From assembly GCA_903919045.1 (NCBI GenBank), contig CAIXGU010000254.1, forward strand, positions 1 to 43,764: a DNA stretch of 43,764 bases, written 5' to 3'. A model generated the notes under the pieces. It was not told the origin of the DNA. It searched no databases and saw only the letters and a list, made by a program, of their open reading frames with translations. Positions 1 to 43,764 of the stretch are shown here, piece by piece. The stretch comes from an uncultured Eubacteriales bacterium. Its GTDB lineage: Bacteria > Bacillota > Clostridia > Saccharofermentanales > UBA5734. Every line of letters begins with the position of its first letter. The first letter of the stretch is position 1. The translations under genes were made by a program, and so were the position numbers.

Positions 1-92
1 GAACGTGCTGTGATCGTCTCGCCCGGTTGGACGAAGTGCTCGATCCGGTAGACGCTATCGAGGTTCATCGAACCGAAATTGAGGATCCTCAT
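1..92 (-). CDS. PfkB/ribokinase-family sugar kinase, N-terminal fragment (continues beyond the left window edge)
   Basis: Reverse complement from ATG at 92 reads MRILNFGSMNLDSVYRIEHFVQPGETITA, the typical N-terminus of PfkB kinases; GAGGTG ribosome-binding site upstream. Absent from the ORF track because it is truncated. Confidence 0.8.
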   Translation of the reverse strand, partial: MRILNFGSMNLDSVYRIEHFVQPGETITAR

Positions 93-271
93 GTGGCACC
101 TCGTCTCTCGCGCTGCGGCGACATCCATGTTCTCCCTGCTGCACGGTCCATTCCATCATCCGCATGGAATTCGCTTCGGTTCGCTTCGATAAGGGCGAAT
201 GGATCGGGGCTTCTGCTAGAATCGAAGATGCCGGGATTTCACGAAGCTTCCTCTGGAAAGGCGGAGATATC

Positions 272-1288
272 ATGGTTTTCATGGGCTATTGCCTCGCTGA
301 GCATCTCCATGCGGTGAACGACAGGCAGGCGCATGGACTGACGCACCTGAACGTTGCGTTCGGCGTGGTCAGGAATGGCGCCGTCGACATCGAGGGCATC
401 CGCGCCTCCCGCGCGGAGTTGCCGAGGTTGCGAGCGGCTCATCCGGGTCTCCGGATCCTCCTGTCGATCGGGGGCGGCGACGAGAACCAGCGGCATCCCT
501 TCGGCGTCGCGACGCGGACGCAGGGCGACATCGACCGGCTGGCCGATTCGGCCATGGAGGCGGTCCGGGAATTCGGCTTCGACGGCATCGACTGCGATTG
601 GGAATACCCCTGTTCGAGCGGCGACCCCGCGGAACGGGGCCAGCATCTCGCGCTCATGCGGACGCTCCGGTCCCGCCTGGACGCTTCCGCCGCGAGACGG
701 GGGACGAAGGGCTGGCTGACCTACGCGGCGCCGTGCACGGAGGAATACATCCGGAACGTGGCCGTGCGGGAGCTGGCGCAGGTCGCCGACTACGTCAACC
801 TGATGGGCTACGATTTCCGATGGGCCGGCCCGCGCACGGGGCTGCACTGCAACACCTACAGCCCTTCGGACGACCCGGATCCGACCAGCATCGACTGGGC
901 CGTCGGGAAATTCATGGAAGCCGGGGTTCCGCCGGGCGGCATCGTCCTCGGGGCGGCCTTCTATTCGCATCGCTATGACGGCGTGCAAGGCGGCGGGAAC
1001 GGGTACGGGCAGCCGTATACGGGTGCGTATTCCTATGGACCCGGCTATGGGGAGATCAAGAACCGGTACGAGACGGACCCCCGCTTCACGCGGCACTGGC
1101 ATGAAGAGGCGAAGGAGCCCTGGTTGTTCGACGGAGAGAGCTTCCTCACGTACGACGACGCGGAAGCGATGGCCCACAAGGCCGAGCTGGCGAAGCGGAG
1201 GGGCCTGGCCGGCATGATGTACTGGGAACATGGGTGCGATCGGACCGGCACGCTCTTCGATGCGATCCACGACGCATTGAAGCGGTGA
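272..1288 (+). CDS. Glycoside hydrolase family 18-like protein (chitinase/ENGase-type), no obvious signal peptide
   Basis: In-frame ATG at 272 within the 164..1288 ORF; FDGIDCDWEYP matches the GH18 DxxDxDxE catalytic motif, plus ILLSIGGG and YVNLMGYDF. Confidence 0.88.
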   Translation: MVFMGYCLAEHLHAVNDRQAHGLTHLNVAFGVVRNGAVDIEGIRASRAELPRLRAAHPGLRILLSIGGGDENQRHPFGVATRTQGDIDRLADSAMEAVREFGFDGIDCDWEYPCSSGDPAERGQHLALMRTLRSRLDASAARRGTKGWLTYAAPCTEEYIRNVAVRELAQVADYVNLMGYDFRWAGPRTGLHCNTYSPSDDPDPTSIDWAVGKFMEAGVPPGGIVLGAAFYSHRYDGVQGGGNGYGQPYTGAYSYGPGYGEIKNRYETDPRFTRHWHEEAKEPWLFDGESFLTYDDAEAMAHKAELAKRRGLAGMMYWEHGCDRTGTLFDAIHDALKR

Positions 1289-1293
1289 GCCCT

Positions 1294-3387
1294 TCATCGC
1301 GGATCGGGATGTTCCGCTCCCAGAAGTGAATAGACGACGGCGGACGGCACGATGGAGCGATTCCCGGCGCCGTCGAACAGCCGCCTCGCATCGGAAGGGA
1401 TCGCGAACTCCACGGAGCACGACGCGCCCGGCTCGAGGAAGACCTTCTCCATGCCGACGAGGCGCTCGATCGGCTGGTCCGGTCCGGTGCCGGGCGTCCG
1501 CAGGTACAGCTGCAGCACGCGATGGGAGGCGACCGGACCCTCGTTCCGCACGGTCGCGCCCACGCGGTCCGTGCCGTCCTCCGCACGGGAGGTCCGCAGG
1601 CCGTCGTGCACGAACCGCGCATAGGAAAGGCCGGCACCGAAGCGGTACAGGGGCTCCTTCCTGAAGTAGCGGTAGGTCCGTCCTTCCATGGCGTAGTCCC
1701 GGAAGTCCGGAAGGTCCGCCGTCGAGCGGTAGAACGTGACGGGGAGGCAGCCGCAGGGGGAGAACTCGCCGAAGAGGACCTTGGCGACGGCGAGACCGCC
1801 CATCGCCCCGGGGTAGAAGGCCTGGAGGACGGCGCCGGTCGAAGGCCCTTCGCCGAAGGGGGAGAGCGCGCTTCCGGAGAGGAGGACGAGGGCGATGGGT
1901 TTTCCGGTCGACCGGATCGCGTCGAGGAGACGCGCCTGGACGTCGGGAAGCTCGACGCCGGGCTTGTCTCCGCTCGCGAACGAATTCCCGGCGTCGCCTT
2001 CCTCGCCCTCCAGCGTGGAGTCCAGCCCGAGGCAGAGCACGACGGCATCGCAGAGCGATGCGGTCTCCATGGCCTCGGCCAGGAGGTCGCCCTTCGCGCA
2101 CAGGGACTGGTTCGGATCCCGGAACGGATGGGATCCCTGCGCATAACGGACTTCCACGGTCGGAGGGACGATGGAGCGGATCCCCCGGAGAATGGTCCAG
2201 GGATCCGACGGCGTGCCGTGGTAATTGCCGAGCAGGGCGGTGAGGGAATCCGCATTCGGGCCGATGACGGCGATGCGGCGCATCCGCGCGGCATCGAGCG
2301 GCAGGAGGCCGTCGTTCTCGAGCAGCACGAGGGAGTGGAGCGCGGCTTTCAGGTTGAGCGCCCGATGCTCCGCGCAGTCGACCCGATCGTACGGGATCGA
2401 GGCGTAGGGATGGCCGTCGGACGCCTCCCCGAGGAGCCCGAGACGGAAGCGGGCGACCAGGAGGCGCTCGAGGCTCCGGTCGAGGTCCCGCTCCTCGGCG
2501 AGGCCTCCGCGGACCGCCGAGAGCAGATGCAGGTATGCGTTCCCGCAGTTCAGGTCGCAGCCGGCGCGGAGGGCGAGCGCCGCCGATTCCTCCATCGTCG
2601 CGGTGACGCCGTGGCCCTCGTGGAAATCGCGGATCGCCCAGCAGTCCGACGTCACGTGGCCGTCGAACCCCCAGCGCTCCCGCAGGAGCTTCGTGAGGAG
2701 GCGCGCGCTCCCGCAGGCCGGTTCGCCGTTCACCCGATTGTAGGCGCCCATGACCGCTTCCGCCCGGCCTTCGCGGACGAGGGCCTCGAAGGCGGGAAGA
2801 TAGGATTCGAAGAGGTCCTTGTCGGAGACCCGGGCGTCGAACGAATGCCGTTCCGCCTCCGGGCCGCTGTGCACCGCGAAATGCTTGGCGCAGGCGGCGG
2901 CCTTGAGGACCGCCGGGTCGTCTCCCTGCAGCCCCCGGACGAAGGCGACGCCGATGCGGGAGGTCAGGTACGGGTCCTCGCCGTAGGTCTCGTGGCCGCG
3001 CCCCCAGCGCGGGTCGCGGAACAGGTTGACGTTCGGCGCCCAGAAGGTGAGGCCCTTGTATTGGTCGCGGTCGCCGTGCCGGACCGCAGCGTGGTGCTTG
3101 GCGCGCGCCTCCGTCGCCACGGCGTCGGCGATCTCCCCGACGAGCGCGGGGTCGAAGGTCGCGGCGAGTGCGATGGCCTGCGGGAACACGGTCGCGACCC
3201 CGGCGCGCGCGACGCCGTGCAGCGCCTCGTTCCACCAGTTGTAGGCCGGAATCCCGAGCCGTTCGAGCGCGGCAGCGCCGTGGACCAGCTGGAGGACCTT
3301 CTCCTCGAGCTCCATTCCGGCGACGAGGTCGCGGGCCCGTTGCCGGTAGACCGCATCGAGGGCGGGGTCGATGGCTCCCGTCGGCAT
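1294..3387 (-). CDS. Glycoside hydrolase family 3 (beta-glucosidase/beta-xylosidase type)
   Basis: 697 aa; NWWNEALHGVARAG, FWAPNVNLFRDPRWGRGHETYGEDPYL, KHFAVHSGPE, GFDGHVTSDCWAI (nucleophile region), C-terminal Fn3-like region. Confidence 0.93.
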   Translation of the reverse strand: MPTGAIDPALDAVYRQRARDLVAGMELEEKVLQLVHGAAALERLGIPAYNWWNEALHGVARAGVATVFPQAIALAATFDPALVGEIADAVATEARAKHHAAVRHGDRDQYKGLTFWAPNVNLFRDPRWGRGHETYGEDPYLTSRIGVAFVRGLQGDDPAVLKAAACAKHFAVHSGPEAERHSFDARVSDKDLFESYLPAFEALVREGRAEAVMGAYNRVNGEPACGSARLLTKLLRERWGFDGHVTSDCWAIRDFHEGHGVTATMEESAALALRAGCDLNCGNAYLHLLSAVRGGLAEERDLDRSLERLLVARFRLGLLGEASDGHPYASIPYDRVDCAEHRALNLKAALHSLVLLENDGLLPLDAARMRRIAVIGPNADSLTALLGNYHGTPSDPWTILRGIRSIVPPTVEVRYAQGSHPFRDPNQSLCAKGDLLAEAMETASLCDAVVLCLGLDSTLEGEEGDAGNSFASGDKPGVELPDVQARLLDAIRSTGKPIALVLLSGSALSPFGEGPSTGAVLQAFYPGAMGGLAVAKVLFGEFSPCGCLPVTFYRSTADLPDFRDYAMEGRTYRYFRKEPLYRFGAGLSYARFVHDGLRTSRAEDGTDRVGATVRNEGPVASHRVLQLYLRTPGTGPDQPIERLVGMEKVFLEPGASCSVEFAIPSDARRLFDGAGNRSIVPSAVVYSLLGAEHPDPR

Positions 3388-3397
3388 GGCGCGGACC

Positions 3398-4432
3398 TCA
3401 GCCGTAGTCGACGTCCACGGGCTCGCGGCGCGCCGCGGAGTCCATGATCGCGAGGATGGAAAGGCTGGTGTTCGCCGCGTCCTCGAGGGTCACGGGGAAG
3501 GGCCTCCCGTCGGCCATCCGGTCGATGAAGGTCCGGATGCTCTCGAACGCGAACCCTTTCGCTTCCCCGTAGATGCGATGCTTCACCAGCATGTCGGGCA
3601 CCTCGACGCCGGTGTCCGTGACCTTCTGCAGCAGGGTGTGGTGGCTGGCATCGATGGCGATCATGCCCTTCGTGCCGAGCAGGTTGCACTTGATGTCGTT
3701 GACGTTCGGATTGCCGTTCGGCGTGATCCAGCCGTTCTCCATCTGGGCGATGCCGCCGTTCCCGAATTCCAGCGTGCTCTGGTAGAGGTCGACCGTGTCG
3801 ACGCCCAGCGAACGGAGCAGGCCGGACCGGCTGACCGCGAAGACGCGCTTCACCTCGCTGCCGAAGAACCACCGCAGGGTATCGAGGCTGTGGCTTCCGA
3901 GGAACCAGAGGATCGAGGAGCGGGCGGCCCAGGAGAGCATGTCGGTGGCGACGGACCGGACGTCGTTGAGGCGGAAGTACGCGCTGACGAGGTCGCCCAG
4001 CTCGCCGCGCTCGAGGGATTGGTGGGCGACGTGGAAGGCGGGGCTCCAGCGGTTGTGGAGGTCGACCATGGCGCGCACGCCGTTGCGCTCCACGGCCTCG
4101 CGGATCCGGAACACATCCTCCCGCGTCGTCGCGAGCGGCTTCTCGATGATCATGCTCCGGCCGGCGTTCGCCGCATCGATCGCGATGTCGGCGTGGGCGA
4201 AGTCCGGCGTCACGATCGCGAGGACGTCGCAGCCGGAGTGCGCGAGCATCTCCCGGTGGTCCGTGTAGACGCCGGAGACGCCGAGCGTTCCGGCCAGCGC
4301 CGCCGCGCGCGCGGCATCGCGGTCGCAGACCGCGACGACCTCCGTGAGCGGGTGGTCCTGGTACAGCCGCCCGTGGTTCTCTCCCCACAGGCCGGCGCCG
4401 ACGATGGCGACCTTCATGCGGCTCGTGAGCAT
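3398..4432 (-). CDS. Gfo/Idh/MocA-family NAD(P)-dependent oxidoreductase
   Basis: Starts MLTSRMKVAIVGAGLWGENHGRLYQ (Rossmann GxGxxG), VTPDFAHADIAIDAANAGRSMIIEKPLA motif; AGGAGGAG RBS upstream. Start trimmed from the 1180-aa ORF. Confidence 0.92.
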   Translation of the reverse strand: MLTSRMKVAIVGAGLWGENHGRLYQDHPLTEVVAVCDRDAARAAALAGTLGVSGVYTDHREMLAHSGCDVLAIVTPDFAHADIAIDAANAGRSMIIEKPLATTREDVFRIREAVERNGVRAMVDLHNRWSPAFHVAHQSLERGELGDLVSAYFRLNDVRSVATDMLSWAARSSILWFLGSHSLDTLRWFFGSEVKRVFAVSRSGLLRSLGVDTVDLYQSTLEFGNGGIAQMENGWITPNGNPNVNDIKCNLLGTKGMIAIDASHHTLLQKVTDTGVEVPDMLVKHRIYGEAKGFAFESIRTFIDRMADGRPFPVTLEDAANTSLSILAIMDSAARREPVDVDYG

Positions 4433-4464
4433 GGTCTCCTCCTTCCGGCGGCCCCGCGTCCGGT

Positions 4465-6369
4465 TCAGAACTGACCGACGGTCGCGGTGCGGGTGAAGCT
4501 GTTGTAATGGGGAAGGGCCGCGGGACCCGAGGGGACCGTGCCGTGGCAGGTGAGACGCTCCTCCTCGAGTTCCTCGATGCGGGATGACTCTCCGAGGAGG
4601 TAGGCATCCAGGCGGTGGACCACCGTCTCGGCCCGGGCCCGCAGGAACCCGTACTTGATGTCCTCGACCTCCCAGCCGAACGGCTTGTAGAAGTGCGACC
4701 ACGCGTCGCGATGGGCGTGGTGCAGCGCCGTCACGCGGTCGAGGTACTCCCCGGCGACGAGGTCCCGCAGCCCGGAGAGCGCGGCGCGGTCCCCGGCGTC
4801 GTAGGCGCGCTTCAGCCGGAGCCCCAGGTCGACCTTGACCTCGAGGACGCGGCACAGCTGCAGGCCCAGGCGCAGCCCCCACAGCGCGTCGGGTTCGCAC
4901 CCGCCCGCGTCGGCGAGGGCGGCCAGCGCATCCGCCTTCGCCCGATAGACGGCGGCGAAATCGCCTCGGGAGGCCTCGACGTCGAACTGCCCCAGCAGGA
5001 GGTCCTGCCAGAGGAAGTAGCGCTGCGGATTCGGGGATTCGAGTCCGACCAGGCTCAGGCCGTCCTCGATCTCGTCGATGCTGCCGACGGCCCAGAAGCT
5101 CTCGTAGGGCGCGCCCGTCATCACGCGGGCGTTCCTCCGGCTCTTCGGGGCGCCCGCATCGGCGCCGCCGAAGCAGGTTTCGGCGTAGATCATCATGCCG
5201 AGCAGGTCGGGGCCGGGCGGCGCCTCCCCGCCGTCGTCCTTCCAGACGCAGAGGAACATCTCCTCGAGTCCCCTGTCCCGCGCGGCGGCGACGCTCGCAC
5301 GGGTGGTCGCGGCGGTCCGGACGAGGTTCGGCACCAGTCCGATCCAGCTGCAGACCCCCGCCGCGAACAGCGGGCGGATCCCCTGGCGCAGGTGCTCGTC
5401 GATGTATTTCCGGTAGAAGGCCTCGTCCGTGTGGTAGTAGTCCCAATAGATGACGTCGTAATCCTTCGGGATGATCGCGCCGGTTCCCTCCGGAAGCACG
5501 ACGTCCGGGTCGTAGTATCCCGAATCCCGGATGTTCATGCGGAAGATCATGTCGCCCCACATCATCGGCCGGAGCCCGTGCCTCGTGCAGAGGGCCGCGA
5601 GCGCCTCGAGATGCTCGCGCATGATCTCCTCGGGCTTCGTGTAGCCGTGCTTCGAGAGATAGCGGCCCAGCCCGAGCCCATGCGCTTCGTCGAGGCCGAG
5701 ATGGATCCGGCGGGAGCGCACGCAGCCGCTGACGGAGACGATCATGTCCTCGATCAGGGAGAGGACCGCGGGATCCCCGGCGAGGAGGACGTGGGAGGTG
5801 TCCTGGAGGGGATCGGTCACGTTCCAGCGCAGGAAGCGCTCGAGATGCGCGAGCGCCTGGATGCAGGGGATGAGCTCGATGCCCAGGCCGTGGGCGAAAT
5901 CGTCGATCGCGGTCAGCTCGGCGGCGGTGTACCGGCCGCGGTAGTGCCCGAATTCGGGGTGGCCGGGCAGCGGGTAGGTGTCCTCGGTATAGAGCATCAG
6001 CGTGTCGTAGCCCATGAGGGCCATCTTGACGAGGAGGCCCTGCACGGTCCGGACGGTCGGGACGGAATTCCGGCTGCAGTCGTACATGACGCCCAGCGTC
6101 CGGAAGGGACGGTCCTGCCGGATCGTCTCCGGCGCGCCGCCCGCGAGCAGCGCGGAGGACGCGAGCCCGATGCCGCGGAACATCTCCGCCGGGCGGGAGA
6201 AGAGGACCTCCGCGCCATCGCCCGCCACCGTCACCCGGACGCCGGGCTCGTCCCTGCGCCGGAGGACCAACCGCCCCTCCAGCTCTGCGGGAAGCGCCGC
6301 CCTCACGGCTTCCAGTCCGCTCTCGAGCCCATCCGGCGCAGCCGTTCCATCGAACGCGATCCGCAGCAT
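4465..6369 (-). CDS. Glycoside hydrolase family 20-like beta-N-acetylhexosaminidase (GcnA/HexD-like type)
   Basis: 634 aa; LGVMYDCSRNSVPTVRTVQGLLVKMALMGYDTLMLYTEDTYPLPGHPEFG and HLGLDEAHGLG (D-E catalytic pair); GGAGG RBS. Confidence 0.85.
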   Translation of the reverse strand: MLRIAFDGTAAPDGLESGLEAVRAALPAELEGRLVLRRRDEPGVRVTVAGDGAEVLFSRPAEMFRGIGLASSALLAGGAPETIRQDRPFRTLGVMYDCSRNSVPTVRTVQGLLVKMALMGYDTLMLYTEDTYPLPGHPEFGHYRGRYTAAELTAIDDFAHGLGIELIPCIQALAHLERFLRWNVTDPLQDTSHVLLAGDPAVLSLIEDMIVSVSGCVRSRRIHLGLDEAHGLGLGRYLSKHGYTKPEEIMREHLEALAALCTRHGLRPMMWGDMIFRMNIRDSGYYDPDVVLPEGTGAIIPKDYDVIYWDYYHTDEAFYRKYIDEHLRQGIRPLFAAGVCSWIGLVPNLVRTAATTRASVAAARDRGLEEMFLCVWKDDGGEAPPGPDLLGMMIYAETCFGGADAGAPKSRRNARVMTGAPYESFWAVGSIDEIEDGLSLVGLESPNPQRYFLWQDLLLGQFDVEASRGDFAAVYRAKADALAALADAGGCEPDALWGLRLGLQLCRVLEVKVDLGLRLKRAYDAGDRAALSGLRDLVAGEYLDRVTALHHAHRDAWSHFYKPFGWEVEDIKYGFLRARAETVVHRLDAYLLGESSRIEELEEERLTCHGTVPSGPAALPHYNSFTRTATVGQF

Positions 6370-6399
6370 TGCGATTCCTCCTGTCCTCCGTCGGGACGC

Positions 6400-7323
6400 T
6401 CAGCCCTTCTTCGACTCCGCCAGCGCGGCATAGTTCGGGTTGTCGTAGGGGAAATCGTCGTCGAGCGGATTCCCGTGCGGCGGCAGGATCGACCACGAAT
6501 TGTAGTGATGGACCGCATACCCGGCCTCCGGGACGCGCCATTCCGTCTCGACGATCCGCCGGAGCGCGTGGAGCTCCTCGCAGAGCCGGACGGTCCCGAT
6601 GTGGTCGAAGGTGATGTTGATCTCCTCGTAGATGCGTCCGGTCTCGAATGCCAGGGAGATCCGCCGGCCCAGGCGCTCCGCGAGCGCGAGCCCCGTCCTC
6701 GCGAATTCGACGGCGCCGCGCGCGGTGTCGCGATAGGACATGAAGAGGGTCGTGTCGGCGTGGCGGATGCAGAACTCCGTCAGGTCCATCGGACGTCCGT
6801 CGGCATCGGCGCACGGGTAGCGATCGAACCAGCAGGGGATGTCGAGCTCGAGCGCCGTCCCGGTGCGGTCGGCGACCTGGCGCGCACGGAGGAGGAACGA
6901 CCGGTACGCCGCGACGACGGTGGCGTTGTCGGTCTCCCACGCGGGGAGCTGATGCGGCTCGATGTCGAGATGCAGGCCGTAGAAGCGTTCCTCGGGGGCG
7001 GAGACGCGCTGGTGGTCCTCATAGAACGCGAAGAACCGCTCTCCCTCCTGCCGGCCCTCCGGCAGCACCCAGCGAGCGTCCGCGCCGATCAGGGCGACCC
7101 GCACGCCGGCCGCGCGGCAGGTCCGGACGAAGGTCCGGTACTCCTCGGCGCTCCTCTTCCCGGGCGCGTAGACCAGGTAGATCTCGTTGACGCCGTTCGG
7201 GACGAGGAAGCGCAGGACCTCTTCGGGCCAGCCGATCTCCTCCGCGCGCCAGACCCAGGTGCCGAAGGGGACTCTTCTTCCGACCCGGTTGAAATCGCAG
7301 GGTTCCGCGTGGTTCGTGGACAT
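6400..7323 (-). CDS. Cytoplasmic GH-like TIM-barrel protein of unknown function, paralogous to 12501..13487
   Basis: Start MSTNHAEPCDFNRVG preferred over 7341 because GGAAGGAG lies just upstream; ERFYGLHLDIEP and LFMSYRDTA resemble GH18-clan motifs. Confidence 0.7.
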   Translation of the reverse strand: MSTNHAEPCDFNRVGRRVPFGTWVWRAEEIGWPEEVLRFLVPNGVNEIYLVYAPGKRSAEEYRTFVRTCRAAGVRVALIGADARWVLPEGRQEGERFFAFYEDHQRVSAPEERFYGLHLDIEPHQLPAWETDNATVVAAYRSFLLRARQVADRTGTALELDIPCWFDRYPCADADGRPMDLTEFCIRHADTTLFMSYRDTARGAVEFARTGLALAERLGRRISLAFETGRIYEEINITFDHIGTVRLCEELHALRRIVETEWRVPEAGYAVHHYNSWSILPPHGNPLDDDFPYDNPNYAALAESKKG

Positions 7324-7445
7324 GGCGGCCGCTCCTTCCATTCATCGGAGATCGATGGACCCATCATACACGACTCCTTCGGCGGCGGCTGGAATCTGTG
7401 CAGAAAAGCGAAGGGATGGACAGGACCCAATGCGATTTCGGTATT

Positions 7446-7470
7446 ATGCACATATCCGTGCGTCTATACT
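7446..7470 (+). promoter_or_regulatory. Candidate promoter/operator: imperfect dyad ATGCAC-N6-GTGCGT next to -10-like TATACT
   Basis: Located in the divergent intergenic region (7324-7506) upstream of the long plus-strand operon; no convincing -35 box. Confidence 0.35.
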
Positions 7471-7475
7471 GGAAC

Positions 7476-7510
7476 GGAAGGACGCAACGGGGGAGGGAAG
7501 GACGCAATGG
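7476..7510 (+). repeat. Two-copy direct repeat GGAAGGACGCAA[C/T]... (7476-7487 and 7496-7507)
   Basis: GGAAGGACGCAACGG and GGAAGGACGCAATGG match at 14 of 15 positions; the second copy contains the RBS and start codon of the SBP gene. Confidence 0.85.
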
Positions 7511-9147
7511 TCCCGACGAAGTCGATCGCATGGATCCTCGCCGCCAGTCTGGTCCTCGCGCTCGCGGGCTGCGCGGAGTGCGCGCCGAGCGACGCGACGC
7601 CCGAACCCTCCGCGAACGGGAAATACCGCCCCGCGATCGAGCTGACGGTCCCCGGCCGGGTCCTCGTGCGCGACGCGGCAGGCTACGATGATTTCCGCAA
7701 TCCGTGGACCGAGGCCTACGAGGACGAGCTCGGAATCACGCTCGTGCCCAAGTGGACCGCCGCCGCCGCGGAGAACGTGACGCTGAGCGAGCAGCTGGCG
7801 GCGGGCGTCGTCCCGGACCTGATGCCGGGACTGGGCCGCGCCGAATTCGAGCTCGTGGTCCGGCTCGGGCTCGCGGCGGACATGGGGGACCTGGTCGACC
7901 GCTTCGCGAGTCCCCTCACGAAGGAGATCCTCCACAGCGACGGCGGCTATTCGATCCAGAGCTCCACGATCGACGGGAAGCTGTACGCGCTGCCCCACGT
8001 CTATGGGAATACGGACAACATCCCGATGATGTGGATCCGGACGGACTGGCTCCGGGAGCTCGGGCTCGAGGTCCCCAAGACGCAGGACGACCTCGAGGCC
8101 GTCCTCGAGGCCTTCGTGCGCAGGGACCCCGACGGGAACGGCGTCGAGGATACGTTCGGTCTCTGCAGCACCGGCAGCCTGTGGGAATTCGGAGCCGTCT
8201 TCAACATGTTCGGAGCCCAGCCGTTCTGGAGCTGGTACTATGACGGGTACCACCGGCTCCGCTACTCCACCGTCTCGTTCGTCCCCCAGATGAAGGAGGC
8301 GCTCGCCTACCTCCAGCGCCTCTATCGCGCCGGCCTGGTCTACCCCGAATTCGGCGTGCTTCCTGCGGACCGCTACTACCGGACCTTCGCCGATGGCAAG
8401 GCGGGCGTCGCGTTCGAATACAAGTACCTGCCGCTGCACATCCAGGAGGATGCCGCCGGAGGCCGCGTCACGGCCGAATGGAAGGCGTACCCCCTCCCGA
8501 CGGCGCTGCCCGGCGGACAGCCGGCGCGCCCGTTCTCCTACCATGGTCCGGCGGCCTACAATGTCGTCTCCTCGAAATGCAGGTACCCCGAGGCGGCGAT
8601 CCGGATGCTGGACCTGTACACCGAGAAGGTCCATTCGGACCGGAGCGACGACTCCTACGACCGGTTCGTGCAGACCCCCGGCGGCGTCTCCGTGGAGAGA
8701 TACGCCGTGTTCCGGATGTCCGTCGCGAACGACCTCTCCGAATTCGACGACATCGCGGCGGCGGTCGAAGCCGGGGACCCGGCCGGACTCACCCGCAGCG
8801 AAGCCGAGAAGTACCGCCTGTGCATCCAGTACGAGGAGGGCGACCTGACCCGGTGGGCGGATTACCAGTATTATGGTCCGGGAAACGCCACGGTGACGGT
8901 CATCCGCTACTACTCGACCGCGGTGACCCCGTTCTTCTCCGACTACTATGGGCCGGAGCCGCAATCGGCGGGCCTCTATTTCGGCCAGCTCAACAGCCGC
9001 TGGCTGGAGACCTGCACCCGGATCATCATGGGGGACGCGGACGTCGGCATCTACGACGACTTCGTCCGGGCCTTCTATTCGCTCGGCGGCCAGCAGGCCG
9101 AGGACGAGCTGAACGCCATGGTGGCGGCGGCGACGGTGACGCCGTGA
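7507..9147 (+). CDS. ABC transporter extracellular solute-binding lipoprotein (SBP1)
   Basis: MVPTKSIAWILAASLVLALAGC lipobox; SSTIDGKLYALPHVYGNTDNIPMMWIRTDWLRELGLEVPKTQDDLEAVLEAF is typical of sugar SBPs; GGGAAGG RBS. Confidence 0.9.
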   Translation: MVPTKSIAWILAASLVLALAGCAECAPSDATPEPSANGKYRPAIELTVPGRVLVRDAAGYDDFRNPWTEAYEDELGITLVPKWTAAAAENVTLSEQLAAGVVPDLMPGLGRAEFELVVRLGLAADMGDLVDRFASPLTKEILHSDGGYSIQSSTIDGKLYALPHVYGNTDNIPMMWIRTDWLRELGLEVPKTQDDLEAVLEAFVRRDPDGNGVEDTFGLCSTGSLWEFGAVFNMFGAQPFWSWYYDGYHRLRYSTVSFVPQMKEALAYLQRLYRAGLVYPEFGVLPADRYYRTFADGKAGVAFEYKYLPLHIQEDAAGGRVTAEWKAYPLPTALPGGQPARPFSYHGPAAYNVVSSKCRYPEAAIRMLDLYTEKVHSDRSDDSYDRFVQTPGGVSVERYAVFRMSVANDLSEFDDIAAAVEAGDPAGLTRSEAEKYRLCIQYEEGDLTRWADYQYYGPGNATVTVIRYYSTAVTPFFSDYYGPEPQSAGLYFGQLNSRWLETCTRIIMGDADVGIYDDFVRAFYSLGGQQAEDELNAMVAAATVTP

Positions 9148-10889
9148 AGCGCGTCTTCCACCCCTCCTCCCTCTTCATGAAGCTCACGGGCGTCTTCCTC
9201 GCCGTCGTGGCGATCCTGTGCGCCGTCTATCTGTATTCGTACGTCTCGAGCATGAATCTTCTGCAAAGCGAGAAGACGACGTCGCTGGCGAATGCGGGTC
9301 GCAGCCAGGTCCAGACGATCGACTGGCAGATCGCGAACGCGAAGCGCGCGATCTACAACCTCTATTCGCTGCAGGACTGGAATTCGCTCGCAATGGCGCA
9401 CGGCTACGTCCTCGACTACGACGTGCTGCAGCAGGTCAAGGCCGCCGAGGACCGGATCCGGCTGCTCGTCAACGACAGCGAGATCCCGAGCGAGGTCGTC
9501 GTCCATTTCCCTCGGTGGGGACGCAGCATCTCGGCGAACCTCGGGCTGGTCGACTACGACGCGGAGCGGTGGGAAGGCGTCTCCATGCCGCGGAACTCCG
9601 TCGGAGCCCAGATCGTGTACCGCGACGGGTCCGCCTATCTCACCACCCGCTACCAGACGGCCGGCCCGGCCCTGTACGGCGTCGACGCGGTGCTGTCCTT
9701 CGAGCGGAGCTACCAGGCGTTCGGGGATTACGCGATGATGGGGGTGCCGCTGAACAACTATCTGTACGACACGGCGAGCGGGAACCTCCTGTACCGGCAC
9801 GAGGAGTTCGGGGGCGAGGCCGATGCGTTCCTCGCGGACCGCCTGGAGGGACTGGACCTCGCGAGCGGGAACCCGGCGACGCTGCGCTTCGGCGGCGATC
9901 GCTACCTGGTGCTGTCGGCCTCCTCCTCCTACAGCCGGCTGCGGGTCGTGAACATCGTCCGCCCGTCCGACCTCATCGAGCCGTTCGCGCGGCAGACCCG
10001 GCTCGTCATCCTCTTCACCGCCCTCATGTCCCTCTCGCTCGTCCTGACCCTGGCGTACCTGAGGCACAGCATCGTCCGCCCGGTCGAACGGATGGTCCAG
10101 GCGTTCAAGCCGGTCGAGCAGGGGGACTTCTCGGTGAGCCTCGCCCCGACGTCGAACGACGAGTTCGCGACGCTGTACCGGTCCTTCAACCACATGGTGG
10201 AGAACCTGCATGTGCTGGTCAACGAGGTGTACCAGAAGGAGCTGCTGGTCCAGCGCGCTTCCCTGAAGCAGCTGCAGAGCCAGATCAGCCCGCATTTCCT
10301 GTACAACAGCCTCTATGCGCTCTCGGCCATGATCAAGATCGGGGACAACGAGAACGCCGAGCGCTTCTGCATGTACCTCTCGAACTATTTCCGGTACATC
10401 ACCCGGAGCGACGCGGACCTCGTGCCGCTGGCCGACGAATGGCGGCATGCCGAGAACTACCTGAACATCATGGCCATGCGCAGCGGCACGGTGCGGGTCG
10501 AATTCCAGGAGGAACTCCCTGCCGGCGTGCGAGACCTCCAGGTCCCGCGCCTGATCGTGCAGCCCATCGTCGAGAACGCCTTCGTCCATGGCGGCAAGAG
10601 CGTGAAGACGTTCCATCTGCGCGTCACCGCGGCCGCCGACGCCGACCGGGTCCTGATCCGCGTGGAGGACAACGGCACGGGCACGGACGACCGGCTCATC
10701 GAGGCGATGAACGACCGCCTGCAGGACCTTCTCGCGCACGAGGAGGTCACCGGCCTCATGAACATCCACCGCCGCCTCCGGATCGTGTTCGGCCCGGAGG
10801 CCGGTCTCTCCGCCAGCCGGAGCGAGCTCGGCGGCGTCTGCGTGACGGAGACGCTGGTCCGGAAGGGAGGCGACGAGGATGACCTATAG
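9144..10889 (+). CDS. Sensor histidine kinase, LytS/YesM type (2 TM, HAMP, His_kinase, HATPase_c)
   Basis: GTG start overlapping the preceding stop (GTGA); QLQSQISPHFLYNSLYALSAMIK (phospho-His), RLIVQPIVENAFVHGG, IRVEDNGTG. Confidence 0.92.
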   Translation: MKRVFHPSSLFMKLTGVFLAVVAILCAVYLYSYVSSMNLLQSEKTTSLANAGRSQVQTIDWQIANAKRAIYNLYSLQDWNSLAMAHGYVLDYDVLQQVKAAEDRIRLLVNDSEIPSEVVVHFPRWGRSISANLGLVDYDAERWEGVSMPRNSVGAQIVYRDGSAYLTTRYQTAGPALYGVDAVLSFERSYQAFGDYAMMGVPLNNYLYDTASGNLLYRHEEFGGEADAFLADRLEGLDLASGNPATLRFGGDRYLVLSASSSYSRLRVVNIVRPSDLIEPFARQTRLVILFTALMSLSLVLTLAYLRHSIVRPVERMVQAFKPVEQGDFSVSLAPTSNDEFATLYRSFNHMVENLHVLVNEVYQKELLVQRASLKQLQSQISPHFLYNSLYALSAMIKIGDNENAERFCMYLSNYFRYITRSDADLVPLADEWRHAENYLNIMAMRSGTVRVEFQEELPAGVRDLQVPRLIVQPIVENAFVHGGKSVKTFHLRVTAAADADRVLIRVEDNGTGTDDRLIEAMNDRLQDLLAHEEVTGLMNIHRRLRIVFGPEAGLSASRSELGGVCVTETLVRKGGDEDDL

Positions 10890-12504
10890 GATCATGGTCG
10901 TGGACGACGAGACCGTCATCACCGACTGGGTCGCCCATCTCCTCGCGACGCGCTTCGGACCTGCGGTCGAGGTCTATCGCCACAACGACGCGTCGGCCGC
11001 CCTCCGGCAGCTCCTGACGGGCCTCTTCGACATCGCGGTCCTCGATATCAGCATGCCGGGCATCTCCGGCATCGACATCCTCCAGGAACTCGAGGCCAAG
11101 CGGATCGGCACGCGGATCATCTTCCTCACGGCGTACGGGGAATTCGAATACGCGAAGCGGGCCATCACGCCGCAGGTCGCGGCCTACATCCTCAAGGGCG
11201 AGCCGGACGAGATGCTGGAGCAGGCGGTCCGCGACGCCATGAAGCGGATCGAGGAACAGGTCGAGACCGAGAATCTCGTCCGCATCGCGCGCCGGCGGAT
11301 CGAGGCGGCGCCGACCGGGATCCGCCGCGAATACCTGGTCCGGCTCCTCCAGGGGCAGGGCGCGCCGGGTCCGGACGGGCCGCAGGTCCCGATGCTGCTG
11401 TCGCCGGAGAAGGGGACGCGGATGCTGATCTGCGCCCTGAACGGACGGGACGAGGAACCGCCGGTCCCGGGGCTCCTCCTGGAGATGGGCGCGCACATCG
11501 AGGAGGCGCTGGGACGCTCCTACGTCTTCGAGGGCGTCATGATGCAGAACGACAGCCTCGTGTGGCTGCTGCAGCCCCGCAGGGAGGAGGACGCCGGACC
11601 GGAGCCCCTCCTGGCGGTGATCGAGGGAGCGCAGACGCTCTACAGCCGGCATACAGGACACGACCTGCTGTTCGTCCATTCGAGCGCGCCGTTCCCGTTC
11701 GCCGAGACGGGACGGGTCTACCAGCAGCTGCTGCCGCTGCTCGCGTTCGGCTACGGCAAGGGACACATCGTGCTGGCCGAGGAGGACCTCCCGGAAGCGG
11801 GAGCGGCGGCGACGCCCGGGGAGGAGCGTTCCGCACCGCCGCTGCGTCGCGCGCCCATGCTGCTTTCGCTGCTCGAGCGCGGCGAACGCAAGGAGAGCCT
11901 CGAGCTGCTGGACGAGATGCTGGCGCCGTTCGGGAAGCTCCGACCCGACGGCGACCCGGCGCTCCTCGAGACCTACAGCATCGTGAGCGGCGTCCTGCTG
12001 GCCGCCCTGAACCGGACGGGCGCCTACGCCGACATCAGCCGCAGGCATCCGCTCGTCTGGCTGGGAGACCCCCATGCGTTCTCTTCGGGAGAGAAGGCCG
12101 CGGAGGCGTTCCGACGACTGGCGGGGATGCTGCTCCTGCGGACCGAGCGGAAGAAGGACGGCCGTTCCCAGGCCTGCGTCGAGAAGGCGAAGGAATACAT
12201 CGCGGCGCATCTGGACCAGGACCTGTCCCTCATCCTCCTCGCCGAGCAGGTGTTCCTCAACCCGTCGTACCTCTCCATCCTCTTCAAGAACAAGGCCGGA
12301 TGCACCGTCTCCGACTACATCAAAGGGGAGCGGCTGAAGAAGGCGGAGCAGCTCCTCGCGGAGACGAGGATCAAGATCAACGAGATCGCGCGGAGCGTCG
12401 GCTACCCGAACGCGACGTACTTCGGACGCTTCTTCAAGCAGGAGACGGGGCTCACGCCGCTCGAGTACCGCGACCGGCATGCGGTCCGGGAGGACCGGGC
12501 ATGA
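10879..12504 (+). CDS. Response regulator with C-terminal AraC-type DNA-binding domain (YesN-like)
   Basis: MVVDDE, VLDISMPGISGIDIL receiver motifs; C-terminal LSLILLAEQVFLNPSYLSILFKNKAGCTVSDYIKGERLKKAEQLL and VGYPNATYFGRFFKQETGLTPLEYR. Confidence 0.94.
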   Translation: MTYRIMVVDDETVITDWVAHLLATRFGPAVEVYRHNDASAALRQLLTGLFDIAVLDISMPGISGIDILQELEAKRIGTRIIFLTAYGEFEYAKRAITPQVAAYILKGEPDEMLEQAVRDAMKRIEEQVETENLVRIARRRIEAAPTGIRREYLVRLLQGQGAPGPDGPQVPMLLSPEKGTRMLICALNGRDEEPPVPGLLLEMGAHIEEALGRSYVFEGVMMQNDSLVWLLQPRREEDAGPEPLLAVIEGAQTLYSRHTGHDLLFVHSSAPFPFAETGRVYQQLLPLLAFGYGKGHIVLAEEDLPEAGAAATPGEERSAPPLRRAPMLLSLLERGERKESLELLDEMLAPFGKLRPDGDPALLETYSIVSGVLLAALNRTGAYADISRRHPLVWLGDPHAFSSGEKAAEAFRRLAGMLLLRTERKKDGRSQACVEKAKEYIAAHLDQDLSLILLAEQVFLNPSYLSILFKNKAGCTVSDYIKGERLKKAEQLLAETRIKINEIARSVGYPNATYFGRFFKQETGLTPLEYRDRHAVREDRA

Positions 12505-13487
12505 AGCGCGTGCCGGCCGTTCTCGCCGGGATCCTGCTGATCGCCGCGCTGGCCTCCTGCGCCGCCCCGTCCGCCGCGGCGCCGACGCCCACCCCGCCGG
12601 AAGCGACGCCGACCGCCGGAACCGCCGCGCCGACCGCCCCCGGATCCCCGACCTCCCTGGCGTCGATCTACGCTGGAAGGGAGAGCCACGTCCTCGGCAC
12701 CTGGTGGTGGAACGCGGACCTGATCCGCAAGGCGGCCGACCGGAAGATCCGGCTCGATTTCCTTCAGGCGAACGGCGTGACGGAGATCTACCTCTCCTTC
12801 GGCGGCGTCGTCTGGGATTCGCAGTACCGGGACTTCATCGCCGACTGCACCGCGCGGGGCATCCGGGTCTCCGCCCTGGACGGAGACGCAGCCTGGCTGA
12901 ACGCCGAAGGGTACGCGGCCTACGAGCGCTGGCTGGCGCATGTCGCGGCATACCAGGAAGCGGCGGTCGAAGGGGAGCGATTCTACGGCATCCACCTGGA
13001 CCTCGAGCCCCTGCAGAACGCGGAATACGCCGCCGATCCGGCATCGATGGCGACCGATGTCGCCCGCATCTACGACCGGGCGCGGGCCTTCTGCGACGCG
13101 CAGGATCTCGAGTTCGCCGCCGACGTGAGCCTGTGGCTCGACGACCCCGCGCTGGGGACGCCGGATCCGCAGGACCCGGTGACCCTCGGGGAATACATCG
13201 CCCGCCGCGTGGACACGCTGGCGCTCATGGCCTACCGGGACACCGCGGCCCGTCAGTTCGCGGATGCGCAGCCGATGCTCCGGATCGCGCAGCGGACGGG
13301 CAAGGCGGTCGTCGTCGGCAGCGAGACCGGGAAGGTCGACGAGCCGGAATTCGTCACGTACTACGAGGAAGGCAAGGCCGCCCTCGTGGACCAGATGGGG
13401 AAGCTCCAGATCCTGATGGACGGAACGGGACTGCGCTATGGACTGGCCATCCATTACGTCGAGTCCTGGTTCGACCTGAAGGACTGA
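12501..13487 (+). CDS. GH-like TIM-barrel lipoprotein of unknown function, paralogous to 6400..7323
   Basis: ATGA overlap; lipobox LIAALASC then a P/T-rich linker; GTWWWN, NGVTEIYLSF, ERFYGIHLDLEP, LALMAYRDTA. Confidence 0.78.
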   Translation: MKRVPAVLAGILLIAALASCAAPSAAAPTPTPPEATPTAGTAAPTAPGSPTSLASIYAGRESHVLGTWWWNADLIRKAADRKIRLDFLQANGVTEIYLSFGGVVWDSQYRDFIADCTARGIRVSALDGDAAWLNAEGYAAYERWLAHVAAYQEAAVEGERFYGIHLDLEPLQNAEYAADPASMATDVARIYDRARAFCDAQDLEFAADVSLWLDDPALGTPDPQDPVTLGEYIARRVDTLALMAYRDTAARQFADAQPMLRIAQRTGKAVVVGSETGKVDEPEFVTYYEEGKAALVDQMGKLQILMDGTGLRYGLAIHYVESWFDLKD

Positions 13488-13495
13488 GGTGAGGC

Positions 13496-13511
13496 GCCGT
13501 CGGAAGACGGC
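13496..13511 (+). other. Intergenic hairpin GCCGTC-GGAA-GACGGC
   Basis: Perfect 6-bp stem with GGAA tetraloop between 12501..13487 and the next SBP gene; no U-tract. Confidence 0.6.
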
Positions 13512-13549
13512 ATATCGCAATCGCCAGGAGAGAGATTGAAGGAGGAATC

Positions 13550-14905
13550 ATGAAACGTCTGACTGGTCTCGTCCTCATCCTCGTCCTCGTCTTCGCAGTG
13601 GCCGCCTGCGCCCCTGCGCCGACGCCGACATCCACGCCCGTGCCCACGGCGACGCTCACGCCCGAGCCGACCTATGATTACGGCGGCCTTACGGTCCGCC
13701 TGGCCTGGGGCTGGGGTCCGCGCTTCACGGAACCGGGCGAGGACAAGGACCGCTTCGATGCCCGCGTCAAGGAAGTCGAGGAGAAGCTCAACATCAAGTT
13801 CGAGTGGAAGCAGATCGACGCCGGCGAGTTCTGGGACAACATGGTCACGAACACCCTGGCCAACAAGAGCCCCGGAACCGTCAACTTCACCTTCCCGTGG
13901 GTCTTCCCCGACTGGATCAAGGCGGGTCTGCCCGCCGACGTCAAGACCATCGCTTCGCGCGTCGGGATCGACATGGGCTCGACGGCCTGGGATCCGCTGG
14001 CCCGCGTGGCGGGAACGTACGGCGACAAGCTGTACTGCTTCGACAAGTTCCCGCTCGAGGTCAACGGCGGCTTCATCTTCAACAAGCGCCTGCTGCAGGA
14101 AGCCGGACTCAAGAGCCCGTATGACCACGTCAAGGACGGCACCTGGAACTGGGATACCCTTCGCGCCTATTCGAAGCTGCTGACCAAGGTCGACGCGGAC
14201 GGCAAGACCACGCAGTACGGCCTCTCGTCGATGTATCCCCAGTCCCTCGCCGACCTGCTGGTCCTCAGCAACGGCGGCGACCTCGTCGACAGCTCGGGCG
14301 CCACGCCGGTCGTGACCGCCGATTCCGAGCCGGTCCTCGAGGCCCTCAGCATGTACCAGCAGCTGGTCGCGGTCGACAAGAGCGTCCGCATCGGCGACCC
14401 GAACGACTGGGAGAGCAACATCAAGGCCTTCGCCAGCGGCGAGGTGGCCATGATGCTGGCCGAGCAGTGGGTCGTCGACTACATCAACACCATGAAGCCG
14501 GAGGAGTTCGGCTTCGTGTACTTCCCCAAGGGGCCGAAGGGCACCGACTATGTCTCGACGGCCGGCTACTTCATGTTCTGGATTCCCGCGAATCTCGACG
14601 AGAAGACGCAGGACGCCACGCTGCTGGCCTACAGCATGATCTTCGACAACCTCTATCCCGAGATGACCCTGACGGACTACTACAAGCAGATGGCGGAGAA
14701 GTACGTCCACGATGAGGACGGCGCCGCGATCTACGCGGACATCCAGGCCAACCAGCGCTTCAAGATGATGGCGGGCGACCGCTACGGCGTCGACAGCTGG
14801 GCGCTGTACAACCTGCTCGCCACCCTGGACAACACCCCGCAGTCCGCCGTGGCCGCGCAGAAGCCGGTCATGGAGGCCAAGATCGCCGACTTCCTCGCGA
14901 AGTAG
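13550..14905 (+). CDS. ABC transporter extracellular solute-binding lipoprotein (SBP2)
   Basis: MKRLTGLVLILVLVFAVAAC lipobox, P/T linker, MalE-like FPLEVNGGFIFNKRLLQEAGL and FASGEVAMMLAEQW; strong AAGGAGGA RBS. Confidence 0.92.
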   Translation: MKRLTGLVLILVLVFAVAACAPAPTPTSTPVPTATLTPEPTYDYGGLTVRLAWGWGPRFTEPGEDKDRFDARVKEVEEKLNIKFEWKQIDAGEFWDNMVTNTLANKSPGTVNFTFPWVFPDWIKAGLPADVKTIASRVGIDMGSTAWDPLARVAGTYGDKLYCFDKFPLEVNGGFIFNKRLLQEAGLKSPYDHVKDGTWNWDTLRAYSKLLTKVDADGKTTQYGLSSMYPQSLADLLVLSNGGDLVDSSGATPVVTADSEPVLEALSMYQQLVAVDKSVRIGDPNDWESNIKAFASGEVAMMLAEQWVVDYINTMKPEEFGFVYFPKGPKGTDYVSTAGYFMFWIPANLDEKTQDATLLAYSMIFDNLYPEMTLTDYYKQMAEKYVHDEDGAAIYADIQANQRFKMMAGDRYGVDSWALYNLLATLDNTPQSAVAAQKPVMEAKIADFLAK

Positions 14906-14927
14906 GCGGAGCAACGAATCGCCCGAA

Positions 14928-14953
14928 CCCGGCGGAGGGAGACCTCCGCCGGG
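14928..14953 (+). other. Strong intercistronic hairpin CCCGGCGGAGG-GAGA-CCTCCGCCGGG
   Basis: Perfect 11-bp GC-rich stem with a GNRA (GAGA) tetraloop immediately 3' of the SBP2 stop; no U-tract. Confidence 0.8.
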
Positions 14954-14970
14954 GGAGGCCCGGGGGAGAG

Positions 14971-17859
14971 ATGGCAAGACGTCGTTCCGCAGCGCTGATC
15001 CTGGCCCTACTGGTCGCTTCGCTGCCGGTCCTCGCGGTCGGCGCGGATGCGGGGTACGTTCCCGGCACCGGCTCGTCCGATCCGGGCGGCGGCCTCCTCC
15101 TCTCGGCAGGAAGCGCGGACTCCCTCGTTTCCTATCGGGACTACCTCGATTTCCTCGCGGAGAACACGGCGATCCCTCCGGCCGAAGCCGACCTCCCGAT
15201 CCCGTTCGACCGGCTGGAGCAGGGCGGAGGCGTCTTCGAGACGCTTCCGGACGCCGTCCACATCGACGAGGACGGCTCGCTGACCGTCGAGGTGACCGCC
15301 CCGCGGACCGCCCTCTACGAGCTCCGGTTGACGTACATGCCCGAGCCCGGCCGGTCCGCGGCCTGCGAGCTGTCCGTCCTGGTCGGCGACGCCGTGCCCT
15401 ACCGCCAGGCGGCGACGATCCTCGCGGACCGCATCTGGAAGCCTCGGTCCGGCACGATCGAACAGGACAGCAACGGGAACGACATCCGGCCGACGGAGGT
15501 CGAGGACGCCCGCTACAGCACCCTCCGCGCCATGGACAGCACCGGCTACACGACCACGCCGCTGCTTTTCCGTCTCGAGGGAGGCGTGAACCGGATCACG
15601 ATCCACGACAACCGGGAGAGCATCCGGATCCGGGAGATCGCGCTCTGCGCCCCCGAGGCCCTCCCTTCCTACGAAGAATACATCGCGGAGCATGCGGACG
15701 CCTCCATGGCGTCCGAGAGCTGCGCTCGCATCCAGGCGGAGCATCCCGCCTGGACGAACGATCCGGTCCTCGTTCCGACCTCGGACCGGACCTCTCCTCT
15801 GACCGAGCCGTACAAGGGCTCGAAGATCAGCCTCAACACCATCGGCCAGGACGGGTGGAGCCTGACCGGGCAGACCATCGCCTGGAGCTTCGACGCCCCG
15901 CAGGACGGGCTGTACGAGATCCGCTTCAAGGCCAAGCAGAACTACACGAGGGGCACCTATTCCAGCCGCACCCTGCTGGTCGACGGCCGGATCCCCTTCG
16001 CGGAGGCCCAGTCCGTCCGGTTCACGTACAGCAGCCGCTGGCAGCGGGTCACGCTCGGGGACGGAACGGATCCGTACTTCGTCTACCTCGGCGCCGGCCG
16101 GCACGAGCTGGCCCTTCGGGTGACGCTGGGCGACCTGGGCGACGTGCTCGGCCGGGTCGATGCGTGCGCCGCGGAAGTCGGCTCGATCTACCGCAAGTTC
16201 CTGATGATCATGGGCGCGAATCCGGACACGATGCGCGACTACAAGCTCGACCGGCAGCTGCCGGACGTCTTCGTCGAGATGGCGGACCTCGCGGACCGCC
16301 TGGACGCGGTCGCCGCCGACATGGGCGCGATCACGGGCACACGGGGGACGGAGCTGCTCAGCCTCACGCGCATGGCGATGACCCTCCGCGACTTCGTGGA
16401 GAAGCCGTACGAGATCCCCGCGAAATTCGCGATCTTCACCGGCGACATGTCGTCCCTGAACGCCTGGAAGAACGACGCCGCCTATCGTCCGCTCGAGCTG
16501 GACTCCATCGACGTCGCGGCGCCGGACGCCCCGGAGGAGCGGGTGCGGCCGAGCATCTGGGAGACGATCGCCCATGGCGCGACGCTGTTCTTCTCTTCCT
16601 TCTTCGAGAACTACGACGACCTCGGCCGCACGTCGGACACCGCGAAGACGCTGACGGTCTGGTCGACGACCGGGCGGGACCAGGCGCAGGTGCTGAACCA
16701 GCTGGTCAAATCGGGCTTCCGTCCGGACCGCGACGTCAACGTGCAGATCCAGCTCGTGCGGATCGATGCGATCCTCCCGTCCACCGTCGCCGGCAACGGC
16801 CCGGATGTCATCCTGTACGCTCCCCAGCAGATGCCGGTCAATTTCGCCATCCGCGGAGCCGCCCTCGACCTGAGCCGCTTCCCCGGATTCGACGACGTCG
16901 CGGCCCAGTTCCGCGAGAGCGCCCTGACGCCGGCCCGGTTCAACGGAGGCGTCTACGGCCTTCCGGAGACCGAGACGTTCCCCATGCTCTTCTACCGCGC
17001 GGACATCCTCCGGGAGATCGGCGTCTCGGTCCCGCGGACCTGGCCGGAGGTGCTGCAGGCCATCCCCGACCTCCAGAAGAGCAACATGAGCCTGCTCCTC
17101 GAGACGGGCATCTCGAACACCGTCGACAACACCCTGGGGCTTTCCGCCTACGCGATGCTGCTCTACCAGAACGGCGGCCGGTTCTACGAAGGGGACGGGA
17201 TCCGGACGCTGCTCGACCAGGAGACCGCGATCGAGACCTTCCGGACCTGGTGCCGCCTGTACACGAACTACGGCCTGCCGACGACCTTCAATGCGGCCTA
17301 CCGGTTCCGGACGGGCGAGAGTCCTCTCGTCATCTCCGACATGAGCCTCTACAACACCCTGATGATCTCCGCTCCGGAGATCAAGGGCCTGTGGGGCATG
17401 ACCACCGTGCCCGGCACGCCGCGGAACGGGACCGTGGACCGGTCCGTCAAGACCGCGACCACCTACACGATGGCCACGAGGACCTGCGACGATCCGGACG
17501 ACGCCTGGACCTTCATCCGGTGGTGGCTGGGCGAGGACACCCAGCTCGCCTACGCCCGCGACCTGGAGAGCCTCATGGGGACGGCCGCCCGCTACATGAC
17601 CGCCAATGTCGATGCGTTCTCCCGCCTGCCCTGGGCGACGAAGGACCTCGACTCCATCCTGGAGCAGAGCCGCTGGACCGTCGGCGTCCCGGAGGTCGCG
17701 GGCGGGTACTTCCTGCCGCGCCACATCAACAACGCCTTCCGCAGCGTCGTGATCGACAAGGCCGACCCCCGGGAGGCCCTGATCTCGTATGCCAAGGTGA
17801 TCGACGAGGAGCTCCGCGAGAAGCGCCTCGAGTTCGGGCTGCCGGTCGACGGCGGCTGA
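14971..17859 (+). CDS. Large secreted protein (962 aa): two N-terminal beta-sandwich-like regions fused to a C-terminal solute-binding domain (SBP3)
   Basis: Signal peptide without lipobox; TAPRTALYELRLTYMP and DAPQDGLYEIRFKAKQNYTRGTYSSRTLLVDG resemble carbohydrate-binding beta-sandwiches; C-terminus FPMLFYRADILREIGVSVPRTWPEVLQAIPDLQKSNM is SBP-like. Confidence 0.8.
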   Translation: MARRRSAALILALLVASLPVLAVGADAGYVPGTGSSDPGGGLLLSAGSADSLVSYRDYLDFLAENTAIPPAEADLPIPFDRLEQGGGVFETLPDAVHIDEDGSLTVEVTAPRTALYELRLTYMPEPGRSAACELSVLVGDAVPYRQAATILADRIWKPRSGTIEQDSNGNDIRPTEVEDARYSTLRAMDSTGYTTTPLLFRLEGGVNRITIHDNRESIRIREIALCAPEALPSYEEYIAEHADASMASESCARIQAEHPAWTNDPVLVPTSDRTSPLTEPYKGSKISLNTIGQDGWSLTGQTIAWSFDAPQDGLYEIRFKAKQNYTRGTYSSRTLLVDGRIPFAEAQSVRFTYSSRWQRVTLGDGTDPYFVYLGAGRHELALRVTLGDLGDVLGRVDACAAEVGSIYRKFLMIMGANPDTMRDYKLDRQLPDVFVEMADLADRLDAVAADMGAITGTRGTELLSLTRMAMTLRDFVEKPYEIPAKFAIFTGDMSSLNAWKNDAAYRPLELDSIDVAAPDAPEERVRPSIWETIAHGATLFFSSFFENYDDLGRTSDTAKTLTVWSTTGRDQAQVLNQLVKSGFRPDRDVNVQIQLVRIDAILPSTVAGNGPDVILYAPQQMPVNFAIRGAALDLSRFPGFDDVAAQFRESALTPARFNGGVYGLPETETFPMLFYRADILREIGVSVPRTWPEVLQAIPDLQKSNMSLLLETGISNTVDNTLGLSAYAMLLYQNGGRFYEGDGIRTLLDQETAIETFRTWCRLYTNYGLPTTFNAAYRFRTGESPLVISDMSLYNTLMISAPEIKGLWGMTTVPGTPRNGTVDRSVKTATTYTMATRTCDDPDDAWTFIRWWLGEDTQLAYARDLESLMGTAARYMTANVDAFSRLPWATKDLDSILEQSRWTVGVPEVAGGYFLPRHINNAFRSVVIDKADPREALISYAKVIDEELREKRLEFGLPVDGG

Positions 17860-17877
17860 CGTCCGGGAGGAGCGCGC

Positions 17878-18834
17878 ATGGAATCGAGATCCCAGAGAAG
17901 CGCCCGGCGCCTGCTGGACTGGTCCCGGTCCCGGGACCCCTGGCTGCGCCTGCTGGCCCGGGTCTGGCGGTACCGGACGGCCTATCTCTTCCTCCTGCCG
18001 TTCGCCGTCGTCTTCCTCGTCTTCACGGTGGCGCCCGTCGTCATCTCCATGCTCTACGGCTTCACGTACAACAACCTCCTCGAGCCGGCCCGCTTCATCG
18101 GATTCGCGAACTACATCAAGCTCGCCACCCACGACGACGTCTTCCTCATCGCCCTGAAGAACACCATCGTCTTCGCCGTGCTCACGGGGCCCCTCGGCTA
18201 CGTCCTCAGCTTCATGGTCGCCTGGTTCATCAACGAGCTGCCGAAGCGCATCCGGCCGCTGTTCGTCCTGATCTTCTATTCGCCGTCGATCGCCGGATCG
18301 ATCTACATCATCTTCGGGATCCTCTTCAGCGGCGATTTCTACGGGTACGTGAACGCCACCCTGATGAACTGGGGATTCATCGATCAGCCGATCAACTGGC
18401 TCGCGGACCCGAAGTACATGGCCTTCGTCGTGGTCATCTGCGTGCTGTGGACGAGCATGGGCGCCGGGTTCCTGTCCTTCGTCGCCGGCCTGCGCAGCAT
18501 GGACAGGCAGTATTTCGAGGCCAGCGCCATCGACGGCGTCCGCAACCGCTGGCAGGAGCTCTGGTACGTCACGCTCCCCCTCATGAAGCCCCAGCTGATG
18601 TTCGGGGCCATCCTGAGCATCACGGCCGCCTTCTCCATCCACGAGGTCACGATCGCGCTCATGGGATTCCCCAGCACCGAATACGCGGCGCACACCGTCG
18701 TGAACCACCTATGGGACTACGGATACCTCCGCTTCGACATGGGCTACGCGTCGGCGATCGCCACGGTGCTGTTCCTGGTCATGATCGGGTGCAACAAGGC
18801 GATCAACGCCATGCTTCGAAAGGTGGGGAAGTAG
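17878..18834 (+). CDS. Sugar ABC transporter permease (MalF/UgpA/LplB type)
   Basis: TM-rich; FEASAIDGVRNRWQELWYVTLPLMKPQLMF matches the permease EAA loop. Confidence 0.94.
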   Translation: MESRSQRSARRLLDWSRSRDPWLRLLARVWRYRTAYLFLLPFAVVFLVFTVAPVVISMLYGFTYNNLLEPARFIGFANYIKLATHDDVFLIALKNTIVFAVLTGPLGYVLSFMVAWFINELPKRIRPLFVLIFYSPSIAGSIYIIFGILFSGDFYGYVNATLMNWGFIDQPINWLADPKYMAFVVVICVLWTSMGAGFLSFVAGLRSMDRQYFEASAIDGVRNRWQELWYVTLPLMKPQLMFGAILSITAAFSIHEVTIALMGFPSTEYAAHTVVNHLWDYGYLRFDMGYASAIATVLFLVMIGCNKAINAMLRKVGK

Positions 18835-19788
18835 ATGGCCGCACGCAGGGCGAACGGCGGGGACCTGCTCCGCCTGGCCGGCCGGAGCGTCCGGACGCTC
18901 GGGGAAGGCTATGTCCGCACCCGGTCCGGAATCCGCCGCACGTTCCACGTCCGGGCGACGCGCAGCGCGAGCGGCAACCTCGCCAATCTCCTGATGCTCG
19001 CGATCTTCTCCGTCCTGATGCTCGTGCCCATGCTGTACGTCGTCAACAACGCCTTCAAGCCGGTGGACGAGCTGTTCATCTTCCCGCCGCGGATCTTCGT
19101 GCAGAACCCGACGCTCGACAATCTCCGCGACCTCGCCTCGATCCTGGGCAACTCCTGGGTGCCGGTGACCCGCTACCTCTTCAACACGGTGCTGATCACC
19201 TCGGCGGGAACCGCCCTGCACGTCCTCTTCGCGAGCATGGCGGCCTATGTCCTCGAGAAATATCCCTTCCCGGGATCGAAGGCGTTCTTCGCGCTCGTGA
19301 TCACGACCCTGATGTTCTCCGCGACCATCACCAGCATCCCCAATTTCATCATCCTGTCCCGCCTCGGGATGGTCAACACGCTCTGGTCGATCATCGTCCC
19401 CGCCATCGGCGCGCCGCTCGGCCTGTTCCTGATGAAGCAGTTCATGTCGACGGTGCCCGACAGCGTCATCGAGGCCGCGAAGATCGACGGCACGAGCGAG
19501 ATGCGCCTCTTCTTCCGCATCGTCATGCCCATGGTGAAGCCGGCCTGGCTCGCCCTGATCATCTTCTCGGCGCAGAACCTGTGGAACACGACCGGCGACA
19601 TCTACATCCGCAGCGAGTCGCTCAAGCCCCTTCCGTACGCCATGCAGCAGATCATGTCCGCGGGCGTGGCGCGCGCCGGGGCGGGCTCCGCCGTGGGGCT
19701 CCTCCTGATGGTCGTGCCGATCGCGGTCTTCATCGCCAGCCAGAGCAGCATCGTCGACACCATGGCGACCTCGGGGATCAAGGAATGA
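18835..19788 (+). CDS. Sugar ABC transporter permease (MalG/UgpE type)
   Basis: Starts directly after the previous stop; VIEAAKIDGTSEMRLFFRIVMPMVKPAW EAA loop. Confidence 0.94.
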   Translation: MAARRANGGDLLRLAGRSVRTLGEGYVRTRSGIRRTFHVRATRSASGNLANLLMLAIFSVLMLVPMLYVVNNAFKPVDELFIFPPRIFVQNPTLDNLRDLASILGNSWVPVTRYLFNTVLITSAGTALHVLFASMAAYVLEKYPFPGSKAFFALVITTLMFSATITSIPNFIILSRLGMVNTLWSIIVPAIGAPLGLFLMKQFMSTVPDSVIEAAKIDGTSEMRLFFRIVMPMVKPAWLALIIFSAQNLWNTTGDIYIRSESLKPLPYAMQQIMSAGVARAGAGSAVGLLLMVVPIAVFIASQSSIVDTMATSGIKE

Positions 19789-21368
19789 GCGCGCGGCGGG
19801 GAAGACCCGCGGAACGGGCGGCGTCCCGCTGGCCGGGCCGGATCGCGGCGGTCCTCGCCGCGGCGGCGCTGGCCGCCTCCTGGCCGGTGCGCACGGCGGC
19901 GTCGGAGGACGTCTACCTCTCGCCCGACCACCGGAGCTACACGACGACGTACACGGGAGCCCCGGCGGAGGGCCCCCAGCCCTATGCGATCGAGAAGGTG
20001 CTCCTCGGCGCGGAGATCGGATGCGGCTCCTTCGACGACCCTTCGGACATCTTCGTGGCCGACGACGGCGCGCTCTACATCGCCGACACCAGCAACAACC
20101 GCATCGTCGTGCTCGAAGCGGACGGCACGTTCCGGCGGCAGTACCTCGGCGCATCGATTCCGGGCGGAGGATCGCCGCACCTGTTCAACGCGCCGCAGGG
20201 CGTCTTCGTCGCGCCGGACGGGGACCTGTACGTCGCCGACACCGAGAACGGGGCGGTGGTGCAGATGGACGACGACGGCCGCCTCGTCCGCCTCCTCGAA
20301 CGGCCCACCGGCGCGGTCGTCAGCGAGACCCTGGTCTTCAAGCCCTCCCGCGTCGTCGTCGATGCGGTCGGCCGCATCTTCGTCGTCTCCCTGTTCGTCA
20401 ACCAGGGGATCCTCGAATACTCCCCGGAAGGGGAATTCAAGGGCTTCCTCGCGGCGGGCAAGGTCAACCCGAGTCCGATCGAGGTCTTCTGGAAGCGGAT
20501 CTCCACGGCCGCGCAGCGGGCCCGCATGGTCGATTTCGTTCCGATCGAGTACAACAACCTCGCCCTGGATGACGAAGGATTCATCTACGCGACCATGGCC
20601 GCGATGGACAAGGACATCCTCTTCAGCGAGATCGCGGCGAAGACCGGAACGGAGGAAGGCACCCTGGTCCGCCGCCTCAACATGCTGGGCAACGACATCC
20701 TGCGGCAGGAAGGCTTCTTCCCGCCGGTCGGCGACGTGGACATCCTCGACTACCGCGTCAACCTGTTCGGCGCCTACCAGGGCCCCTCCCTCATCGTGGA
20801 CGTCTCCTGCGCCTCCCATGGGAAGTTCAGCCTCCTGGACAACAACCGCAAGCGGATCTTCGTCTACGACGGAGAAGGGGACATGCTCTTCGCGTTCGGC
20901 GGACCGAATTCCGCCGTCGGAGGGTTCGTCACGCCCCTCTCCATGGACCAGGGGGACGGCCGGTACTACGTCCTGGACAAGCAGACGGGCGCCCTGACGG
21001 TCTTCCGCGTCACCGAATACGGACAGCACGTCCTGAACGCCATCGACCTCTACGAGACCGGACAGTACGATGCGAGCGCCGCCGAATGGGAGCAGGTCCT
21101 CGCGCGGAACGCCAACATGGAGCTCGCCTATTCCGGAATCGGCAAGGCGCTCTACAGCAAGGGCGACTACGCGGCGGCGATGCGCTTCTTCCGGGACGCC
21201 AACGACAAGTCCTGGTACTCGAAGGCCTACAAGGAATACCGCAACGCGCTCGTGGCGGCCTGGTTCCCCGTCCCGGCGGCCGCGGTCCTCGCCCTCGCGC
21301 TCTTCCTCTTCCTGCGGAAGCTCGTCCGGACGACGCGGGGTTTCCTGAAAGGAGGGACGGCGCCATGA
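19785..21368 (+). CDS. Signal-peptide/NHL beta-propeller/TPR protein with C-terminal TM anchor
   Basis: ATGA overlap with the permease; NHL-like DPSDIFVADDGALYIADTSNNRIVVLEADGTF and APQGVFVAPDGDLYVADTENG; TPR-like YETGQYDASAAEWEQVLARNANMELAYSGIGKALYSKGDYAAAMRFF; TM AAAVLALALFLFLRKL. Confidence 0.85.
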   Translation: MSARRGRPAERAASRWPGRIAAVLAAAALAASWPVRTAASEDVYLSPDHRSYTTTYTGAPAEGPQPYAIEKVLLGAEIGCGSFDDPSDIFVADDGALYIADTSNNRIVVLEADGTFRRQYLGASIPGGGSPHLFNAPQGVFVAPDGDLYVADTENGAVVQMDDDGRLVRLLERPTGAVVSETLVFKPSRVVVDAVGRIFVVSLFVNQGILEYSPEGEFKGFLAAGKVNPSPIEVFWKRISTAAQRARMVDFVPIEYNNLALDDEGFIYATMAAMDKDILFSEIAAKTGTEEGTLVRRLNMLGNDILRQEGFFPPVGDVDILDYRVNLFGAYQGPSLIVDVSCASHGKFSLLDNNRKRIFVYDGEGDMLFAFGGPNSAVGGFVTPLSMDQGDGRYYVLDKQTGALTVFRVTEYGQHVLNAIDLYETGQYDASAAEWEQVLARNANMELAYSGIGKALYSKGDYAAAMRFFRDANDKSWYSKAYKEYRNALVAAWFPVPAAAVLALALFLFLRKLVRTTRGFLKGGTAP

Positions 21369-21997
21369 AGCCGGCCACGTTCGGAAGCGGGCTGCGGTAC
21401 GCCCTCCACATCGTCGCGCATCCCTTCGACGGCTTCTATGACATGCGCCACGAGAAGCGGGGGAACCTGGGAGCGGTCCTGCTCCTCTACGCCCTCTTCG
21501 TGGAATCCGTGCTGGCGATGCAGCAGTACGGCGGGTTCCTGATGTTCGATTTCGACCCCCGCTCCTACAATGTCCTCCGGAGCCTGCTGACCATCGTCCT
21601 GCCGATCGTCCTCTTCTGCGTCGCCAACTGGTCCTTCACGGCCCTGACCGACGGCGAGGGCCGCTTCGTCGACATCGTGATGGCGCTCGGCTACGCGCTG
21701 GTGCCGGCGATGGCCGCGAACTTCCTCGGGACGCTCCTGTCCAACGTCGTGGTCGAGAATGAAACGGACTTCGTGGGCATGCTCATCGGTCTGGGCGTGG
21801 TCTGGAGCGGATTCCTGGTCTTCGCCGGAATCCTGACGATCCACCGCTTCACGGTCCGCAAGACCCTCTTCACGCTGGTCATCACGGTCGCCGGGATGGT
21901 CTTCATCGTCTTCCTGGCCCTGCTGTTCGGCAGCGTCATCGACAAGCTGATCGGCTTCGTCACGGGCCTGATCACCGAAATCCGGCTGAGGAGCTGA
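21365..21997 (+). CDS. YIP1-like multi-TM membrane protein
   Basis: ATGA overlap; HPFDGFYDMRHEKRGNLGAVLLLYALF followed by several hydrophobic helices, typical of bacterial Yip1-domain proteins. Confidence 0.75.
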   Translation: MKPATFGSGLRYALHIVAHPFDGFYDMRHEKRGNLGAVLLLYALFVESVLAMQQYGGFLMFDFDPRSYNVLRSLLTIVLPIVLFCVANWSFTALTDGEGRFVDIVMALGYALVPAMAANFLGTLLSNVVVENETDFVGMLIGLGVVWSGFLVFAGILTIHRFTVRKTLFTLVITVAGMVFIVFLALLFGSVIDKLIGFVTGLITEIRLRS

Positions 21998-22001
21998 AGC
22001 G

Positions 22002-24617
22002 ATGGCCATGCGCATCCCCCTGTCCCGGCGCGGCCGGGCGATCCTTCCGCTGGTGGCGCTGACCCTGTGCGCCGCCCTTCTCCTGTCCGGCTGCGAAGCG
22101 TTCTCGGCTCCCGTCTTCTATCCGCTTCTCACCCAGGACGGCATCGAGGCGTTCCCGTCGTCGGAGACGGCATGGAAGCCCTCCGCGGAGGACCTCGGGC
22201 TCGGGAGCATGCGGGTCGTCGCCGAGGACGAGGATGCGGCGCTGTACTTCCATCCGAAGACCACGGAGATCGCCGTCCTCCGCAAGGCCACGGGCGCGGC
22301 ATGGTATTCGAATCCGCAGGACCGCGCGGGAACGGACGACGCGCTCCTCAACGCCCAGGCCGTGGTCGTCACGCTGAACCGGCGGGACGTCGCGCGGATC
22401 TGGAACACGTTCGACGACAGCGTCGCCTACGGCCAGTTCAGGACGACGCCGATCGACGGGGGCATCTCCGTCGAATACCTGATGGGCAAGCGCCAGGAGG
22501 AGCTGCTGTACCCGGCCGGACTGACCGAGGAGCGCTTCCAGGCGCTGCTCGACCAGATGCCGTCGGACAAGGAGCGCAGCTACCTGAAGCGGATGTACGG
22601 GCACGTGGATCTCACCGCGATCCCGAGCGCCCAGCAGCGGGACGACCTCAAGGCGAAGTTCACCGAGCTCGACCCGGACCTCGGCGGGAAGATGTACGCC
22701 CTGAAGAGCCTCCTGTCGAAGCTCGAGCAGAAGAACCTGAAGGCGACCCTGGAGAGCGCCGGCTACACCGCGGAGATGCGCGCGGCCGACGAGGCCGCGG
22801 TCGGCTATGCGGGCTCCGGGGATTCCGACGACAGCTTCACGCTGGCCATCGACTACACGCTCGAGAACGGGTCGCTGGTGGTCCGCGTCGATCCCGCGCG
22901 GATCCGCGCGACGGAGAAGCTGAAGGTATCCGAGATCACGGTGCTCCGGAACTTCGGCGCGCAGAAGCCGGGCGGCGGGGGCACCCTGTTCGTGCCGGAC
23001 GGGAGCGGGGCCATCATCGACGCCGATTCCGCCCGGCCAGCCCCCTGGGCCGAGTACGTCCGGAAGGTGTACGGCCAGGACTACGGCGTCCTCCGGACCG
23101 ACCGGGTGGATTACAGCGAGCAGACGTATCTGCCGGTCTTCGGGGCCTACGGATCCGCCGGCGGATTCCTCGGGATCGCCGAGAAGGACGACGGGCAGAT
23201 GTCCGTGACGGCCGGCATCGCGCAGGTCGAGTCGGGCTATGGATTCGTGGCCCCCCGGTTCACGCTGCTCACGTTCGCGTTCGTCGCCCTCGAATCCTCG
23301 GCGAAGAACGCCCTGAACCTCTATCCGCGGGAGGCCGTCGACGATCCGATCCAATTGAGGTACCTGTTCGTCGACGGGGCCGGGACCTCGTACGACGACC
23401 TCGCGGTGGCGTACCGGAACGCCATGATCGCGGAAGGCGCGCTCGACGGCGTGAACGGGCGCGACGGGCTGGCGACGGCCGTGCGCGCGATCGGCGCCAT
23501 CGACGGGATCCGCTCGATCCTCGGGTATCCCGCCCGGATCGTCCGGGAGCTGACGTCCTTCGACGAAGCGAGGGAGCTGGGCCTCGCCCTGCGGAGCGCC
23601 GCACCCTCCGCCGACGTCGTCCTCTCCTACGCCGGCTGGCAGCGGGGCGGCCTGCGGAGCGGCTACCTGCGCATGCCTGCGGTCGAGCCGAAGCTCGGGA
23701 ACGCTCGGCGGCTCACGGAGCTGGCCGAAGCCCTGCAGGCCGAAGGCGTGGTCCTCCTGCCGGAAATCGAGCCCCAGTACTGCTACCCCGGCCCCGCGCC
23801 CGGAGGATTCAATCCGCTGCGCCAGGCGATCCGCTTCATCACGCGGGACACAGGGTACAAGCCGGTCCACGACATCGCCAACTTCTACATGGAGTCGGGC
23901 GTCCCGGTCCCCTACATCGTGCGTCCGGACCTGGTTGCGGCGGATGCCGGCTCCTACATGGAGCGGTACCGTGCGCTCGGCATCGGCGGCATCGGCGTCG
24001 GCGCCCTGTCCTCGGAGCTCTACTCGGATTTCAATGCCCGCCGCGTCCTGTCCGAGAACGACACGATCGGGTACTTCCGGCAGGCCCTGGAAGGGATCGG
24101 CGCGGACGGGACGCTGGTCGGAGGAACCGGAGCGAACGCCTATGCGCTCTTCGCGCTGGACTATGCGATGGGTCTTCCGGTCACCTCGTCGAACCACCCG
24201 ATCCTCACCCGCAGCGTGCCGTTCCTGCAGATCGCGCTGTCCGGGTCCGTTTCATATACGATGCCGGAGCTCGACCGGGCGACGGATCCCGCCCTGTATG
24301 CCCTGCAGGCCATCGAGACGGGGTCCGGCGTCTATTTCGACTACTTCGCCGACGAGGCGTCGGCCATCAAGGACACCGATTTCGACGCGCTCTACGGAGC
24401 GGCCGCCGCGAGCATCGGCGACCTCGGCGCCTCGGTCGCGGCGGAGGTCTCCGCGGCGCTCGCACCGGTGGCCAATCGGCGGATCGTCGCCCACGAGCGT
24501 CTCGAGGAGGGCGTCTACCGCACGACGTACGAGAACGGGTACGCGGTCGAGGTCAACTACGGCCGGACCCCGTGGAACGGCATCCCGGCCCGCGGCTACC
24601 GGGTGGTCGCCCCGTAG
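22002..24617 (+). CDS. Large lipoprotein resembling DUF5696-domain proteins; possible uncharacterised glycosidase
   Basis: Lipobox AALLLSGC; ALYFHPKTTEIAVLRKATGAAWYSNPQDR, DDSVAYGQF, GTLFVPDGSGAIIDADS match the DUF5696 pattern as I remember it. Confidence 0.75.
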   Translation: MAMRIPLSRRGRAILPLVALTLCAALLLSGCEAFSAPVFYPLLTQDGIEAFPSSETAWKPSAEDLGLGSMRVVAEDEDAALYFHPKTTEIAVLRKATGAAWYSNPQDRAGTDDALLNAQAVVVTLNRRDVARIWNTFDDSVAYGQFRTTPIDGGISVEYLMGKRQEELLYPAGLTEERFQALLDQMPSDKERSYLKRMYGHVDLTAIPSAQQRDDLKAKFTELDPDLGGKMYALKSLLSKLEQKNLKATLESAGYTAEMRAADEAAVGYAGSGDSDDSFTLAIDYTLENGSLVVRVDPARIRATEKLKVSEITVLRNFGAQKPGGGGTLFVPDGSGAIIDADSARPAPWAEYVRKVYGQDYGVLRTDRVDYSEQTYLPVFGAYGSAGGFLGIAEKDDGQMSVTAGIAQVESGYGFVAPRFTLLTFAFVALESSAKNALNLYPREAVDDPIQLRYLFVDGAGTSYDDLAVAYRNAMIAEGALDGVNGRDGLATAVRAIGAIDGIRSILGYPARIVRELTSFDEARELGLALRSAAPSADVVLSYAGWQRGGLRSGYLRMPAVEPKLGNARRLTELAEALQAEGVVLLPEIEPQYCYPGPAPGGFNPLRQAIRFITRDTGYKPVHDIANFYMESGVPVPYIVRPDLVAADAGSYMERYRALGIGGIGVGALSSELYSDFNARRVLSENDTIGYFRQALEGIGADGTLVGGTGANAYALFALDYAMGLPVTSSNHPILTRSVPFLQIALSGSVSYTMPELDRATDPALYALQAIETGSGVYFDYFADEASAIKDTDFDALYGAAAASIGDLGASVAAEVSAALAPVANRRIVAHERLEEGVYRTTYENGYAVEVNYGRTPWNGIPARGYRVVAP

Positions 24618-24633
24618 GGCGAAGGGGGACGGC

Positions 24634-25554
24634 ATGAAGCGAATGAAGCGACGGAAGCAGCTGCTGGCCGCGAAGAGGAACCGGTACGGCTATCTCTTCG
24701 TCGCGCCCTTCCTCATCGGATTCGCGCTGTTCACCCTGCTCCCGATCCTCCAATCCATCCTGTTCAGCCTATCGGACCTGAAGCTCACGTTCACGGGCTA
24801 CGAACTGTCCTTCGCCGGCCTGAAGAGCTACCAGCGGGCCCTGCTCGTCGACGCGGACGTCCGCCGCCTCATCGTCAACGCGCTCGTGCAGACCTTCACG
24901 CAGCTCCCCGTCATCCTGGCGTTCAGCTTCTTCGCCGCCCTTCTCCTGAAGAACCCGTTCCCGGGCCGCGGACTGGCGCGGTCGATCTTCTTCCTCCCGG
25001 TCATCATGGTGTCGGGCGTCATCGCCAGCATCGACAATTCGAACCTGACGCTCGCGACCATGATGAACCGGAACACGGCCGATCTCGTCAACGGCGTGGC
25101 CACCTCCTTCTCGGCGAACAAGCTGATCCTGTCGCTGTTCAGCGACGCGATCCCGGCCTTCGTCCTCGACTTCCTCGGGAAAGCCGTCGACGGCATCTAC
25201 GACATCATCATGGCCTCGGGACTCCAGATCATCATCTTCATCGGGGGCCTCAACACGATCTCCCCCTCCGTCTTCGAGGCCTCCAGCATCGAGGGCGCGA
25301 CGGCGTGGGAGAGCTTCTGGAAGATCACGTTCCCCATGATGGGCCCGTACCTGCTGCTCAACACGGTCTATACGATCATCGATTCCTTCCTGAACGTGAA
25401 GAACCCGCTGATCCTGACCATCCAGAACTACCTCATGTCGTTCTCCGAGTTCAGTTTCGGTTCCGCGGTCTCCTGGATCTACTTCGGCATCATCCTGCTG
25501 GTCGTCGGCGTCACGCTGGCCATCATCTCGAAGAGGGTGTTCTACTATGAATGA
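24634..25554 (+). CDS. Sugar ABC transporter permease (MalF/LplB type)
   Basis: MKRMKRRKQLLAAKRNRYGYLFVAPFLIGFALFTLLPILQSILFSLSDL; EAA loop FEASSIEGATAWESFWKITFPMMGPYLL. Confidence 0.94.
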   Translation: MKRMKRRKQLLAAKRNRYGYLFVAPFLIGFALFTLLPILQSILFSLSDLKLTFTGYELSFAGLKSYQRALLVDADVRRLIVNALVQTFTQLPVILAFSFFAALLLKNPFPGRGLARSIFFLPVIMVSGVIASIDNSNLTLATMMNRNTADLVNGVATSFSANKLILSLFSDAIPAFVLDFLGKAVDGIYDIIMASGLQIIIFIGGLNTISPSVFEASSIEGATAWESFWKITFPMMGPYLLLNTVYTIIDSFLNVKNPLILTIQNYLMSFSEFSFGSAVSWIYFGIILLVVGVTLAIISKRVFYYE

Positions 25555-26494
25555 CCCGCGCAGCCTCCTCCGCCGCCTCGGCCCCCGCCACTGGGGGAAG
25601 TGGGCGCTCTCGCTCGCCAAGGCCGTCTTCATCCTCGGCATCTGCTTCACGATCCTCTATCCGCTCATCGTGAAGTTCTCCATGTCGCTGATGGACCAGC
25701 GGGACCTGTTCGACCGGATGGTCAAGTTCATCCCCAACACGCTGCGTCTCAGCAACTACCCCGAGCTCATCGGCTACATGAAATACTGGACCGCGCTGGG
25801 GAATACCCTCTGGCTGTCCCTCGCGGTCGCCCTCGCCCAGGTGTTCTCGTCCAGCCTCGTGGGCTACGGCTTCGCCAAGTTCGACTTCAAGGGGAAGGGC
25901 CTCCTGTTCGCCTGCGTCCTCGTCGCCATGGTCCTCCCGCCGTTCGTCAGCATCACGCCGCTCTACCTGAATTTCAAGAGCTTCCATCTCTTCGGGCTCC
26001 TTCCCGCGGACGCGCTCGTCGGGAATCCGGCGCCGCTCCTGATCCTGTCCCTGACCGCCTCCGCGCCGCGATGCGCGCTCTACGTCTTCCTCGCCCGCCA
26101 GTTCTTCCGGGGGGTTCCGAAGGAGATCGAGGAAGCCGCCTCGATCGACGGAGCGGGAACGGTCCGGGTCTACTTCTCGCTCATGCTGCGCATGGCCTCC
26201 TCCATCCTCGTCACCATCTTCCTGTTCGCCTTCGTCTGGCAATACAGCGACACGCTGTTCACGGGGATGTTCTACAGCGGCCTCGACACCCTCTCCAAGC
26301 GCCTCTATCTCCTCGGGTACACGTTCGGGGCCGCCATCAGCATGGACGCGAGCGGCACGGCCGGCAACATCGGCTACATCTCCATCATGCAGGCGACCGG
26401 AACGCTGATGACCATCCTGCCGCTGGTCATCCTGTATTTCTTCATGCAGAAGACCTTCGTCCAGTCCGTGGAGCGGACCGGACTCGTCGGCTGA
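25547..26494 (+). CDS. Sugar ABC transporter permease (MalG/YtcP type)
   Basis: 8-bp overlap with the preceding permease; EEAASIDGAGTVRVYFSLMLRMASSILVTIFLF EAA loop. Confidence 0.94.
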   Translation: MNDPRSLLRRLGPRHWGKWALSLAKAVFILGICFTILYPLIVKFSMSLMDQRDLFDRMVKFIPNTLRLSNYPELIGYMKYWTALGNTLWLSLAVALAQVFSSSLVGYGFAKFDFKGKGLLFACVLVAMVLPPFVSITPLYLNFKSFHLFGLLPADALVGNPAPLLILSLTASAPRCALYVFLARQFFRGVPKEIEEAASIDGAGTVRVYFSLMLRMASSILVTIFLFAFVWQYSDTLFTGMFYSGLDTLSKRLYLLGYTFGAAISMDASGTAGNIGYISIMQATGTLMTILPLVILYFFMQKTFVQSVERTGLVG

Positions 26495-26512
26495 CGCCGG
26501 AAAGGAAGACGC

Positions 26513-27889
26513 ATGCTGCGCAAGCTTCCCTGGTTCGCCCCGGACGGCGGGCTCGAGTACGAATACGCCCAGGCGGTCTCGGAAGGCCTGCCGGTGCAGG
26601 CGATGCAGGCGCGATTCGAGGCGGCGGCCTCCCTCGAGCCCGGAAGCCCGGAGCGGATCCGCCTCGCCGTCGCGCTCCACGAGGAGGTCGCCGCCCTCGC
26701 GGCGGCGCATCCGGAAGCCGCCGCCGCGGAGCCCTCCGACCTGGAGGGGATCCTGGCGCTCGCGCCCGCACCGCCGGACCTGCCGCCTCCGGACACGGAC
26801 GACGGGCTCCGGTACGACCGCGTCTACGGCGCCTGGCTCGGACGCTGCGCCGGCTGCCTGCTGGGACAGCCCGTCGAGGGCTGGGATCGCGCGCGGATCG
26901 AAGGATTCTGCCGCGAGACCGGCAACCTGCCGGTCCGCGGATACCTGCGGTCGGACGTCCCCGAAGGGATCCGCGCGACGTACCGCGTCGCCGACCGGCT
27001 CGACTGGGCCGGCGGGAAGACCGTGAACTGGCTCAACAACGTCGCCTGCATGCCCGAGGACGACGACACGAACTACACGATCCTCGGCCTCCGCATCCTC
27101 GAGACGTACGGCCCCGGCTTCACGTCGGACGACGTCGCCGAGGCCTGGCTGCAGAACCTGCCGATGCTCCACCTGTGCACGGCGGAGCGCGTCGCCTACC
27201 GGAACGTCGCGAACGGGATCTTCCCGCCGGCCAGCGCCGCTTTCCGCAATCCGTTCCGCGAATGGATCGGAGCGCAGATCCGCGCCGACTTCTTCGGCTA
27301 CATCGCGCCGGGCGACCCGCGGCGCGCGGCGTCGGCCGCCCATCGCGACGCCGCCGTCTCGCACGTCCGCAACGGGATCTACGGCGAGATGTGGGTCGCC
27401 GCGATGCTCGCCGCGGCCGCCGTCACGCAGGACGCCGGGCTCGTGCTCGAAGCCGGCCTGTCCGTCGTTCCGGCCGGGAGCCGGCTCGCGGCGGCCGTCC
27501 GCGGCATCGCCGAGGCGCATCGCCGGGGCGAAGGCGTCCGGGAGACGGTCGACGGGATCCACGCGCGGCATCGGGAGAGCTGGGAGCATGACTGGTGCCA
27601 CGTCCTCTCCAACGCGCAGGTGGTCGCCGCGGCGCTGCTCTACGGCGGCGGGGACCTCGGTACGACGCTCGGCATCGCGCTGACCAGCGGCTTCGACACC
27701 GACTGCAACGGCGCGACCGCGGGCAGCCTCGTCGGGATGATGCGCGGCGCCTCCGCGCTGCCCGCGGAATGGATCGCCCCGCTCCGCGACACGGTCCTAT
27801 CGGGAGTCGACGGCATGGGCAGGGCCGCCCTCTCGGACCTGGCCCGCCGCACGATGGCCTTCGTCCGGCTTCCGGACGCCGGCGCCTGA
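26513..27889 (+). CDS. ADP-ribosylglycohydrolase-family (ARH-fold) protein
   Basis: YGAWLGRCAGCLLGQPVEGW, EDDDTNYTILGL and SGFDTDCNGATAGSLVGMMRG correspond to ARH metal-binding motifs; about 95-aa N-terminal extension. Confidence 0.88.
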   Translation: MLRKLPWFAPDGGLEYEYAQAVSEGLPVQAMQARFEAAASLEPGSPERIRLAVALHEEVAALAAAHPEAAAAEPSDLEGILALAPAPPDLPPPDTDDGLRYDRVYGAWLGRCAGCLLGQPVEGWDRARIEGFCRETGNLPVRGYLRSDVPEGIRATYRVADRLDWAGGKTVNWLNNVACMPEDDDTNYTILGLRILETYGPGFTSDDVAEAWLQNLPMLHLCTAERVAYRNVANGIFPPASAAFRNPFREWIGAQIRADFFGYIAPGDPRRAASAAHRDAAVSHVRNGIYGEMWVAAMLAAAAVTQDAGLVLEAGLSVVPAGSRLAAAVRGIAEAHRRGEGVRETVDGIHARHRESWEHDWCHVLSNAQVVAAALLYGGGDLGTTLGIALTSGFDTDCNGATAGSLVGMMRGASALPAEWIAPLRDTVLSGVDGMGRAALSDLARRTMAFVRLPDAGA

Positions 27890-27899
27890 CGCCGCCGCC

Positions 27900-30800
27900 A
27901 TGGCAGGACCGGATCCGACCGCCCCGTTCGCGCTGGTCCCGACCGTCCTCGTCCGACGGTCGGCCCGCGGTCCGCAGCGGATCCTTCGGATCGAGAGCCG
28001 GACCGTCGCGGGGGACGCCGAGGCGGTCCTCTTCGGGCCCGACGGACCGCTCGGTGCGACGCGCGGACCGTTGCGCCCCGGCGCCTTCCTCGAGGCCGAG
28101 GTGCCGGAGCCGGAGGCGCCGATCGCGCTCCGCGCCTTCCTTTCCCTCGACGGCGCACCGGCGGTCCCGCTGGATCTCCAGCTCGCCCCTGCGCGGCGCT
28201 GGTCGGTCCATCTCGTCCAGGCCTCCCATCATGACCTGGGCTACACGTCGCTGCCGTCGATCGTGAAGGCGGAGCAGGTCCGCTGGCTGGAGGAAACGCT
28301 CGAATTCTGCCGGGAGAGCGACGGGGAGCCGGAGGACGCCCGGTTCCGGGCCGTCATCGAGCAGGCGTGGTCGCTCGAGGCCTTCTTCGCGTCCGCCCGC
28401 CCCGCGCATCGACGGGAGATGGCCCGCCGCCTCCGGGAAGGACGCCTGGAATGCGGCGCGACGTTCGGGAACATGGTGACCGAGTCCCTGGGCCACGCCG
28501 AAATGCTCCGCTGCCTCGAGCCGGCGGCGGCGCTCGCGCGCCGGTACGGCTTCGTCCTCACGAGCGCCGAACACAACGACATCCCGGGCTTTTCCTGGGG
28601 ACTCGCCGCCGCGCTCTCCGCCGCCCGCATCCGCCTGCTGGTCCTCGGCCTGCCCCTGTACCACCTCTGGGGCGGAGAGGGCATCGAAGCGCTCTGGGAC
28701 GAACGCGTCCTCTTCGGGCGCGGCGTTCCCACCGTCGCGCGGTACGCCGCCCCGGACGGCGGGCAGGTCCTCCTCTGGAGCGGCAATCGGGGCTGCGGCG
28801 GGGATGCGCGGACGCGGATCGACGCGCTGCCCGACCATCTCGGCGGACTCGAGGCGAACGGCTATCCGCATGACATCCTCCGGTGGGCCGTGCAGGGAGC
28901 CGCCCGCGACAATTCCCCGTACATCCCGGGCTATGTCGCCTTCGTGAAGGACTGGAACGAGCGCTACGCCTCCCCGCGGCTGGTCGTGTCGACGAACGCC
29001 CGCTTCCTGCGCGACTTCGAGGAGCGCCTCGCGCATCCGCTGCCGACGGTCCGCGGCGATCTTCCCGGACAGGACTACCCCTCCGGCCTGCTGTCCGTCG
29101 CCCGCGCCACGACCGTGAACCGGTCCACGCAGCGCCGCCTCCCGGAAACAGAAAGCCTCGCTGCCGTCGCCCGGCTGCACGGCGCAGCGGACCCGCCGCT
29201 CGGGACCGTCCGGCAGGCCTGGGACGACCTGCTCGCCTACGACGAGCACGCCTTCGGACTGCATTTCCCGGCGGGACCGGCCGCCGCCGCCGCCGAAGCG
29301 GAGAAGTCGCTGGCCGCCCTCCGGAGCGCGGCGCTCGTCCACGACGCGTCCTGCCGGACGTTCGCGGCGCTCCTCGACGGCCTTCCGCCGGTACCGGACG
29401 GATGCTGGCTGGCCGTGCGCAATCCGTCGCCGCACCGGGCGACGCGGCCGGTGCGGACGTCGCTCCGGGAGATCGACAATTTCCTCGGGGACCTCCACGC
29501 CGTGCCTCCGGAACAGGATCCGGCCGGCCAGGGCCTTCTCGTCGGCGTGCCGCTGGGCAACCGGTGGCACGACTTCCCGCCGGATGCCTTCCTGCAGGGG
29601 GCGTTCCGCCTCGTGGACGCGAACGGCGGGAACGTGCCGTTCTCCCTCACGCTCGCCGAGGAGCTGCGCATGGACGAGGACGCCGCCCGGCGGGCGGGCC
29701 TTGGGCGGAGCGGCGGCCGCATCGACTTCCAGCCGACGGCGACGGGACTGCTCGTCGACCTCTCGTTCGTGGCGACGGATCTGCCGGCCTGCGGCGTCGC
29801 GCTCTATCGCCTGGTCCCGTCGACGGAAGCCCGGCCGGTCGCGCGGTACGTCCCCTGCCGGGAGGGGGCGGTCGAGAACGCGTTCTATCGCCTCTCGGTC
29901 CGGGAGGGGCGCGTGCGCATCCGCAGCTTGGCGCTGGGGAAGGAGCTGCTGGAGGAGGACGGCCCCGACCTGCCCTTCCAGTTCCTCGTCGCGTCGGGAG
30001 GCGACCCGCCCGTCCGAGGCGCGGCGACAGGCTTCCGGACGCTGGAGTCCCCCGTGGTCCGCGCCCTCCGGATCGACGGGACCGCGCCGGGGCACCCGAG
30101 GACGGCGGTGACGCTGGTCCTCCACGAGGGTCTCGACCGGATCGACTTCCGCGTGGAAGCGCTCAAGGACGACGATCCCCTCCTCGACGTCCAGCTGGCC
30201 GTCCCGCTGGCCGCGGATTCGCCCCGCCTGCTCTGCGACGGGGTCCTCTCCGCAGCGGAGCCCGGCTGCGACTGGATCGCCCCGGTCCGGGCGGGCGCCG
30301 TCCCGGTCGGCGAGTGGGTGGTCCTGAACGATGCGGACCATGCCGTGCTGCTGGGGTCGCTGTCCCCGATGGCGGGCTACGACGAGCCGACGCCGGCGAA
30401 CGTCTCCTTCGCCCACCGGTCCGTCTACCGACGGGACGCGGAACGGCCGTTCAAGGGTCCCGCCCGGAGCGGACGGCTCTACTGGCATCTGTTCGACAAC
30501 GATTTCGGCACGAACTTCGCCGTGACCCAGAGCGGACGCTTCGGATTCGCCGGGACGCTCCGTGCCTTCCGCGATCCCCTATCGGAAGCCGAGGCGGACC
30601 GCGCGGCCCGGTCGCTGCAGGAGGCCGCGGCGACGCAGTTCCGCCGGGGCCGGGAAGACGCCGGGCCTATGGACTTCCCGTTCGGCCGGGACCTCGTCCG
30701 CCTGCCGGACGACCTGCGCCTGCTCCGCCTCGAGGCGATGCCGGACAGGGATGCCTACAGGGTCGCGGTCTGGAACCGATCGGACCGGCCGCGCCGCGCG

Positions 30801-30995
30801 CGGCTGGAGTTCCCCGGAACGCGCGTCGGGCGCGTCCGGCGGACGACGGCGACCGGAGAGGCGATCGGCGCGGTGCGTGCGGAACCGGAGGCCGTCCCGC
30901 TCGACCTCCCGCCACATGGCATCTCGTTCCTCGCGATGACGCTGGTCCGGCGCGATGCGGCGCCACCGGACCTTTCGGAAGGAGAGCGACGATGA
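27900..30995 (+). CDS. Divergent GH38-like glycoside hydrolase (1031 aa)
   Basis: WSVHLVQASHHDLGYTSLPS start of a GH38-type barrel, TSAEHNDIPGFSWGLAAAL candidate nucleophile region, long C-terminal beta domains. Confidence 0.75.
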   Translation: MAGPDPTAPFALVPTVLVRRSARGPQRILRIESRTVAGDAEAVLFGPDGPLGATRGPLRPGAFLEAEVPEPEAPIALRAFLSLDGAPAVPLDLQLAPARRWSVHLVQASHHDLGYTSLPSIVKAEQVRWLEETLEFCRESDGEPEDARFRAVIEQAWSLEAFFASARPAHRREMARRLREGRLECGATFGNMVTESLGHAEMLRCLEPAAALARRYGFVLTSAEHNDIPGFSWGLAAALSAARIRLLVLGLPLYHLWGGEGIEALWDERVLFGRGVPTVARYAAPDGGQVLLWSGNRGCGGDARTRIDALPDHLGGLEANGYPHDILRWAVQGAARDNSPYIPGYVAFVKDWNERYASPRLVVSTNARFLRDFEERLAHPLPTVRGDLPGQDYPSGLLSVARATTVNRSTQRRLPETESLAAVARLHGAADPPLGTVRQAWDDLLAYDEHAFGLHFPAGPAAAAAEAEKSLAALRSAALVHDASCRTFAALLDGLPPVPDGCWLAVRNPSPHRATRPVRTSLREIDNFLGDLHAVPPEQDPAGQGLLVGVPLGNRWHDFPPDAFLQGAFRLVDANGGNVPFSLTLAEELRMDEDAARRAGLGRSGGRIDFQPTATGLLVDLSFVATDLPACGVALYRLVPSTEARPVARYVPCREGAVENAFYRLSVREGRVRIRSLALGKELLEEDGPDLPFQFLVASGGDPPVRGAATGFRTLESPVVRALRIDGTAPGHPRTAVTLVLHEGLDRIDFRVEALKDDDPLLDVQLAVPLAADSPRLLCDGVLSAAEPGCDWIAPVRAGAVPVGEWVVLNDADHAVLLGSLSPMAGYDEPTPANVSFAHRSVYRRDAERPFKGPARSGRLYWHLFDNDFGTNFAVTQSGRFGFAGTLRAFRDPLSEAEADRAARSLQEAAATQFRRGREDAGPMDFPFGRDLVRLPDDLRLLRLEAMPDRDAYRVAVWNRSDRPRRARLEFPGTRVGRVRRTTATGEAIGAVRAEPEAVPLDLPPHGISFLAMTLVRRDAAPPDLSEGERR

Positions 30996-32353
30996 ATGGA
31001 AAGATCGCCCTGATCGGTGCCGGAAGCGGGATGTTCTCCCTGAACCTCGTCCGGGACCTGTGCCTCGCCCCGGGGCTGTCCGGGATGGAGGTCTGCCTGA
31101 TGGACATCGACCCGGAGAGGCTGGACGGCATCCACCGCTTCTGCGTCCGCTACGCGGCGGAGGTCGGCGCCCCTCTCTCGGTCACGAAGACCCTGTCCCG
31201 CGCGGAGGCGCTCGCAGGAGCTTCCTTCGTCGTCCACACGGCGCTGGCCGCCTCCCATGCGAAGCTGCGCGAGGGCTGGGCCATCGCGGAGCGTCTCGGC
31301 TACCGCTTCGGCGGAAGCCTGCAGATCCTCCACGACGAGGCCTTCTGGATCAATTTCCACCAGTTCCGCCTCATGGAGGACATCCTGCTCGACATCCGGC
31401 GGATCTGCCCCTCGGCGTGGTACCTCGTGGTCGCCAATCCCGTCGTGACGGGCATCACGTACCTCAAGAGGAAGTATCCGGATTCGAACATCGTCGGGAT
31501 GTGCCACGGCTTCGGCGCCATCTATCGCCTCGCCGACCTGCTCGGACTTCCGAAGGACGGGATTTCCTTCGAAAGCATCGGGGTCAACCACTTCGTCTTC
31601 CTGAACAGGTTCCTGTTCAAGGGCGAGGACGCCTATCCGCTGCTCGACCGATGGATCCGGGAGAAGAGCGAAGCGCATTTCGCGAAGGTCTGGTATTCCG
31701 ATTTCGAAGGCCCCATGGTCGTCGACCTCTACCGGAAGTACGGCCTGTGGCCGGTCGGGGACACCGCGACGCCGGGAGGCGGCTCCTGGCCGTGGTGGTA
31801 CCACACGGACGACGAGACCGCCGAAGCGTGGCGGGAGAAGCCCATCGAGGGATATCTGGGCTATTTCGGCTGGGTGGAGTCGCAGGCGAAGCGGATCCGG
31901 GAAGCGTCGGCGCGCTCCGACCTGCGGCTGACGGAGGAATTCCCGCCGCAGGCGTCGGGAGAGCCCGTCGTCCCCCTGATCGAGGCCCTGCATGCCGGCG
32001 TCGAGCGGGTGGTCATCGTGAACATCCTCAACGACGCGGAGTACGTCCCCGGACTCCCCCGGGACTTCGCCGTCGAGATCCCCGCGCTCTGCAGCGCGAA
32101 GGGCATCCAGGGCATCCGGTGCAATCCCCTCCCGCGGCAGATCCTGTCCTTCGTGCACCGCGACAAGATCGCACCCTGCGAGATGGAGCTCGCCGCCTTC
32201 GAGCAGGGCTCCTACGACCTGCTCCTCGCCATGGTGATGATGGATCCGTTCACCCGCAGCGAGCGCCAGGCGAGGGAGCTGCTGGACGCGATCCTCGCGC
32301 TCGAGTGGAACGGCGCGATGCGGGAGCATTACCGCCGCGAACCGCTCCGGTAG
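30992..32353 (+). CDS. Glycoside hydrolase family 4 (NAD+/metal-dependent)
   Basis: ATGA overlap; KIALIGAGSGMFSLNLVRDL Rossmann start, VGMCHGFGAIYRLADLLG, FESIGVNHFVF, HRDKIAPCEMELAAFEQGSYDLLL. Confidence 0.9.
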   Translation: MNGKIALIGAGSGMFSLNLVRDLCLAPGLSGMEVCLMDIDPERLDGIHRFCVRYAAEVGAPLSVTKTLSRAEALAGASFVVHTALAASHAKLREGWAIAERLGYRFGGSLQILHDEAFWINFHQFRLMEDILLDIRRICPSAWYLVVANPVVTGITYLKRKYPDSNIVGMCHGFGAIYRLADLLGLPKDGISFESIGVNHFVFLNRFLFKGEDAYPLLDRWIREKSEAHFAKVWYSDFEGPMVVDLYRKYGLWPVGDTATPGGGSWPWWYHTDDETAEAWREKPIEGYLGYFGWVESQAKRIREASARSDLRLTEEFPPQASGEPVVPLIEALHAGVERVVIVNILNDAEYVPGLPRDFAVEIPALCSAKGIQGIRCNPLPRQILSFVHRDKIAPCEMELAAFEQGSYDLLLAMVMMDPFTRSERQARELLDAILALEWNGAMREHYRREPLR

Positions 32354-32418
32354 GGGAGGACCTCGCGATCGGAACGAGCGGTGCGGCGCAGCCGGTTGCG
32401 GCGAAGCCGCGGAGGAGG

Positions 32419-32895
32419 TCAGCCTTCCTGGACGTAGTTCTTGAGCGGAGTCCGGTAGATGCCGGGCGTCGAGCCCTCGACGACGGTCGCTCCGACGGCC
32501 TTGGCGTAGAAATCCACGGGGCCCGCGCCGCCGATGAAGGCGTAGGCGTGTCCCTGGGACTTCATGTCCTCGAGGCAGGCGTACAGGAGGCGGGTTCCGA
32601 TCCCAAGCCCCCGGCACGACGGATCGACGCCCGTCGGCCCGAAGAAGCCGCGGCAGGTGGCGTCATGGCACGCGAAGCCGACGACGCAGTCCTCCCGGAC
32701 GGCGAGGAAGCAGGTGATCGGCTGGCGGGAGAAGGCGACGGCGCATTCGCCCTCCCAGCCGGGCCCGAAGGCTTCGGACACCCAGCGGAGGACGGGCTGG
32801 CGGTCATAGGCCAGGGCGCGTCGGATCTCGACGCCGGCATCGGCGGACGGCGGAGCGGGAGGAAGCGCATAGAGTCTCACGAGCATGTCGGGCAT
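32419..32895 (-). CDS. GNAT-family N-acetyltransferase
   Basis: 158 aa MPDMLVRLYALPPAP...; GFFGPTGVDPSCRGLGIGTRLLYACLEDMKSQGHAYAFIGGAGPVDFYAKAVGA; CGGAGGTG RBS. Confidence 0.85.
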   Translation of the reverse strand: MPDMLVRLYALPPAPPSADAGVEIRRALAYDRQPVLRWVSEAFGPGWEGECAVAFSRQPITCFLAVREDCVVGFACHDATCRGFFGPTGVDPSCRGLGIGTRLLYACLEDMKSQGHAYAFIGGAGPVDFYAKAVGATVVEGSTPGIYRTPLKNYVQEG

Positions 32896-32925
32896 GGGGC
32901 ACCTCCGAAGGGTCCTGGGGATCCG

Positions 32926-35547
32926 ATGCGGCATGGGCTCCGGCACACGGGAGCCACCCAGTCGATTATACCTCACGAGAGCCCCGAAAGGGGCCGGGGG
33001 CGCGGCCGGACGATCCACGTCGCACCCCACGCGCACGTCGATCTCGCCTGGTACTGGACCCGGGAGGAGACGCGGCCCCTCCTCCGGGACATCTTCGACG
33101 GGGCCCTGCTGCCCCTGATGGAGGCGGACCCTGCGTTCCGCTTCACGCAGGACCAGGCCTTCCTCTTCGAAGAGCTCCAGGCCATCCTTCCGCCCGATCG
33201 CTGGGAGCGGCTCCGCTCGCTCGTCGCGGAGGGGCGCCTCGAGCCGGCCGGGGGCCTCTACGTGCAGCCGGAATTCGCGGAGCCCTGCGGGGAGAGCCTC
33301 GTGCGGCAGCTCCTCTACGGACGCCGCTCCTTCGAGGCGATGTTCGGCCGAACGGTCGACTGCCTCTGGAACGTCGACTCCTTCGGCCAGACGTCCCAGC
33401 TCCCGCAGCTCGCCCTGCAGAGCGGTATCCGTCGCATGGCTTTCATGCGCGGCATGCCGTCCGACGAGGCGGCGGAGGCGCCGACGGAATTCCTCCTGCG
33501 CGGCCCGGACGGCTCCCGGATCCTCTGCCACTGGATGGCGGGCACGTATTTCATCGGCCGTCATGGACCGATCGCGGAGAAGCTGGCGCTCCTCTCCTCG
33601 AAATGCACGACGGATGCGCTCCTCCTTCCGTTCGGCGGGGACCTGTACCGACACCGCCAATCCGCCCGGGAGATCGCCGCGCTCGTCGAGGACGCCGCGC
33701 GGGCCGCCGGGGTTCCGTTCCGGGAGGTCCGCGTCTCCACGGCTTCGGCGTTCTTCGACGATGTGGAGGCCTCCGCGGACTCGGGGTCCGCGGCCCTCCC
33801 GGAACGGGCGACGGACCTCTCCGTACCGCTGCACCTGCAGGATCTCCGAGGCACCTTCGCGAACCGGATCAGCCTCAAGCTCGCGAACCGCCGCGCCGAG
33901 CGCGCGGTCCTCGCCGCCGAGGCGCTGCTCGCGCTCCTGGGCGGCGACGCGGCGGAACTGGACCCGCTGTGGAAAGAAGTCCTCTTCTGCCAGTTCCACG
34001 ACATCCTGGGAGGCAGCTGCATCGATGCCGTCGCGGAGGATGCCGCGACGCGGCTGGCCGAGGCGGAGGCGTCGGCGGTGAGCCTGATCGGAAGGCGGCT
34101 CGGTGCCCGGGAAGGCGGACCCTTCCTCTCCGTCCTGAATCCGTCCGCCGCACGAATCGCCCCCATCCGGGCGGAGGCTTCCTTCCCGAAGGGCGCATTC
34201 TCCGGAGGCTTCGACGCCGTCGGGGAGGACGGCCCGCACCCCTGCGCCCTCTCGTCCCTCGAACGGCATGCCGACGGCTCCCTCGCCCGCGCGCAGGTGG
34301 AATTCATGGCTGCACTGCCTCCCTGGTCGGTCCGGAGCTTCCGGCTGGTCCCCGCCGCGACGTCTCCCGCCGCTCCGGTAGCGGAAGGCCCTCCGGTCCT
34401 GGACAACGGCATCCTGCTCGTGGAGATCGATCCGTCGACCGGGGATCCGCAGCGCATCCTCCACCGGCCTTCCGGACGCGAACTGCTCGACGGTCCCGGC
34501 AATCTCCTGCGCTTCGAGGAGGAGTCGGATCCCGACCTGGAGGGGCGGATCGGCTCCATCGGCCGGTGGGCGGAAGACGGCGAGGCCATTCCGGAGAGGG
34601 TCCTGCAGGGCGCCTCGCCGTCAGGCGCCTGGGTCTCGGTCCGGAAGCGCGTCGACGGGTGCCTCGTCGAGAAGGAGATCCGCCTCATGGCAGGAGAGGA
34701 CCTCGTGCGCTTCACGACGGCGATCGAGGTCCTGGACCGGCGGAACCGGCTCGTCTGGACGGAGTTCGCGGTGCGGGGCGCCCGCGCCGCGCTCCATGCG
34801 GTGCCGTTCGCCATCCTGGAGCGCCCCGACGGTCTCTTCCCATCGGAGCATGCCGCGGGCTTCGCCGTCGATGGGGGCGTCGTCGCCGTGCTGGACCAGG
34901 GCACCTGCGGTCGACGGACCGCGGAAGGACGAATCGGGACGGCTCTCCTGCGCACGATCGCCGACTTCAGGGACTACCGGGCCATGCGCGCCGCCAACGG
35001 CTTCGCAGGAGAAGCGGCCGGCGACTGCACGAAGGCGGCCGAGGTGGGACGCCATGTCTTCCGCTACGCGCTGGCGTTCCGGACCTCGAAGGCCGGAATG
35101 GCGGCGGCGGGCCACGCCTTCAACCACCAACCCTTCGCGTTCCAGTGCACGGAGGAGCGCACGGCGGAACTCTGGACCGGTGCGTCCGAGGGGTTCCTCG
35201 TCACCTCCCTCCGGCCGGCCGACGGATCCGCGGTCCTCCTCCGGGGCTACGAGACGAACGGTGCCGGCGGCACGTCTTCGCTCTCCTTCGCGCGGCGACC
35301 GGTCGCCTTCGAGGCGGCCCCTCTGCTCGAAGTTCCCGCCGGTCATCGGACGGAACGGGACGCGGGGCCGGGCGACCCGGTCCCGGATCCGACGGGGATG
35401 CTCTATGCATTCGACGTGGCGCCCTTCGGGATCCGGACCTTCCGGTTGGTCCCGCACGCCAGCGGCACGTCGGAGTACCGTCCTTCGGGGGAAAGCGGTA
35501 CGATGGGAAATGGACCGGGAGCGGACCTCGCCGGTCCCGAAGCATGA
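32926..35547 (+). CDS. Glycoside hydrolase family 38 (alpha-mannosidase type); start position uncertain
   Basis: IHVAPHAHVDLAWYWTREETRPLL, DCLWNVDSFGQTSQLPQL (nucleophile Asp), LFCQFHDILGGSCID. Nearest in-frame ATG is 32926; the homologous N-terminus lies near 33010. Confidence 0.88.
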   Translation: MRHGLRHTGATQSIIPHESPERGRGRGRTIHVAPHAHVDLAWYWTREETRPLLRDIFDGALLPLMEADPAFRFTQDQAFLFEELQAILPPDRWERLRSLVAEGRLEPAGGLYVQPEFAEPCGESLVRQLLYGRRSFEAMFGRTVDCLWNVDSFGQTSQLPQLALQSGIRRMAFMRGMPSDEAAEAPTEFLLRGPDGSRILCHWMAGTYFIGRHGPIAEKLALLSSKCTTDALLLPFGGDLYRHRQSAREIAALVEDAARAAGVPFREVRVSTASAFFDDVEASADSGSAALPERATDLSVPLHLQDLRGTFANRISLKLANRRAERAVLAAEALLALLGGDAAELDPLWKEVLFCQFHDILGGSCIDAVAEDAATRLAEAEASAVSLIGRRLGAREGGPFLSVLNPSAARIAPIRAEASFPKGAFSGGFDAVGEDGPHPCALSSLERHADGSLARAQVEFMAALPPWSVRSFRLVPAATSPAAPVAEGPPVLDNGILLVEIDPSTGDPQRILHRPSGRELLDGPGNLLRFEEESDPDLEGRIGSIGRWAEDGEAIPERVLQGASPSGAWVSVRKRVDGCLVEKEIRLMAGEDLVRFTTAIEVLDRRNRLVWTEFAVRGARAALHAVPFAILERPDGLFPSEHAAGFAVDGGVVAVLDQGTCGRRTAEGRIGTALLRTIADFRDYRAMRAANGFAGEAAGDCTKAAEVGRHVFRYALAFRTSKAGMAAAGHAFNHQPFAFQCTEERTAELWTGASEGFLVTSLRPADGSAVLLRGYETNGAGGTSSLSFARRPVAFEAAPLLEVPAGHRTERDAGPGDPVPDPTGMLYAFDVAPFGIRTFRLVPHASGTSEYRPSGESGTMGNGPGADLAGPEA
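32965..32970 (-). promoter_or_regulatory. Candidate -10 box TATAAT for the GNAT gene
   Basis: Reverse complement of ATTATA is a perfect TATAAT, 70 nt upstream of the GNAT start; no good -35 found. Confidence 0.35.
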
Positions 35548-35557
35548 GGTGGGACGC

Positions 35558-36637
35558 ATGGATGCCTGCAACGGACCGGACCTCGGCCTGACGAACCTGA
35601 GCCGTCTGTCCACGGCGCGGACGCGCTCGATCAGTCCGGAAAACCGCAACGGCGGGAAGGGAGAGGGCGGCCGGTCGACCGACGGCACGGGCGCACGCTT
35701 CGCACGGGACCTCGGCGTCGGGTGGAAGATCTCCCCGAGCCTCGTCGTCGGACCGGGCGAGCGCATCGACATCGCGGACGCCGAGGGCGAGGGCGTCATC
35801 CAGCACATCTGGATGACCCCGACGGGCCGTTGGCGGAACACGATCCTCCGATTCCACTGGGACGGGTCCCCGTCCCCCTCGGTGGAATGCCCGATCGGCG
35901 ACTTCTTCGCCTGCGGCTGGGGCGAGTTCGCGCCGCTGGTGTCCCAGGCCGTCTGCGTGAACCCGGGCAGCGCCTTCAACTGCTATTGGCCCATGCCCTT
36001 CCGGAAGGGGTTCCGCATCGAAGTCGAGAACCGCGACGACGAGCCGATGGTCCTCTTCTACCAGATCGATTTCGCGTTGACCGACGTTCCCGGGGACGCG
36101 GCCTATTTCCACGCGCAGTTCCGGCGCTCGAACCCGCTGCCCTATGCGGTGCCGCACACGATCCTCGACGGCGTGCGAGGCGCGGGCCAGTACGTCGGGA
36201 CCTACCTCGCGTGGGGGTCGAACAGCGACGGCTGGTGGGGCGAAGGCGAGGTCAAGTTCTATCTGGACGGCGACGAATGGCCGACGATCTGCGGGACCGG
36301 CACGGAGGACTACTTCTGCGGCTCGTACAACTTCGAGGACAAACGCATCCGCCAATACCGGGAGTTCTGCACGCCGTATGCGGGGCTCCCGCAGGTCCTC
36401 CGCCCCGACGGGGTCTATCGGTCGCAGCAGCGGTTCGGCCTGTACCGCTGGCACATCCCCGATCCGATCCGGTTCGCCTCGGACCTGCGGGTGACGGTCC
36501 AGGCGCTGGGATGGCGCAGCGGCGAGCGCTACCTTCCCCTGCGGGACGACATCGCCTCGACGGCCTTCTGGTACCAGACGCTTCCTGCGGCCCCGTTCCC
36601 TCCGCTCGGCAGCCGGGACGACCTCGAGGTCGTCTGA
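35558..36637 (+). CDS. GH172/DUF2961-family protein
   Basis: 359 aa; GEGVIQHIWMT, RFHWDGSPSPSVECPIGDFFACGWGE, ICGTGTEDYFCGSYNF are hallmark DUF2961 motifs. Confidence 0.92.
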   Translation: MDACNGPDLGLTNLSRLSTARTRSISPENRNGGKGEGGRSTDGTGARFARDLGVGWKISPSLVVGPGERIDIADAEGEGVIQHIWMTPTGRWRNTILRFHWDGSPSPSVECPIGDFFACGWGEFAPLVSQAVCVNPGSAFNCYWPMPFRKGFRIEVENRDDEPMVLFYQIDFALTDVPGDAAYFHAQFRRSNPLPYAVPHTILDGVRGAGQYVGTYLAWGSNSDGWWGEGEVKFYLDGDEWPTICGTGTEDYFCGSYNFEDKRIRQYREFCTPYAGLPQVLRPDGVYRSQQRFGLYRWHIPDPIRFASDLRVTVQALGWRSGERYLPLRDDIASTAFWYQTLPAAPFPPLGSRDDLEVV

Positions 36638-36683
36638 GCGCCGCCCTCTATGGACGCGGAAGGGGCGCCGGACCTCTCGCCTT

Positions 36684-37559
36684 TCAGCGCCGTCGGGTCA
36701 CGCCGCCGACGCGCCGGTACTCGCGCGGGCTGTACTCCATCTCCCGCTTGAAGAACCGCGAGAAATAGAACTCGTCCGCGAACCCCAGCCGCTCCGCGAC
36801 CTCCTTCACCGGGAGGTCCGTGAGCAGCAGGAGCTTCGCGGCGCGCTGCACGAGCTGCGCGTGGACATACTGGTTCAGCGTGATGCCGGTGTCGCGCCGG
36901 TAGGCGCGGGCGCAGGCCGTCTCGGACAGGCCCAGCGCGCGGGCGACCGTCGCGGCCGAGAGACACGCGTCGAGATGCGCCGCGACGTAGTCGTGGAGCC
37001 GGCGGTACTTCGTGGCGAGGCTCATCCGGGAGCCGACGTCGGGAAGGAAGGCGCGGACGAACCGCGCGACCGTCTCGTGCACGACGCCCTGGAAGGCGAG
37101 GATGTCGGCGGCCTCCACGCCCCGGAACGAGGCGAGGAGCCGGTCGAGGAGGTCCTGCGGCAGGGGGAGTTCGAGGACGCGGGAGACGCCCTCGAAGAGG
37201 TCGAAGCCGGAGAAGCTGGCGGTGAAGTGGAAGTAGAACTTCTCGATCCGCCCGGCCGTGCGCAGGTCCACCCGGGTGTACGAAGGGATCAGGTACATGC
37301 GGCCCGGGACGAGGTCGACCCGGCCGTGCTCCGTGTCGAGCCATCCCGCGTCGGCCACCATGCAGTAGAGGCGGCTGAACGGGGAGGAGACGCCGTACCG
37401 GTTCCAGGAGAGGTCGCCGCGGAAGTAGCCGTGGTCGAACATCTCGATCTGCAACTGATTCACATAGGCCGTGAACATCTCGTTGCGGGCGATCCCGTGG
37501 GTGTCGATGCGGGACAGCCCGTCCTGCTTCAGGGCCTCCTGCTTCGTACGTCCGTCCAT
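36684..37559 (-). CDS. AraC-family transcriptional regulator (cupin-type sensor plus HTH)
   Basis: LSAATVARALGLSETACARAYRRDTGITLNQYV and VAERLGFADEFYFSRFFKREMEYSPREYRR; GGGAGGTG RBS upstream of ATG at 37559. Confidence 0.93.
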   Translation of the reverse strand: MDGRTKQEALKQDGLSRIDTHGIARNEMFTAYVNQLQIEMFDHGYFRGDLSWNRYGVSSPFSRLYCMVADAGWLDTEHGRVDLVPGRMYLIPSYTRVDLRTAGRIEKFYFHFTASFSGFDLFEGVSRVLELPLPQDLLDRLLASFRGVEAADILAFQGVVHETVARFVRAFLPDVGSRMSLATKYRRLHDYVAAHLDACLSAATVARALGLSETACARAYRRDTGITLNQYVHAQLVQRAAKLLLLTDLPVKEVAERLGFADEFYFSRFFKREMEYSPREYRRVGGVTRRR

Positions 37560-37591
37560 GGTCCGCACCTCCCGGGGCACGCCCCTCTTCC

Positions 37592-37620
37592 TTGATAGCG
37601 CGAATGCATCCTTGCGTCAA
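37592..37620 (-). promoter_or_regulatory. Candidate sigma-70 promoter TTGACG-N17-TATCAA for the AraC gene
   Basis: -35 at 37615-37620 and -10 at 37592-37597 on the minus strand with 17-bp spacing, about 30 nt from the ATG at 37559. Confidence 0.6.
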
Positions 37621-37652
37621 TCCCGTCCATGTTTCGCCCTGCCGCAGGTGGG

Positions 37653-37658
37653 TACAAT
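37653..37658 (+). promoter_or_regulatory. Candidate -10 box TACAAT for fucI
   Basis: In the AraC/fucI divergent region, about 75 nt upstream of the fucI start; -35 is weak. Confidence 0.35.
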
Positions 37659-37733
37659 GAGGCTGGAATGGTGCCTGTCGGCGCGCGGGAGGGTCCGCGC
37701 CCGCCGCTTCGTCCATGTTGCAGGAGGTACGGG

Positions 37734-39569
37734 ATGGCTGCCGGGAAGACGACGAAGATGCCCGCGACGGAAGGCCCTGCGCCGGCGAACCGGCTGATCG
37801 GGCGCATGCCGCGAATCGGGATCCGCCCCTGCATCGACGGGCGGCGCGAGGGCGTGCGCGAGTCGCTCGAGGAGCGGACGATGGGGATGGCCCGCCAGGC
37901 GGCGGCGCTGATCTCGACGACGCTGCGGCACGCGAACGGTCTGCCCGTGGAGTGCGTGGTCGCGGAGACCTGCATCGGCGGCGTGGCGGAGGCGGCGCGC
38001 TGCGCGGACCTGTTCGCGCGGGAGAACGTGACGGCGACGCTGTCGGTGACGCCGTGCTGGTGCTACGGCACCGAGACGATGGACATGGACCCGCTGACCG
38101 TGAAGGCGGTGTGGGGCTTCAACGGGACGGAGCGACCCGGCGCGGTGTACCTCGCGGCGGTCATGGCCGCGCACGCGCAGCGGAAGCTGCCGGCGTTCGC
38201 GATCTACGGGCGCGACGTGCAGGATGCGGACGACACGCGGCTGCCGGACGACGTACGGGAGAAGATCCTGCTGTGGGCGAAGGCGGCGCTGGCGGTCGGC
38301 ACGATGCGCGGCAAGTCGTACGTGAACATCGGCGGCCCCTGCATGGGCATCGCGGGGTCGGTGGTCGACCCGCAGCGGTTCCAGGAGACGTTCGGGCTCC
38401 GCACGGAGTGGCTGGACCAGGTCGAGATCGAGCGGCGCATCGCGCGGGGGATCTACGATCCGGCCGAGTTCCTCACGGCGAAGGCGTGGCGGGCGGCGAA
38501 GTGCCCGGAGGGCGTCGACATCAACGTCGGGCAGAAGTACGCGCACACGCGGGCGCAGCTGGACGCGGAGTGGGACCGGGTGGTCCTGCAGACGATGGTC
38601 ATCCGGGATATCCTGGTGGGCAACCCGCGGCTCGCGCAGCTGGGCTTCGGCGAGGAGGCGCTCGGCCGCAACGCGATCGCGGGCGGCGTGCAGGGGCAGC
38701 GGCAGTGGACGGACCACTTCCCGAATCACGACTTCTCGGAGGCGATCCTGAACTCGTCGTTCGACTGGACGGGGATCCGGGAGCCGTACATCCTCGCGAC
38801 GGAGAACGACGGGCTGAACGGGATGGCGATGCTGTTCGGGCACCTGCTGACGGACCGCGCGGCGGTTTTCGCGGATGTGCGCACGTACTGGAGCCCGGAC
38901 GCGATCGCGCGGGTGACGGGATGGACGCCGACGGGCGCGGCCTCGGGCGGGCTGATCCACCTGATCAATTCGGGGGCGGCGGCGCTCGACGGGAGCGGCG
39001 CGATGCACGACGAGGGCGGAAAGCCCACGATGAAGCCGTTCTACGCGATGACCGGGAAGGACGCCGACGCCTGCCTCAAGGCGACGAAGTGGTGTCCGGC
39101 GGACGTCGGCTACTTCCGCGGCGGCGGGTTCTCGTCGCAATTCGAGACCAAGGCCGAGATGCCGGTGACCATGGTCCGCCTGAACCAGGTGGAGGGCGTG
39201 GGGCTGGTGCTCCAGCTCGCGGAAGGGAAGACGGTCGCGCTGCCGGGGCTGATCAGCCGCAAGCTGCAGGACCGCACGAGCCCGACCTGGCCGACGACGT
39301 GGTTCGCGCCGCGGACGACGGGGCAGGGCGCATTCACGGACGTCTATTCCGTCATGGCGAACTGGGGCGCGAACCACGGGGCGTTCTGCTACGGGCACAT
39401 CGGGTCGGAGCTGATCGCGCTCGCGAGCATGCTGCGCATCCCGGTGGCGATGCACAACGTGCCGGTCGAGCGCATCGTGCGCCCGCACGCCTGGGCCGCG
39501 TTCGGCACGACGGAGACGGAGTCCGCGGACTACCGCGCCTGCGCCGCCTACGGGCCGCTGTACGGCTGA
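37734..39569 (+). CDS. fucI: L-fucose isomerase
   Basis: [96 protein letters not shown] align closely with E. coli FucI as remembered; AGGAGGT RBS. Confidence 0.97.
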
Positions 39570-39607
39570 GCGAAGACCGGCGCGGCGCGCTCGGAAAGGA
39601 ACGACCG

Positions 39608-40747
39608 ATGGAACGGAGATCCTTCCGGAAGACGATCCGAAGCCCCTGGCCCGGCAGGATGACCGGGCGCGAGCGCTTCCGCCGGCAGATGCACTTCCAG
39701 CCCGTCGACCGCTCCTTCCACATGGAGTTCGGGTACTGGGAGGAGAACTATGCGGAGTGGGGGATGCTCCGCGACAACGGCATCCGCGCCGAATGGCAGG
39801 CGAACCGGTTCTTCGGGTTCGACCCCATCGAGGTCGTCTCGGGCGCAACGTTCCTGAAGCCGGCCTTCCGCGAACGCGAGGCGGGGCGAACGGAAAACGG
39901 GCGCATCCTGCTCATGAACGGCGACGGCCTGCTCGCCGAGATCCCGGCCGACGGCCACAGCTCGATCCCGCACTACCTGAAGCCGACGGTCGCGACGCCG
40001 GAGGACTGGCGGCGCGTGAAGAAGGAGCGGTTCGATCCGGACCACCCCGGCCGCAAGGTCGACGTCGCCGCGCTGCAGGCGCTGCATGGCCCGGACGAGG
40101 CGCGGGACTACCCGCTCGGCGTCGACTGCGGGTCCATGATCGGGCGCATCCGGGACATGCTGACGTTCGAGGGCGTCTGCTTCGCGTACGCCGACGAACC
40201 GGCGATGCTCGAGGACATGGTGGAGACCTGTTGCGTGCTGGTCGAGCGGTTCCTGGACCAGGTGCTGCCGCACTTCCGGTTCGACTACGCGAGCGGCTGG
40301 GAGGACATCTGCTTCAACAAGGGCCCGATCCTGCCGCCGTCGTTCTTCCGGGATGTCGTGAAGCCGCGGTACCGGCGCATCCGGGACAAGCTGGAGAAGC
40401 ACGGCGTCGACGTCTGGTACACCGACTGCGACGGCGACGTCCGCCCGATCCTGCCGCACCTGATGGATGGGGGCATCAACTGCCTGTTCCCGTTCGAGGT
40501 GAACTCGTGCGCGCATCCGGGCGAGCTGCTGGCGGAATACCCGGAGCTGCGGATCATGGGCGGCGTGGACAAGATCGAGCTGGGCAAGGGCCCGGCGGCG
40601 ATCGACGCGTACCTCGAGACGCTGGTGCCGTGGGTGGAGCGAGGCGGGTACATCCCGTTCTGCGATCACCGCTGCCCGCCGAACGTCAGGGAAGAGGACT
40701 ACCTGTACTACCTGGACCGCAAGAAGGCGCTGTTCGGGATGGGATGA
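39608..40747 (+). CDS. Uroporphyrinogen decarboxylase (UroD)-family protein, probably not heme biosynthesis
   Basis: MTGRERFRRQMHFQPVDRSFHMEFGYWEE, YASGWEDICFNKGPILPPSFFRDVVKPRYRRI, VWYTDCDGDVRPILPHLMDGGINCLFPFE, MGGVDK. Confidence 0.87.
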   Translation: MERRSFRKTIRSPWPGRMTGRERFRRQMHFQPVDRSFHMEFGYWEENYAEWGMLRDNGIRAEWQANRFFGFDPIEVVSGATFLKPAFREREAGRTENGRILLMNGDGLLAEIPADGHSSIPHYLKPTVATPEDWRRVKKERFDPDHPGRKVDVAALQALHGPDEARDYPLGVDCGSMIGRIRDMLTFEGVCFAYADEPAMLEDMVETCCVLVERFLDQVLPHFRFDYASGWEDICFNKGPILPPSFFRDVVKPRYRRIRDKLEKHGVDVWYTDCDGDVRPILPHLMDGGINCLFPFEVNSCAHPGELLAEYPELRIMGGVDKIELGKGPAAIDAYLETLVPWVERGGYIPFCDHRCPPNVREEDYLYYLDRKKALFGMG

Positions 40748-41580
40748 GATCCACGGGCAGGCAGGCAGTGAAACGGGAGGAGACGGACATTCTGAGGGAC
40801 TTCGGGCAGGAGAAATTCGACGTCGTCATCCAGGCGGGTCAGTCGAACAGCGAAGGTTCTGGATTCGGCGATGCGTCGACCCCATTCACGCCGGAGGAGA
40901 GGATCTGGTTCCTCCAGGGGGACATGACCCTATCCCAGGCGGCCGAGAAGGTCGAAGGAAACCGAGTGGTGGGCAACTTCTCGCTCGCCTTCGCGGAGCG
41001 CTATATACAGGAAGGCATGCTTGCGGAAGGCAGGAAGCTGATGATCCTTCGGGCCGCCGTCGGAGGGACCGGCTTCTCGGACCATCGATGGGGACCCGGA
41101 GACGATCTGCAGAAGCGGATGATCGACATGATCGCCGCTTCCTTGGGCTTGAACGGCGAGAACCAGGTCGTCGCGATGCTCTGGCATCAAGGCGAGACGG
41201 ATGCCTACAATCAAGTGGACATCCGGACGCACTACGGGAATCTGGCCACGCTCGTCCAACGGACCCGGGAGGCATCCGGAATCGAAGACCTCCCCTTCCT
41301 CGCGGGAGATTTCGTCGAGGACTGGAAGAAGGACAATGCTGCGATCAGCCTTCCGATCGTGAGTGCCATGCGGACCTTCTGCGTCGATGCAACAGCCGCA
41401 GGATTCGTGGAATCGACAGGCCTGCTGTCGAACGATGAAGCGATCCACGACGGGGATACGATCCATTTCTGCAGGGAGTCGCTCTACAAGCTGGGCAGAC
41501 GATACTTCGCCCGGTACCAGCGGATCGTCGCATGCCGGCAGGAGAGCCGCGACCTCTCGGCGACGAGTTCGGAAGACTGA
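40744..41580 (+). CDS. SASA/sialate O-acetylesterase-like carbohydrate esterase
   Basis: ATGA overlap; VVIQAGQSNSEGSG, RAAVGGTGFSDHRWGPG, MLWHQGETDAYN, C-terminal DTIHFCRESLYKLGRRY. Confidence 0.85.
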   Translation: MRSTGRQAVKREETDILRDFGQEKFDVVIQAGQSNSEGSGFGDASTPFTPEERIWFLQGDMTLSQAAEKVEGNRVVGNFSLAFAERYIQEGMLAEGRKLMILRAAVGGTGFSDHRWGPGDDLQKRMIDMIAASLGLNGENQVVAMLWHQGETDAYNQVDIRTHYGNLATLVQRTREASGIEDLPFLAGDFVEDWKKDNAAISLPIVSAMRTFCVDATAAGFVESTGLLSNDEAIHDGDTIHFCRESLYKLGRRYFARYQRIVACRQESRDLSATSSED

Positions 41581-41663
41581 TTTCGGGCGCCCCGGCTTCC
41601 TTCGCGGGCGATTTCGCCTTCACGAAGCGGATTCTGCCGCTGGAAGGGGTCCGCGCCTCCTCC

Positions 41664-41692
41664 TCGACTCTTCGCCTCCGGCACGGTATCAT
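41664..41692 (+). promoter_or_regulatory. Candidate promoter TCGACT-N17-TATCAT for the DUF362/ferredoxin gene
   Basis: 17-bp spacing, located 36 nt upstream of ATG 41728; AAGGAGGA RBS between. Confidence 0.5.
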
Positions 41693-41727
41693 CGGACCGG
41701 ACAAGCTCCGAAGGAGGATCCGGGACG

Positions 41728-42861
41728 ATGGAGGCACCGAAGGTCTATTTCACCGATTTCCGCACCGAGATGTACGGCGCCGGGCTGCCGGCGAAGCTGA
41801 AGAAGCTCCTGAAGAAGGCCGGCTTCGGGACGCTGGATATCGAGCACCGGTTCGTGGCCGTGAAGATGCATTTCGGCGAGCTCGGGAACGTCGCGTTCCT
41901 GCGCCCGAACTACGCGAAGGCCGTCGCGGACCTCGTGAAGGAGATGGGCGGACGCCCGTTCCTGACCGACGCGAACACCCTGTACCCGGGGAGCCGCAAG
42001 CACGCGCTCGAGCACCTCGAGACCGCCTGGGAGAACGGCTTCTCGCCGCTGTCCGCCGGTTGCCCCGTGCTCATCGCGGACGGCCTCAAGGGCACGGACG
42101 ACGTGGCCGTTCCAGTCCGCAACGGCGTGCTCCTCAAGGAGGCGAAGATCGGCCGCGCGGTGATGGACGCGGACGTCGTCGTCAGCCTCACGCATTTCAA
42201 GGGGCACGAGGCGACCGGCTTCGGCGGCGCGCTCAAGAATATCGGGATGGGCTGCGCGAGCCGCGCCGGGAAGTCCGAGCAGCACAGCTCGGGGAAGACC
42301 GCGGTCGATGCGGACGCCTGCACCGGCTGCCGCGTGTGCTGCAAGCAGTGCGCGAACGGCGCGATGCTCTTCGACCCGGTCGCGAAGAAGATGCGCATCG
42401 ACCCCGCCGCGTGCGTGGGCTGCGGCCGCTGCATCGGCGCGTGCGCCTTCGACGCGATCGCCCCGATGGAATCGAGCTCGAACGCCGACCTGAACCGCAA
42501 GATCGCCGAGTACGCCCAGGCGGTCCTCGACGGCCGGCCGCACTTCCACGCGAGCCTCGTGATGGACATCTCCCCGAACTGCGACTGCCACGGCGAGAAC
42601 GACGCGCCGATCCTCCCGGATGTCGGGATGTTCGCGTCCTTCGATCCCGTCGCGCTCGACCAGGCCTGCGTCGACGCCTGCCGCAAGCTCCCGCCGATGC
42701 CGAACTCGCAGCTCGCCGACAACCTCGCGCGCACCGGGTTCGTCGATCTCCATGATCCCTTCCGGAACAGCACGCCGGAGTCGGAGTGGAAGACCTGCCT
42801 CGCGCACGCCGAGAGGATCGGCCTCGGGCGCCGCGACTACACGCTCGTCCGCGTCAAGTAG
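41728..42861 (+). CDS. DUF362-domain protein with two [4Fe-4S] ferredoxin motifs
   Basis: VAVKMHFGELGNVAFLRPNY, VVSLTHFKGHEATGFGGALKNIGMGCASRAGK; CTGCRVCCKQC and CVGCGRCIGAC. Confidence 0.92.
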   Translation: MEAPKVYFTDFRTEMYGAGLPAKLKKLLKKAGFGTLDIEHRFVAVKMHFGELGNVAFLRPNYAKAVADLVKEMGGRPFLTDANTLYPGSRKHALEHLETAWENGFSPLSAGCPVLIADGLKGTDDVAVPVRNGVLLKEAKIGRAVMDADVVVSLTHFKGHEATGFGGALKNIGMGCASRAGKSEQHSSGKTAVDADACTGCRVCCKQCANGAMLFDPVAKKMRIDPAACVGCGRCIGACAFDAIAPMESSSNADLNRKIAEYAQAVLDGRPHFHASLVMDISPNCDCHGENDAPILPDVGMFASFDPVALDQACVDACRKLPPMPNSQLADNLARTGFVDLHDPFRNSTPESEWKTCLAHAERIGLGRRDYTLVRVK

Positions 42862-43764
42862 GCGTCGTCTTCCTCCAGGTCCTGCCCTCGCCCCACATCC
42901 CCTCGAGCCAGTGCAGGACCAGCTGCGGCCAGACCGCGACGGCGGGTACGGGCCGCGCGGGGTCGGCCTCGTAGAGGCCCGCGAGGAACCGCATCCAGGC
43001 CTCCGCGAAGGCCTGCGGGTCGTCCGCCGCCACCGCGGAGCGCAGGGCCTCGGGCAGCGCCTCGGGACGCGTCCTCGCGAGCGCCGCGAGGTACTGCATC
43101 ACGGCCTCCATGCACGCGTCGGCGTCCTCGCCGAACTTGCCGGCCGCCCAGTCCTCGTCCGCCAGGCTGAGCCCGTGGCGCCCCTCGCGGAAGACATGGA
43201 GCTCGCACGGGACGCCCTGCGCGCGGCACGCCGCGGCGAAGCGCAGGCTGTTCTCGACGGGGACCAGCTCATCGGTCATCGTATGCCAGACGAACATCGG
43301 CGGCGCATGCGGCCCGACGCGCGTCTCGAGGCTGGCGGCGGCGAGCGCCTCCGTGGACGCGTCCCTCCCGAGGAGCGCGTGGAACGACCCTTCGTGCCAG
43401 ACGGCCGGATCGGTCGTGATCACGGGGTAGGACAGGACGACCGCGTCGGGCCGGTTGGGGACGCCCGGGAAGGCGGCGTCGGCGGGGTCGACCTCCGGGT
43501 GGCGCGTCGCGAGCGAGCCGGCGAGGTGGCCCCCGGCGGAGAAGCCGCACACGGCCACGCGGTCGGGCCGGACGCACCAGGCGTCGGCATGGTGCCGCAC
43601 GGCCTGCACGGCCCGCGACAGGTCCCGCAGCGGCTGCATCCCGAGCGGCGTCGTCTCCTCGTCGAACAGGCGGCCCGTGGCCGTCGAGTAGATCACGGTG
43701 AAGGCCTGGAAGCCGGCCTCGAAGAAGCGCATCGCGACGTTCTGCGCCTCGGTCGGGCTCGTGA
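42854..43764 (-). CDS. Alpha/beta-hydrolase (BD-FAE-like/acetyl esterase type), 5'-truncated at the window edge
   Basis: VAVCGFSAGGHLAGSLATRHPEVD nucleophile elbow, PMFVWHTMTDELVPVENSLRFA; the reading frame continues to the right edge as SPTEAQNVAMRFFEAGFQAFTVIYS. Confidence 0.87.
   Translation of the reverse strand, partial: TSPTEAQNVAMRFFEAGFQAFTVIYSTATGRLFDEETTPLGMQPLRDLSRAVQAVRHHADAWCVRPDRVAVCGFSAGGHLAGSLATRHPEVDPADAAFPGVPNRPDAVVLSYPVITTDPAVWHEGSFHALLGRDASTEALAAASLETRVGPHAPPMFVWHTMTDELVPVENSLRFAAACRAQGVPCELHVFREGRHGLSLADEDWAAGKFGEDADACMEAVMQYLAALARTRPEALPEALRSAVAADDPQAFAEAWMRFLAGLYEADPARPVPAVAVWPQLVLHWLEGMWGEGRTWRKTTPT

Follow-up and report, generated by a model that had tools for sequence, protein, structure and literature searches.

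We show that a group of importer and accessory genes in an uncultured Eubacteriales bacterium is a conserved block and not a local oddity: its gene order recurs in 121 distinct loci and its gene families co-occur by genome, so the recurrence is far above chance. In this block, CUT1 importers appear to be served by a conserved apparatus of their own at the cell surface, of which we found no open-access description. In the window, that is, the whole stretch of 43,764 nucleotides analysed here, it is carried as a series of eight genes (SBP-fusion, permease, permease, NHL/TPR, YIP1, DUF5696, permease, permease) separated by gaps of 0-18 nt or overlapping by 4-8 bp. These gene positions and the tight spacing from the 962-aa SBP onwards had been claimed in the initial annotation and proved correct. 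Together with SBPa, the features are:

13550..14905, + strand: SBPa, a 451-aa lipoprotein SBP (SBP_bac_1, 63.5 bits) with lipobox AVAAC
14971..17859, + strand: SBP-fusion (SBPfus), 962 aa, with two CBM35/Golvesin_C-like domains, a helical linker and a C-terminal SBP domain, without lipobox
17878..18834, + strand: P1, CUT1-type permease with EAA motif (BPD_transp_1), after a gap of 18 nt from SBP-fusion
18835..19788, + strand: P2, CUT1-type permease with EAA motif (BPD_transp_1), gap of 0 after P1
19785..21368, + strand: NHL/TPR, 527 aa, with a signal peptide and a C-terminal TM segment, overlapping P2 by 4 bp
21365..21997, + strand: YIP1, a 210-aa multi-TM membrane protein, overlapping NHL/TPR by 4 bp
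22002..24617, + strand: DUF5696, an 871-aa lipoprotein with a predicted GH129/GH101-type fold, gap of 4 nt after YIP1
24634..25554, + strand: P3, CUT1-type permease with EAA motif, matching CUT1-type permease models, gap of 16 nt after DUF5696
25547..26494, + strand: P4, CUT1-type permease with EAA motif (BPD_transp_1), overlapping P3 by 8 bp

The start of NHL/TPR is the ATG at 19785, taken from the sequence, since the automatic ORF list has this gene solely within a longer open frame. As to the extent of the block, the eight genes first proposed stand, but SBPa is part of the conserved block too, and the closely spaced string extends beyond P4, with an ADP-ribosylglycohydrolase at 26513 following after 18 nt. 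Elsewhere the window encodes GH18, GH3, GH20C, GH4, GH38 and DUF2961 proteins. Two further products have no Pfam match: a lipoprotein with a TIM-barrel-like sequence (about 12500-13487), encoded between a response regulator and SBPa, and a 1031-aa protein (27900-30995) between the ADP-ribosylglycohydrolase and GH4 genes, the sequence of which resembles GH38 (SHHDLGYTS near the N-terminus).

Among 249 genomes of the phylum, 20 had DUF5696 (PF18952) above the cut-off, and a profile search found full-length homologues of NHL/TPR in precisely these genomes and, beyond them, no more than a single fragment at the end of a contig; NHL-like matches with E > 1e-20 in other genomes, which span just part of the propeller, were left out of this count. 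SBPfus was present in all 20 of the DUF5696 genomes. One scan of named genomes yielded at least 571 relatives of DUF5696, the best 80 of them from Paenibacillus, Cohnella, Bacillaceae, Lachnospiraceae and Clostridia assemblies. Gene order was assessed in 121 DUF5696 loci, all distinct, from Paenibacillus, Cohnella, Lachnospiraceae, Bacillaceae and Clostridia MAGs, each position being scored solely where the contig was long enough. YIP1 lies immediately upstream of DUF5696 in 118/120 loci, the order NHL then YIP1 precedes DUF5696 in 117/118, and a permease pair follows it directly in 112/113, the sole exception being masked sequence. The association of NHL/TPR, YIP1 and DUF5696 with permeases, which the initial annotation had pointed out for YIP1 and DUF5696, is therefore real. 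Two permeases precede NHL in 86 of 110 loci, and the two transporters may work separately, because SBPfus-P1-P2 is absent directly upstream in about 22% of loci. SBPa stands either before SBP-fusion or after P4 in complete loci. A 2573-aa DUF5696 open reading frame (L151) was rejected as a real giant protein, as it contains masked sequence (runs of N), and three apparent exceptions (G243, G103 and G154) were dismissed because each sits at the end of a contig and is apparently truncated.

The window genome itself appears to encode the module a second time, in two parts at the ends of different contigs, with SBPfus-P1-P2 on one (L175, G000:C96) and a fused NHL+YIP1 followed by DUF5696 and two permeases on the other (L049, G000:C124). 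In one Clostridia genome (L181) SBPfus-P1-P2 occurs with no NHL after it, and in another (L179) SBPfus is found downstream of P4, with no P1/P2 detected nearby. In one family (G007, G092, G127 and others; L067, L177, L178) the two halves of SBPfus have distant relatives that are separate from each other, and a 662-aa glycosidase-like protein matches DUF5696 weakly, the rest of the module being absent.

All four permeases have the features of CUT1 importers, namely type-I permease pairs with an EAA motif (P1 66/67, P2 67/67, P4 67/67 and, by a strict pattern, P3 54/67 loci), and extracellular SBPs, SBPa and SBPfus, are encoded with them. The SBP_bac_8 match of SBPfus covers residues 603-865, matches to SBP_bac_8/SBP_bac_1 falling on the C-terminal part, and members of its family also show CBM_35/Golvesin_C matches and a profile match to the CITase CBM region. 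A lipobox was found in 9/71 SBPfus versus 66/82 SBPa proteins. The genome contains one MalK-type (OB_MalK) gene, as for an ATPase of the MalK/MsmX type; it lies on another contig (C108), on which no CUT1 permease was detected.

Mean pairwise identity across 67 complete loci was highest for P1 (0.671) and P2 (0.660), followed by P4 (0.55), P3 (0.52), SBPfus (0.51), YIP1 (0.49), NHL (0.45) and DUF5696 (0.40), and was lowest for SBPa (0.354). Conservation is thus higher in SBPfus and P1/P2 than in the second SBP, while the flanking enzymes vary between loci (GH10, GH43, GH26, GH38, GH5, fucosidase). These polysaccharide-degrading neighbours fit the oligosaccharide uptake proposed in the initial annotation; their variation led us to reject a single fixed substrate for the module. 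The identity figures would fit a constant SBPfus-P1/P2 unit alongside a variable SBPa-P3/P4 unit. Partial correlations of distance matrices were highest for P1-P2 (0.59), followed by NHL-DUF5696 (0.46), with SBPa-P4 at 0.37, values that are suggestive only because raw correlations were high for every gene pair (0.84-0.96). In one genus (L033, L036 (L075)) at least four tandem SBPa genes follow the module, as if several binding proteins shared one permease set.

The accessory proteins were examined by sequence and by predicted structure. NHL/TPR carries NHL (PF01436, 50.8 bits) and TPR_16 domains, and its propeller matches NHL propellers in the PDB both by sequence and by fold, while YIP1 matches Yip1 (PF04893) at 54.5 bits against a gathering score of 28.6. 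NHL/TPR and YIP1 form a single fused protein in 49 of 118 loci. The predicted structure of one such fusion (from L078; mean pLDDT 93.3) comprises a beta-propeller, TPR-like helices, one TM helix and the YIP1 helices. These fusions, and the confident fold, support the idea that the two constitute one membrane-anchored unit.

The window DUF5696 protein matches PF18952 with 413.9 bits (gathering score 25.6). A family profile was needed to relate it to known structures, because a single-sequence search of the PDB gave no match, even at E 10; on sequence alone, the profile matched GH129 enzymes at E 1.3e-6. For the predicted structure (pLDDT 87.6), Foldseek returned GH129 enzymes as the best matches, over the whole chain (E 1.6e-27 to 5opq and 3.5e-25 to 5wzn), then GH101, GH36 and GH31, and the model shows the N-terminal beta domain, TIM barrel and C-terminal beta domain of the GH129/GH101 fold. 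The Pfam model for GH129, PF11308, matched none of the 249 genomes, the window genome included, and its missing match to DUF5696 is therefore weak evidence. For the same reason, catalytic positions were mapped through GH101-like proteins, using a weak alignment of sequence profiles without coordinates (probability 40%, E 0.0003); PF12905 had no match in the window genome.

On this mapping the nucleophile strand would be 'SLRDLG' and the acid/base strand 'GGNAYALP'. The nucleophile-equivalent column, 668, holds Asp in 79 of 124 DUF5696 members and Ala in the window copy. Of the candidate acid/base columns, 709 is acidic in about half and 713 in about a tenth of members, the window copy having Thr709 and Ala713, and none of columns 702-718 holds a conserved acid (at most 46% acid in an alignment of 65 sequences). 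Elsewhere D333, W546, E772 and N712 are invariant or nearly so, and an invariant GW motif is shared with NagBb. The family as a whole thus does not conserve the candidate catalytic acid pair, which the window copy lacks. Gene order is the same in loci with and without the acids, so that the function common to DUF5696 proteins probably does not involve catalysis. Yet some members may be enzymes, as both candidate positions are acidic in 38/124; the second copy of the window genome (L049), which has Asp at column 668 and N-E-Y at 712-714 on the acid/base strand, may be among them. Hence the initial annotation was right about a glycosidase-type fold, but its suggestion of a hydrolase is not supported for the family as a whole. 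In overall fold and in the GW motif DUF5696 resembles GH129 (NagBb, 5wzn; ZgGH129/DagB, 5opq) and GH101 (EngBF), from which it differs in its low identity (~12-13%), its unconserved catalytic acids and its lack of a PF11308 match.

Could DUF5696 nonetheless act at the cell surface as a glycosidase or transglycosylase of GH129/GH101 type, trimming oligosaccharide branches just before import while NHL-YIP1 holds it at the permeases? Its nearest folds are true glycosidases, most members and the second window-genome copy have Asp at the nucleophile-equivalent column, and ZgGH129 is active although its acid/base differs from that of NagBb (PMC5698469). We nevertheless consider this unlikely, since proteins without the nucleophile acid, the window protein and many others among them, occupy the same conserved operon, no acid predominates along the acid/base stretch, and the GH129 model recognizes none of the genomes searched.

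We favour instead a module acting as one glycan-capture and import complex of Gram-positive bacteria, with a non-catalytic role for DUF5696 and a shared ATPase, a proposal to which we give an even chance of being right. Its constant unit would consist of the CBM-SBP fusion, the P1/P2 permease pair and the membrane-anchored NHL/TPR-YIP1 scaffold, whereas SBPa with the P3/P4 pair would form a variable unit that sets substrate specificity. DUF5696 would sit beside the NHL propeller at the outer face of the membrane and serve as a glycan receptor or docking platform, a conserved function with no need for catalysis even if some members are perhaps active. Both permease pairs would be powered by the single unlinked MalK/MsmX-type ATPase, and we infer that the proteins of the module physically associate. 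YknW, discussed below, offers a precedent for a Yip1-family protein that acts on an ABC transporter.

The accessory proteins might alternatively help the permeases to assemble, or control their quality, and make no contact with glycans. TPR and propeller domains are as a rule protein-binding. A precedent also exists in Bacillus, where the Yip1-family membrane protein YknW is dedicated to an ABC transporter, YknXYZ, the assembly of which it modulates (PMC4887032), although that system is a MacAB-like exporter, whereas the module described here comprises importers and its YIP1 is often fused to the NHL/TPR domain. We regard this explanation as quite improbable, as DUF5696 has the full architecture of a glycosidase and the GW motif, and its place among the faster-evolving parts suits ligand contact better than a chaperone. 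Least probable of all, by a little, is a sensing or regulatory platform in which NHL-YIP1 and DUF5696 signal to the adjacent two-component system that glycan has been captured and take no part in transport: a sensor kinase and a YesN-like regulator, identified by reading translations, are encoded upstream in the window, and His_kinase and AraC genes occur among flanking ORFs, but regulators appear in just a minority of the sampled flanks (His_kinase in 3/75), whereas permeases are adjacent almost always.

To the best of our knowledge, little is understood of how Gram-positive bacteria retain large fragments of glycans until these are imported. The capture-and-import module that we propose spans several hundred Bacillota loci, in Paenibacillus from soil as well as Lachnospiraceae from the gut, and its neighbours include enzymes that act on xylan, mannan and host-type glycans. 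Its fixed set of accessory proteins offers concrete genes and proteins to study and would give a role to DUF5696 and to bacterial YIP1 proteins; knowledge of that role would also improve the prediction of glycan use from genomes. In the open-access literature we found no paper that names DUF5696, nor any that links YIP1 or NHL with carbohydrate importers, though a description in subscription journals could exist.

Compared with known CUT1 importers (the UgpBAEC/MalEFGK type, and those powered by MsmX in Bacillus), the module shares an SBP, paired EAA permeases and a MalK-type ATPase encoded elsewhere, but it doubles the permease pair, has CBM35-like domains on one SBP and nearly always includes three accessory parts (NHL/TPR, YIP1 and DUF5696). 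A bolder version of our proposal, which we put forward tentatively and with some doubt, is that the constant and the substrate-specific CUT1 importers are physically joined into one machine at the cell surface by a GH129/GH101-type enzyme that has lost its catalytic function and by the propeller-YIP1 scaffold, making the module a functional counterpart of SusCD for bacteria that lack an outer membrane. In SusC/SusD-type uptake by Bacteroidota, surface glycan-binding proteins are coupled to dedicated importers beside CAZyme genes. The likeness is by analogy only, with no homology claimed: unlike those systems, the module has no TonB-dependent porin, and what the two would have in common is the coupling of glycan binding at the cell surface to dedicated importers, with CAZyme genes alongside.
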